The notes under the pieces are model-generated. The model saw only the letters and a list, made by a program, of their open reading frames with translations. It was not told the origin of the DNA and made no database searches. Made by a program: the position numbers and the translations under genes. A stretch of 64,000 bases of DNA from Tomocerus qinae (lineage: Eukaryota > Arthropoda > Collembola > Entomobryomorpha > Tomoceridae). This document shows, one piece after another, positions 1-64,000 of the stretch; positions within the stretch are counted from its first letter, which is position 1; each line of letters starts with the position of its first letter. The DNA lies in contig CM034546.1 of the NCBI GenBank assembly GCA_020055645.1, forward strand, positions 86,614,001-86,678,000, in the 5' to 3' direction.

Positions 1-2890
1 TCAACTAAATCTCTCAATACTCTTTTCACTAAACGGCCATACTACACTCAATCTCTCAATATTCTTTTCACTAAACGGCCATACTACACTCAATCTCTCA
101 ATACTCTTTTCACTAAACGGCCATACTACACTCAATCTCTCAATACTCTTTCACCAAACGGCCGTACCCAACTCAATCCCTCAATACTTTTTTCACTAAA
201 CGGCCTTACTCAACTAAATCTCTCAATACTCTTTTCACTAAACGGCCATACTCAACTTAATCCCTCAATACTCTTTTCACCAAACGGCCATACTCAACTA
301 AATCTCTCAATACTATTTTCACCAGACGACCATAGTCAACTCAAAATCTCAATACTCTTTTCACCAAACGGCCATACTCAACCAAATCTCTCAATATTCT
401 TTTCACCAACCTGCCATACTCAACCAAATCTCTCAATATTCTTTTCACCAACCTGCCATACTCAACTCAATCTCTCAATTCTCTTTTCATCAAACGACCG
501 CACTCAACCCAATCTCTCAATACTCTTTTCACCAATTGGCCATACTCAACTTAATCCCTCAATTCTCTTTTCATCAAACGGCCATACTCAACTAAATCTC
601 TCAATACTCTTTTCACTAAAGGGCCATACTCAACTCAATCTCTCAATACTCTTTCACCAAACGGCCATACGTAACTCAATCCCTCAATACTTTTTTCACC
701 GAACGGCCATACTTAAATAAATTTATCAATTCTATTTTCACCAAACGGCCATACTCAACTAAATCTCTCAATACTGTTTTCACCAAACGGCCATACTCAA
801 CTCAATCCCCCAATACAGATTTCATCGACTGGCTTTACTCAACTCAATCTCTCAATTCTCTTTAAATCAAACGGCCATACTCAACCTAATCTCTCAATAC
901 TCTTTTCACCAAACGGCCATACTCAACAAAATCTTTCAATTCTTTTATCATTAAACGGCCATACTACACTTTATCTCTCAATACTCTTTCACCAAACGGC
1001 CATACTCAACTAAATCTTTCAATTCTCTTATCAATAAATGGCCATACTACACTTTATCTCTCAATACTCTTTCACCAAACGGCCATACTCAACTCAATGC
1101 CTCAATACTTTTTTCACTAAACGGCCTTACTCAACTAAATCTCTCAATACTCTTTTCACTAAAGGGCCATACTCAACTCAATCTCTAAATACTCTTTCAC
1201 CAAACGGCCATACCCAACTCAATCTCTCAATACTTTTTTCACCAAACGCCCATACTCATCTAAATCTCTCAAAACTCTTTTCACCAAACGGCCATACTCA
1301 ACTCAATCCCTCAACACTCTTTTCACCAAACGGCATTACTCAACTCAATCTCTCAATTCTCTTTTCACCAAACGGCCATACTCAACTAAATCTCTTAATA
1401 TTCTTTTCAACAAACGGCCATACTCAACTAAATCTCTCAATACTCTTTTCAACAAACGGCAACACTCAACTAAATCTCTCAATTCACTTTTCTCAAACGG
1501 CCATACTCAACTCAATCCTGTAATACTTTTTTCACCAAACGGCCATACTCAACTCAATCCCTAAATAATCTTTTTTCCAAACGGCCATATTCAACCAAAT
1601 CTCTCAATACTCTTTTCACCAATCGGCCGTACTCAATCCAATCTCTCAATACTCTTCACTAAACGGCGTTACTCAACTCAATCTCTTAATACTCTTTTCA
1701 CCAGATGGCCATACTCAACTCAATGCCTCAACACTCTTTTCACCAAACGGCCATACTCAACTAAATCTCTTAATACTCTTTTCACCAGACGGCCATACTC
1801 AACTCATTCCCTCAACACTCTTTTCACCAAACGGCATTACTCAAATCAATTTCTCAATACTCTTTTCAACAAACGGCAACACTCAACTAAATCTCTCAAT
1901 TCTCTTTTCTCAAACGGCCATACTCAACTCAATCTCTCAATACTCTTTTCACCAAACGGCCATACTCAACTCAATCCCTAAATAATCTTTTTACCAAACG
2001 GCTATATTCAACCAAATCTCTCAATACTCTTTTCACCAAACGGCATTACTCAACTCAATCTCTCAATTCTCTTTTCACCAAACGGCCATACTCAACTAAA
2101 TCTCTCAATATTCTTTTCAACAAACGGCCATACTCAAATAAATCTCTCAATACTCTTTTCAACAAACGGCAACACTCAACTAAATCTCTCAATTCTCTTT
2201 TCTCAAACGGCCATACTCAAATAAATCTCTCAATACTCTTTTCAACAAACGGCAACACTCAACTAAATCTCTCAATTCTCTTTTCTCAAACGGCCATACT
2301 CAACTAAATCTCTCAATACTCTTTTCACCAAACGGCCATACTCAACTCAATCCCTAAATAATCTTTTTACCAAACGGCTATATTCAACCAAATCTCTCAA
2401 TACTCTTTTCACCAATCGGCCGTACTCAACCCAATCTCTCAATACTCTTTTCACTAAACGGCCATACTCAACTCAATCCCTAAATAATCTTTTTACCAAA
2501 CGGCTATATTCAACCAAATCTCTCAATACTCTTTTCACCAATCGGCCGTACTCAACCCAATCCCTCAATACTCTTTTCACTAAACGGCCATACTCAACTA
2601 AATCTCTCAATACTCTTTTCACTGAACGGCCATATTCAACTCAATCTCTCAATACTCTTTTCAACAAACGGCCATACTCAACTAAATCTCTCAATACTCT
2701 TTTCAACAAACGATAACACTCAACTAAATCTCTCAATTCTCTGTTCTGAAACGGCCATACTCACCTCAATTCTCAATACTCTTTTCACCAAACGGCCATA
2801 CTCAACTCAATCCCTCAGTAATCTTTTTACCAAACGGCCATATTCAACTAAATCTATCAATTCTCTTTTTACCAAACGGCCATACTCAAG
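1..2890. repeat. 42-bp tandem satellite array, cut by the window edge
   Basis: About 69 head-to-tail copies of a 42-bp monomer made of the two halves cggccatactcaactcaatc and tctcaatactcttttcacca. The period is a multiple of three, so long reading frames such as 1038-1523 arise with a 14-residue repeat; these are not genes. Copies vary by substitution and small indels, and some blocks (for example around 1860-2300) recur as multi-monomer duplications. The array begins before the window and fades at about 2890. Confidence 0.95.
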
Positions 2891-3600
2891 AGAACACTCT
2901 TTCTCAAAGAGTAAGGTGTGGTAAAGAGTGCATTTTTGATCAACTCATGTTCTCAAAGATGAGAACTAATACCGACCTGAGTACAATAAACCGAATGTGT
3001 GATTGTTTGAATCGGAGACAGTTTATAGATAATTCAACATCATGTTTTTAAAATCATTTAGTAGATTGAGTATGATTGCAAAGTTTTAATTTTTGTGTGC
3101 ATACTGCGTATAATATTCATAAATTGTATTTTGTAGTACTGTTAGTCCTTATCTCCCTCAACTCTCAATTGCGGAGTTGCACTTGGATACGCATTCTGAA
3201 TGGGTGAAATTTTTTGAAATCCAGCCTTCTGTTTGGCTATTGCTACAACGAATATTTTATAGATTCCTCAGATGGGGGCATTTTAGCAATACTTTGCAAT
3301 ACTACAAAATACAATACACTACATGATTATTATACACAGGGTACACACAAAGATTATAACTTTGCAAAGTACAACAACGGAATCGTTCTCATTTACTACT
3401 ATGATCATTTAAAAGCCCCTATATCGCTTTATCAAACCTGCGGACATCAAAATAATATAAAGATAGCATTACGGAATAATATCAAAGCTTTAGGATGTTA
3501 CAAATGAGGCAGATTTAAGTAAAAATCACTATATTGCGGTAACATGAACTCCATCATTCGTAGTAAATCTCTAAATTTTTTTGCGTCTATTGGAAAAAGC
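2891..3600 (+). other. Unassigned stretch with a weak coding-like segment
   Basis: The open frame at 3214-3507 (97 codons, only a TTG start) reads like real protein composition, with no repeat and a balanced residue mix (for example YNEYFIDSSDGGILAI). A possible splice acceptor, aaatccag, lies at about 3216-3224. I do not recognise a family and see no partner exon, so this may be an isolated exon or chance. The rest of the stretch shows nothing recognisable. Confidence 0.2.
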
Positions 3601-3607
3601 AAGGTAT

Positions 3608-4128
3608 TTATTGTTGAAGGACGAATGTATATTCAAGCCAAAAGTGTTCCCATTCTGGCCGATCCTCGATAATTATCCCTACATTAAAGGGCTGTCGTAC
3701 AATGTGCTCCTGAAACTGGCAATCTTCATTATGTGACACCTTCGTTAAAATAATAATTGGTCGTTCTACTTCCATTCGTATCCACATAGCTTGTGATACT
3801 TTAAGGCTGCGCGGACGGGTACCAAACATTTGTTAAACGTATAAAGCTAGGAAGTGTTCCAATGACATGACGCGTACCTCAAAAGGCTTGTATGGTCTAG
3901 AGTTTAGTAGAATATCTACCAATTCTTCGGGACATAAGCTTTGCAGATTTTCTTCTGTATTTCTATAAGGGCAAACAAGCGATCGCAAGATAAGAATGAA
4001 TGGCCACTTGTTAAAAATTTCTGTTCAAAAGAAGTATAAAATCTTCGTGCAATCGACATTTTCTCAATAACTAGTGTGATGTAGTTATTGTTTTTGTCCA
4101 TTGCATCTGTCACTCCAGATAATTAAGT
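3608..4128 (-). pseudogene. Decayed DDE-type transposase of the DUF7869-like family
   Basis: Reading the minus strand from about 4128 down to 3608, a broken frame carries the family hallmarks: a degraded version of the second-aspartate block (DAMDKNNN where intact relatives have D-N/S-x-GQNKN), then SGHSFLSCDRLFALIE (equivalent to the PGHS...D..F..IEKKKR block of the intact relative at 61290-61340), then KAYVPKNW and a SRPYKPFEVRVM segment. Two pieces, 3916-4113 and 3608-3829, are joined by a frame containing a stop. The N-terminal half is missing. Same family as the nearly intact element at 59551-62211, but too diverged to be its direct copy. Dead. Confidence 0.6.
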
Positions 4129-4568
4129 GTCATTGTTGATTACATTGCAATGGTGGCACATTTTCTCTGACCCAATGCCATAGGCAAGACAACTATTCTG
4201 ATCCTTTAGTGGCACACCCTTTCAGTCCACATAAACATTGTAGTAGTATAATTATTATACTACTAATAGAATTTTACGCGATGCCTGTTTGCGGCATGCA
4301 TGCGCAATGCGTGCTGCAGAACGAAGGAAGAGAAAAGTTTGTTTGTGTGTGAAAACAATGAAAATCGTTTAAGAAAATCAGTATTTTACACGACACTAAC
4401 ACTAACACGCCAATGTAGAATACTCAATGATTTTCAAAAAACAATGAAACGAGGGGAGATAACCTGTCTATTTTCCGTTGAAAATGCAAATCTAATGAGA
4501 TGGCATTAAGAGCTCAGTCGTAAGCAAAATGAACGAAGGATATTTTATGTCATCCTAATCAAGGAACA
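4129..4568. other. No recognisable gene
   Basis: AT-rich sequence between the transposase remnant and the MITE. Short frames such as 4300-4509 have no family resemblance and no supporting splice context. Part may be the unreadable 5' portion of the minus-strand transposase remnant. Confidence 0.5.
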
Positions 4569-4719
4569 GCTTTATCAAAAGGGTTCAACTAGGCTTTTTG
4601 AGTGAATACCTATAAGGGACAAATCGTACCAGATGTCACTGCCAACAAGCGGTTAATGCGCAAAAAACGTCCCCTATAGATATTCACTCAGGTGCCTAGC
4701 TCAACCCTCCTGATAAAGC
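4569..4719. mobile_element. Short MITE with about 50-bp terminal inverted repeats
   Basis: Left arm 4569-4619 (starting gctttatcaaaagggttcaa) pairs imperfectly with right arm 4669-4719 (ending ctcaaccctcctgataaagc), leaving a spacer of about 50 bp. Non-coding. The motif gctttatcaggag with a nearby gggacgttttttgg also occurs inside the MITE at 57580-57896, so the two may share ancestry. No target duplication could be assigned. Confidence 0.6.
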
Positions 4720-4725
4720 AGAAAA

Positions 4726-4754
4726 GAAACCAGGGGGTTCCACCCCCTGGTTTC
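4726..4754. repeat. Perfect GC-rich hairpin (13-bp stem)
   Basis: gaaaccagggggt pairs perfectly with accccctggtttc across a 3-nt loop in otherwise AT-rich DNA, immediately beside the MITE. Function unknown. Confidence 0.7.
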
Positions 4755-5609
4755 CACCCCCATAATATTTCTAATTAAGATTTATAATATTTGTATGTTC
4801 ACTGAAGTAGTGACAAAGCCATTTAAACGACATTTATTCGCTTGGTATACAGCCAACTTTCATTTAATTAGAAAAGTACTCATTTGACTAAAATTAATTA
4901 TTCAATAAGTTAGTAAGGATGATTTTGTCCCAATTAGTTGACTCTTTCTTGGATTAATTCAAGCAAATTAAGTTGGGCAGTAAATTTAGGACAACAATCG
5001 TCAGCTGCAACGGTATTTTATTCATTAGAGTCGAATATTATTCAAAACTTTGTACGTAGTTTAAATAAAACTATTTTTACCATTTCTTACCAATTATATC
5101 ATTTACCACCAAAGTTTAGGTGGTGGTAATAACATTAAATACCATTAAAAACCACTTACTAATAGTAATACTACTTATGGTAAATAGTATTTTGTACACT
5201 GGTTGGCACAAATGCACTGATTGGGTACAGATGCACTGGCTAAGTCCAGATTCCCAGATTTGATTTGTATAATAATAGGTTCTTATGCTGATAAGGTACA
5301 ACCGTGTGTGGTTGTACTTATTTTGTATAACCTGGAGATGTCTATGCTAATGCGCATAGAGTCTCTGACTCCTGCACGCATTAACCTAGCCAATCATCCT
5401 GCATATGCTTAGATAGCTCTACCTTTACCTCACATCCTCCTTACATCCCTGCTCCATCCGTGTACTTCTTTAATAAAATTTTTATCATATTATTTTAGCC
5501 ATAGTTTTTGCAATTTTTCAGCTTTAATTACTTATTAGTTATATTAGTCGCTCCCCGAATAAAATTATGGCTAAATTAGTAATTAAAACGCTTTTTCTGC
5601 TTTTAGCTA
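4755..5609. other. Intergenic, with one dispersed repeat fragment
   Basis: Positions about 4795-4850 (containing the core catttaaacgacatttattc) recur in opposite orientation at about 21196-21272 inside a host intron. Otherwise AT-rich sequence with no feature I can support. Confidence 0.4.
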
Positions 5610-6148
5610 ATGGCTCCATACAAAAAACCAAGAACTGACGACTTCGATTTTGGCTACCAATTAAATCAGGGAGATTTAACAGACGTTTCTGACTTCGATA
5701 GTGAGTATAGTAGCGACTCTACGGTCCCACTACGCCCCACTTTTAGCAGCCTTACAAACGTCAGTTCGGTAAATAGCTTTCCGCATTAATATAATGATTT
5801 CATTTATGTAGCACTATTTTCTAAATTCTGTGTAGTGAATGTTGCATCACCCTGTAGAAGCCTAAATAATAATATGCATTTTATTTCATATAACTTGCTG
5901 AGGAAAACTCTGCTGATTCAGAGGTTGAGTTTTTGGGTGAAGTGAGTGCTACCGATAGACCTGAACCGGAAATAATAGACGTAGAAACCGATCCTGTTAA
6001 CAACGAGCCGTCAATTTTTGATTTCCCTCTTACCTGCAATCTATCCGCTGAAGACCTAAATAGTGCTATCTCATTGTTTTCACTCCTTGCCTTCTCTACC
6101 TCCTGTATTACGCGATATTTTGTATGCACGCCACAACAATTTCTGTGA
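5610..6148 (+). CDS. Hypothetical two-exon acidic protein, possibly frameshifted
   Basis: ATG at 5610 opens a 53-codon exon (5610-5768, starting MAPYKKPRTDDFDFGY) ending at a consensus-like donor, TCG|gtaaat. After a 134-bp intron an acceptor (ctgag|gaaaac) restores the same frame, which continues to a stop at 6146-6148: about 134 residues, rich in D, E and S, with no membrane segment. From about 6080 a neighbouring frame looks more protein-like (LRDILYARHNNFCETVES up to 6293), so a one-base indel may have cut a longer C-terminus. Another coding-like piece lies at 7887-7972. I do not recognise the family; it could be a host gene or a transposon-encoded accessory protein. Confidence 0.35.
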
Positions 6149-6648
6149 AACCGTAGAATCGCCCTTTTTGCGTACTGTAATATACATTCTTTGTTACATT
6201 GAAACTAGCTTCTGGTATACTCAACAAAATGAGTATAAGTTAACGGACGATGGTATGAAATTAATTCATACCATGTGGAAAACCTGCATTTGACTGGGTT
6301 TTAATTCATTTCGACCGGCCTATTTTGACATATTTTGAATCAAAAAACTAACTGTACCATCGCATTGTCCACATATCATTTATGTAGAATCGACACTTTA
6401 CTTATTTTTCAAAATTTGGTAAACCCCCTTAATAGGGGTTCAAAAGTACACTTTTTAGAGTCTTTATATAACGGCCATGACAAAAACAATTTATTACCAC
6501 GAGATTTAAAATCAGTGGTATATTACGATAATTTTCAATTGTCCGGGACGATTCATTGATGATTGTAAAAATATTTTTATTGAAAATTTTTGAAAACGGA
6601 AATTTTAAAAATTAAATTTATAGAATTAGAAAATGATTTTTATAAAAC

Positions 6649-6749
6649 CAGCAAGACCTGGGCGCCAAGTAGAAATAATTTTAAAATTTTTGTACAGAAA
6701 AAATGCTACAAGTTTGTAATTTGAAGTTTTTGGCGCCCAGGTCTTACTG
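6649..6749. mobile_element. 101-bp MITE with 20-bp TIRs
   Basis: Left end cagcaagacctgggcgccaa (6649-6668) and right end ttggcgcccaggtcttactg (6730-6749) are reverse complements except for one base. AT-rich interior, no coding. Nested in the 6285-8035 block. Confidence 0.65.
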
Positions 6750-6909
6750 ATTTACTACAATCGTTTGAAAATCTCTGAAAAAACTTCGGTTTAGCAGTAT
6801 TTTTGGCTATTTTAATCCAAGGTTTCCTGCGTTGGAGTTTTAGATAAATTAAATGGAAAAATTATATCCATATAAAACATCCGTACATTAAGTAAGTTAA
6901 ATAGCCATA

Positions 6910-7868
6910 ATGTATTTGAATGTGTATATATATATTATATATGTGTTTATATATGTTATATATATATGTATATATAACATATATGTATGTATATGTTATA
7001 TATGTATGTATATTTCATATATGTGTGTATATATGTTATATATGTATGTATGTATATATGTTATATATGTATGTATGTATATATGTTATATATGTATGTT
7101 TATATGTTATATATGTATGTATATATGTTATATATGTATGTATATATGTTATATATGTATGTATATATGTTATATATGTATATATATTGTATATGTGTTA
7201 TATATGTTATATATGTATGTATATGTGTTATATATGTATGTATATGTGTTATATATGTATGTATATGTGTTATATATGTATATATATGTGTTATATATGT
7301 ATGTATATGTATATATATGTGTTATATATGTATGTATATATGCTATATATGTTTGTATATGTGTTATATATGTATATATATATGTTATATATGTATGTAT
7401 ATATGCTATATATGTACGTATATGTGTTATATATGTATGCATATATGCTATATATGTATGCATATATGTTATATATGTATGCATATATGCTAAATATGTA
7501 TGTATATATGTTATATACGTATGTATAGATACTATATATGGACGAATATATACTATATATGGACGAATATATACTATATATAGACGAATATATACTATAT
7601 ATAGACGAATACATACTATATATGGACGAATATATTCTATATATGGACGAATATATACTATATATGGACGAATATATACTATATATGGACGAATATATAC
7701 TCTATATGGGCGTATATATACTGTATATGTACGTATATATACTGTATATGGGCGTATATATACTATATATGTACGTATATACACTATATGGGCGTATATA
7801 TACTATATATGTACGTATATACACTATATGGGCGTATATATAGTCTGTATGGACGTATATACACTATA
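6910..7868. repeat. AT-rich minisatellite (tatatatgttatatatgtatg type)
   Basis: Roughly 950 bp of 22- to 28-bp units of purine/pyrimidine-alternating tatatgtatgta sequence. From about 7520 the variant tatatggacgaatatatac takes over, then from about 7700 a gggcgtatatat variant, so it contains at least three successively derived sub-arrays. Long open frames on both strands (for example 6910-7869) are low-complexity Y/I/C/M strings and not genes. Confidence 0.9.
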
Positions 7869-7886
7869 ATATGCATTACAATATGC

Positions 7887-7972
7887 ACGCAAGTCTAATC
7901 CAAAACGGGACCCTGTTCGCATTTGGATGTACCTTGACGCGCTATGGGAAAATCGCGTACTCTAGCTACTCT
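7887..7972 (+). other. Possible terminal exon fragment
   Basis: Just after the minisatellite, a short frame reads RKSNPKRDPVRIWMYLDALW and ends in a stop near 7972. The composition is protein-like, unlike the flanks. It may be the far exon of the gene at 5610-6148, separated by the minisatellite, or a relic. No recognised domain. Confidence 0.2.
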
Positions 7973-8035
7973 GCCTTGTAGCTAAGAAAGAGACCAGCGG
8001 TCGAAATGAATTAAAGCCCAGTCATTTGTCGCTAT

Positions 8036-8900
8036 TATTCCAAATCAGTAGATTGAAAATAAAAAACTAATTTTCTGGAATATTCTTTTGCTTTGTAGAT
8101 TTGCATGTCTTTATTTTCTACTTTAGCTTAGCTGAAAACTTAGAGCAGTAGCATTAAAAATAAGTACATAAAATACATGCATAATAAAAAACTTTGGTTA
8201 TTCTTACCTGGCATCCATACTTAAGATTAAAAATCATTTCCTATTGGCATTGAATCTTTAAGTTTAGTGGTACTTATAACCTAGAATCGCATTTAACTTA
8301 TAGCATTATAGGCAGGGTTGCGGTATCCGGGTAGGAAGGTGTGGACAAAAGTGGATAAAAGTGGTTTCATCCAGGGCAAAACTAGTTTTGTCCTGGAAGA
8401 AATTAGTTTTGTCCACTTTTGTCCTGGATAGAAAGTGGACAAAACTAATTTGCATATGCACAGTGGTATAATCTGCACTTTCATTGTACAAAATTATAGT
8501 ACAAGTATAGTCGGCCATAAATAAAATAGTACACAAAGAAATTATTTGTAACATTATTTTGCATAACTTTCAACACAAAAATTGAACAAATAAATAATAA
8601 TGGCTAATAAATTCTTCCAAACATTTTCCAAAAACTGTACAGTGCCAAAGTTAACAAAAGTTTTTCCGAAAATTTTTAAAAGTCATACAGGGTCTGACAA
8701 AAGTTTTTCCTGAAAATTTTAACAAGTATACAGGGGCACTAGTTTTTAGGATAGTTTTGGTCGGGAATTTTTAAATTAGCACACCGTGCCCAATAAACGT
8801 TTAGTGGGTCAAACTCGCAACCCGAAACTAAAAAATTCAATTTTAAAATTGGAAAATCAATTCAATAAGATAAAAAAATAATTTTTATTGGTAAAATTTT
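8036..8900. other. Unassigned; partial inverted repeats
   Basis: At 8330-8450 the phrases gtggacaaaagtggataaaa, gttttgtcctgg and gtccacttttgtcctgg form short imperfect inverted repeats. 8640-8760 repeats a caggg / aaaagtttttcc phrase twice. No LTR start for the downstream gypsy remnant could be found here. Confidence 0.35.
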
Positions 8901-9790
8901 ATGGCAACTACCAGATCGAAAATGACCACTCCAACTATTGATGAATTGGATAAGGCCATTAATGATCTCAAGGTAGAACTTCTTTCCTTGAGGAATACAA
9001 ATGCCAAATTAGTAACGGATCAGAACACATTTCTTAATGAAATTAAAAATCTTAAAAAGGCAGCAGGTGGCCCCGGAGGCTCTTCGGGCGCCGCGGCTGG
9101 GACAAAAGGAGGACCAACAGTAGTTGTAGACACAACAACGAATATTCCGTTGCCAAAGTTTAATAATTGGTGGCGCGAATCTAAAGCGTCATGCACAGAC
9201 TGGGATGATTTTAAAACCAGTTTCACTTCGTACTATAAGTCTGGTCAAAGTCATGCTGTCATGACAAAACAACTTTTTAATACCAAGCAACAATTTAATG
9301 AGGCTTTCGAAACATTCTGTTGGAAAATAAATTCCCTTTATAAGAAAATAGATCCAACCATTAGCAAGGATAAAATTATTGATAGGATCATTAATTCTTG
9401 TCTTCATGAAATTGCCCCCATGCTTAGACAGCATAAATATGCCAACTTAATTGAGTTGATTGTCAAAGGTCGCGAAATTGTGGCTGATCTCAATAAGGGT
9501 CGCGCAGCGCGCAATCAACAACTATTAAGAGGCAATGAATCTGAACCATTGCCAACCAAAAAATTCCAATTCGGCCAATCAAACTACTAAGAATCAGACT
9601 TCTGGTAATTTGGACAAATCAAATGATAAGTCAGCCTCATCGTCGAGCGATATTGACCGATGTGCGTACTGCCGTAAATTTAGGAGTTGAAATTTGTAAG
9701 TGTGTCGCAAAAGACTAAGAAACGAAGAACGTAAAGCGAACACTCAAGAGGATCAAGGATCCCAAAATCCCAAAAATCCTAAATCGGAAA
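8901..9790 (+). pseudogene. gag: Ty3/gypsy gag, frameshifted before the zinc knuckle
   Basis: A 229-codon frame (8901-9590) begins MATTRSKMTTPTIDELDKAI with a coiled-coil-like N-terminus, then a Gly/Ala linker and a capsid-like helical region (FNEAFETFCWKINSLYKKID). Right after it, in the next frame, comes the start of a CCHC knuckle (CAYCRKF at 9661) with two stops destroying the His region, then CRKRLRNEERKANTQED. So one frameshift and at least two stops separate capsid from nucleocapsid. Gag normally forms the particle and binds RNA. This copy cannot do so as a full protein. Confidence 0.8.
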
Positions 9791-10240
9791 ACAAGTGAGC
9801 AGTGAGACTGAGGAAGCCACTCTCACTCATTTATTTGCTTCCAAAGAAATCCCACAAGTTCTTGTAAATATTGAAAATAATTGTTACATTTCTTTATTCG
9901 ACACTGGATCATCACACACTTTTATTGATGAATACACATTTCAATCTTTAAATTTAAAGCTCTAATTACGGAAGTGAATTTAGCTAATTTATCTAAAGTA
10001 AAAACTTTAGGTTCTTGTAAATTACGGATAAAATTAACTAGTAGTCACTTTCAATTTCCATATCTTGATACCGGATTTTTTATTTTCAAGAAAAAGCCAA
10101 GGCAATCCTATTCCCTATACAACCAAAACTTTTTATGTGCCTTGCAAGGTTTAAATCCAACTCAAGAACAAGAATTGGATACCTTAATTAAAACTTTTCT
10201 CCAAGTATTTTCTGGAAAGATCGGAACTTATAAATTATAA
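9791..10240 (+). pseudogene. pol: Ty3/gypsy aspartic protease and linker, broken
   Basis: A frame without ATG (about 9796-9965) contains the retropepsin signature FDTGSSHTFIDE, with the catalytic Asp at about 9900. It stops at 9963. The adjacent frame 9974-10240 continues with pol linker sequence (LNPTQEQELDTLIKTFLQVF). The frames are out of register, so the pol polyprotein is interrupted at least twice before RT. Confidence 0.75.
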
Positions 10241-10810
10241 GCGGAAGCTGAAGCAGAAATTATAACTCGTGGATCTCCAGTTGCCATAAAACCGTACCCA
10301 GTTTCCCAGGTCAAACGTGAAGCAATTCAGCGACACGTTAACCAAATGCTAGAATTAGGAATAATCCAACCTTCTAAGTCCGAATGGTGTTCTCCAGTGA
10401 ATCTTTGTAAACAAGGAGACGATTCTAGATTCTGTAATGACTACAGACAGTTAAAAAGCAAAATTGCTGCAGATCCATTTCCAACCCCGAATATCCAAGA
10501 ACTTATTCATAGGCTAGAAAATGCGAATTTTATCAGCACCATTGACATAAAGAAAGGCTATTGGCAAATGAAATTACACCCTGACTCAGTTAAATATACT
10601 GCTTTCATTTGTGAACCAGGGAACAGGTCTCAAAACAGCTACTGGAATTTTCTAAAGAATTATAAACCAAGTTTTAGCGCCATTTAGAGGGAAATTCACG
10701 GATTCGTATTTGGATGCTTTAAAGATTTACTTTCAGACTTGGACTGAACATTTAGAACATCTTAGAATGGTTTTCCAGCTGTTAGCTGACCCTGGGTTTA
10801 CTGCCATATG
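10241..10810 (+). pseudogene. pol: Ty3/gypsy reverse transcriptase with deletion and altered active site
   Basis: 10250-10625 encodes the RT N-terminus: LGIIQPSKSEWCSPV, DYRQLK and the first catalytic motif FISTIDIKKGYWQMKL. At about 10625 the frame jumps (deletion) to TGLKTATGIF followed by a stop, then RIINQVLAPFRGKFTDSYLD. The catalytic YxDD box reads YLDA at 10707-10718 (second Asp lost). The thumb (EHLEHLRMVFQLLADPGF) follows, then similarity ends near 10810. No RNase H or integrase, and no LTRs found. Dead fragment. Confidence 0.85.
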
Positions 10811-11467
10811 GTTAAGATTTTAATTTTAAATTCGCAATATCTCGAAATTGGAGATGAATATGAATTATATTTGATTACCAGACCTCAACCAGGTTTTTCT
10901 GTGAATTTAGAGTCCAATCTTGTCTTTCTACGACCAGTATTCTCGTCTCGGAGGGGTTTTCAGTTTGCCAAAATGTTTTTTTCAACCTTGTCATAGAGTA
11001 AATTTTTACGCCTCTATGTGATTTTAAATCGTAGTCATAGATACTTCCCCATCATATTTATTTGACCTTTATTTATTCCCCCGTATTTTGAAAAACCCTG
11101 AACCTTAATTACTTATTAGTTATATGCTTTTAATTTAGTATTTTAGGGTGTGGAACTATTTCGTGATGGGGAACTAAACATATGGCGAGCCATTTTTTAT
11201 ATTTTTTAAATTTATTCATTTAGTTCCGAAGCAGAAGCAGAATAGACAATTTATTGCACAAAAGTAGTTTGTATAGCTCTTTCTTGTTCTATCTCTTCTT
11301 GCTACTCATCACTCATCACTTATCACCTTTGAATCCAAATATCTCCGAACCGAATATTACTTATTGGGATTGTGTAGACCAATAGGTTATAATTCCATAA
11401 GGAATTTTTAAGTTTTCTTCTCTCGACTGGGTTGAATTTAGGCAACGGTAAACATTGTTGACAATTC
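10811..11467. other. Unassigned; fold-back repeat relic
   Basis: 10905-10955 (cttgtctttctacgaccagt then attctcg) matches the right arm of the fold-back element at 43880-44130, so a relic of that family sits here. The rest (to the BEL target duplication at 11468) is AT-rich with no gene. Confidence 0.4.
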
Positions 11468-11472
11468 ATCTT

Positions 11473-11974
11473 TGTCTGGTCTTTTGCCTTGAACTAGAAT
11501 TATAATATTATGTTAAAATGTTATATTTGATAAAGAATGAATATGACACCAATGTGAAAGTATGCGCAAGGTGCAAGCTGAGTTGTAACTGCCAAGTAAA
11601 ACGTTTTGAGCTAGGCTACAATCGTTGTGTGTTGTGTATGCGTCTGATTGGACTCAGAAGAGTCAGTGTACTCCGCGTTTTCATACCGAATGAACTTGTA
11701 TTGTGTGTGTGCGAAGATTTTCCAGATTTTGATTCAAGTTGATTTGGAAATAAATATAGGTTAAGAAAGTTGACAGTAGTTGACACATTGGTAATTGACA
11801 TACGCGCACTAAAATAGATCACACTCACTAAGTTGTCATTGGCAGCCTTACAACCTGATCAGTGAAGCTAGTTAAATTACGAGCTGTTAGCTTTACTTGT
11901 GCATAGAATTAACAGCATAAAGAAAAGCAAATCCCAAAAATCACAATCCCGCAGATTGACCAATACACCACATA
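11473..11974 (+). repeat. 5' LTR of the BEL/Pao element (502 bp)
   Basis: Starts tgtctggtcttttgcc. Aligns with 12821-13509 apart from two extra segments in the 3' copy. The expected terminal CA is here TA. Contains a cryptic frame (11518-11742) also present in the 3' LTR; shared LTR sequence, not a gene. Confidence 0.9.
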
Positions 11975-11992
11975 TGGTCCTTCGACCCGGAT
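11975..11992 (+). promoter_or_regulatory. Primer-binding site, complementary to tRNA-Tyr 3' end
   Basis: tggtccttcgacccggat lies directly against the LTR end. It is complementary to the acceptor stem, CCA and T-arm of animal tRNA-Tyr (whose 3' end is ...CTCGAAGGACCA) with one mismatch. The assignment uses my knowledge of the conserved tRNA-Tyr acceptor stem. Confidence 0.75.
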
Positions 11993-12031
11993 ATATATTG
12001 TATCCAGAATTGAAATCGTATTTGTAAGTAA

Positions 12032-12609
12032 ATGGGTGATTCAATTAATGAATGTACTATAGGGCTCTGGAAGTGATGAAATTGACTCCTGAACAAACAA
12101 GAGACTTATTAGTGATTCATCTTTTTGCCAGGAAGTTTGATAATGTTTCAAGACTTAAGTGGGAAGAAACTCTTAAGCCAGATACAATTCCTACACTAAA
12201 GGAATTTACAGATTTCATTCTACAGCATGCTAGGGTGACAGCAGCTGCAGAAATCAAGTCGAAAGGAAATACTAGTTCAAAACCAGCCTTTGTAACAAAT
12301 AAAGAAAAGACGACTAAAGTGCATCATGGCACAGAAAATACTCAAGATGGATGTTCCTTATGCAAGAAAGATAAACATTATTTGAGTAAATGTGAAGAAT
12401 TCAGAAGCATGAACAGATATGAACGAAAAGAATATGTTAAGAAATCAAAAAGATGTTTCAAATGCATGGGAATTGGACATCGAACTCAGGATTGTACCTG
12501 GAAATATAAATGTAGAGATTGTAAAGAACCATATCATACAATGATTCATCTTGAAGTCAAAGAATACAAGAATTCGCAAAATGAAGAACCTGACGACGGA
12601 ATGGTTTGA
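12032..12609 (+). pseudogene. gag: BEL/Pao gag, C-terminal zinc-knuckle part
   Basis: An ATG at 12032 starts MGDSINECTI and quickly hits a stop. The frame 12052-12609 then runs 185 codons from capsid-like helices (LARKFDNVSRLKWEETL) into three metal-binding knuckles: CSLCKKDKHYLSKC, CFKCMGIGHRTQDC and CRDCKEPYHTMIH. This triple arrangement is typical of BEL/Pao Gag. The start was probably fused to the C-terminal half by an internal deletion. An RNA-binding fragment could still be translated from the internal ATGs. Confidence 0.8.
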
Positions 12610-12809
12610 GTTATAAAATTGAAGACTAATGGAGAACTAACTCGTCCTATTGTTAAGTTATGTTTATTACCCTTAGATTAGGTATGTTAAATATGTTTTT
12701 GTTACAAAAATTAAATAGAATTTTATTTTACATAGTTTTTAAGTAGTGAATAGTAAGTAAGATTTATGATATGATTTATTAATTGAATATTGAAATACTA
12801 ATGTATTCC

Positions 12810-12820
12810 AAGGCCGGGAG
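12810..12820 (+). promoter_or_regulatory. Polypurine tract of the BEL/Pao element
   Basis: aaggccgggag sits immediately upstream of the 3' LTR, where plus-strand priming takes place. Two C residues interrupt the purine run. Confidence 0.6.
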
Positions 12821-13509
12821 TGTTTGGTCTTTCGCCTTGAACTAGAATTATAATATTATGTTAAAATGTTATGTTTGATAAAGAATGAATATGACACAAA
12901 TGTGAAAGCATGTGCAAGGTGCAAGCTGAGTTGTAACTGCCAAGTAAAACGTTTTGAGCTAGGCTACAATCGTTGTGTGTTGTGTATGCGTCTGATTGGA
13001 CTCAGAAGAGTCAGTGTACTCCGCGATTTCATACCGAATGAACTTGTATTGTGTGTGCGAAGATTCTCCAGATTTTGATTAAGGTAGGTAGGTAGGTAGG
13101 TATTTATTTGTGCTTCTCGAAAGTACATTCATTACACAAAAAAAACAAATTCAAATATCGAAATACATTGATTTTGATTAAGTTGATTTGGAAATAAATA
13201 TAGGTTAAGAAATAAGTCTTTTCCTTTGTGTTTTTGTAACGAGATATCATTTACCCCTAAATCAGGTTAGGATAAGTGTTTATAAATAGTCTGTTATAGA
13301 ATAGTTGACAATAGTTGACACATTGGTGATTGACATACGCGTACTAAAATAGATCACACTCACTAGTTTGTCATTGGCAGCCTTACAACCTGATCAGTGA
13401 AGCTAGTTAAATTACGAACTGTTAGTTTTACTTGTGCATAGAATTAACAGCATAAAGAAAATCAAATCCCAAAAATCACAATCCCGCAGATTGGACAATA
13501 CACCGCACA
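12821..13509 (+). repeat. 3' LTR of the BEL/Pao element, enlarged (689 bp)
   Basis: Same start (tgtttggtctttcgcc) and end (ccgcaca) as the 5' LTR, but longer by an 86-bp retroposon insert (13084-13169) plus its duplication, and by about 95 bp around 13215-13310 that the 5' copy lacks. A cryptic frame at 12866-13078 mirrors that of the 5' LTR. Confidence 0.9.
13084..13169 (-). mobile_element. Truncated retroposon tail with 13-bp target duplications
   Basis: gattttgattaag occurs at 13071-13083 and 13170-13182. Between them, read on the minus strand, is a short 3' end that finishes aataaatacctacctaccta: a (CTAC)n-tailed retroposon truncated at its 5' end. It landed in the 3' LTR after the BEL element inserted. 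Confidence 0.75.
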
Positions 13510-13514
13510 ATCTT

Positions 13515-14139
13515 TTACCACCGGCAACAAAGGCAACACTCTCATTTGGTTATATAATAAACTAGTTAATAAAATTATTAGGTTAGGAATGTGAGGAATA
13601 ATTTTTGTGGATACTGTTTTGATGCTGTTTTCCACTCCGACACTTTGGAAACCCATTCCAGCACATTGGAAACTCAATCCAACACAACTGTCATGTTTTC
13701 AAGATGTATTTTGCTTATTCAAACCAGTTTGTGTAAGATTGAAATCGATTTTTGAAAAATCAGTTTTACATAAATAAAGTAGGGAAGAGAGAAAAGTCAT
13801 GCCTCATTCGCGGCCCCACTTTGACTGAGAGTTTGGCCCTACCTTAATCTATCGGGTCATCTAGAGCTGTAGACACCGTCAAAACAAATGCCAGGAAAAT
13901 ATCATAAAATATTCGATTATATTTGATTATATAATTATATTCTAGCGCTTCAGCATATTTGACTGACTGACAAGCTGACAGTACAGGCAGTTTATTCACT
14001 GAGCCCCAGTTACAGTTTTTTAGATCATGAAGAACATATAATACAGATTACATCCGACTTCCTTTACAGCAACCGAATCAACTCAAAAACCAATAGACCT
14101 ATAAAAAAGTTTAAATAGGGAAACAGATACTCCACAATA
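13515..14139. other. No recognisable gene
   Basis: Non-repetitive AT-rich sequence after the BEL target duplication. The minus frame 13462-13677 straddles the LTR boundary and is not supported. Confidence 0.5.
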
Positions 14140-14510
14140 GAGTTCATAAGTGGGAAACCTCTAACTCAAATTCCTAAAACGTGTAGCATGAATGGGAGAC
14201 TTCTAATTTAAATTCCTAAAAGGTGTTGCATGAATGGGAGACGTCTAATTTAAATTTCTAAAAGGTGTAGCATGAATGGTTGACTTCTAATTTAAATTTC
14301 TAAAAGGTGTGGTGTAGCATTAGTGGAAGAACTCCAATACAAATTTCTAAATGGTGTAGAATGATTGGGAGACCTCCAACTCGAATTCCTAATCATGATT
14401 GGGAGACTTCCAACTCAAATTCCTAAATGGTGTAGCATGATTGTGAGACTTCCAACTCAAATTCCTAAATAGTGTAGCATGAGTGGGAGACTTCAATTCC
14501 GAAACTTAGT
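14140..14510. repeat. Satellite of about 42 bp (gggagacttctaatttaaat type)
   Basis: Eight or nine units of gtagcatgaatgggagactt followed by ctaatttaaattcctaaaag. The same unit occurs in reverse orientation at 26283-26470 inside a host intron, so this family is dispersed. Confidence 0.85.
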
Positions 14511-14639
14511 AAACACGGGTGTAGAGCTAAATTCTAAACTTTAAGGGTTTCTTATTTATCAACTAGTAAAGCTACCCGCCCTACGGACGGGGTAGTAACA
14601 GAACGGTTGCATTCCTTAAAGCATTCCAAATTTTCAAGT

Positions 14640-14890
14640 ATAAAATTTGTAAACGTTATTCTGATCAATGTGAAATGATGTGTAGAGTAGAATATGGAGT
14701 AAGTATGGAGTAAAATATGGAATAAGTATGAAATAGAATATGGAATAAGTATGGAGTAGAATATTGAATAAGTATGGAGTAGAATATGGAGTACGTGTGA
14801 AGTAGAATATGGAGTACGTGTGGAGTAGAATATGGAGTAAGCGTGAGTAGAATATGGAGTAAGTGTGAAGTTGCATATGGAGTAAGTGTG
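14640..14890. repeat. Minisatellite of about 20 bp (atggagtaagtatggagtag type)
   Basis: About twelve units of tatggagtaagtatggagta. The same family occurs at 41215-41365. Antisense frames here are repeat artefacts. Confidence 0.85.
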
Positions 14891-15795
14891 GAATTATGTC
14901 TAATAGAAATTATGTGGTCGGGAGTCGTCATTCCTGTCGGTGGGGGTCGGGTCTTGTGTAAGTAAGTGTCGGGTGGTGGTGTTTTTTTGCACACACGTCG
15001 TTATGTTCAATTAAAATTATGCGATCGGATATCTAGTGGGTGGGTGTTGAGTCCCATGTGATCAGAAGTTGGCTGTTCGTGTCGGTGGGTGTCGGGACCC
15101 GTGTGATCAGAAGTTGGCTGTTCGTGTTGGTGGGTGTCGGGACCCGTGTGATCGGTTGTCGTTGGTAGGTTTCGTGCCCCATATGGTCGCGAATCGGCTG
15201 AGTTATTGATGGATGTCTGGCCCAATTTGGTCGAGAATCGGCTGTTTTGTTGGTGGATGTTGGGCACATTAATAGTTATTTACAGTGACATACGATTTTT
15301 TAGGAAAATTAATGCTGATTTCCGCACACACGCCGTTATGTTCAATTGAAATCATGCGATCGGATATCTAGTGGGTGAGTGTTGGGTCCCCTGTGATCGG
15401 AAGTCGACTGTCGTGTTGGTGGGTGTCGGGCCCCATATGGTCGGGAATCGGCTGTCTTGTTGGTGGGTGCCGGGCCCCATATGGTCAGGAATCGGCTGTC
15501 TTGTTGGTGGGTGTCGGGCCCCATATCTCGAGAATCGGCTGTCTTGTTGGTGGGTGTCGGGGTCCATATGGTCGGGGATCGGCTGTCTTGTTGGTGGGTT
15601 GCGGGCCCCATGTGGTCAGGAATCGGCTGTCTTGTTGGTGGGTGTCGGGCCCCATATCTCGAGAATCGGCTGTCTTGTTGGTGGGTGTCGGGGTCCATAT
15701 GGTCGGGGATCGGCTGTCTTGTTGGTGGGTTGCGGGCCCCATGTGGTCGAGAATCGGCTGTCTTCTTGATGGGTGTGGGGGTCCATGTAGACATT
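14891..15795. repeat. GC-richer satellite of about 45 bp (gtgggtgtcgggccccatat type)
   Basis: Two successive blocks, each opened by the same about 50-bp leader (cgttatgttcaattaaaatt then atgcgatcggatatc, at about 14998 and 15332), followed by units of gtgggtgtcgggccccatat and ggtcgggaatcggctgtctt. Related units occur at 42700-43260. Long frames on both strands come from the 45-bp period. Confidence 0.9.
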
Positions 15796-16155
15796 GTACA
15801 ATCTATGTCATAACAGCAGTTAGTTTACGTTGGAGTAAAAAAAGGAAGAAGTGGGCGACGGCTTACAGTACATGGAGGCTTATGGTAAAGGGTGGCTTAT
15901 GGTGGCAGCATTGAGACACCGACACCGTCAAACCAGCTAATACTATGTAGATAAAGAAAAAAATGTAAAACATTTGGGTAGATTGAGTGTGGTCTGTTGC
16001 ATCTAGTCTCGGTCAGTGGTGGGTACTTTATAAAAGTTGTGATATTTTGCTTATAAGAGTATATAATAAAGTTTTTTGTCAAAGACCTTCAGTGTAAAAT
16101 TAGTAGCCTTAAGGTTAAAATTTTTTAAATCAAGTCATAAATTTTAACGTGTCCG
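15796..16155. other. Satellite tail shared with the 43.3-kb locus
   Basis: 15855-15935 (gcgacggcttacagtacatg, then cttatggtaaaggg, then gtggcagcattgag) resembles 43290-43380 (gagcgacggccaatgg, cttatggtaaaggg, ggtcgcagcatcag). Both copies follow the gtcggg satellite, so this tail belongs to the same repeated unit. No gene. Confidence 0.55.
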
Positions 16156-16771
16156 GCGAGGTGGCCCCATAGAAACTGGCCCCCCGGACACCTGGCCCCA
16201 TGGCAAGTGGCCCTATGGATAACTGGCACCAAATGGGAGGAACTTCCGTGTATAGTCCGAGCTTATCGATTAGCTCGTTAACTTCCATCAGTCCAATGCT
16301 AAGTCCAAAGCTAAGTCCAATGCTAAGTCCCATGCTAATTCCCCATGCTAAGTCCAAAGCTAAGTCCAATGCTAAGTCCTATGCCAAGTCCCATGCTAAT
16401 TCCCCATGCTAAGTCCAATGCTAATTCCCCATGCTAAGTCCAATGCTAAGTCCCATGCTAATTCCCCATGCTAAGTCCAATGCTAAGTCCTATGCCAAGT
16501 CCCATGCTAATTCTCCATGCTAAGTCCAATGCTAATTCCCCAAGCTAAGTCCAATGCTAAGTCCCATGCTAATTCCCCATGCTAAGTCCAATGCTAAGTC
16601 CTATGCCAAGTACCATGCTAATTCCCCATGCTAAGTCCAATGCTAATTCCCCATGCTAAGTCCAATGCTAAGTCCCATGCTAATTCCCATGCTAATTGGT
16701 GCCAGCTATCCATAGGGCCACTTGCCATGGGGCCAGGTGTCCGGGGGCCAGTTTCCATGGGGCCATCTCGC
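16156..16771. mobile_element. 616-bp TIR element with internal satellite
   Basis: The first about 75 bp (gcgaggtggccccatagaaa onward to ataactggcaccaa) and the last about 75 bp (ttggtgccagctatccatag onward to ccatctcgc) are reverse complements with few mismatches. The interior 16285-16700 is a tandem array of tccaatgctaagtcccatgc and taattccccatgctaag. No coding capacity. The target duplication is unclear. Confidence 0.8.
16285..16700. repeat. Tandem array (aatgctaag / catgctaatt, about 18- and 37-bp periods)
   Basis: Alternating units of ccaatgctaagtcccatgct and aattccccatgctaag fill the centre of the TIR element, with higher-order repetition of larger blocks. Frames such as 16200-16412 are artefacts. 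Confidence 0.9.
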
Positions 16772-16821
16772 ATAACACCAAATTTTAAAACTAATTATTT
16801 GAAATTTTTTGAATTTTCTTT

Positions 16822-18110
16822 TTAGCTCGCCAGAAAAGGCAACTTATAGAAGCGCACAGTCCGTCCGTCCGTTTACACGATAACTTTTGAAGACATTGGT
16901 GGATTTTAACTAAACTTGGCAAAAACATGACACAGGACCTGTGACAAAACCTATTGAAAATGGGCCACATTGGTCCATAGGTTGCTGCGATGACGCGCGC
17001 TCACTTTGTCTTCATTTTAATAGTCAAAATGAAAATACGGACATAAAATGGACATTAAAAGTTCAATTGCGCTTCCAACGGATTGTTAGCCTCATAGTAC
17101 AAAATATTAAATACCGCTTTGATTAAATTTAAGATTTTGATTTTCCTTCGTTGTTTATACTCCATATTAATCAATTTTCATTTTTTGCTTATTTTGATTC
17201 TGAATATTAATCGATTTTGATTTTTTGTTTATTTTGATACTCAATATTAGTCTATTTTGATTTTCTGTTGATTTTCACAGTCAATATTAATATATTTTGA
17301 TTTTTTGTTTATTTTGATACTCAATATTAGTCTATTTTGATTTTCTGTTGATTTTCACAGTCAATATTTATCTATTTTGATTTTCTGATGATTTTCACAG
17401 TCAATATTAATCTATTTTGATTTTCTGTTGATTTTCAGTCAATATTTGTCTATTTTGATTTTCTGATGATTTTAACAGTCAATACTAATCTATTTTGATT
17501 GTCTGTTGATTTTAATAGTCAATATTAATCTATTTTGATTTTCTGTTGATTTTAAATCAATATTAATCTATTTTGATTTTCTGTTGATTTGAAATCAATA
17601 TTAATCTATTTTGATTTTCTGTTGATTTTAATAGCCAATATTAATCTATTTTGATTTTCTGTTGATTTTAATAGTCAATTAATCTATTTTGATTTTCTGT
17701 TGATTTTAATAGTCAATTAATCTATTTTGATTTTCTGTTGATTTTAATAGTCAATTAATCTATTTTGATTTTCTGTTGATTTTAATAGTCAATTAATCTA
17801 TTTTGATTTTCTGTTGATTTTAATAGTCAATTAATCTATTTTGATTTTCTGTTGATTTTAATAGTCAATTAATCTATTTTGATTTTCTGTTGATTTTAAT
17901 AGTCAATTAATCTATTTTGATTTTCTGTTGATTTTAATAGTCAATTAATCTATTTTGATTTTCTGTTGATTTTAATAGTCAATATTAATCTATTTAAATC
18001 AAAATAGATTAATATTGAACTAATTTGAATAAAAATTTACTAATTAAAATAAAATCTATGCTAAAGCCTAGTGAGCTTCTTTTACGGCTTGCCGTAGGTT
18101 TTTGAATATT
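16822..18110 (+). mobile_element. Dispersed hairpin-headed repeat, copy 1, with expanded 3' array
   Basis: Begins ttttagctcgccagaaaagg, followed by cagtccgtccgtccg and a conserved about 300-bp body (gataacttttgaagacat, cgcgcgctcactttgtcttc). The 3' half is an array of tctattttgattttctgttg units. It ends acggcttgccgtagg near 18100. In other copies the head (agctcgcctgaataaggcag) folds as a hairpin. Seven copies occur in this window. Confidence 0.75.
17160..17995. repeat. 38- to 42-bp tandem array, tctattttgattttctgttg type
   Basis: About 20 units. Those from about 17670 to 17960 are essentially identical 38-mers (tail attttaatagtcaattaa), indicating recent homogenisation. The earlier units are more varied. 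Confidence 0.9.
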
Positions 18111-18201
18111 CAAGTTGTTACTGCCCCGTCCGTAGGACGGGTAACCTTACTAGTACAATAATATAAATGAACATTTATTTTTGCAATCATTGGATAAACT
18201 G

Positions 18202-18207
18202 TTTATT
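18202..18207 (-). promoter_or_regulatory. Candidate polyadenylation signal of the Mpo1-like gene
   Basis: Minus-strand AATAAA (plus tttatt) about 130 bp downstream of the stop codon at 18338, in a context (attaaaaataaacagttt) without a competing gene. Confidence 0.5.
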
Positions 18208-18337
18208 TTTAATACACGCTTTGCATTGATGGACAAAAATTATTATAATAGGCATCATTATTAATTAATCAATATCAATAATATTAATAGGAGAAACGTT
18301 AATTACAATGTGCGTGAAAAAGTCCATGCAAATGATG

Positions 18338-18479
18338 TTACTTTCCCTTTTTTGATTTTTTGGCGTGTGACTTATGTTTGGCGATTTCTTGTTCCACTCT
18401 TTTCCACATTTTTTTCTGAAACTCTTGCCGGTAGCCGACAATAAAGAGGACTTCTAGTAGGACGAAAAGTGGAGCCATG
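18338..18479 (-). CDS. Mpo1-like gene, terminal coding exon 5
   Basis: Acceptor atttattgcag|CATGGC. 142 bp encoding [20 protein letters not shown] and a basic tail, ending TAA at 18340-18338. The ATG inside this exon is internal methionine, not a start. Confidence 0.9.
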
Positions 18480-21400
18480 CTGCAATAAATGTTATAGCCT
18501 TTTTAAATGTAACTTATATAGTACGTCTCATGATTTGCATAATGTACATTTAAGATTTGCTGCCAACATAATAAGATGTACGAGAAAGTGAAAGTTGTGT
18601 CGATAGTAAATTATTTTCTCCCTAAATGCAAATAATAACTTGTGTTTCTCTTTACCTACTCTGATATTATATATCTGATCTACTATTAAATGGATTAGAA
18701 TATTTTAATGATACCAATACCGAATATTAAAATGAGCATATTTAGCTTATATTTAAAATATTTTAAGGATTTTAAGGACATTTGGTTGATTTTATCCCAT
18801 ATACACTTTAAATGGAATATCGGATTTTCGCAAAAATTTTAACGTAACTGTAAACTAATCATGCACATTTAATGGACAGCATTCAATCATCAATCAAACC
18901 TAACCCATTTTATTTTTACGGTGAAAAGGTGAAACTCACACTAAAGCTTGGATGAGGTTATCAAGAAGTGCTGGTGCTCGACCTTCAAAGGCCCCATGTC
19001 CAATAAACTGAAATGTAATATGAACAACATCAATTATTGCACTTCCATTTTAGTACCATACCGTCTGATTAACTACCCTAGATAGATGTCGAAAACAACG
19101 TTAAAAGATATCCATAAATTCTCCATGAAGAGCTTTAACCCTAGAGTGAATAAAGACCTCCATCCATGGAGTTTTAGCTCGCCTGAATAAGGCAGCTTAT
19201 AGAACCACACAGACTGTCCGTGTGTCCTTCCGGACCCTCCATAACTTTTGAACGCATAAACAATGCCTATGAACTTGTGACGAACCCTATTGATTTTGGT
19301 TCAAATCGGTCAATAAGTTGCTGAGATACCGCGCGCCCATTTTGTCTTTATTTGATAGTCAAAGTAGAAAATGGGCCATAAAAATTTCAATTGTGTTTCC
19401 TATAAATTGTTAGGATATAGTATAAAATATTTAACTCAGCTTCTACCGAATTTAAGATTTTATAATAACGTTAATAAAACCGGAAAATAAACATTATAGG
19501 ACGGAAATAAATCTATTTCGCATTTATATTCAAATTGATAGCCAAATTTTTCGAATTACTTTTTATTTTGATAGCCAATATTAATCGATTTTGATTTTCT
19601 GTTGATTTTGATAGTCCTAATTTATCAAACAAGATTTTTTGTTGATTTTAATACTACTAATAAATCAAATTTTAATTTCTGTTGATTTTCATAATCAACA
19701 TTAATCTGTTTTCTGTTGGTTTTGATAGTGTTGTCGATTACACTAGGTTGTGTGTTAGGGGGAGAGCACATCATCTACACGTGAGCACACATTACTACTA
19801 GCTATAGCACTCTATAATAGTAGAGCTATGCTACCGCTCAAGCCCGGGGTGGCTTTCTTGCAGTGACTCCCGGCCAACTTTACTGAGTGTACAGACTTAC
19901 ACGGATAGACTTTGGTGAGGGGTACTGAACCATTATGTGGTACAGCCCTGGTACAGGTGGCAAGGTTAGATGAGCTGACCACATTAGGTGTGACAGTCAT
20001 CGCAACCTTCTGCATCCCTTCGCATGTGCTCCTCAGTCCAGTATATCACTAGGTAAACTCGTGTGTGTGTGTGTGTTAGTGGGAGAGTATGATCAATACT
20101 ATTGATTAGCAAAGACACACTACCGCTCAATCCGCGAGGACTTACTTGCAGTTACTCCCTGAACAGCTTTACTGTTCGGAGAAGCCACTAATTCGTCCTG
20201 CAGACATACAAAATGAAAGCAGAGACGACAAGGGCAACCCCGGTAACTCATTCACATGAATAAGAAACTTGCTCAGGTGTTTGAATCTCAACTCGCTCAA
20301 AGCTGGGCATTCAGCTGCATGGTGGACCGACATGCGCACAGAGGGCATAGCGGAGACGAATGATTCCCCAATTGATGCTTGGCCAAGGAGGAGAAACCAG
20401 TAATTTATTTAATTATTAATTTATTTAATTCATTAATTTATTTTGATTTCCGATGATTTTAATATTCAACATTAACCTATTTTGATTTTGAAATCAACAG
20501 AAAATCAAAATTGATTAATGTTTACTATGAAAATCAACAGAAAATCAAAATTGAATTATGTTGACTATGATAATCAACAGATATTCATATTTGATTGATT
20601 ATGAGTATTAAAATCTACAGAAAATTAAAAGCGGTTAATTAATAATGATTATCAAAATTAAAAGGAAATCGAAAAATGGAAATTTGACTATAAAATGGAA
20701 TATAAATTTTAGATTTATTTCCATCTTCTAATAGTTATTTTTCGGTTTTATTTGCTTTATTATATAAGCGGAATAAAATGTTTTATACTTGGATCTTAAC
20801 AATTTATAGGAAACGCAATTGAACTTTTTAATGTCCATTTTCCACTTTGACTATCAAAATGAAAACAAAGTGAGCGCGCGGCATCTCAGCAACCAATGGA
20901 CCGGTTTCTCTCAAAATCAATAGGGATCGTCAGTATATAGTTCATAGGCATTGTTTTTGCCATGTTTGGTCAATATCCGCCATTGCATTCGGAAGTTATC
21001 GTGGGGACGGACGTACGGACAGACTTTGCGGTTCTATAAGCTGCCTTATTCAGGCGAGCTAAAAATGGTAAAAATTAGTTTTACTTAAATTTCGTATAGA
21101 ATTTTGTGATAAAATTCGCCGCTGATACATAAAATACCTTTGCAGCTGACGATTGTTGTCACAAAATGAAGGTCCAGCTTAATGTGTGCTAATTAACCCA
21201 AGAAAGAGTATCAAGCGAATAAATGTCGTTTAAATGGCATTTTTTACTTCTTTCACTGAACATTAAAATGTAAATTTTTAGAGAAAATGAAGCATGAAAA
21301 CTTATTTTAATGTGTCTTTTGCGTATCTCTGCTAATTATTCACTATAATTTACCATTTTTAGCATTAAATGCATTTATACCATTAACGCCCAGGTGCATG

Positions 21401-24400
21401 GAAACGAAAATGATTTCTCGACTATCATATTTGCCAGTAACTTTTTTTTGGAAATTCTCTAAGGATCTGAGACCACTGGTCCTAGAGCCGTACAATAATT
21501 TTTAAAAAATTCCTCGATACTTAATCTATGGTAGTTATATTTAAAATGCCACATTTTGGTCTTTGACTTGAAGATATAAATTCGCAATATATAATTCACA
21601 AAAAACACATTTTTCGGTTTCAAACGATGATATCTTCAAGTCGAAGACCAAAATGTGGAATTTTCAATATAACTACCATAGAATAAGTATCGAAGAATTT
21701 TTAAAAAATTATTGTACGGCTGTAGGACCAGTAGTCCTTAGGATATTTCCAAAAAAAGTACGAATTTTTCCGATTCCCATTTACCCTCTATGATAATTTT
21801 TGCTGGTTGCCCAGCAACATCCCCATTTGTGGCAAAAACAGTTTGAGTCTTTTGAAACATGCACCATTGCCTTAAGTGATTAAGTTTATACCATTTACTA
21901 CTGTGATGGTAAAAAAGGCTAAAAGGTTGTAAATTTTGTACACTGCTTACAGCAGATACGCTGATAAGCCACACAACATCACGGATTTTTGTAATTGTAA
22001 CAGATTTTCATGAAATTTTCTACACAACTATATAAAGAGATGCATTTTGACTTAACCAGGGCCTTATCCAGACGAGTTAAAATGCACTTAATGGTATAAA
22101 TACATTTAATACTAAAAATGGTAAATTATAGTGAATACTTAGCAGTAAATGCAAAGTAAAAATCCCCATGGATGGAGGTCTTTATCCATTCTAGGGTTAA
22201 AGCTCTTTATGGAGAATGAGCACTGTATTGTAGGTGCGGAGTGCAGTTATACCTGAGCAATCCAACAGAATATATGAAGAGCTAGCGCAAGGGCCCAAGC
22301 TGGATATCCGTATGTAGCTTCAGCCGTTAAGTAAAACTTTTGTCCAGTGATCAGACATGCAAAAACCATTAAGGCAGCTAAACTCCCAGCCCTGTAACCA
22401 TACAACATGATACATATATCTCTTGGTATGGTTATACATATATCTCTTGTTATAATTAAGTAAATAATAACTGAAAAGAAATACAATCACACATTGAAGA
22501 AAAAGTCACATAGTTATAGTTAGATAAAAACTTCTCAAAAATCTGCTTTGCCTGAGTAGTAGACTACCTGAGCTATGTAGTCTACTACTAAGGTAGACTT
22601 CCCGTAGGTTCTGTTGCCAATTTCTACTTTTGATTTTCAGTTATTGAAACTCAGCTTAAAAGTTTATTGTTGTCGATTACGCTAGGTTAGGTTTATCCTT
22701 TGATTTAATTTAATTATTTGCTATTTATTTAAATGTACGATTTGAAGTAGATATGAAATATGAAATATGTAACATTGTAATGTGTTTATTTGTATGAGTA
22801 TTTTTATTACTAAGAAATGTTTAGTATATTGTACATTTAGTGAGAAATAGATGCAAATGTGGAAGGTATGGTTAGGGACGAATTTAGACTTTCAGCCAGC
22901 CAGCAATCAGCTAGCAAATAGCCAATAATAGTCGGCTTAGATTTAGACTTTTAACCAGCCAGCAATTAGCTAGCAAATAGCCAATAATTTGTGGTAGCAT
23001 TAGATTAACATTAGCAAGCAATTAGCTAGCCGTAGCAAATAGTTCATGTTAATCCTAAGTAGCATTTAGGTAGCTGATGGTAGGTCAATTTGATAAAAGC
23101 CATTTTGACCAAAAAAAATTTTTCAAATTGACCACTGTGGATAATTTGGCAATACGAGTCGGATAATTTGGCAATAGCCGGTTAAAGTAATGTTTAAGAC
23201 GCAGCAGGATATGTTTTTGTGCTGGGTTCAGTACTTAATGAGATGGCTGTGCATGTTAATACTTTCTCTATTTAGAATTTCTATTAATTTTGAGGGTCTG
23301 CATTAATCATTTTTGATTTTTAGCTCGCCTGAATAAGCCAGCTTATAGAATCGCTGTCCATCCGTGTACACGATAACTTTGGAAGACATTGATGTATTTC
23401 AACTAAACTTAGCGAAAACATTGCCTACTAGGCGGTCACAGGACCCAGGTCCTGTAGTACATGGGGCTAGTGCATCTACAAACAATTTTGCAAGAATGAT
23501 GGTTTCTAGTAGGCCAATCACACCGGCATTTATTTGGGTTCATCACTGATATAATGTACCGGTCACAGGACCCAAGTCCTGTTATAAATAAAGCTATAGT
23601 ATGTATTCCGGGGCAATATTGTACGATGGGTAGAATGTATTTCAGATACATAAATTTTTATGTTAATTCCAATTGACCTTTTCATGCTTTCTCATTAGGT
23701 GGGCCAGGGCTACAGATTTTACGTTACATTGATAGAATCAAAAAATGTTCCAAAACTTCGTCTTAGTACGGCCTAGGGTCAACATTTTGTTTAGAAAGAG
23801 AATTTGGCTATTGGAAAATTACTCCGGCTACCCACCACATTTTTGACTCGGATACTTTTAATCACCATTATACATACCGCCATACTGGACAATGGACCAT
23901 TTTAAGGCCGAGTTAGCCTTAATTAGCAATGTAGCGTCAAGCGATGAATTAGAAAATTGAGTGTTTTTTATTGTAATTTTAGTTCATCGCCAGAGGAAGC
24001 AAGCTTATTGAACCGAACAGTCTGTCCGTATGTCCGTCCTTCTGTCCCCACGATAACTTTCGAATGCTGTGACGGATATTGACCAAACTTGACAAAAAAA
24101 TGCCTATGGCTTTGGGGTAAATCGGTCGGTAAATTGGTTGTTGAGATTTTCTTCCTTTTCTATAAATTGTTTGCGGAAAATATTTCACTCCGCTCTCTCC
24201 TACCAAATTTAAGATTTATTTTGATAGTCAAATATAACTTATTTTACTTATTTTAAAACTTTTTGATTTTGATAATCAATTATGATCAATATTGATCTAA
24301 TTTGAATTACTGTAGATTTTAGTAATCAAATCAAAATAGACCTATATCTACTATTATTCTACCAAAAATGTGCACACCTTTACTCAGGCGAGTTTCTGTT

Positions 24401-27400
24401 ACGGCTTGTTGTAGGTTTTGTTCTCACTACTGTACTCAAAAAGGAGTAAAATTTGAAAGTGAGTAGCGTCCACTCCTTTTTGCAACAGTCCATGCTTATT
24501 TCCAAGCACGTACGTGCTTGGACGTGTCCAGTGGGGGAGGGGGTGCAGCGCCCCTCTCAAAGTAACGTTACCTTATACCCCAGGCTAAAATTGTGACCCT
24601 ATATAATGGGTGGCCAGAATATGTTACCGATGGCCAATATGCTATTTTAATACAAACATATTGACTCAGGTATCGAAAACCTCTTGCAACCAGCATGGTT
24701 GCTGTGGAAATCGACCCTTGCCCGGCCCCCAAAGTAGAGGAAGCTTACATTTTCTCAGCCAATACAATATCACGCTCCCTTCGGGGGCGTGGCTAATTGG
24801 CGGAGCTAAAGTGAAAATTAGCCAGTGGGCGGGGCCTGTTACACTGGAATTTAAAATTTTTTCGATGCCTATTGACCCTAGGTAGCAGTAAGATGAAATT
24901 TTAGAATATTTTTTGACTATTGGAGTAAGTAACTCATTGAGCATACTATAATACCATTAATGTATATCGTATATTTTATACATTGTGATAGTCGATATTA
25001 TATTCAGGATTCCAAAAATGTACCACAGAAGAAAATCGGGTAAGAACTTTAAACAGAATTCTAAGAGTTGTAAAGCAATTTTTACATGTATTTTGATGAT
25101 CATCAGAGATTTCAAACGTAAATGATCTCTTGACTATCATATTCCTCATTAACTTTTTTTGAAAAAGTGCTAAAGGATCCGAGATTACTGATCCATCACC
25201 CATAAAATAAAGTATATTCAATAAAGATTCATCGGAACTTATTCTAGAGGTTATATTTAGAAATTTTCACAATTTTGTCTTTGATTGGAAGATACACGGA
25301 TCACAAAATGCAAATACAGGATTATGTATCCATTTCAAGTTTCAAACGATGATATCTTCAAGCCAGAGACAAAAATGTGAAGATTTCAAAGTATAACCTC
25401 TGGAATAAGTTTTGAAGAATCTTTTTTACATTTACTACATTGGTGTAGGACCAGTAATCAGGACAGATTTTCCGACTTTCATATTCCCATTTAAATTACA
25501 CATAAACTTTTTTTAGGAAAATCCCTAAGGATCTGAGACCATTGGTCCTACACCCATACATTAAATGTAAAAAAGATTCGTCGAAACCTATTCTATGCAG
25601 GACATATTGAAAATTTCACATTTTTGTCTTCTACTTCAAGATATAAGGTTTAACGATAATATCTTGAAGCAGAAGACAAAAATGTGAAATTTTCAATATG
25701 TCCTGCATAGAATAGGTTTCGACGAATCTTTTTTACATTTAATGTATGGGTGTAGGACCAATAGTCTCAGATCCTTAGGGATTCTCCTAAAAAAAGTACG
25801 AATTTCGCATAAAATCGGAATTGCATTTACCCTCTATGAGAATTTTTGCTAGTTGCCTAGTAACACCCCCACTTGTGGCTGAGGAGGTAAAGGGTTTCAA
25901 AAAATATACCCTGACCTTAAACGGTGCAAAATTTGCTTTACAGAATCGAAAACTGACTCACTTCTTTGGGAATCTAACTTTTATTAAACCAATTCAAAAT
26001 TCAAAACATCAATGTAAATTGTCAAATTGAATTTTCCCGCACATGAAGTAATAGAAACCTTGAGCGCACTGAAAGCTGGAAAAATTTTCATACAGAATGC
26101 ATGCATTGTTCCTTTAATGAAATTTTTTTGTGCCTTGTAAGTAGTAGGAGACTATAAACCGCGCTAGTAAGGATAACACACGATGATATAAACAAGCATC
26201 CCTACGGAAATTTTGAAATGCAATTCGAACAAGAAGATTATATTATAGAGTGATGGACCTGTGACAAAGCCTATTGGTCCAGAGGTCCATTTATGAATTT
26301 TAGTTAGTCGTCTCCCAATTATGCTACACCCATTAGGAATTTTAGTTGGTAGTCTCCCACTTATGCTACACCATTTAGGAACTTTAGTTGGTAGTCTCCC
26401 ACTAATGCTACACCATTTAGGAATTTTAGTTAGATATCTCCTACTGATACTTCACCATTTAGGAATTTTTGTTGAAGTGTGTGCATTCTAACGGAATGCA
26501 CTTAACTCATGTGAGTTGAGTCGTTGAGTGGATTCCGTTAGAACGCACTAATTCATTGCTCCATCATACAGGAAAAGTGCCGTGTGCAAAACTGACACGG
26601 ACGGACAGTAGGAAGGAAGAGCTTCCAATGCTCTTAAGGTTTCTACGGTTTCTAAGGTAAATATATACCTATACTAGATGCAGTAAAATATCATACTAGA
26701 TCAAGTATTTCAGTAATCGACCCTAAAAATAAGAAAACGTTTACTTAGAGCTACAAGTAATTTTATTTACTTTTAATTAAGAAAGCGACTATCCTTGTTT
26801 CAGTAAAGCTATATACTTTAGTGAGACGTAAATTTTTACTTCAACCAAAGTAACTTGATTTACTCTAAAATAGGTAAAAATTTTACTTTAAGTACAGTAT
26901 ACAATTTACCCTAGCAAAAGCATAAATATGGCTGATGCAGTCTGCACATTACACATTAACAAAACATGCAGACTGCATCTTACACATTAACAAAGCATGC
27001 AGACTGCATCTTACACATTAACAAAGCATATGCAGTCTGCACCTTACCCATTAACACAGCATATACAGTCTGCACATTACCCATTAACACAGCATATGCA
27101 GTCTGCACCTTAACCACTAACACAGCATATGCAGCATGCACCTTACCCATTAACACAGCATATGCAGTCTGCACCTTACCCATTAACACAGCATATGCAG
27201 TCTGCACCACTAACGCAATCTACACTGTACCTATAAATGTAGCATATGCAGTCTGCACCTTACCCATTAACACAGCATATGCAGTCTGCACCTTACCCAT
27301 TAACACAGCATATGCAGTCTGCACCTTACCCATTAACACAGCATATGCAGTCTGCACCTTACCCATTAACACAGCATATGCAGTCTGCACCTTACCCATT

Positions 27401-28978
27401 AACACAGCATATGCAGTCTGCACCTTACCCATTAACACAGCATATGCAGTTATTCAGTCTGCACCTTACCCATTAATACAACATATGCAATCTGCACCTT
27501 ACCTATTAACATTAACGCAACATATACAGTTTGCACCTCACATCACACACAAACATAACTGAAGCAGACAATGTTTACCGTAGCACATCAACAATTGAAA
27601 TGACAGACAAAAGTAAAATGCAGATGCTTATATATCAACATATTGGCGCGCAATTGGTGAATTCTGTACTTAAAGTAAAACTTGCCGCGAACTAGTTTTA
27701 GGATTACTATACTTTAAGTATCTGAGTAGGGTACTATTTTTGGCAGTAATACTTTACTGCTATTACAGTAGTAAAATATATTGTATTGTAAAGACAGTAA
27801 TTACCAAAACTACTTGTAGAACTAAGTAACGTTTAGCTGTAATAGCAGTAAGAATAAGTGACACCTTACTTCTATTGTAGCTAATTTACCACTTATATTA
27901 TAAGTAAATGCTTAGTGTGTATTATTTCATGTGCGGGAAAATTTGAAATTTGGCCATTTACATTGAAATTATATTTTTCAATGGACCAGCTAGTATTCAC
28001 GCAGCGCCCTGTTAGGGAGACACCACGACATTAAAAAGATAGACCTGTAGCCGACTTTCGCCAAACGCCTAATGGTTTATGGATACTGCGGCGCGGCGGA
28101 CCGAAACTCGGCTGGTGTCTATCTTTTTAATGTCGTGGTGTCTCGCTAATGGGGCCCTGCGTGAATAGCCAACTGGTCCATTCTTCCCATCATACAATAT
28201 TATGGCCCCAGAATACACACTAGCTTTATTATAACAAGACACAGGACATAGGTCCTGTGACCGCCTAGTACAAGCATATTCTTACTCGGTAACTCGGTAT
28301 TCCGCATAAAGTCAAGAGACAACAAAGGCCAAACTGTGTAAATTATTGAGTGTTTCTGTTGAGTGAAGATAGTATAGAATGTATATAGTTGTAGATATGG
28401 TAGATTGTCAACATAATTCTTTCGATTTGAGTAGTATAATTTGTTATTACTTTTTGTCCATGATGATGTAGATAACAGCATATAAGACAGCAGATGTGAA
28501 AGCCAAATTGAGTGGATGCCATGAGGAAGTAAGTGCGTTGAGGCTGTCTGGAGCTACGATGGGAGCATATTCAGCTAACACAAAAGCAGACCAAAGAATT
28601 GGCCATACACAAAAAATGTGGATGAGTTTGTTGAGGGTGTTGTGGTGGTAAGATGCGTAAAATGTAAACTGAAAAAGAAAAAAATTAATCTAATGTCAAC
28701 CATTACAAATGTGTAAGTAAGGGTTTAGTATACAGATTCTAAATTCATAGGACCAAATTCTTTCAAATAGTCAAAGCGTCTAATTGTTGCCGACATTATA
28801 ACTTTCTGGGCGAGCGACCTTTCACCGACCAAATTTTTTTCTGCTTACGACCCTGATTTAAGTCCATTTAAAACTATTTTAGTTAGGCACCATTTAATTA
28901 AAATGGCATCAATATGACATATTATCACTATATTTATTATCAGCTGCTTACCTGCTCTTCAAGGTCAGTTATTCCCAT
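18338..28978 (-). CDS. Mpo1-like (DUF962) membrane protein, five coding exons
   Basis: Join of 28952-28978, 28451-28668, 22253-22391, 18940-19007 and 18338-18479 on the minus strand: 594 nt, 197 residues plus stop, no stop or frame break, every junction GT-AG and in phase. The N-terminus is MGITDLEEQ; the family core follows ([44 protein letters not shown]), with four or five hydrophobic segments and a Lys-rich C-terminus ([13 protein letters not shown]) resembling an ER-retention or cytosolic tail. The characterised yeast member, Mpo1, is an iron-dependent ER dioxygenase acting on 2-hydroxy fatty acids in phytosphingosine breakdown; the conserved His residues are kept here. Length fits the family. 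Introns of about 3.2 and 6.1 kb are packed with repeats. The 5' UTR and promoter are not determined. Confidence 0.88.
18940..19007 (-). CDS. Mpo1-like gene, coding exon 4
   Basis: Acceptor acatttcag|TTTATT; donor TTTAGT|gtgagt. 68 bp encoding [20 protein letters not shown], the most conserved motif of the family. Confidence 0.9.
19170..19732 (+). mobile_element. Hairpin-headed repeat, copy 2
   Basis: Starts ttttagctcgcctgaataag, with the body motifs gataccgcgcgcccattttg and the tail phrases tattaatcgattttgatttt. Forms the left arm of the intron palindrome. Confidence 0.7.
19733..20399. repeat. Diverged about 300-bp tandem duplication
   Basis: 19735-19870 and 20043-20170 share an ordered set of phrases: actaggt, gtgtgttag-gggagag, actaccgctcaa, cttgcagt-actccc, cagctttact. 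Between and after them is non-coding sequence. The minus frame 19812-20015 lies inside the first copy and is not supported as a gene. Confidence 0.55.
20400..21065 (-). mobile_element. Hairpin-headed repeat, copy 3 (inverted)
   Basis: Reverse orientation: ends tataagctgccttattcagg then cgagctaaaa at 21038-21065. The body motif gcgcgcggcatctcagcaac is at about 20873. The tail array lies at 20440-20700. Right arm of the intron palindrome. Confidence 0.75.
21316..22165. mobile_element. Fold-back element with nested hairpin
   Basis: 21330-21395 (attcactataatttaccatt through tgcatttataccattaacgc) is inverted at 22080-22140. It encloses the hairpin 21440-21759 and non-coding sequence. Inserted into the right arm of the larger intron inverted repeat, with a possible aaaaat duplication. 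Confidence 0.55.
21440..21759. repeat. Long hairpin, about 140-bp arms (fold-back family, copy A)
   Basis: Left arm 21440-21577 pairs with 21629-21759 at roughly 90 percent. Both carry ggtctt-gacttgaagatat next to the loop and acttttttt-ggaaa at the outer end. The left arm has an extra tctgagac. Non-coding. Confidence 0.8.
22253..22391 (-). CDS. Mpo1-like gene, coding exon 3
   Basis: Acceptor ggttacag|GGCTGG; donor GCTCAG|gtataa. 139 bp, entered at phase 2 and left at phase 0. Encodes [14 protein letters not shown] and [15 protein letters not shown], two membrane segments. The exon is flanked on both sides by inverted copies of the hairpin-headed repeat. Confidence 0.9.
22880..23050. repeat. 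Short tandem duplication (ccagccagcaatcagctagc)
   Basis: Two to three imperfect units of atttagactttcagccagcc and agcaattagctagcaaatag in the intron. No other feature in 22392-23320. Confidence 0.55.
23318..23412 (+). mobile_element. Hairpin-headed repeat, copy 4 (truncated)
   Basis: ttttagctcgcctgaataag at 23321 followed by the body start (cacgataactttggaagaca). It is interrupted near 23412 by a segment with gcggtcacaggacccaggtc, which recurs at 23564 and, inverted, at about 28235. Confidence 0.6.
23978..24412 (+). mobile_element. Hairpin-headed repeat, copy 5
   Basis: Starts gttcatcgccagaggaagca and has the cgataactttcgaatgctgt body. It ends ttactcaggcgagtttctgt then tacggcttgttgtagg, matching the end of copy 1 and defining the element's 3' end. 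Confidence 0.65.
24502..24521. repeat. Perfect 20-bp palindrome
   Basis: ccaagcacgtacgtgcttgg, in the intron just after copy 5 of the dispersed repeat. Function unknown. Confidence 0.8.
25152..25470. repeat. Long hairpin (fold-back family, copy B, older)
   Basis: Arms about 25152-25305 and 25350-25470 pair at roughly 80 percent; shared inner phrase tcttc/ttgg-aagatat, shared outer phrase ctgatcc / ggaccagtaatca. It follows the family's outer motif gactatcatattcctcatta at 25133. Confidence 0.65.
25506..25798. repeat. Long near-perfect hairpin (fold-back family, copy C)
   Basis: The about 140-bp arms 25506-25645 and 25657-25798 differ at only about four or five positions, with an 11-nt loop. 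The arms run from actttttttagg-aaatccc through ctacacccatacattaaatg to cttcaagatat. The arm sequence is clearly different from copies A and B. Confidence 0.9.
26283..26470. repeat. 42-bp satellite, inverse orientation of 14140-14510
   Basis: Four units of gtagtctcccacttatgcta then caccatttaggaattttagt, the reverse complement of the 14.2-kb family. Confidence 0.85.
26476..26549. mobile_element. 74-bp fold-back sequence
   Basis: agtgtgtgcattctaacgga at the left is the inverse of the right end tccgttagaacgcact, with small differences. The centre contains aactcatgtgagtt. Confidence 0.55.
26940..27545. repeat. 33-bp satellite array
   Basis: About 18 units of acacagcatatgcagtctgc followed by accttacccatta, each with a catatg palindrome. 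The period is a multiple of three, giving false frames on both strands (for example 26966-27562). Central units are identical; edge units are diverged. Confidence 0.95.
27981..28181. mobile_element. 201-bp MITE with about 65-bp TIRs
   Basis: atggaccagctagtattcac at 27981 and its inverse ending aactggtccat at 28181. The arms continue through gagacaccacgacattaaaa and agatagac. GC-richer loop. No coding. Confidence 0.8.
28451..28668 (-). CDS. Mpo1-like gene, coding exon 2
   Basis: Acceptor ttttctttttcag|TTTACA; donor GACAAAAA|gtaata, phase 2. Encodes YHHN, the WPILWS hydrophobic segment and [20 protein letters not shown]. The strongest family match in the gene. Confidence 0.9.
28952..28978 (-). 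CDS. Mpo1-like gene, coding exon 1
   Basis: ATG at 28978-28976 in good context (aacATGG). Nine codons end in GAGCAG|gtaagc, phase 0. A short upstream out-of-frame ATG gives only a three-codon frame. Chosen because it joins in frame to exon 2 and matches the short N-terminus expected before the FY-x-S-YHHN block. Confidence 0.8.
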
Positions 28979-30369
28979 GTTTGTTCCCTGCTCTATACTC
29001 GCATCGATGTATGTATTGAATGATGTATCTGTCTATGCAATCTGCACTATATTCCAGTATGTCGAATCTAAGAAATATCAACGTACGTATACATATTATA
29101 TATTATCCTTTATGGAATCTTACTAAGTATTACAGAAGTTAAACTATAAATGGAATTGCTATAATAAAGATTTGTTTGTTAACCTTGTATATTGTAAGAA
29201 TGAGTTTACGAAGGTATTGTATACAGCCCAAAGAGCAAAAGATAATTACCTCCTAGGTAATTATTTTGAGCCAAGAGTACATAATATCAATAATGTTATA
29301 CAATAGAACGGTCAAGGGAGTAGAGATTGAATGCAATAAATCGATAAAAGTAAAACTCGTCTCGAACTTAGTACTTACATGTATGTATGTATAAGCAGTA
29401 TGTATATAAGAGGATATCCGATTATTAGGAAACTCCAAAGCCAACTAAATTGTTTTTTGTCTAGGCAACTGGTCTTTCTCTATCTATTAATCTAATTTCA
29501 GACTATCTTTATTGTGTCCAGTGTAATGATAATGATAAGCACAAGCAATCAAGCAACTGAAGCAACATTGCTTGATAGTAAGTGCAGTGTAAATAATAAA
29601 TTATACATTACTAGTGAACCCAGCCAATGGGAAAACCTAGCACTTAAGAGAAATTCAGCAGGCCACACATCACAGTATTAAAAATAATTCCGAAAATATT
29701 ATCGGTATTTCCCTTAAGTTATTATGTTAACTTTGTAAATACAATAATTTAAATATACTTTTATTTTCTACAGCGGTTGGAAAAAATAGTTGCAGCTCCA
29801 ATATTATGGTCAAAAGGAAATTTTTAAACCAAAATAATAACTGTAGATCTTGATTTCAAATACAGGGAACAATGAAAGACACCATTTTTGATAAACACCT
29901 CAAAAGTTACCAAAAATTTCCCATTTTAAAACAGAAAAATAAGATTCCCAGGATTTTTTGGAAAACGTACAAATCCCATGAGTACAACTTTCAAATAAAT
30001 ATTTTTATAGAATAAAATAGTGGCCCTCAGTACTGTTATTTAATCCTACAAAAACTGAGGGGAAACTGGCACAAAGGAATCAATGGAGCAGTACGATAGG
30101 GCAGTAGGCAGACTCGTATTTACTTATCTCGTATTTGCACACATTATGTATCATGCCAAGAAATAAATCGGTATTTATGAAAAAAATTAAGAAAAATGGC
30201 TGAAAGCAAGCTAAGGTATAAAAGTAATTTAGGGGAGCTAAATTTAAGTGACATCCAAAATATAAATGAAAAATATAGCATGTTAACTAGTGTTATCTGG
30301 AAAGCAGCCGAAAATACAGGAATGGTGATCTGGATAAAAGCTAACAAATAAAAGCCTTGCTTTGACAAA
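28979..30369. other. Upstream of the Mpo1-like gene; no gene seen
   Basis: Should hold the minus-strand 5' UTR and promoter of the Mpo1-like gene, but I see no clear TATA, initiator or untranslated exon. The remaining AT-rich sequence has short frames only. Confidence 0.4.
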
Positions 30370-31965
30370 GATTGTCGTTAATTAAAAAAAGATATGTACT
30401 GATATAGACGTATCTGTAGAATAACGGGTTTTCAAAAGCACTTAGAAGAAGTTCATTTACTTAAAAAAACAATTGAACACCGTTTGCAAAAAAACGGCTT
30501 GATTATAATGACGGCATTCAAAAGAAATTAAGTAATAATTCAGATAATATTGTATTTTGGAGAACAGTTAACCCTTTTAGGAAAAGGACAGATGTAAAAA
30601 ATATTATCTGCAATAGGGAATGGGAAGAATTTTATTACAATGTGATGCCCTAGGAGCCATCCTCTAATTCTAATAATAATCTAATAGGTACACAGCATGC
30701 AAATGAGGTTCTGATCGAAGAGTTAGACAAAGAAATTTCACTAGAAGAACTTGCTTATGTGCTTGCTAAATTAAAAGATAATAAGACTCCAGGAACACAT
30801 TAAATCGTAAATGAATTTCTGAAAGGAGTTCCTAACTCTGTCAAAATAGATTTGGTTATTTATCTGTATTTCAATGAAATATGTGATAAATTAGATACTC
30901 CCATTAAATGGTCAGAAATTGAAATAGCCACAATGTTTAAAAAAGAAAACCGTTTAAATCCAAGAATCTATACTAAAATATCACTGTTAAATACCACAAT
31001 GAAATTATTTTCATTAATTTTAAATAATAGATTAATATTGTCGACCGAATCTAATGTTTGACCAAATAAATTATAGACTGTTTTCTCAAAATTGCATGTA
31101 TCTAATTCTGAAATGTAAATTGTGGTAGCAATTTATAACCATAGAAACTGCAGCGGATGAAAAGTGACGACAGGGGTAATGACATGACGATACTATGGCT
31201 ACGACGCTATGACCCGATATTATGTTTGTTTACTGGGACGATTTAATATTGACATGCCTGATAACCTCTCAGAATAAAGTGGTCTATAATTTTTTTGGTC
31301 AAACATTAATAACGTTGTTCCTAAATCTCAACCGGGATTCAAAAATGAACATTCTTGCGAAGAACAACTTTTTACACTAAATACATATTATAATATAATT
31401 ACAAGAAATTTGTAGATTTTGAAAGATGTTTCGACTCATTGGATCATACATTGATCTTGAAAACCCTCACAGACTTAGAGTACTCTAATTCCGTTTACCT
31501 TATGGTAAGGCTGTAATGGTTGTAAGAGCAAAGGACGGGGACACAAAAATTTATTAAAATAACTCAGGGCTGTCCTCAAGACTAAATACGTTCGCCGCCT
31601 ATCTTTAATCTACATACCAACGACGTTGAAAAGAATTTAATGATTCTTGCCTCTCAAAAGTGGAAATGGGCGACAGGAAGAGCCGACATCTACTTATATT
31701 TGCAGACGATCTCATATCTCTTGCAATCTCGGCGCGCTGTTAAAAAAGGCAATGAACTAAATGCAATTGAAACATGAATATTGTTAAAACATAAATAAAA
31801 AACATAAATAAATAGTAAACAATTAACTGTTAACTGTCAAAAAACTAGACAAATTTATGGAATTTTAAAATACGAGGGGTGTCCAAAGTAAACGGAAATT
31901 CAAGAACAACAACACCGAACTGGATGCTGTAACTCAATTTGAGTACCTAGGTGTTCATTTCTCAA
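30370..31965 (+). pseudogene. Decayed LINE reverse transcriptase
   Basis: Broken frames carry LINE RT landmarks in order. The RT N-terminus DNKTPGTH...NEFLKGVP is at about 30780-30830. The longest frame 30852-31061 has KWSEIEIATMFKK and NRLNPRIYTKISLLNTTMKL. Resumed at about 31320 after a MITE insertion come QPGFKNEHSCEEQLFTLN and CFDSLDHTLI, a remnant of the YADD region (about 31690-31720), and EYLGVHFSTTGTE at about 31940. Numerous stops and shifts. No ORF1 or endonuclease recognised. Dead. Confidence 0.75.
31052..31308. mobile_element. 257-bp MITE inside the LINE remnant
   Basis: taatgtttgaccaaataaat (31052) and its inverse ending ttttttggtcaaacatta (31308) give about 27-bp TIRs. It splits the RT reading between the 31061 and 31320 segments, confirming that it inserted into the LINE. 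Confidence 0.75.
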
Positions 31966-31981
31966 CAACGGGGACAGAGTA

Positions 31982-32248
31982 GGGCTTAGACAGGCAGTTT
32001 CAATGTATAAGAAAAATTGGACCTCTGCCAAATGAAACTGCAGGTTGGACCCGATCGCGGTAAGACTAAAGACCGCCAACCTATTCATTCACTACCAAAT
32101 ACCTAATCATATTTATTTGGTAGTGAACACTACTGACAGCTAACTATATGTAAACAGTTTATAGTCTTACGGCGATCGGGTCCAACATGCAGTTTCAATT
32201 GACAGAGGTCGAATTTTGCTTATACATTGATACTGCCTGTCTAAGCCC
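31982..32248. mobile_element. 267-bp MITE with about 85-bp TIRs
   Basis: gggcttagacaggcagtttc at 31982 pairs with the right end gatactgcctgtctaagccc at 32248. The arms extend to the gacccgatcgcggtaagact block. A small inner inverted repeat, cactaccaaatac / tatttggtagtg, forms the loop. It truncates the LINE remnant. Confidence 0.8.
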
Positions 32249-32519
32249 AACTCAACTGGGGTATTCAGAAAAACGGCAAATCGTTTTCAGAAGAAAGTAT
32301 GAAAGTGCAGTGTGGCATAGTTAAATAAAATCAAAAATGCATCATGAAATTCAAGCTTTCTCATAATTGACTCAACAAGCACGTCCATAAACCCTGAAAA
32401 GTAACAGTAATGTAAAAATTTCACGCAAAATAATCTAGATTATTTCGAATGTAGACGTTGATAATTAAAGAGAAATTGTTTTGCTAATATAACAGCATTC
32501 TAACAATTTTGATTCAACT
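32249..32519. other. No recognisable feature
   Basis: AT-rich spacer between the MITE and the satellite. Confidence 0.5.
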
Positions 32520-35500
32520 ATTCGAAAGTATTCGAATTTATTCGAAGGTACTCGAATTAAATCGAATTTACTCGAAATTTATTCAAAGGTACTCGTAGGT
32601 ATTTGAATTTATTCGAAAATACTCGGATTTATTCGAAGGTACTCGAATTTATTCGAAGGTACTCGAATTTATTCGAAGGTACTCGAATTTATTCGAAGGT
32701 ACTCGAATTTATTCGAAGGTACTCGAATTTATTCGAAGGTACTCGAATTTATTCGAAGGTACTCGAATTTATTCGAAGGTACTCGAATTTATTCGAAAAA
32801 ACTCGAATTTAATCGAAAGTAATCGAATTTATTCGAAGGTACTCGAATTTATTCGAAGAAACTCGAATTAAATCGAAGGAACTCGAATTTATTCGAAGGT
32901 ACTCGAATTTATTCGAAGATACTCGAATTTATTCGAAGGTACTCGAATTTATTCGAAGGTACTCGAATTTATTCGAAGGTACTCGAATTTATTCGAAGGT
33001 ACTCGAATTTATTCGAAGGTACTCGAATTTATTCGAAGGTACTCGAATTTATTCGAAGGTACTCGAATTTATTCGAAGGTACTCGAATTTATTCGAAGGT
33101 ACTCGAATTTATTCGAAGGTACTCGAATTTATTCGAAGGTACTCGAATTTATTCGAAGGTACTCGAATTTATTCGAAGGTACTCGAATTTATTCGAAGGT
33201 ACTCGAATTTATTCGAAGGTACTCGAATTTATTCGAAGGTACTCGAATTTATTCGAAGGTACTCGAATTTATTCGAAGGTACTCGAATTTATTCGAAGGT
33301 ACTCGAATTTATTCAAAGGTACTCGAATTTATTCGTAGGTACTCGAATTTATTCGAAGGTACTCGAATTTATTCGAAGGTACTCGAATTTTACAAAGGCA
33401 CTCGAATTTATTCAAAGGTACTCAAATTTATTCGAAGGTACTCGAATTTATTAGAAGAAAATCGAATTTATTCGTAGGTACTCGAATTTATTCGAAGGTA
33501 CTCGAATTTATTCGAAGGTACTCGAATTTATTCGTAGGTACTCGAATTTATTTGAAGGTACTCGAATTTATTCGAAGGTACTCAAATCTAATCGCAGGTA
33601 CTTGAATTAACTCGAATTTACTAAAAATTTACTCGAAGGTACTCGAGTTTATTCGAAAGTATTCGAATTTATTCGAAACTACTCGAATTTATTCGAAGGT
33701 ACTCGAATTTATTCGAAGGTACTCGAATTTATTCGAAGGTACTCGAATTTATTCGAAGGTACTCGAATTTATTCGAAGGTACTCGACTTTACTCGAAAAA
33801 ACTCGAATTTATTCAAAGGTACTCGAATTTATTCGAAGGTACTCGAATTTATTCGAAGGTACTTGAATTAATTCGAAGGTACTTGAATTAATTCGAAGTT
33901 ACTCGAATTTATTAGAAGAAACTCGAATTTATTCGTAGGTACTCGAATTTATTCGAAGGTACTCGAATTTATTCGTAGGTACTCGAATTTATTCGAAGGT
34001 ACTCGAATTTATTCGAAAGTACTCAAATCTAATCGCAGGTACTTGAATTAACTCGAATTTACTAAAAATTTACTCGAAGGTACTCGAGTTTATTCGAAGG
34101 TACTCGAATTTATTCGAAACTACTCGAATTTATTCGAAACTACTCGAATTTATTTGAAGGTACTCAAAGTTTACTCGAACGTACTCGAGTTTATTCGAAG
34201 GTACTCGAATTTATTCGAAGATACTCGAATTTATTCGAAGATACTCGAATTTATTCGAAGGTACTCGAATTTTACAAAGGCACTCGAATTTATTCAAAGG
34301 TACTCAAATTTATTCGAAGAAACTCGAATTTATTCGAAGGTACTCGAATTTATTAGAAGAAAATCGAATTTATTCGTAGGTACTCGAATTTATTCGAAGG
34401 TACTCGAATTTTACAAAGGCACTCGAATTTATTCAAAGGTACTCAAATTTATTCGAAGAAACTCGAATTTATTCGAAGGTACTCGAATTTATTAGAAGAA
34501 AATCGAATTTATTCGAAGGTACTCGAATTTATTCGTAGGTACTCGAATTTATTCGAAGGTACTCAAATCTAATCGCAGGTACTTGAATTAACTCGAAGAT
34601 ACTCGAATTTATTCGAAGATACTCGAATTTATTCGAAGATACTCGAATTTATTCGAAGATACTCGAATTTATTCGAAGATACTCGAATTTATTCGAAGAT
34701 ACTCGAATTTATTCGAAGATACTCAAATTTATTCGAAGAAACTCGAATTTATTCGAAGGTACTCGAATTTTACAAAGGCACTCGAATTTATTCAAAGGTA
34801 CTCAAATTTATTCGAAGAAACTCGAATTTATTCGAAGGTACTCGAATTTATTAGAAGAAAATCGACTTTATTCGTAGGTACTCGAATTTATTCGAAGGTA
34901 CTCGAATTTATTCGAAGGTACTTGAATTTTACAAAGGCACTCGAATTTATTCAAAGGTACTCAAATTTATTCGAAGAAACTCGAATTTATTCGAAGGTAC
35001 TCGAATTTATTAGAAGAAAATCGAATTTATTCGAAGGTACTCGAATTTATTCGAAGGTACTCGAATTTATTCGAAGGTACTCGAATTTATTCGAAGGTAC
35101 TCGAATTTATTCGAAGGTACTCGAATTTATTCGAAGGTACTCGAATTTATTCGAAGGTACTCGAATTTATTCGAAGGTACTCGAATTTATTCGAAGGTAC
35201 TCGAATTTATTCGAAGGTACTCGAATTTATTCGTAGGTACTCGAATTTATTCGAAGGTACTCGAATTTATTCGAAGGTACTCGAATTTATTCGAAGGTAC
35301 TCGAATTTATTCGAAGGTACTCGAATTTTACAAAGGCACTCGAATTTATTCAAAGGTACTCAAATTTATTCGAAGAAACTCGAATTTATTCGAAGGTACT
35401 CGAATTTATTAGAAGAAAATCGAATTTATTAGAAGAAAATCGAATTTATTCGTAGGTACTCGAATTTATTCGAAGGTACTCGAATTTATTCGAAGGTACT

Positions 35501-38500
35501 CGAATTTATTCGAAGGTACTCGAATTTATTCGAAGGTACTCGAATTTATTCGAAGGTACTCGAATTTATTCGAAGGTACTCGAATTTATTCGAAGGTACT
35601 CGAATTTATTCAAAGGTACTCAAATTTATTCGAAGAAACTCGAATTTATTCGAAGGTACTCGAATTTTACAAAGGCACTCGAATTTATTCAAAGGTACTC
35701 AAATTTATTCGAAGAAACTCGAATTTATTCGAAGGTACTCGAATTTATTAGAAGAAAATCGACTTTATTCGTAGGTACTCGAATTTATTGGAAGGTACTC
35801 GAATTTATTCGAAGGTACTTGAATTTTACAAAGGCACTCGAATTTATTCAAAGGTACTCAAATTTATTCGAAGAAACTCGAATTTATTCGAAGGTACTCG
35901 AATTTATTAAAAGAAAATCGAATTTATTCGAAGGTACTCGAATTTATTCGTAGGTACTCGAATTTATTCGAAGGTACTCGAATTTATTCGAAGGTACTCA
36001 AATCTAATCGCAGGTACTTGAATTAACTCGAATTTACTAAAAATTTACTCGAAGGTACTCGAGTTTATTCGAAAGTACTCGAATTTATTCGAAACTACTC
36101 GAATTTATTCGAAGGTACTCGAATTTATTCGAAGGTACTCGAATTTATTCGAAGGTACTCGAATTTATTCGAAGGTACTCGAATTTATTCGAAGGTACTC
36201 GACTTTACTCGAAAAAACTCGAATTTATTCAAAGGTACTCGAATTTATTCGAAGGTACTCGAATTTATTCGAAGGTACTTGAATTTGTTCGAAGGTACTC
36301 GAATTAATTCGAAGTTACTCGAATTTATTAGAAGAAACTCGAATTTATTCGTAGGTACTCGAATTTATTCGAAGGTACTCGAATTTATTCGAAGGTACTC
36401 GAATTTATTCGAAGGTACTCGACTTTACTCGAAAAAACTCGAATTTATTCAAAGGTACTCGAATTTATTCGAAGGTACTCGAATTTATTCGAAGGTACTT
36501 GAATTTATTCGAAGGTACTCGAATTAATTCGAAGTTACTCGAATTTATTAGAAGAAACTCGAATTTATTCGTAGGTACTCGAATTTATTCGAAGGTACTC
36601 GAATTTATTCGTAGGTACTCGAATTTATTCGAAGGTACTCGAATTTATTCGAAGGTACTCAAATCTAATCGCAGGTACTTGAATTAACTCGAATTTACTA
36701 AAAATTTACTCGAAGGTACTCGAGTTTATTCGAAGGTACTCGAATTTATTCGAAACTACTCGAATTTATTCGAAACTACTCGAATTTATTTGAAGGTACT
36801 CAAAGTTTACTCGAACGTACTCGAGTTTATTCGAAGGTACTCGAATTTATTCGAAGATACTCGAATTTATTCGAAGATACTCGAATTTATTCAAAAGTAC
36901 TCGAATTTTACAAAGGCACTCGAATTTATTCAAAGGTACTCAAATTTATTCGAAGAAACTCGAATTTATTCGAAGGTACTCGAATTTATTAGAAGAAAAT
37001 CGAATTTATTCGTAGGTACTCGAATTTATTCGAAGGTACTCGAATTTTACAAAGGCACTCGAATTTATTCAAAGGTACTCAAATTTATTCGAAGAAACTC
37101 GAATTTATTCGAAGGTACTCGAATTTATTAGAAGAAAATCGAATTTATTCGTAGGTACTCGAATTTATTCGAAGGTACTCGAATTTATTCGAAGGTACTC
37201 GAATTTATTCGTAGGTACTCGAATTTATTCGAAGGTACTCGAATTTATTCGAAGGTACTCAAATCTAATCGCAGGTACTTGAATTAACTCGAATTTACTA
37301 AAAATTTACTCGAAGGTACTCGAGTTTATTCGAAAGTATTCGAATTTATTCGAAACTACTCGAATTTATTCGAAGGTACTCGAATTTATTCGAAGGTACT
37401 CGAATTTATTCGAAGGTACTCGAATTTATTCGAAGGTACTCGAATTTATTCGAAGGTACTCGAATTTATTCGAAGGTACTCGACTTTACTCGAAAAAACT
37501 CGAATTTATTCAAAGGTACTCGAATTTATTCGAAGGTACTCGAATTTATTCGAAGGTACTTGAATTTATTCGAAGGTACTCGAATTAATTCGAAGTTACT
37601 CGAATTTATTAGAAGAAACTCGAATTTATTCGTAGGTACTCGAATTTATTCGAAGGTACTCGAATTTATTCGTAGGTACTCGAATTTATTCGAAGGTACT
37701 CGAATTTATTCGAAGGTACTCAAATCTAATCGCAGGTACTTGAATTAACTCGAATTTACTAAAAATTTACTCGAAGGTACTCGAGTTTATTCGAAGGTAC
37801 TCGAATTTATTCGAAACTACTCGAATTTATTCGAAACTACTCGAATTTATTTGAAGGTACTCAAAGTTTACTCGAACGTACTCGAGTTTATTCGAAGGTA
37901 CTCGAATTTATTCGAAGATACTCGAATTTATTCGAAGATACTCGAATTTATTCGAACGTACTCGAATTTTACAAAGGCACTCGAATTTATTCAAAGGTAC
38001 TCAAATTTATTCGAAGAAACTCGAATTTATTCGAAGGTACTCGAATTTATTAGAAGAAAATCGAATTTATTCGTAGGTACTCGAATTTATTCGAAGGTAC
38101 TCGAATTTTACAAAGGCACTCGAATTTATTCAAAGGTACTCAAATTTATTCGAAGAAACTCGAATTTATTCGAAGGTACTCGAATTTATTAGAAGAAAAT
38201 CGAATTTATTCGAAGGTACTCGAATTTATTCGTAGGTACTCGAATTTATTCGAAGATACTCGAATTTATTCGAAGATACTCGAATTTATTCGAAGATACT
38301 CGAATTTATTCGAAGATACTCGAATTTATTCGAAGATACTCGAATTTATTCGAAGATACTCGAATTTATTCGAAGATACTCAAATTTATTCGAAGAAACT
38401 CGAATTTATTCGAAGGTACTCGAATTTTACAAAGGCACTCGAATTTATTCAAAGGTACTCAAATTTATTCGAAGAAACTCGAATTTATTCGAAGGTACTC

Positions 38501-41212
38501 GAATTTATTAGAAGAAAATCGACTTTATTCGTAGGTACTCGAATTTATTCGAAGGTACTCGAATTTATTCGAAGGTACTTGAATTTTACAAAGGCACTCG
38601 AATTTATTCAAAGGTACTCAAATTTATTCGAAGAAACTCGAATTTATTCGAAGGTACTCGAATTTATTAAAAGAAAATCGAATTTATTCGAAGGTACTCG
38701 AATTTATTCGTAGGTACTCGAATTTATTCGAAGGTACTCGAATTTATTCGAAGGTACTCAAATCTAATCGCAGGTACTTGAATTAACTCGAATTTACTAA
38801 AAATTTACTCGAAGGTACTCGAGTTTATTCGAAAGTACTCGAATTTATTCGAAACTACTCGAATTTATTCGAAGGTACTCGAATTTATTCGAAGGTACTC
38901 GAATTTATTCGAAGGTACTCGAATTTATTCGAAGGTACTCGAATTTATTCGAAGGTACTCGAATTTATTCGAAGGTACTCGACTTTACTCGAAAAAACTC
39001 GAATTTATTCAAAGGTACTCGAATTTATTCGAAGGTACTCGAATTTATTCGAAGGTACTTGAATTTATTCGAAGGTACTCGAATTAATTCGAAGTTACTC
39101 GAATTTATTAGAAGAAACTCGAATTTATTCGTAGGTACTCGAATTTATTCGAAGGTACTCGAATTTATTCGAAGGTACTCGAATTTATTCGAAGGTACTC
39201 GACTTTACTCGAAAAAACTCGAATTTATTCAAAGGTACTCGAATTTATTCGAAGGTACTCGAATTTATTCGAAGGTACTTGAATTTATTCGAAGGTACTC
39301 GAATTAATTCGAAGTTACTCGAATTTATTAGAAGAAACTCGAATTTATTCGTAGGTACTCGAATTTATTCGAAGGTACTCGAATTTATTCGTAGGTACTC
39401 GAATTTATTCGAAGGTACTCGAATTTATTCGAAGGTACTCAAATCTAATCGCAGGTACTTGAATTAACTCGAATTTACTAAAAATTTACTCGAAGGTACT
39501 CGAGTTTATTCGAAGGTACTCGAATTTATTCGAAACTACTCGAATTTATTCGAAACTACTCGAATTTATTTGAAGGTACTCAAAGTTTACTCGAACGTAC
39601 TCGAGTTTATTCGAAGGTACTCGAATTTATTCGAAGATACTCGAATTTATTCGAAGATACTCGAATTTATTCGAAGGTACTCGAATTTTACAAAGGCACT
39701 CGAATTTATTCAAAGGTACTCAAATTTATTCGAAGAAACTCGAATTTATTCGAAGGTACTCGAATTTATTAGAAGAAAATCGAATTTATTCGTAGGTACT
39801 CGAATTTATTCGAAGGTACTCGAATTTTACAAAGGCACTCGAATTTATTCAAAGGTACTCAAATTTATTCGAAGAAACTCGAATTTATTCGAAGGTACTC
39901 GAATTTATTAGAAGAAAATCGAATTTATTCGAAGGTACTCGAATTTATTCGTAGGTACTCGAATTTATTCGAAGATACTCGAATTTATTCGAAGATACTC
40001 GAATTTATTCGAAGATACTCGAATTTATTCGAAGATACTCGAATTTATTCGAAGATACTCGAATTTATTCGAAGATACTCGAATTTATTCGAAGATACTC
40101 GAATTTATTCGAAGATACTCGAATTTATTCGAAGATACTCAAATTTATTCGAAGAAACTCGAATTTATTCGAAGGTACTCGAATTTTACAAAGGCACTCG
40201 AATTTATTCAAAGGTACTCAAATTTATTCGAAGAAACTCGAATTTATTCGAAGGTACTCGAATTTATTAGAAGAAAATCGACTTTATTCGTAGGTACTCG
40301 AATTTATTCGAAGGTACTCGAATTTATTCGAAGGTACTTGAATTTTACAAAGGCACTCGAATTTATTCAAAGGTACTCAAATTTATTCGAAGAAACTCGA
40401 ATTTATTCGAAGGTACTCGAATTTATTAAAAGAAAATCGAATTTATTCGAAGGTACTCGAATTTATTCGTAGGTACTCGAATTTATTCGAAGGTACTCGA
40501 ATTTATTCGAAGGTACTCAAATCTAATCGCAGGTACTTGAATTAACTCGAATTTACTAAAAATTTACTCGAAGGTACTCGAGTTTATTCGAAAGTACTCG
40601 AATTTATTCGAAACTACTCGAATTTATTCGAAGGTACTCGAATTTATTCGAAGGTACTCGAATTTATTCGAAGGTACTCGAATTTATTCGAAGGTACTCG
40701 AATTTATTCGAAGGTACTCGACTTTACTCGAAAAAACTCGAATTTATTCAAAGGTACTCGAATTTATTCGAAGGTACTCGAATTTATTCGAAGGTACTTG
40801 AATTTATTCGAAGGTACTCGAATTAATTCGAAGTTACTCGAATTTATTAGAAGAAACTCGAATTTATTCGTAGGTACTCGAATTTATTCGAAGGTACTCG
40901 AATTTATTCGTAGGTACTCGAATTTATTCGAAGGTACTCGAATTTATTCGAAGGTACTCAAATCTAATCGCAGGTACTTGAATTAACTCGAATTTACTAA
41001 AAATTTACTCGAAGGTACTCGAGTTTATTCGAAGGTACTCGAATTTATTCGAAACTACTCGAATTTATTTGAAGGTACTCAAAGTTTACTCGAACGTACT
41101 GGAGTTTATTCGAAGGTACTCGAATTTATTCGAAGATACTCGAATTTATTCGAATATACTCGAATTTATTCGAATATACTCGAATTTATTCGAATATACT
41201 CGAATTTATTCG
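32520..41212. repeat. 8.7-kb array of a 20-bp satellite with higher-order repeats
   Basis: Monomer ggtactcgaatttattcgaa, about 430 copies. The monomer is quasi-palindromic (tcgaat...attcga). Edges (32520-32600, 41140-41212) are degenerate. Variant monomers (tcgaattttacaaaggcac, cgaattaattcgaagttac, caaatctaatcgcaggtac) recur in fixed order, giving multi-monomer periods: the same marker strings appear 1061 bp apart (36499/37560, 36790/37851) and 2780 bp apart (36279/39059, 36499/39279, 36790/39570). Three periods make 60 bp, so 20-residue repeat frames occur; they are not genes. Confidence 0.97.
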
Positions 41213-41214
41213 AA

Positions 41215-41365
41215 GAAGTAAATGGGGAGTAAAATATGTAGTAAGTGTGGAGTAGAGTATGGAGTAAGTGGGTAATAGAATATGGAGTAAGTGGGTAATA
41301 GAATATGAAGTAAGTATGGAGTGGAGTATGGAGTGGGTGGGGAGTAGAATATGGAGTATAAAATA
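41215..41365. repeat. Minisatellite, same family as 14640-14890
   Basis: Units of ggagtaagtgggtaatagaa and tatggagtaagtgtggagta abut the end of the 20-bp satellite. Confidence 0.8.
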
Positions 41366-41399
41366 GATTGGTGTAATGAGTTATTCTCAGGGGAACGCT

Positions 41400-42250
41400 A
41401 AGTTACCCCCGTGAAATTGCCAGTCAAAATTTAACCTGCCGTTCACTTGCCCATCAAACATCTGCTTGCCGTCCACTTGACCATCAAAAATCAACATGTC
41501 TTCCACTTGCCCATCAAACATCTACCTGCTGCCAACTTGACCATTAAACATCTAGCTGCTTTCAACTTGACCATCAAACATCTACCTGCTGTCAACTTGA
41601 CCATCAAACATCTACCTGCCGTCAACTTGACCATCAAACATCTACCTGCTGTCAACTTGACCATCAAACATCTACCTGCTGTCAACTTGACCATTATACA
41701 TCTACCTGCCGTCCACTCGACCATCAAACAACCACCGGTCGCCTACTTGCACATCAAACATCTACCTGCCCTCCACTGGCCCAACAAACATCCACCTGCC
41801 GTGTTGTTACCCGTAAAAATTCTCCGTGCTTTAAAATCGCACGTGAAAATTTTACCAGCCGTGTTACCCGCCAAAGTTCTATAGGCTGTAAAATTACTTT
41901 GTTAAAGTCCTACAGGTTTTAAAATTACCCGTCAAAATTCCACCTGCCGCGCAATTACCCTTCAAAATTCATCCTGCCATCCACTTACATAGCAAACATT
42001 TACTTGCCTTTTTCTTCCCCATCAAAAATTTACATGCCGTGATGTTCTTCCTTAAATTCTACGTACTTTAAAATTACCCCGTCAAATCTACGTGCTTTTA
42101 AATTACCGATTAAAAAATCTAAATGCTTTAAAATTACCCTGTCAAAGTGCTAACGCTTTAACATTACCCGTTAAAGTCATACCTGCCGTGAAATTACCCG
42201 TCAAAATCCCACCTTCCCTGAAATTACCCATCAAAATTAAGCCTTCCGTC
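41400..42250. repeat. 30-bp satellite (catctacctgctgtcaactt type)
   Basis: Units of catctacctgctgtcaactt followed by gaccatcaaa, regular from 41450 to 41780 and degenerating to 42250 (variant tgccgtgaaattacccgtca). The ten-residue period creates false frames on both strands. Confidence 0.9.
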
Positions 42251-42695
42251 GATGTTGAGATTTGGTACACATGTAGTGTGGTCTCGGCTTTCGTATAGTT
42301 GGAATTGGTCTCCCAGCTACATAAAATAAATAATTTTATATTATACCCTATTGGTAGATCTAGTTTGATACTTTCTTATACAGTAGTTGCCTAATTGATT
42401 GCCTTCTTTTACAGCTTATCTAATTAAATGAGATATTTCATTGTGTATTGCATAACTTGTTTGGCAATCGATTATTGTTTTCCCTACTGACATTTTAATA
42501 ATTATTTAATTGGTTTTCCACAACTATATTAACTTTAATTATTTTTTGCCTTGTATGGTTGGTTTTTTGCAAATTAAAATATCATGTAGTATGGCATGAG
42601 TTTGTTAAGGTATAAATATGTTCAATGAAATGAAATTAAATTAGTTATATGCAATGTAGTAAGGTTTAGTTCAAAAAATTAAAACTGATTTCCGG
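42251..42695. other. AT-rich spacer, nothing recognised
   Basis: Between the 30-bp satellite and the gtcggg satellite. No frame of interest. Confidence 0.5.
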
Positions 42696-43400
42696 TCGCG
42701 CCGCAATGTCTAATAGACATTATGCGGTCGGGTGTCAGGTCTTGTGTTATTGGGTATCGGGTCTTGTGCTAATGGGTGTCGGGATTTGTGTCAGTGGGTG
42801 TCGGTTCTTGTGTTAGTGGGTGTCGGGTTTTGTGCTAGTGGGTATCGGGTCTTGTGTAAGTGGGTGTCGGGTCTTTTGTTAGTGTGTGTCTGGTCTTGTG
42901 TTAGTGGGTGTCGGGTCTTGTGCTAATGGGTGTCGGGTCTCGTGTTAGTGGGTGTCGGGTCTTGTGTTAGTGGGTGTCGGGTCTTATGCTAGTGGGTGTC
43001 GGGTCTTGTGTCGTCGGGTCCCATGTAGTCGGCTGTCTCAATGGTGGGTGTCAGACCCTATGTTGTTGGCGGTCAGGTATGTAGGTGTCGAGCCCTATGA
43101 GGTCGGCTGTTGTGTAGGTGGGTGTCGGGTCCTATGAGGTCGGCTGTCGTGTTGGTGGGTGTCGGACCCCATGTGGTCGGCTGTCGCGTCAATGGGTGTT
43201 GGGTCTTGTGTCATTGGGTGTGATGTTCCGTATAGTCGGATGTCGTGTTTGTGGGAGTCGGGTCGACCCTGGATCTGTCACTTCCGTGAGCGACGGCCAA
43301 TGGAAAAGTGAGACTTATGGTAAAGGGAGGACTATATTAAAGGGCGGCTAATGGTCGCAGCATCAGCAGATACAGTCACCGACTCATTCTGCTGTATGTA
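42696..43400. repeat. 22-bp satellite (tcgggtcttgtgttagtgggtg) and tail, related to 14.9-15.95 kb
   Basis: Opens taatagacattatgcggtcg, as at 14905 (taatagaaattatgtggtcg), then about 20 units of 22 bp, then longer units with ccccatgtggtcggctgtcg. It ends in the shared tail at 43290-43380. Same family and same order as the 14.9-kb locus. Confidence 0.85.
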
Positions 43401-43879
43401 TTGTTTGTGTGTATTCCTTCAAAATGCACAGGATAGTGCCGTGTTCAATGCCATAAGAATAAAAGTTTCGTACCCTGTGCAGATGTGACAAAACTGCATT
43501 TTAAGTAAGTAAATGCGTTTTAATTTTTGCAGGCTAAGCCACTAGTAATGAATATTTTCTAAATCCTGGATAATGTCATAAAAATAGAGTTGATAATAGA
43601 GCCACCGAATATATTTTGTAAGCCTAGTTGGGCGAGTATAATCGGACGATAAAAAATTTATCTTTCGAAAAACAACCTCCATATTACATTCTATCTTTCA
43701 CCTTTTCAAGTTCAAGCGATTTTGATGTCATGGCCATGAGGCTCAAAATCGTCTACTCTCTGGGCTTCACTTGTCTCTTTATAAGTACTATATTGCATGC
43801 ATGCCACTATGACTACAGTTTTAAGAGCTAGGTGATCGACTATCATATTAGCCTTTAACTTTTTTTGGGAAACTTGGAT
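43401..43879. other. No recognisable gene
   Basis: Frames at 43628-43831 (+) and 43712-43942 (-) overlap each other and run into the fold-back element; neither resembles a known protein. Confidence 0.5.
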
Positions 43880-44130
43880 CAAGTCCGAGAATATAGGTCG
43901 TAGCAAGACAAAGTTGGTCTCTAAAAACGCAAAAAATGTCAATTAGCAGATTGCATTTAAAATCCTAATTTTTACATTCGTCTGCGAGTTATTGCAATTT
44001 TCCCATGAAATAAATTAAAATCTCGTAACCAGAGGTAAAAATTAAAAATCTAATTGCAATCTGCTATAAATTGACACTTTCTGCGGCTTTAGAGACCAAC
44101 TTCGTCTTTCTACGACCAATATTCTCGGAT
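43880..44130. repeat. Fold-back element (family copy D)
   Basis: Left arm 43880-43972 (tccgagaatataggtcgtag through ttagcagattgcattt) pairs with 44037-44130 (caatctgctataaattgaca through tacgaccaatattctcgga) at about 80 percent or better. The upstream phrase gactatcatattagcc...aacttttttt at 43837 matches the outer motif of copies A and B. The provirus inserted right at its edge. Confidence 0.75.
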
Positions 44131-44133
44131 TAG

Positions 44134-44702
44134 TGTCGGTAAACGTTATAATTATAGGTATTACTATATCTATATAAGTACTACTACTATTACTACTTGT
44201 TTGTAAAGGAAGGATGAACGGACTCTGTGTTGAGCGAGTGTACCCACAGAAACGGAGGAACGGATGAACGGTGTATTGTTATAAGTTTATGTAATGTAAT
44301 GTGAAAGATGTATTGTATTGAATGAGTGTATTGTGTGTCCTTTGTATTCCTATCCCTACCAACCTTTACTACTCCGACGCAACGAGGAGAACCCGACCAG
44401 CACATCGGCTCCGAGTAGATTTGACAAAAGCGGCTGCACACTTCATTTACAATCGAAGTTTGCCTTGGCCCTTTCTCTAGTACATATACCTAAACTCTCT
44501 CCAATTTAACAACCATTTCCTCTCAAAATTATCCTTCTCTCAACCCTCTGTAAACAAGAAGCTGCTTAAATAAAAGAGCGTAAGCTCACAAAACCCAAAC
44601 CTAAGTTTTACTCTCAATTTATTAAACTTAAAATCATACAAAGCAATAGGAGTAGAACACGTCGACATTCCACATTCCATCCTAATTAGAGGGATGATGA
44701 CA
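44134..44702 (+). repeat. Provirus 5' LTR (569 bp)
   Basis: Starts tgtcggtaaacgttataatt, ends gggatgatgaca. Contains an aaataaaagagcg polyadenylation-like signal near 44567. Aligns end to end with the 3' LTR once the MITE is removed. The small frames at 44193-44441 and 44318-44509 recur in the 3' LTR and are LTR sequence. Confidence 0.92.
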
Positions 44703-44707
44703 TAAAT

Positions 44708-44725
44708 TGGTGGCCCTGCGAGGCT
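44708..44725 (+). promoter_or_regulatory. Candidate primer-binding site of the provirus
   Basis: tggtggccctgcgaggct begins 5 nt after the LTR end, the expected place for a PBS, and starts TGG. I could not match it with confidence to a tRNA 3' end, so the primer is unassigned. Confidence 0.35.
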
Positions 44726-44944
44726 TTGCCTATTTGTGTGATTCTTTGTTTTTGGGAGTAATTTGAGAAAATTAAAAGTCTGCCTTTTTCCTGTGAAATT
44801 TCTATTTCCTTACATACATATTGTCCTGAGACTCCTTTCAAGTAAAAGTTGTGCACGAAAATTCTACAATTAGTTGGTGTTTGTGCCAAGCATATTATGC
44901 GTCTGCACAAATACCCCGTTTCGGATTAGGCTTCGCCACGAGAC

Positions 44945-45115
44945 ATGTGTTGCGCTGTTAATTTCACTTTTGCATTGATTATCATAGTCATAATTTTTAT
45001 TATCATATCAGAAGCATATTTATTTCACGAAAGTGACAATATTATTAACAACCTGAGAGAGCAAATTCAGAATTACTATAGAGAAACACCTTGGCAGACT
45101 TCCTCACCCGAGTAA
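44945..45115 (+). CDS. Small leader ORF with one membrane segment
   Basis: 56 codons, ATG to TAA. Begins MCCAVNFTFALIIIVIIFII, a strong hydrophobic segment, then a polar tail (NNLREQIQNYYRE). It lies between the 5' LTR and the gag remnant, where retroelements usually have non-coding leader. Possibly a fourth small membrane protein in addition to those downstream of env, or a displaced exon. Family unknown. Confidence 0.45.
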   Translation: MCCAVNFTFALIIIVIIFIIISEAYLFHESDNIINNLREQIQNYYRETPWQTSSPE

Positions 45116-45204
45116 TACATTAGGCGATTTCATCCATCTCATCTCCATTACATACATAAGTAGTACGTAAGATTAGAATAAGTGCATAAAACGTGTGTCA
45201 AAAA

Positions 45205-45545
45205 TATATAAAGAATGAAATGATGTTAGTGTCTTCCGAAGGAATAGACAGGAATATTATCCTAATAAAGAACAAATAAATAAATGCAGAGAAAATAATA
45301 TTAAAGTCTTCCGGAGGAATAGACAGGAATATCAGCCTTAAGAAAGAAAAGAAAATAATATCAGTGTCTTCCGAAGGAATAGACAGGAATATTATCCTAA
45401 TAAAGAACAAATAAATGAATAAAGAGAAAATGATATTAGTGACTTCCGGAGGAATAGACAGGAATATTATCCTAAAATAAATGAAAATGAAATGATATTA
45501 GTGTCTTCCAAAAAGTAAATAGACAGGAATATTATCCTAAAAAGC
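45205..45545. repeat. Tandem repeat in the provirus leader, about 70-80 bp unit
   Basis: Five imperfect units of gatattagtgtcttccgaag then gaatagacaggaatattatc then ctaataaagaacaaataaat. Non-coding; antisense frames here are artefacts. Confidence 0.85.
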
Positions 45546-46125
45546 GCTAAGACTTAATTGATTCGCGTTGAATTGATTAAAACTCCGAACATAATAGCGT
45601 TGAGAGAAAATAAATATAAACCGTCGAGAAGCATTCCCATTTGTAGCAATGAGAAGCGTCCATAAATACATATCCTGTTTTATGTAGAATATGAACACAG
45701 ATACACTATTATGTGAATGAATTCGACATATATGCCGCGTTAGAAAGCGATGAAATCTTAGGGACGTCTTAAAACTAAAATTAAAAGTACAGATCTATTA
45801 AATATATTAAATAATAATTGGTAACTATACATTGTCAATGAATGAAAATAGCAATGAAAGCGACGGGTAAACCTGGGTATAATCATATATGGCCAGTCAC
45901 TAGAGTTAATGTTAGCAGTGAAGGAGACTGGAATGTGTAACTGAAGTATTGAAATTTACTACGATAAATAAAGAAGAATAAACCAAATACATTCAACCAT
46001 TGAAAAGTGAAGAGATAAAAGTAAGATTTTAATATAGGATAGATTAAGCACACACACAAACAGTATACACTACACACTCCTTATTTAAAGTTTTCCTTTC
46101 GTCATAAACTTTTTACAACATCGAA

Positions 46126-46470
46126 ATGGATTACTCGGACGATGATTTATCATCAGAATTTGAAGAGCCGCAGGAGGGAATACAACGTCAACTAGACTAT
46201 GCTGTGATGTACGTAAACTCAATCAATTATGTATACCAGATGTGTTTCCTTTTACAAGTCAGGAAGCCATGATTCAAGCTATGCGAGACTCACCATTTAA
46301 AACAGCTTTAGATTTGAAAAAACGTTATCATCAGGTGACGTTAGATGAACAATCACAACAATTACAATCATAACGCAAGACGGTACCTATTCGTTTACTC
46401 GTCTTTTATTTGGACTTTTATCAGCTCCTGCGATGTTTCAAAGCACAGTATTTTGATCCCCATGGCTACT
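46126..46470 (+). pseudogene. pol: Gag start fused by deletion to RT fragment
   Basis: ATG at 46126 opens an acidic N-terminus (MDYSDDDLSSEFEEP), probably Gag. Within about 25 codons another frame gives Ty3/gypsy RT: RKLNQLCIPDVFPF, TALDLKKRYHQVTLDE with the first catalytic Asp, then after a stop and shift QDGTYSFTRLLFGLL and SAPAMFQ. The sequence ends before the YxDD box. Protease, the rest of RT, RNase H and integrase are absent. A large internal deletion plus later decay explains this. Confidence 0.75.
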
Positions 46471-47599
46471 CCCCCACATACAGTAATGCCCTACCCAAAA
46501 TAACAAAAATTTTGCACCAAATTTTAGATATATAAAGTACCTTCAAGAAAACGAAGAGACATACAAGTTCCTATTGGATCAGTAAATCAAGACTTGCTAG
46601 ATCAAATCAAGTATGCTTCTGTAGATCGAATCAAAAGGATACAGGGTAACGAAATTATGATTGAAACTTTCTTGAAGAAAATGACAGAAAACAATGAAGG
46701 CAAGGAAATACAATGTCTTCGCTTCTTTTTGAACTATATAGAGGAATGAAACGTGTTGTTCTTAGCATGAATAATTTATATCATGATTATCAGAAGAAAA
46801 GGAATCTGGATATAGAATTGTTGAATCTGCATTTCTCAAAATTTATACTTCACCCAATATACTAATTTGTTAAATACCTATGCATTAATTGAAAAAACGT
46901 GTTTAAATCATCGAATTCCCAACACAATTATATCACCGAATGTATTGAAGTATGAACTAAAACAATTAGAAATTTCATTGAACCAATTAAATTTAACATT
47001 GGCATTACCAATTGAAAAATTAACTAATTATTTTAAAATGAAAATAACAACTTGCAGTAATTCGGATTCAAAGTTATACATAATAATTAAAGTACCATTC
47101 AAATCAGAATCTAATTGAAAACATTTTTCAACTCATCCCAATACCATTGAGATTTGAAGGGAAAACTTATAGGCAAAAAGGAATACCAAAATGTATAGCA
47201 AAAGATAAACGACATCATGATAACAGCTATCAATAGGAATACATGGGCAATAACAAATCCAACACCAGAAGCTAAAGTTGTATGTGACGGAAGAAAGACT
47301 ATAGAAATAGGAAAAGCACCATTCAGGGGCACTATTCTCGTTACAACTTGCAACTGTGCTATTATCATGTATGAACAGCTACCTATTAGACCAAGTATAC
47401 CTTGTGAAATAGAAGTAAAAGAAGCTAATCTAATTCAAATGACACCAACATTGTGGTCTCAACTTGACAAGTTTAAAACACCAGAAAAGAATTATGTCAA
47501 TGAGTCAATACAGAAAGACGAGAGTAACATAAAGAAATTGAAAACTAAACTAAATCAATCGATACCTACTTCTCACAAAATTAATGTAAGAACATTTCA
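46471..47599 (+). pseudogene. env: Envelope (errantivirus/baculovirus-F-like), N-terminal portion, decayed
   Basis: Frames in sequence: about 46545-46860, 46867-47118, then 47217-47599, separated by stops at about 47116 and 47150 and by frame changes. Content fits the ectodomain of an insect errantivirus envelope: long helical heptad-like stretches, then a Cys-containing segment with ITAINRNTWAI and ILVTTCNCAIIM. It is followed, after the LINE, by a transmembrane domain. The last frame stays open up to the LINE target duplication. I infer env from architecture and position; a profile comparison would settle it. Non-functional as it stands. Confidence 0.6.
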
Positions 47600-47696
47600 T
47601 GAGGAGCGCGCGGGAGGTTTGAACGTAAACACATGCTGAGTTTGGATCCTGAATTTTACAAAATTTTAAGCTAATTTTATCTACTACCCTCACTCA

Positions 47697-48382
47697 ATGC
47701 ACAGTTTAAGTAGTGTCGCAGCTACATTTGAGAACCCTCCGTTGAAGAAAATAAAAAGTGCAAGTATGCCAGGCACATCTAAGGAAGGAGGAGACTCCGA
47801 AATAAAAACACTTTTGATGGCTATGGAAGGCCGGCTCACCTCGAAGATTGACAATCTAGAAACCACTTTCGCAGCCAACTTACAACAAACAATCTCGGAA
47901 AGTAAAAGAGCACTAACCAAAGTTCAACAGACCCTAAAAGAAAACAATGTCGTTATCCAGGGGGCCCCAGAAGAGGAGAAGGAGACACTGGAAAAACTGT
48001 GTTCAATATTTGACGACGTGGCCAATAAGTTGGAGATCAAAGGTATTTTGGTGGACAAGATTTTTCGCATGGGGAAGCTGTGCCCAGGGATCAATAGGCC
48101 CATTCTGGTGAAACTAGTGCGTTTTATCGACAAAGAATGCTGTGGAACAGAGGAAAGTTAAAGGATCGGGGCATTTACATCAATGACGACCTTTCAGTAG
48201 AAGAAAGAAAACAGCAAGGGGAACTCCGGAAAAAGGCTGCGGATATCAAAAAAATTCGTCCAGGCATCGCATTTAGAATTTCGGGTTCAACACTAGTAAT
48301 CAGGGAAAACGGGGTGGTCACAGATGTCTTTGAAACGAAGGAGGATGATTCCATCTCTAAAAAGCGACCGCGAACTTCGTGA
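47697..48382 (+). pseudogene. LINE ORF1 (RNA-binding protein), one frameshift
   Basis: 47697-48161 begins MHSLSSVAATFENPPLKKIK with a coiled-coil (MEGRLTSKIDNLETTFAANL), then the RRM-like core VVIQGAPEEEKETLEKLCSI and KIFRMGK. At about 48140 the frame shifts and the same domain continues (RGKLKDRGIYINDDLSVEER) to 48382. About 229 residues in total. This coiled-coil plus RRM-like layout is known for ORF1 proteins that coat LINE RNA. Confidence 0.75.
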
Positions 48383-48439
48383 GGATTCGGGCCCAGGAAT
48401 AGTCAAACACGTTCAAATCTTGTAAAAATCAAATTTAAC

Positions 48440-49373
48440 TTTATTACGTGGAATATGGAAGGTATGAAAAAATTAAACTTTTTAAATAGTGATGAAAAAT
48501 GGGAGCTAATGCAAACATCTGCGGTAGGATTATGTGAAACTTAGGACGTAGTCCCCTCTAAATTACCTAGCTATTTAAGTCACTTTAATTGTATTAGTCG
48601 GCAAAAAGAGAACATAACAAAGGTAGAGCTATAGGAGGTATCTCCCTATTACTAAATAAAAATTTGACTAAATTAATAGAAATTATTGACATTGATCAAT
48701 CTTGGATCTTATGTAAAGTGGAGTGTTTAGCCTCAAAAAAATTTTATTATTGGGAATTGTATACTTACATCAAGATGATTGTCACATTAATAATTTAATT
48801 AAATTAAGTAATTTAATAGAGAATGTCTATTTGTGTCATTCTCTTCCAGTAATCATCGGTGGAGACTTTAACGGCCGTGTCGGTTTGTATGACATCTCAG
48901 TGGACGAGTTACATTGCAAAGTTGGTAATCACACTAGATTATCCTGTGATCGGACGTTAAATTTTTATGGGAGCAACCTCATTCAGTTTATTGAGGACTA
49001 CAGCTTGGTAATTGCCAATGGGAGATCAAAAAGTGATTCAAAAGGGGAGTTCACTTTTATTAATAAAAATGGCAAAAGTGTCATTGATTATATGTTATTA
49101 AATTATAAAGCGTGTGAATCGTTTGTAGATTTTAAGATATTAAATTTCATTGAGTCATGTCATTTTCCTATAAGACTCCAGCTAGGGGACATACAAAATT
49201 CATGCATTTGGGGAGAGAGCACTCTGAGTTGGAAACCGGAATCAGCTGATCAGTATCGAAATATTGTGATGGAAAAAGATATATCTAATTACGAAGAATT
49301 AAAAACTGCAATTCAGGACGCTGCAAAAAAATCAAAAATGGTGAAAAGAAGAAAATTAGTACCTGATGCATGA
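48440..49373 (+). pseudogene. LINE ORF2, endonuclease domain, broken
   Basis: APE-type motifs in order: FITWNMEG (48447), GLCET followed by a stop (about 48530), a shifted segment with GGISLLLNK, then from 48723 GIVYLHQDD, VIIGGDFNGRVG (catalytic Asp/Asn), and GKSVIDYMLL with SCHFPIRL in the place of the SDH motif. At least one stop and two shifts. It would nick target DNA in an intact copy. Confidence 0.75.
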
Positions 49374-51650
49374 ATGCAGAAAATTACTCTGGAAATGTCG
49401 TACATTGAATATAATTGCAAAAAAGCGGAGTTGGACTCCAGAAGCGAGAGTGAATTATTATAATGCAAAGGCCGAATACACTAAAACACGAAAGTTAAAA
49501 CAAAAAGACTTCTGGGATAAGAAAAGGAAAGATTTGGAAAATGCTAATAAGCCTGAGTTTTGGAAAGCCGTGAACATGTTCAGAAAAGTGCTAATAATTC
49601 AGAATAACATTAAGGAAGAGAAATGGATCGATTATTATAAAAATGTGCTGCCGAGTAGGTCAACGGAAAATACACTATTCTATGATGCAGGACATGAAAT
49701 TCTAACCTCAGAATTCAGGCTGGAAGAATTAACAGTAGCCATAAGAAATCTCCCAACCAAAAAAGCGGCGGGACCAGACCAAATAGCATATGAATTCATC
49801 AAATGCTTACCAGAGGATGGTGATGAAAATTTTGGACATTTTTAATAATATTCTAGAATCGGAAGATCCTCCTAAGGACTGGGCGGATTCAATTACTGAT
49901 ATGCTGTTCAAGAAGGGAGACTCAGAAGATCCGGCCAATTATCACCCGATAGCCCTTATGAACTGTATAGCCAAACTCTTCTCACAATTAATATGTACTA
50001 GATTACAGAAATGGTCAGAAATCACAGGTGTTCTCCCTGAAGCGCAAGGTGGCTTTAGGAAAGGCAGGGGATGCGAGGATCAAGTCTTTACCTTGAACAG
50101 TGCAGTACAGATTGAATTCGAAAAAGGTCTATGCACTGTTCATAGATTTTGCCCGTGCTTTTCCCAGCATTAGTCACAAGATACTCTGGCCTCGTCTTTT
50201 TCACCTGGGCATCTCCGGAAAAATCATCAGAATTTTGGAGAAAATTTATTCACAAGCGTCGACACAGATCCGACTGCCTGAAAAAGTAACTTCACCGATA
50301 GACATCACGGAGGGCCTGATGCAGGGGTGCTGCCTCTCGCCCCTCATCTTTAGCCTGTATATTCACGACATTGAGGAGGAATTACAGAGAAAAGGGTGGA
50401 GAGGGGTGCCGATTAACGACAAATCCATGCTGCACATTCTGCTTTATGCCGACGACACAATTGTAGTGGCCGATAACAGATTAAGCCTGCAGAGGAAAAT
50501 TAGGAACCTTGAATTATACTTCCGTAAATTAGAACTCGAAGTAAACATCACCAAAACTAAAGTGATTGTATTTAGAAGAGGGGGACCTTTGGAAAAGCGT
50601 CTAAATTTTACCTATAATGGAAAACCTCTGGATATAGTCAATGAATATGTATATTTGGGGGTGCCATTCTCGTCATCAGGGAAATTTGCCAAGGCAGTTA
50701 GTTACTTCAAAAAGAAAGCTGCTATTGCTCAAAATGGGGTCTCGGTCAAAGTGCTCCGTCTTTGCTAAGGGAAGGCTTGCATCGTTAGATTCCAAAGTTC
50801 GGCTTTTCGACTCAGTTGCTCTCTCTACATTGCTGTATTGCTGTCACATTTGGGGTTTGGAATATGTGGAGAAAATAGAAACATGTCAGACAAAATTTAT
50901 ACGGAAGGTATTGGGAGTAAAGGCCACTGTGCTTAAATGCGTGGTAAGGTTAGAAACAAATAGAACTAAGCTATGGGTGTTGATCGCAAAGCGATTGCAT
51001 TGCTTCCTGCAAAAATTATTTACAATGGATGATAATAGGTACGCTAAAAAATGCTTCGTGGTACTTAATAAATTGGCAAATACTGATGCTGGTGATAATT
51101 GCAACTGGGTAAGCCAATGTAAAACGTTCACTGAGAAAATCGGCCTAGGAGATATTTGGGAGGATGACACGGGTAAACTTATAGCTAATGATTATGTGGA
51201 AATATGTTATACACTAGTAAATAAAAGTAAAGAGGAGGATCTAATATCATTAGCAGGTTATGACAATTACAAATATTTTGAACATTATGATATTGTGAGA
51301 CTAAATAGCCCGCAATCCCATAAACTGTCTTTTTGGGATGACAGGCTATTGAGTCAGTTGATGCTGTATGTGACATGTTGTCATATAAAAGTAAAATATT
51401 TATGTTTAAAGATAGTTTAGTTTGTGACTTATGTAATTTACAGCGACCAAATACCTTCTTCCATTTGCTGACTGAGTGCTGTGCACACAATAGAAAGGAA
51501 ATTCAGAGTCTGATACCTAAAGATGTTCATTGTATGTATAAACTATTTGATAGTAGTCAGATAGAAAATATAAAAATGTTATTGACTTATGTTAAGACTG
51601 CTCTCAATAGGATAAATTTTATTAATATCTTAGACTATAATGAAACGTAA
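49366..51650 (+). pseudogene. LINE ORF2, reverse transcriptase and C-terminal region, broken
   Basis: RT blocks in overlapping frames: KKAAGPDQIAYEFIK (49760), NYHPIALMNCIAKLF and EAQGGFRKGRGCEDQV (49940-50090), ALFIDFARAFPSISHKILW (50130), GLMQGCCLSPLIFSLYIHDI (50310), the catalytic LLYADDTIVVAD intact at 50440-50475, then YVYLGVPFSS. Continuing 50768-51420 is the connecting region, and at 51421-51480 a CDLC...HLLTEC zinc-knuckle-like motif. About four frameshifts split it. Clade not assigned; no RNase H seen. Confidence 0.85.
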
Positions 51651-51982
51651 TTAATTTTGACAAGCTCCAAATATTTGTTTAAATAAATTAATGCAGTAAC
51701 AATTTGTGATGCATAGGATATTGTATAGGGGGATGGGTGCTTAAGGCTGTATGTGCAGAGTGTAATAGCTTAACCAAAAGGTTGGTTAAGTTCTGATTCA
51801 CCGGACGCCAAGGGGCGGAGGTATTCGGGTAGTAGAGGGATAGGTTCCCTTGAAGGGATCAGTTGGTCGGCATATAGTTAGTGAACTTATTTCTACAATA
51901 TCTTTATAATTATAAATTGTAACTTTTCTTTATATTCTATGGGCCAAGGCTCGTCGAGAATAAAATCAATATTCATTCATTC

Positions 51983-52176
51983 ATGTAAGAACATTTCAAG
52001 GAATTCATGGAGTATTTATAGGTTGGAATTTACTATTAACAGCAGTAATTATCTATGTTATATTCAAACTTTATCATGTATTCAATATACTGCCACTCAT
52101 AGTCATAACTTACTGTCAATCTGAGAACCATGAGGTAGAACAATTATTCGATCAATTTCGTTTTCCAGCTACTTAG
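51983..52176 (+). pseudogene. env: Envelope C-terminus: transmembrane domain and tail
   Basis: After the second copy of the LINE target duplication the env frame resumes and ends at TAG 52174-52176. It holds a long hydrophobic segment (FIGWNLLLTAVIIYVIF) followed by a short polar tail ending FRFPAT. It fits the membrane anchor of the split envelope gene. Confidence 0.65.
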
Positions 52177-52391
52177 AAGCTTTGATTATACTACAGTTTG
52201 TTGTACTACTTATGATTATAATTGTACTATGTCATATAAAATATGGGAGAGATATACAATACTGGAGGAGGCATAAAAGACACCAGCAATTAGAATCAAT
52301 AAAGTTAAATAGGGGAGACGACTCACAACGATCCAAAGCAAGCATCAGGCAAACTTACAGGAGTTACATGGGAGTCACCAGTACACTCTAG
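52134..52391 (+). CDS. Accessory ORF A: membrane protein, N-terminal part
   Basis: An open frame overlapping the end of env in another register, without an early ATG: a hydrophobic segment (LQFVVLLMIIIVLCHI), then a basic juxtamembrane region (YWRRHKRHQQ). It ends at 52391 while the overlapping frame (next entry) continues in protein-like fashion, so A and B were probably one protein split by a shift near 52310. No family recognised. A spliced leader would be needed for initiation. Confidence 0.4.
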   Translation, partial: GRTIIRSISFSSYLEALIILQFVVLLMIIIVLCHIKYGRDIQYWRRHKRHQQLESIKLNRGDDSQRSKASIRQTYRSYMGVTSTL

Positions 52392-52764
52392 AGAGTATAT
52401 TCCATCAGATATGATGCACCTTCTTAATAGTGAAATACGGATACGAACAGAAGGGAACAATAATACCATCAAGTCACATTACGATCAGCCTTCGGCATTG
52501 TGTATGAAGGTCAAAGACGAGAGTGTGAAGTTTACAACGGCAACAACTACACTGCCAAGGGCTACTGTAAACTATGAAAATTTTTTACCTTACAACAAAG
52601 GAAAGCACATTTCCATGGAAACTCTTCCTATGAAACAGAAGGAACAAGAACAACTTTACCCAACTAATCTTACTAATAATGATGATGATATACCTATATA
52701 TTCCACAGCCTTTAAACCAAAAGCCGTACGAAACAAGCAGCATCCCTTTCCTAACAACTTGTAA
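52311..52764 (+). CDS. Accessory ORF B: likely cytoplasmic half of ORF A protein
   Basis: Open from after a stop at about 52308. Codons before the first ATG (52411) are already protein-like (LTGVTWESPVHSREYIPSDM), which supports continuity with ORF A. The first ATG pair gives a 117-residue polar, Thr/Lys/Asn-rich chain with no membrane segment. Unknown family. Confidence 0.4.
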
Positions 52765-52907
52765 ATTAACATACTTAATTACATAAACAACACAAAATTA
52801 ATTTCTGAAATTATTGTTAAAGCTTAAGTATAGTCCAAATTTTTCTGGTAAAGCTTTTGTAAAACTTTGTGAGCATTGTGGCTAGTCAAATCTTAATCGT
52901 ATACTTG

Positions 52908-53208
52908 ATGCGTAACGTACTAATGAAATTAAACATACCTAATTGCAGTGACGAACACTCATACGTTTATAATATCTCAATTTACGAAATTGGAAGATTT
53001 TCTGGAGCAGAAATTTTCAAATATGACAAAAGATTCACCTCAAGATATTGATGTAAATTCATTCCTGTGCGGGCAATTATCGAGTATAGTTCTTATTGTA
53101 TTAGTGATAGTATTATCCTGTATATGGAACATTTTGGAAAGACTTCCAGGTCTTAGGTCACCATCAACTACAACAAAAACTACATGCCAACCACCATCTA
53201 CAAATTAA
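52908..53208 (+). CDS. Accessory ORF C: small single-pass membrane protein
   Basis: ATG at 52908 begins MRNVLMKLNIPNCSDEH. At about 52950 the better frame shifts to one running to TAA 53206-53208: short helix (FTKLEDFLEQKFSN), hydrophobic segment (SSIVLIVLVIVLSCIW), Pro/Thr-rich tail. Probably one protein with a single indel. The next ORF starts 4 nt later. No family recognised. Confidence 0.45.
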
Positions 53209-53212
53209 AGAA

Positions 53213-53479
53213 ATGTATTTCGATTCCATGATGCAGAACAAGACAGTGATGTGCAATCTTGATACGAACAAACCAAATTGGATTGAAGAATTTTATCAAG
53301 CATTAGACAACAACTGCACTGATGTTTATGTTACACCTACGATAATTAGAAGAACCACAATAATGAGTACTTCTTTAGAACTGAAAATTTTAGTTATAGT
53401 GTTAATAGTTTCCATTATATTGATGATTTCAGGACTCATACCAAGTTTACAAAGCAAGATCAACCACCCCATTCTATAG
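53213..53479 (+). CDS. Accessory ORF D: small single-pass membrane protein
   Basis: ATG at 53213, 88 codons, intact. Polar N-terminal half with two Cys, then a hydrophobic segment (LKILVIVLIVSIILMI), and a short tail. It starts 4 nt after ORF C, so the two may be translated from one message by reinitiation. The C and D pair has the same layout (soluble N-part, one membrane helix, short tail), suggesting duplication or partner subunits. Unknown family. Confidence 0.5.
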   Translation: MYFDSMMQNKTVMCNLDTNKPNWIEEFYQALDNNCTDVYVTPTIIRRTTIMSTSLELKILVIVLIVSIILMISGLIPSLQSKINHPIL

Positions 53480-53659
53480 CTCACCACCAATACTAGCTTA
53501 TCCATTGAGATCACGATCATATAGACAAACAATTCAAAGAGTATACGATGCTTGCTACAATTTACTACTATAAGCAACAAATTCAATTGTATTTACAATT
53601 TACTGGACATTTGAGTTGTTATAAAATAAGATACAACTAAACTGCTTTTAATTGGATAT

Positions 53660-53989
53660 ATGAAAAATACTGACACCACACCAATAAGAACTACCTATAC
53701 ATATGCTTGGGTACGTTATTTAACAAAAGGCACTTTACTATTCGAACGTATATCCAGCTGGAATGATGACTTCTGTAGCCATGTAATAAGAGACAATTTC
53801 CATAAGAATGAAAAGATAGATCAAGGCTGCTGGATCCAATTCAACATTTTTGGTACTCCCCAAAGACCTATATATGTATGTTATCTATACAAAAGGGAAC
53901 TGTGTTTAGTTGAAATTACACAACTATTAATGGTCCGTATACCAAAAGAAATGTTACCTACACCCCCAACTCAACTTCAAATTCAATAA
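53660..53989 (+). CDS. Accessory ORF E, unknown 109-residue protein
   Basis: ATG at 53660, intact. Aromatic- and Cys-containing, mixed alpha/beta character (TYAWVRYLTKGTLLFERI; IYVCYLYKRELCLVEI), no membrane segment or signal peptide. The tail is Pro/Gln-rich. I recognise no domain. It is clearly coding-like compared with shuffled AT-rich DNA (long, high-complexity, same strand as its neighbours). Confidence 0.5.
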   Translation: MKNTDTTPIRTTYTYAWVRYLTKGTLLFERISSWNDDFCSHVIRDNFHKNEKIDQGCWIQFNIFGTPQRPIYVCYLYKRELCLVEITQLLMVRIPKEMLPTPPTQLQIQ

Positions 53990-54157
53990 AAGAGATTTTA
54001 CGGACGAAACTTTTCGTCACTTCAAAACAAGATGAGTTGAGATGAACCACGACAAGCTCACTTGGAGGAGATAAAGAGACGATTCCCAGGATCAGATATT
54101 TGTGCCATCGACGAAACTTCGTTACAATCTTTTGACTTTTAACATTTAACATTTTAA

Positions 54158-54676
54158 TTGTTACAAAAGTCAATTGCAACAAGAGACCCTTTACCTAAAT
54201 TACAGTGGGCTATTGCAGCCATAGTTATTAATAACCATTTAGACTATACATTTCCCATATTTTCTGTGCTTTTTAAATTAAGTGTGAGTTTAGAGTATCA
54301 ACGAAATTTACTTGCCACCTGGAACATTTTTTTCACACCAGTAACCGATATTTGCTATTTTGCTCGTCAATACTTTACTAATCCTCATTTGTTAGATAAC
54401 CCATTGCATGCCCCTCGCCTAAATTTAATTGCTGGTCTATACGTTCAAGAAATCAAAACACCTGGAGAAGTCACACCTGCAGGAACAAGTTTAGACCGAC
54501 TACTTGTTATTACAAAGTCGGAATACATAAATGAAATTGAACTCATCCCAGGAGGACACGTTGCTAAAGTGCACACAAGAATCTCATCTATTTTAGACTT
54601 TGAAAAGCTATTACAATTCTATGAACGAGGACCACCTTTCAGTGCATCGGAGCAATTAACTATAACAATTACATAA
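54158..54676 (+). CDS. Accessory ORF F, unknown 172-residue protein
   Basis: Open from just after a stop at 54155. The nominal start is TTG and no early ATG exists, so it needs a spliced or shifted start (ORF E ends 169 nt upstream). Contents: a hydrophobic/aromatic middle (LDYTFPIFSVLFKLSV), a PRLNLIAGLYVQEIKTPGEV segment and an EIELIPGGHVAKVH segment. It ends 2 nt before the ATG of ORF G. No known family recognised. Confidence 0.5.
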   Translation: MLQKSIATRDPLPKLQWAIAAIVINNHLDYTFPIFSVLFKLSVSLEYQRNLLATWNIFFTPVTDICYFARQYFTNPHLLDNPLHAPRLNLIAGLYVQEIKTPGEVTPAGTSLDRLLVITKSEYINEIELIPGGHVAKVHTRISSILDFEKLLQFYERGPPFSASEQLTITIT

Positions 54677-54678
54677 AC

Positions 54679-55167
54679 ATGAACAACACACATCGAATCT
54701 CATTTTGGTGTTCCCTTAGAGATATCAAAAAAGTTTATTGTAAAGGCAAGTTATACATAATTCCACGGTTTCAGAATGAGGAGAAAGTGGCTTATGCCCA
54801 TATCGATTGGGACAAACTAGAACTGTGGTTTAAGAACCATATTAGACAGTCTCAACAACTATTGCATGACATTCTGTATTCAACGATCAGAGGCTCACCT
54901 ATCCTTCTAAAAACTATTAGTGAATCCATAATTAAGGACAGTGATTACAAACAAGCCATACCATATTATTTTTCACAGTTCTATCCTGGTGAAGTGCTGT
55001 TAAATAGTTTTATGCCGTATGACGTATTCAAAAAATATATGAAACCCTGGATTAATAGGTTCGCCACTAATTTTGTCACTACAAACGATATCAAGATACA
55101 ATATAAGATCTATGTAGCTTACATAACAGGAAGAAATCCGCAAAAGGGACTGATCAGAAACTACTAA
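54679..55167 (+). CDS. Accessory ORF G, unknown 162-residue protein, intact
   Basis: ATG at 54679, two nucleotides after ORF F's stop, which suggests coupled translation. Soluble, aromatic-rich: RISFWCSLRDIKKVYCKGKL, WFKNHIRQSQQLLHDIL, YYFSQFYPGEVLLNSFMPYD, with a basic C-terminus. No membrane segment. The most convincing uninterrupted accessory gene. No domain recognised. Confidence 0.55.
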   Translation: MNNTHRISFWCSLRDIKKVYCKGKLYIIPRFQNEEKVAYAHIDWDKLELWFKNHIRQSQQLLHDILYSTIRGSPILLKTISESIIKDSDYKQAIPYYFSQFYPGEVLLNSFMPYDVFKKYMKPWINRFATNFVTTNDIKIQYKIYVAYITGRNPQKGLIRNY

Positions 55168-55193
55168 TATTTGCCTCGAAGTTAGTTAGCTAG

Positions 55194-55668
55194 TTAGCCT
55201 CTAAGTCGCCAAGACAACTATACTTTGGACAGGACGGATTAACAGCAACCCGATTTATAAGACACCTGTCACGGCATAATTTATGTGAATGGCAACTAGA
55301 AGTGCTCTATGCAACTCTAATTAAACTGTGTCAATATAACCGTGAATGGAGGCCGATCTTCCAACAAGAAGCCTTCGACTTAGTGTACCAATTACAAGAG
55401 TGCACTCCTTATAGAAATTTGACAAATCATTCATTATTGTGTTCATTATCTTTTACATACCAATCAACACCAAGAAGATCATGAACTTTTGTTTCCTGCT
55501 GACACTATTAAGAACGTCAGTGTGTTGAATTTAGGGTCACAGGCAGCTAAAAGTGAGTATTTATTTAGGGCGTTCACACCAAAAGAAATCAGAGCTCTTA
55601 AAAGAAAGGCTCGACATAACAAACTAGTTCCGGTCCTTTATCCGGAAAGTGAGACTGACATCGATTAA
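55194..55668 (+). pseudogene. Accessory ORF H, frameshifted
   Basis: First part 55194-55484 (no ATG; LYFGQDGLTATRFIRHLSRH, EWQLEVLYATLIKLC), second part about 55465-55668 in the next frame (HELLFPADTIKNVSVLNLGS, then basic KRKARHNKLV and a stop). The frames overlap at about 55465, which points to one indel in what was an about 155-residue protein. Unknown family. Confidence 0.4.
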
Positions 55669-55745
55669 TATTCAAATTAACTATTCATCATGGACGACTT
55701 ATATAGCTTCGCGAATTATATAGTATACATAATAGTGTCGTGAAC

Positions 55746-56728
55746 ATGGAGATATTCAAAGTAGAATTTCACCCTCAACGAGTGAATGGTGCCCCTTACC
55801 TACTGCCATCAATCCAAGAAATGATTGTAAAGCCCTGGACTTGGGATTACTTTGAACCCCAACACTTTTTACTAGTGGTTAAAACGAATCCAAGATAACT
55901 ACCAACTAATAGGATTGTGCCTATTAGTTAGTCTGGATCCTAAGTCTATTTGATAAAAGTATCGAACTATTACGAAGATCTAAGGAGAATTAAGACAATG
56001 AGACCTCCGAACTAATTCATGATCTTTATTTAATAGTAGTTACAGGAACAGACAATTTGCATTTTAGCAATCTAGTTCGAAACTTCATTAGTCGATGCAT
56101 ATATTTGGAGTTGGATTGGAATAATCCCACTACCATATCTACACTAACGATTGCAAAGTTTCTCATATTTTTAAAAGTAAATACACCGAACGAAAACTAT
56201 AACAAATTGTTAAGTGTATTAATAGTAGATATGCTTCGTTCAAACAAAGAGAATACTTATTTAACAAGGGAAGATACTTTAACTATACAAACAAAGCTAT
56301 TTACTGAAAAATTACCACTAAGTGACAAAAGAGTGTCTATTAGGGCATTTCTGCATGCACTAAACGAATATAAACTAACATTGGACCCAATATCTAAACA
56401 AGTTGTGTCAACACCAAAAGAGTTTTTAAAAGTGCACGAGTTAAGTTCACTACCTTTAGTGAGTTTTCATAAACGCTCTGAGTGCATCGAACAACCTACT
56501 AAAGTGTCATCTGATAATGAGCGCAATTCAGGCTCCATATTATGGCTACCAACTATCTACTTGCAACGTAATACTTCACGTCATTTACAGGAATTGTTCG
56601 TGCGTCGCCCATCTGTAATTACTACATCCAACGAATCAAGAAAGCGACAAGCAACTTCAACATCTTCATCATCTTTAAAAATGGACAAAATCGACCAGGA
56701 AGATCTTAAATTTCCTTATGATGTTTAA
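55746..56728 (+). pseudogene. Accessory ORF I, helical protein, broken in its N-terminal third
   Basis: ATG at 55746 begins MEIFKVEFHPQRVNGAPYLL and runs about 50 codons. Protein-like sequence then continues through two frame changes and one stop (about 55900-56000) into a long open stretch, about 55999-56728: LIVVTGTDNLHFSNLVRNFI, ISTLTIAKFLIFLKVNT, then a Ser/Thr-rich basic tail (SRKRQATSTSSSSLKMDK). Originally about 320 residues, mostly helical. Function unknown; a capsid-like or nucleic-acid-binding role is only a guess from the basic tail. Confidence 0.45.
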
Positions 56729-57531
56729 CTAAATATATACATTCCATTTAAAATCATGTCACATAAATAAACAAAGTTTGCTATTGATATACTTCTATAT
56801 CTTGCTTATAATAAAAAAAACTGTCATAATGTAATTGAAGTTTTAACAACTTACTTCACAATTGTAAATAGTGGTAGAAATTTAATTAAATTCAATAATA
56901 TAATACTGGGACCTAATGCTACTATAAATGATCGGATTTTTCAAAAAAATTTATCAATTATGATGGTTGAGGGTCAACTTAGATTTAAGGATATAATACT
57001 TATAAGGTAAATAATTTAATATGACCTATACTCTAGATAAGGCTAGCCATCGATCTTTGGCTTCCGAACTGCATCGGTTGTTCATTTGGTAGTACAGCTA
57101 AGTTATCTGTGCAGTGTTATGTTGCTGAGACTGTCTGATCAATAGTCGAAAGCTTGATTAACATTGCTCCAATTCGTGTTCATGTGGTTGCTAAATGGCT
57201 CAACTTAGTTGAAAGTCAGTATGAGCAACTATTATATTTTGTGCTGCATTTGGATTGTGGATGCAGGTCGGATAGTTGGAAATTGATTGTAAGTCTTATA
57301 TGCATATATATTTACTAGAGACATGAACTGTTGTAATAACATCTAAATAGACTTTTTCCACCTCTACGAATCTATGAATGGTTCTGTGTAACAATATAAT
57401 GGGTCACTAGGTTAAGTGCAATAAAATCCAAAAAGAGTCAAGTAGTTGTTATTTTGTAATTGTAGTAGAGCTTTGACCTATAATTATATGCTAGCCCTAT
57501 CTGTAATATAATAACTGGAGGGACCTCGTTT
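56729..57531. other. Provirus 3' non-coding region
   Basis: AT-rich, no long frame. Follows the last accessory ORF and leads to the purine tract. Confidence 0.5.
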
Positions 57532-57548
57532 AAGAGGAAAGAGGGTAA
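57532..57548 (+). promoter_or_regulatory. Polypurine tract of the provirus
   Basis: aagaggaaagagggtaa directly precedes the 3' LTR start; only the final t interrupts the purines. Confidence 0.7.
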
Positions 57549-58442
57549 TGTCGGTAAACGGTATAATTATAGGTATTACCAAGGAGCATGGACGTTGCCA
57601 TAGTATAGTTGCGCTTTATCAGGAGAGCCGAGTAGGGAATTTTACCATAAGCGAATTTGAAGATTTATAAGGGACGTTTTTTGGAAAACGTCCCCGACCC
57701 CTGTCTTTATCAATCTGCTATAAACATTCATGTCCTGTTTGCTACTTGCTATCCTCTAATAATTTAATACGTTTCCAACAGCATAGCAACCAGATATTTA
57801 CACAAAATTAGGGACAAAATGTCGCTTATAGATCTTCAAAATCCCTTACGGGCAATTCTCTACTTGGCTCTCCTTATTAACCGTCCAAGCTCCTTGGGTA
57901 TTACTATATCTATATAAGTACTACTACTATTACTACTTGTATGTAAAGGAAGGATGAATGGACTCTGTGGTGAGCGAGTGTACCCACAGAAACGGAGGAA
58001 CGGATGGACGGTGTATTGTTGTAAGTGTATGTAATGTAATGTGAAAGATGTATTGTATTGAATGAGTGTATTGTGTGCCCTTTGTATTCCTATCCCTACC
58101 AACTTTTACTACTCCGACGCAACAAGGAGAACCCGACCAGCACATCGGCTCCGAGTAGAGTTGACAAAAGCGGCTGCACACTTCATTTACACTCGAAGTT
58201 TGCCTTGGCCCTTTCTCTAGTAAACATACCTAACCTCTCTCCAATTCAACATCCATTTCCTCTCAAAATTATCCTTCTCTCAACCCTCTGTAAACAAGTA
58301 GCTGCTTAAATAAAAGAGCGTAAGCTCACAAAACCCAAACCTAAGTTTTACTATCAATTTATTAAACTTAGAATCATACAAAGCAATAGAAGTAGAACTC
58401 GTCGACATTCCGCATTCCATCCTAATTAGTGGGATGATGACA
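57549..58442 (+). repeat. Provirus 3' LTR (569 bp plus 325-bp MITE insertion)
   Basis: Total 894 bp. Subtracting the 317-bp MITE and one 8-bp target duplication gives 569 bp, exactly the length of the 5' LTR. Confidence 0.92.
57580..57896. mobile_element. hAT-like MITE in the 3' LTR
   Basis: 8-bp target duplication ggtattac (57572-57579, 57897-57904). Ends caaggagcatggacg and cgtccaagctccttg are inverted repeats with the CA-G...C-TG form common in hAT elements. A second inner fold (gatttataaggg / cttatagatctt) is present. Non-coding. Confidence 0.85.
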
Positions 58443-58975
58443 TTAGAGTTTCTCAAAAAAAATCTTCACTTTTGTGCCCTATTCATTTTGCTGTGTTGTC
58501 ATAGAATAAATTTTGAACCACATCTGAACCTTATATGCTTTTGTTGGTGAATGGCGAATATTAAAGTATAATACTAAGAAAACTAACAATAACGGCTTTT
58601 TTGGTCGTATCGAGTTCACAAGCAAAGTGACAAGAGAGTAGAGCTGCAAATGGGCAACAAAGCCAAGAAAAGTATCGGGAGAAGGTTGGGGTTCGGACAC
58701 TAACCGTTATTTTGTCGCTAATGGAGATGTGAGATCACTCAATTTCACCTCGAGGAGAGTGCCCCATGTACCGCACCCCATGTAAACCCCTAAGTATGAC
58801 TTCGTTTTTTTTATTGGCTACAGGCGGCGACTGCTAGTATTTCGTTAGTGCAGGGCCGAAACGCTAGCTGTTGCCATTAAAAGAGTTGCTAACAAATATT
58901 TTGAATTTCGTCAACAAAAACAGGACTACGTTCTGATCCTAATCTATCCTTACCGCCCATTAAAACCTTTTCGCT
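58443..58975. other. No recognisable gene
   Basis: After the provirus target duplication. The minus frame 58479-58700 has no recognised features. Confidence 0.5.
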
Positions 58976-59230
58976 ACATCAATGTAATGTAATCATAGCA
59001 ATGATTTTCATTGACCTTATTTATTATTGACATTATTGTCATGTAATCATAACAATTCACTCACTGACCGATTACATGACAATAATGTAAATTGTAGAAT
59101 AACCATCAAGCCCGATTACATGACAGTGATGTAACTATAGCAATTCATTCACTGACCGATTACATGTCAGTAATGTAATTTAAAATTTGGCTCAACTGAC
59201 ACGTTACATGCATGTCATGTAATTTCAAAA
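58976..59230. repeat. Short degenerate tandem repeats with inverted motifs
   Basis: Four to five units of about 45-60 bp, each with cgattacatgacag-aatgtaa and caattcattcactgac. The core tgtcatgtaatc / gattacatgaca also forms inverted pairs. Confidence 0.65.
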
Positions 59231-59550
59231 TTTTGCAGTGCATATGCAGTGACAAAAATTATTGTCAAAAAAAAGTCGCGTTGCATTCCTTTGAATAAAT
59301 TCCCGGATACGTGCCTGCGGCTAACGAAATTCTCGAGTCTACTCTGCTATTTCTAAAGTTTATAATATTTTCATATGATCGAATAATTTCAAAATAGTAT
59401 AACAGCTCAAAATGTATAATCCCACACTTAGTATATACAGTTATTGTCATCTTATAGTAGGAAAGATTTCCAATGCGCATCAGATAACTAATTTTTAAAT
59501 TCAATATCAGTTTACTGGGAGTCTTTGCATTACTGGGGATTTCTAGAGTA

Positions 59551-62211
59551 ATTGAGCGTGTCAATCGAAAAAGTAACAGTTTCGATCGATTGCTAAAATT
59601 GGCATGGAAATTATACTTTTTAAAGATTTGCGAGGGAAAGTGCAAATATCACGAATTTAAAAATATTATTATCACTACTCATAATATAATACATTAGAGA
59701 AAATTGTTCAAGAATTGACTAGCTATAATCTGGTATTCGGTAATCTATTTGACAAAATTAGTCATACTAATTAGTAGCAAAAACTTCGGCTTATTATTGC
59801 CCAGTAAAAAGCATATTTGTAAACTAAAATGGAACCAATAGCTGAGCCAAGACCGGAACCAAACCGACCAAAAAAACGTTCAAGACATCCGGAGTTATGG
59901 AGGCACAATGCCATAAAAATCTTAAAAACCAGAGGTAAATAAAAATAGCATTTTATGCACTATTAATATTTCGAAAGTTCATTTTAGTGTGTTTAAAACA
60001 TACATAACAATGTAAAACATACATATTATAAAACATACAGGCTTAGAGCATCGAAGCCACACCTGGAGAAATGTCGTCCATCCTGCCCGTCAGATAAGAG
60101 AGGAACCATGTAGAGATAACTGTTATCTAAGAGTTAATAGGGGTGAAAAAGATTGGCTCCTGCAGAAGTTTAATAATTTGCCCAGTCACGAGGCACAAAA
60201 TGCTTATCTACAGGCTTGCACAGTTCCCAAAGAAAATAGAAGGTTTGACTATCTACTTCAACTTCCGGAAAGACTGGAGATAGTATGTCAAAAGACATTT
60301 TTAAATATACATGGTATTCGAAGATCACGTCTTCAACGAAAGGTATAGCAACTTCAAGAATAGTAATATTTTAGCATTTAAATAAAACCAAAATGCTTTA
60401 AGACAATAAATAGACATAAAAATATGTTTACACTTAATTTTTACTTCAGGTTTTACAGAGACAACTGCCTATCAATGACGGCCGAGGAAAGCATGGGCAT
60501 CACAAAACCATTGACGCAGATAATATGCAGATAGTTAGAAATTTCATACAAAACCTGAATGGAAGGGAAAGTCACTATTCAAGGACTGACAACAGAAACA
60601 AGACATATTTGGATTCTAATACAACTCTAACATCTCTCTACGGTTCTTTTTTAGAAGAAAATCCTGGGTTAAATCCGAATATGTATGAAAATGGAATTAA
60701 GAAGTCCAAATTTGTTCAAATATTTAACTACGAGTTCAATATTGGGCTTGGATACCCTCGAAGCGATATCTGCGACTTTTGCGAAAAGATTCAAGCAAAT
60801 ATTACAAATGCTAGAATAGAAAATAACGAAGACTTGCTATGGAACTTAATGTTAGAACAGCAAGAACATTGGAGCGAATCCGAGATATTTTATCAAAAAA
60901 TGGCAAAAGAAGTTATTGATCAAACAGATAATACACACTTGTACTTATGTTTCGATTTTCAGAAGAATTTACCCTATCCCGTTACCAATATATCCAAAGA
61001 GTTTTTCCTTCGGCAAATGTGGATGTATAATTTTGGAATTCGAAATCTGCGCAGTGGAGAAACATATATGTTTGCGTACAGTGAAACTTTCGCTCTCAAA
61101 GGCTCTTCTGAAGTTGTTAGCTTCCTCAAGTACTTTATTGAAAGCTATGTACCCGAAAATATCCACCATCTACATTTATTTTGCGATAATAGTTTTGGGC
61201 AAAACAAAAATAGATTCTTAATGGCTTACCTTCAATCAATTTGTCCAGAAAGGTTCGAAACAATTCGTTTTGATTTTCCTCTACCTGGCCACAGCATGAT
61301 GCTAATTGACTCCGATTTTGCGCATATTGAAAAGAAGAAGCGAAAAGAAGATAAAGTACTCTACCCTTCTCAATGGGTCGACATTATTAGAAAGGCACGA
61401 CCCGTAAGACCCTTCAATGTAATCTATGTAAACCATCCGCTGACTAACGACTTATGTGATGACGGGACTCCCATATGTAACGTATTCAACTTCAAAACTA
61501 CCATGAACCCACTATTAAGACCATCTGCAGGAAAAATTGCAGAAATTCGGGGTCTCCTATATTCAGAAAATGGAGTTATGGTCAGAAATACCCTCTCTGG
61601 AGATTGCACTACTCCTTTTAATTTGCTGCGTCGCGGAGTGACAATAGCTTATCTACAAAATATCATACAAAATACTCCTCTAGCATACAATGGATTCCTT
61701 CCTATTTCACCTGAAAAAATTGAAAATCTCAGTGTTACTGACTGCATTTTATAGGCCAGGAGAAAATGTGTTTTATGATGCTATGTTAACCGTGCCGTTC
61801 GAAGAAGACGACCCAAGAATTGCTGTAATAAATGAAGTTATGGATGAGGGGTTCGATATTAGCTTTCTAGAATAAAGTATAAAAAAATTAAGATGTTAGT
61901 ACAGAATATTTTGCTGAATTTGTTTGCTACACTTACAATTATCTACATGTACTTAGTGAAATGTCGCTTGATGCTTAGCCGTTAGGTTTGGGTTCAGTTG
62001 TTTAAGCTTATTAAGTTTTAATAAAGTCTATGTACATAATATTAAAATATTATGTACATATACAAACCTCTTATTATTTACCTTGCTTACGGATAGTCAT
62101 TTCTCTTTGTAATTTATGAAAATCTCCTAGTTACGTTGTTTATTATTATAGTCAATACGACATTAAACGCCGTTTTTTGAAACTGTTACTTTTTCGATTG
62201 ACGCGCTCAAT
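59551..62211 (+). mobile_element. DNA transposon encoding a DUF7869-type transposase
   Basis: About 33-bp TIRs: 59551-59583 (attgagcgtgtcaatcgaaa then aagtaacagtttc) and its inverse 62179-62211, with one mismatch. The flanks give a palindromic aatt that could be a 4-bp target duplication or part of the TIR. The single gene inside is on the plus strand. About 2.66 kb. Superfamily not settled: family features and a possible 4-bp palindromic target recall Sola-type elements, but I cannot confirm that. Confidence 0.8.
59829..61875 (+). CDS. DUF7869-type DDE transposase, three exons, one late frameshift
   Basis: Exons 59829-59934, 60041-60342 and 60450 onward, all GT-AG and in phase. Begins MEPIAEPRPEPNRPKKRSRH (basic N-terminus), then a Cys/His-containing N-domain (PCRDNCYLRV) and FLNIHGIRRSRLQRK. 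Core: YPRSDICDFCEKIQ (metal-binding-like CxxC), LYLCFDFQKNLPYP with the presumed first Asp, LFCDNSFGQNKN with the second Asp, and PLPGHSMMLIDSDFAHIEKKK with a candidate acidic third residue. The main frame stops at 61752-61754. The next frame carries on with RPGENVFYDAML to a stop at 61873-61875, so one extra T in the tttt run at about 61747-61750 truncates the last about 40 residues. About 610 residues when read across. The C-terminal loss may or may not abolish activity. Confidence 0.75.
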
Positions 62212-62213
62212 TA

Positions 62214-62685
62214 TTATAATGATATTGTGCCAGTGCATTTTTGCGCGAGGTAAAGCATGCGCTACTGCGCTAGCATTTTCCGAAAATAGTTTCCTTATGT
62301 ACAATATAGGGGGAAATTAGAAATCGTTTCTATAAATCAGTTAAAGCTTTCATTGTGTTTTCATTATTAAATATTCTTCAATTAAAATAGAGTCATAATA
62401 ATAATTAGACGAATTTAAAATTATTTGCGGTGTAAAGTCAAGAGCATTAATTAGGTTACTCAACTTAAAATGATAAATTAACTAATTTTAATCATGTAAA
62501 GTTTAATTTTGAAAATCATGTAATATTAGGTAATCAAAAAACACGGGCTGGGGAGAATTTTTAATGTCCTAAACTTTTCATTAGCTCATTTCTGTAACCA
62601 TTAGAATGTCAAGCATGAACGCTTATGAGTTACCTGGACACTGAAATCCCTATTTACTCTTATTAGTTGGGAACTGGTAGTGCTT
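62214..62685. other. No recognisable gene
   Basis: AT-rich spacer between the transposon and the next dispersed repeat. Confidence 0.5.
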
Positions 62686-63400
62686 TTTAGCTCGCCTGAG
62701 GAAGCGAGCTTATAGAACCGCACAGTCCGTTCGTCTGTTAGTGAAAACGATAACTTTCGAACTTAGAAGTTGACCAAACTCGGCAAAAACAATGCCTATA
62801 GACCGGTGACGAACCCTAATTATTTTGGTTGAAATCGGTCAATAGGTTGCTGAGATGCCCCGCGCTCACTTTGTCTTCATTTTGATAGTCAAAGTAAAAA
62901 AGTAGCACAAAATGGACATTAAAGGTTCAATTGCGTTTCCTATAAATTGTTAGCTATATAGTGTATAAAATTTAACTCCGCTTCTACTGGCATTTCTTTT
63001 GATTTTGATACTCAAAATTAGTCAATTTTGAGTATCATAATCAAAATAAAAACAAAATTGATTTATATTGAGTGTCAAAATCAAAAGAAAATCAAAATTA
63101 ATTAATATTGAGTATTAAAATTAACAGATAATCAAAATTGATAAATATTGTGTATCAATATCAACAGAAAATCAATGTTGATTTTAATACTCAGTGTGAA
63201 TCAATTTGGAATTTCTGTTTATTTTGATACTCAATATTAATCTAGGTATTTTGATTTTCTGTTGATTTTGATGGTCAACATCAATCTATTTTGATGGTCA
63301 ACATCAATCTATTTTGATTTTCTGTTGATTTTGATAGTCAACATCAATCTATTTTGATTTGCTATTGGTTTTTATTTTGGATTATGAATTATACTAACCT
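62686..63400 (+). mobile_element. Hairpin-headed repeat, copy 6
   Basis: Starts ttttagctcgcctgaggaag. The head hairpin agctcgc-ctgagga-agcgagct is perfect here. The body motif gatgccccgcgctcactttg is at about 62853. The tail is an irregular array of ttgattttctgttgattttg units in both orientations (63000-63370). Confidence 0.75.
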
Positions 63401-63522
63401 AATTTGAATTAGTGTTCATTAATGCACTAATTTATTTATTATGCACAAATATTACCCTCGTCTGAGGTTTTCACAATACTAGAATACTTACAGAATCTTA
63501 TACTGAAACAATCGTGTTATAA

Positions 63523-63715
63523 TTATATTAAACCTTGGGCTACATCATCAATACAGGAGTAATTTAAATCATCTTCATTGTAAGTATTAGCTTCCAGACA
63601 TTGCTTACCAATTAAATATTTTTTTAAACTTATCTTAAAAGTAATAAAGTTATCGATTGAAGTTAAATCCTTCGGTAAACTAAACCATAAATGAATACCG
63701 ATGTAAGGCAAGCAT
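63523..63715 (-). pseudogene. LINE ORF2 C-terminal tail remnant
   Basis: The minus frame reads GIHLWFSLPKDLTSIDNFIT and FKISLKKYLIGKQC, the common 'W-x-SLP...I-x-F-x-x-FK-x-x-L-x-x-YL' ending of LINE reverse transcriptases (jockey/CR1-like). The upstream part is cut off at about 63715 by the next repeat. Confidence 0.6.
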
Positions 63716-64000
63716 TTTTAGCTCGCCTGAATAAGGCAGCTTATAGAATCGCACAGTCTGTCCGTCCGTACGTCCGTCCGTCCGTCCGTCCGTCCGTCCG
63801 TCCGTACCCACGATAACTTTCGAACGCAATGACAGATATTAACCAAACTTGGCAGATACAATGCCTATGGACCACTGACGATCCCTATTGATTTTGGCAT
63901 AAATCGGTCCATTGATTGCTGAGATACCGCGCGCTCACTTTGTCTTCATTTTGATAGTCAAAGAGAAAATTGGGCATTGAAAATTGTAATACCGTTTCCT
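63716..64000 (+). mobile_element. Hairpin-headed repeat, copy 7, continuing past the window
   Basis: ttttagctcgcctgaataag at about 63717, then nine or so ccgt units, gataactttcgaacgcaatg, and gataccgcgcgctcactttg. Inserted into the LINE tail. The best-preserved head in the window. Confidence 0.85.

What the first reader, a model, noticed from the sequence alone, without database searches (positions are those of the whole stretch)
52134..56728. Provirus with a long cluster of unrecognised accessory genes between env and the 3' LTR
About 4.6 kb of same-strand frames (at least eight: A/B, C, D, E, F, G, H, I) follow the envelope gene inside one pair of LTRs. Spacings are virus-like: C to D 4 nt, F to G 2 nt, A overlapping env. 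Two or three are small single-pass membrane proteins; five are larger soluble proteins of about 110-320 residues with no family I know. Known insect errantiviruses have gag, pol and env only. It could be a new lineage of complex insect retrovirus, or an LTR element that captured a block of another virus's genes. No internal TIR or target duplication marks a separate insertion.
Basis: partly seen in the sequence, partly recalled or inferred. Interest (0 to 1): 0.88.

Follow-up and report, generated by a model that had tools for sequence, protein, structure and literature searches.

The report
Retrovirus-like element with six extra genes
This genome holds a family of retrovirus-like elements that carry, besides the usual three genes, a long-conserved set of six extra genes of unknown kind, which simpler relatives examined in the same genome do not have.

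Summary
The finding is real and larger than the window shows. The window holds a broken provirus (44134-58442, TTAG duplication) with most of gag-pol deleted and a LINE in env. After env lie damaged remnants of six genes, C-H; the frames at 52182-52764 are env tail, and several listed frames are pieces of larger genes. The cluster recurs in the same order in five other copies with gag and env upstream (C46, C1:82.06M, 67.78M, 20.82M, C10). F and H are open in all five; one copy has every frame open. Against C46, C-H are 38-61% identical in protein, gag 40-49%, env 39-49%, pol 62-65%. Between-lineage dN/dS is 0.10-0.25 where computable (D untested). G and H are paralogs, F probably; C and D are small membrane proteins. 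Searches of Pfam, PHROGs and, for some of the genes, PDB, IMG/VR and a large protein set found no relative. Five simpler gag/env elements in the genome have the LTR about 230 nt after env and no cluster. Best reading: an old lineage of complex, errantivirus-like retroelements. Accessory functions are unknown; splicing from a leader donor to env, and probably C, is inferred from motifs only.

The parts
44134..44702 (+). 5' LTR (569 bp, TGTCGG...GATGACA); TSD TTAG at 44130-44133
   Evidence: 524 of 547 aligned positions identical to the MITE-free part of the 3' LTR
46021..46022 (+). predicted leader 5' splice site (AAAA|GTAAGAT), about 105-115 nt upstream of the gag ATG
   Evidence: the only GT[AG]AG in each of four ~200-nt leader pieces (window, C46, 82.06M, C10)
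46126..46479 (+). gag start fused to a pol RT fragment: remnant of gag-pol after a large internal deletion
46528..47636 (+). env fragments upstream of the LINE
47600..51985 (+). LINE inserted in env (endonuclease and RT domains), approximate ends; not part of the virus
52949..53208 (+). gene C: ~86-aa single-pass membrane protein; no ATG near its start, begins right after an acceptor-like GCAG|TG
53213..53479 (+). gene D: single-pass membrane protein (111 aa in C46; shortened here), two NxS/T sites before the TM in C46 and 82.06M
53548..53989 (+). gene E: ~149-aa soluble protein, frameshifted here
54032..54676 (+). gene F: ~333-aa protein, probable G/H paralog; broken here by stops and an internal deletion
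54679..55668 (+). gene G: ~327-aa protein, paralog of H; frameshifted here
55690..56728 (+). gene H: ~389-aa protein; deleted/frameshifted here; its last ~600 nt come from a divergent lineage (mosaic)
57549..58442 (+). 3' LTR with a ~318-bp MITE at 57580-57897 (GTATTAC duplicated); purine tract AGAGGAAAGAGGG just upstream; TSD TTAG 58443-58446

Best explanation
The window holds a dead member of a lineage of 'complex' errantivirus-like (Ty3/gypsy-type) LTR elements, about 16.6 kb when complete (LTR to LTR at C46). Besides gag, pol and env they carry six conserved genes between env and the 3' LTR: two small single-pass membrane proteins (C, D), one ~150-aa protein (E) and three larger proteins (F, G, H) that probably arose by tandem duplication. 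Proposed working: full-length RNA gives Gag and Gag-Pol (pol overlaps gag in the -1 frame in C46). A splice donor in the leader joins an acceptor at the env ATG to make Env mRNA, and a second acceptor at the start of C to make an accessory mRNA; the junction supplies or lies next to the start codon of C in three of four leaders. E after D, and G after F, are reached by closely coupled stop/start junctions. C and D act at the membrane with Env (assembly, release or entry). E-H are non-virion or regulatory accessory proteins that help the element in its host cell. Shown: structure, gene order, conservation, selection (except D) and G/H paralogy. Inferred: splicing, stop/start coupling, F paralogy. 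Guessed: the protein functions.
For: Gene order gag-(pol)-env-C/D-E-F-G-H in divergent copies (pol read in C46, 82.06M and 20.82M only). F and H open over full length in C46, 82.06M, 67.78M, C10 and 20.82M, 5 of 5. F has H within 6 kb at 13 of 13 F loci, E has F nearby at 11 of 11 E loci; E, F and H at 5 of 5 near-full-length gag loci. Between lineages dN/dS 0.10-0.25 in 10 of 12 comparisons (the other two saturated); close pairs 0.14-0.33; pN/pS intervals all below 1. G-H hhalign probability 95.7, E 8.8e-9; F-H P 0.0024. PR-RT-RH-IN Pfam domains. LTRs and TSD. C46 LTR pair 243 of 243 aligned positions identical, 2 gap positions, under half of the LTR compared. Donor motif in 4 of 4 leaders, three lineages. 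Acceptor before an ATG at the env start in C46, 82.06M and 20.82M, ranks 1/146, 2/219, 31/249; C acceptor ranks 28/311, 4/219, 12/249 of all AGs. D/E spacing 1 nt and F/G 1-2 nt in C46 and 82.06M. Five simpler elements whose LTR follows env within about 230 nt.
Against: No transcript or protein data. C's start would be ATG after splicing in C46, window and C10 but TTG in 82.06M. D-H have no good acceptor at their starts. F's paralogy rests on weak scores (hhalign probability 12 with H and 3 with G). dS is near saturation between lineages, so ratios are soft; D was not tested. Most copies are broken somewhere: 82.06M in env, 20.82M in gag, pol, env and G1, 67.78M in gag, C10 in env. D in 20.82M has no TM within its open frame. 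Some more distant gag or env hits have no E, F or H hit nearby: C2:5.21M, C1:47.47M and C1:86.19M (gag; the last with a 39% env fragment) and C1:33.5-33.6M (env 31-33%); whether they lost the cluster, never had it or are too diverged was not examined. Env has no Pfam match, and placement among named errantiviruses was not tested.
Confidence: 0.72

Rival explanations
1. Recent capture: one LTR element picked up a block of genes from another (DNA or RNA) virus and spread it.
For: C-H show no similarity to any retroelement protein in the searches made; five simpler gag/env elements of the same genome lack the block.
Against: Against C46, C-H identities (38-61%) are like those of gag (40-49%) and env (39-49%), with order kept, so the block was there before the lineages split. 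G and H are paralogs grown in place, and G is doubled in one lineage. No donor virus found.
Confidence: 0.15
2. C-H are host genes trapped between LTRs (transduction), or some became host genes.
For: LTR elements can trap DNA and occasional ORFs (review PMC6431247, passages). The H frame at C1:139.51M is open over 382 aa with only degraded G beside it, so a stand-alone H copy exists.
Against: 13 of 13 F loci have H within 6 kb and 11 of 11 E loci have F nearby. Of 19 H loci, 6 have no F hit: C1:20.8157M lies beside the 20.82M provirus, three (C1:139.51M, C1:127.87M, C3:42.71M) keep G beside H, C1:25.96M has an env fragment within 1 kb, and C1:11.08M is broken by stops. Most look like decayed copies.
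Confidence: 0.05
3. The frames are meaningless remnants, with no selection.
For: The window copy itself is broken in env, D, E, F, G and H.
Against: Full-length open F and H frames in 5 of 5 other copies; apart from C46 itself they are 38-59% identical to it; dN/dS 0.10-0.25 where computable between lineages.
Confidence: 0.01

Closest known systems
Errantivirus / insect endogenous retroviruses (Metaviridae; gypsy, ZAM, springer)
   Same: LTRs, 4-bp target duplication, gag, pol (PR-RT-RH-IN), env after pol with a basic cleavage-like site, env behind an acceptor motif; springer-clade env is spliced from an AU dinucleotide (PMC12992720, passages).
   Different: The ICTV profile (PMC7879559, whole text) gives one to three genes; here six more. 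Pol relatives found in the protein search are 26-41% identical.
LTR elements with extra ORFs: reviewed in PMC6431247 (passages); bdelloid rotifer ORF3 captures, PMC5408684 (abstract and outline)
   Same: [quoted passage not shown] rotifer elements have extra ORFs, some with TM segments.
   Different: Those are single or occasional ORFs; here six genes conserved as a set downstream of env, with in-place paralogs.
Complex vertebrate retroviruses (lenti-, delta-, foamy viruses)
   Same: Accessory genes around and 3' of env; splice-dependent expression proposed here (comparison recalled).
   Different: No Pfam accessory family matched C-H; pol domains look Ty3/gypsy-type (reading of Pfam names, recalled). 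Works-like comparison only.
Simpler env-carrying elements in the same genome (C1:1.90M, 22.22M, 42.73M, 66.98M, 132.02M)
   Same: gag (31%) and env (22-23%) homologous, 4.5-6.6 kb apart; paired LTRs. Pol between them was not searched.
   Different: LTR begins about 230 nt after the env stop at 1.90M, and the same env-end-to-LTR DNA matches at the other four; no room for C-H.

Membership tests
Metaviridae (Ty3/gypsy LTR retroelements) | LTRs TG..CA with short target duplication | tested here: met
   (TTAG both sides in the window copy)
Metaviridae (Ty3/gypsy LTR retroelements) | pol order PR-RT-RNase H-integrase | tested here: met
   (C46 pol, in two pieces; protease below Pfam's cut-off, E 0.0004)
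Metaviridae (Ty3/gypsy LTR retroelements) | primer binding site next to the 5' LTR and purine tract before the 3' LTR | tested here: inconclusive
   purine tract present; TGGTGGCCC five nt after the LTR not assigned to a tRNA
Metaviridae (Ty3/gypsy LTR retroelements) | one to three genes (gag, pol, env) as in the ICTV profile | tested here: not met
   nine genes in C46 (profile text); so it is a variant, not a standard member
Errantivirus | F-type (baculovirus-like) envelope gene after pol | tested here: inconclusive
   env with basic site and TM, homologous to env of simpler elements in the genome, but no Pfam hit to a fusion protein
Errantivirus | falls in the monophyletic errantivirus clade by RT/pol tree | not tested
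   no labelled errantivirus pol was at hand; hits are 26-41% identical
Errantivirus | env from spliced subgenomic RNA | tested here: inconclusive
   donor and acceptor motifs present; no RNA data
Complex Retroviridae | Retroviridae-type pol by phylogeny | not tested
   no tree made
Complex Retroviridae | regulatory/accessory proteins of known retroviral families | tested here: not met
   Pfam scans of C-H found none

The most novel reading that the evidence does not exclude
Complex retrovirus genomes evolved independently in the Ty3/gypsy (Metaviridae) branch: this lineage gained and expanded a six-gene accessory system, with a family of tandem paralogs, and keeps it under selection alongside simpler gag/env relatives in the same host.
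Probability: 0.6. Interest if true: 0.85.

Novelty: new variant of a known kind. Interest (0 to 1): 0.74.

Why it matters
The ICTV profile of Metaviridae gives at most gag, pol and env (PMC7879559). A lineage with six more genes, conserved as a set and without a recognisable relative in the searches made, would show that retroviruses of this branch can be as complex as lentiviruses or foamy viruses. It raises questions about splicing, genome size limits and arms races with the host (small-RNA defence among them). Simpler and complex relatives side by side in one genome give a natural comparison.

Tried and rejected
Separate mobile element carrying the block: rejected; no bounding repeat of 60 nt or more and the block recurs in five other copies. 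Accessory status of 52182-52764: rejected, it is env tail. Function by homology: nothing in Pfam (C-H), PHROGs (C-H), PDB sequences (E, F, G, H), IMG/VR (H, F, E) or the large protein set (H, G); C and D were searched only in Pfam and PHROGs. The DUF1687 match for F (3 of 6 members, best E 0.0043) is weak and was not followed. Structure: window E (109 aa) and window G (162 aa) folded without alignment had mean pLDDT 45 and 33, so no fold search was made. Splice-made AUG for C: fits 3 of 4 leaders. Acceptors at D-H starts: none convincing, with an approximate recalled profile. Pol extension: no PDB match. Host identity by telomere motif: not completed. A whole-genome G search did not complete; C and D were not searched genome-wide as proteins. 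Rfam: nothing in the window.
Full report
What is in the window. The window is C1:86614001-86678000 of an unnamed 334-Mb genome. A provirus runs from 44134 to 58442, flanked by TTAG on both sides. Its LTRs agree at 524 of 547 positions. Most of gag-pol is deleted, a LINE with endonuclease and RT domains sits in env, and a MITE sits in the 3' LTR. The segment named in the finding has a strong coding signal on one strand. Comparison with other copies shows that it holds the env tail and six damaged genes, C-H.

Other copies. DNA search found close copies on C46 and C7 and a more distant one at C1:22.05M. The C46 copy has LTRs at 14702-15244 and 30790-31331, identical at 243 of 243 aligned positions with 2 gap positions, under half of the LTR being compared, and stop-to-stop frames for gag (546 aa), pol (1696), env (826), C (91), D (132), E (162), F (347), G (336) and H (392). 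Protein searches found further lineages at C1:82.06M, 20.82M, 67.78M and C10:60-75k, plus decayed remnants. Gag: open in C46, 82.06M and C10; one TAG in 20.82M and 67.79M. Env: open in C46 and 67.78M; broken in 82.06M (N-terminal part in another frame), 20.82M, C7 and C10. Pol: read in C46 (open), 82.06M (open over the 1464 aa in the piece fetched) and 20.82M (772 aa, then a frame change in the C-terminal extension); not read in 67.78M and C10. F and H: open in C46, 82.06M, 67.78M, C10 and 20.82M, 5 of 5. G: open in C46, 82.06M, 67.78M and C10; in 20.82M G1 is in two frames. So one copy has every frame open and the others each have a break somewhere.

Co-occurrence. I merged the matches (30 matches; 20; 13) by hand into 19 H, 13 F and 11 E places and typed the coordinates into a script: 13 of 13 F places have H within 6 kb, 11 of 11 E places have F nearby, 5 of 5 loci with near-full-length gag hits have E, F and H, and 13 of 19 H places have F. 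At C1:22.05M the order is disturbed (H lies upstream of F). The six H places without F are C1:139.51M, 127.87M and C3:42.71M (with G beside H), C1:25.96M (env fragment within 1 kb), C1:11.08M, and C1:20.8157M beside the 20.82M provirus. The 139.51M H frame is open over 382 aa, with only degraded G next to it; I do not know why. Conversely, weaker gag hits at C2:5.21M, C1:47.47M and C1:86.19M (the last with a 39% env fragment), env hits of 31-33% at C1:33.5-33.6M, and a short 85-89% env fragment at C1:85.627M have no E, F or H hit near them. These were not read.

Age and selection. Against the C46 copy, pol is 62-65% identical (82.06M and 20.82M), gag 40-49%, env 39-49%, C 57% and D 55-60% (82.06M only), E 44-61%, F 38-59%, G 38-53% and H 40-47%. 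C-H have thus travelled with the virus. Nei-Gojobori dN/dS between lineages was 0.10-0.25 in the 10 of 12 comparisons where dS could be computed (env, C, E, F, G, H); in two (F with 82.06M, G with G2 of 67.8M) dS was saturated. The highest upper bootstrap bound of pN/pS between lineages was 0.72. Five close pairs gave dN/dS 0.14-0.33, with an upper bound of 0.85 for G, C46 against C7. D was not tested. dS is near saturation, so the ratios are soft, but open 330-390-aa frames at such divergence are themselves strong evidence.

The proteins. G and H are paralogs; F aligns in the same register with weak support. In the 67.78M, C10 and 20.82M copies G occurs twice, G1 about 40% and G2 about 53% identical to the C46 G. 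C has one hydrophobic TM segment in three lineages, D in C46 and 82.06M; the D frame of 20.82M has none. D keeps two N-glycosylation motifs before the TM in C46 and 82.06M. The tails of C in 82.06M and 20.82M are proline-rich. Searches gave only chance-level hits: Pfam and PHROGs for C-H, PDB sequences for E-H, IMG/VR for H, F and E, and the 5.8-billion-protein set for H alone and a G alignment. That set did return 24 pol relatives, among them named fish, phylloxera and bee proteins, so it holds some animal proteins, but its coverage of this host's relatives is unknown.

Expression. A GTAAG donor lies about 105-115 nt before the gag ATG in the four leader pieces looked at, three lineages. An acceptor-like AG directly precedes an ATG at the env start in C46, 82.06M and 20.82M. 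Gene C has no ATG near its start in C46, window or 82.06M but begins exactly after CAG; joined to the donor exon this gives ATG in C46, window and C10 and TTG in 82.06M. A comparable arrangement, env spliced from an AU dinucleotide, is reported for the springer clade (PMC12992720, passages). D/E are 1 nt apart and F/G 1-2 nt apart in both C46 and 82.06M. The acceptor score used an approximate recalled profile, not a trained model.

Simpler relatives. The same genome holds five elements with gag (31%) and env (22-23%) relatives at C1:1.90M, 22.22M, 42.73M, 66.98M and 132.02M and no E, F or H hit there. At 1.90M the env frame stops and the LTR begins about 230 nt later, with a 100% identical 667-bp partner upstream. 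At the other four the same env-end-to-LTR DNA and an upstream LTR partner are found; only 1.90M was read. Pol was not searched in them. Other distant env hits were not examined.

Mosaic. In 150-nt steps the window copy is mostly 89-95% identical to C46 up to about 56.13 kb and 72-81% beyond, while C7 stays at 93-98% over that region. The end of H in the window therefore came from a divergent relative, which points to recombination between lineages.

Literature. Searches for extra genes in errantiviruses or insect retroviruses gave no title or abstract start describing such a cluster in the rows listed; most of those papers were not opened, and the library holds open-licence papers only. The ICTV profile was read whole; PMC13172572, PMC12992720 and PMC6431247 as passages; PMC5408684 as abstract and outline. 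[quoted passage not shown] Chary and Hayashi 2025, cited in PMC13172572 for 289 metazoan errantiviruses, did not appear in one search and could contain related elements.

Limits. No RNA data. The function of C-H is a guess.

Noticed in passing
56128-56728: C-terminal part of H in the window copy is only 72-81% identical to C46 while the rest is mostly 89-95%: recombination between lineages.
   Followed up: partly
57580-57897: ~318-bp inverted-repeat element (MITE) inside the 3' LTR with GTATTAC duplicated.
   Followed up: no
47600-51985: LINE with endonuclease and RT domains inserted in env.
   Followed up: partly
43884-44129: 61-nt inverted repeat, 89% complementary, directly before the 5' LTR.
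   Followed up: no
G000:C2:5207577-5208572: gag-like stretch, 44% identical to the C46 gag, inside a 1159-aa open frame; no env, E, F or H hit near it. Could be an env-less element or a domesticated gag.
   Followed up: no
G000:C1:139509199-139510323: H frame open over 382 aa with only degraded G beside it and no gag, env, E or F hit nearby.
   Followed up: no
C46 pol (L009:6920-8014): Long pol extension after the integrase, ending RGTRERRRPPYLDDY; the end is kept in 82.06M and in similar form in 20.82M; no PDB match and only weak Pfam hits.
   Followed up: partly
40000-43300; 6910-7870; 15342-15914; 26966-27562: Long minisatellite arrays (units 20, 22, 23, 30 bp at 40-43 kb) and frames made of repeats.
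   Followed up: no
8901-9590: Frame with a Retrotrans_gag domain of another LTR element.
   Followed up: no
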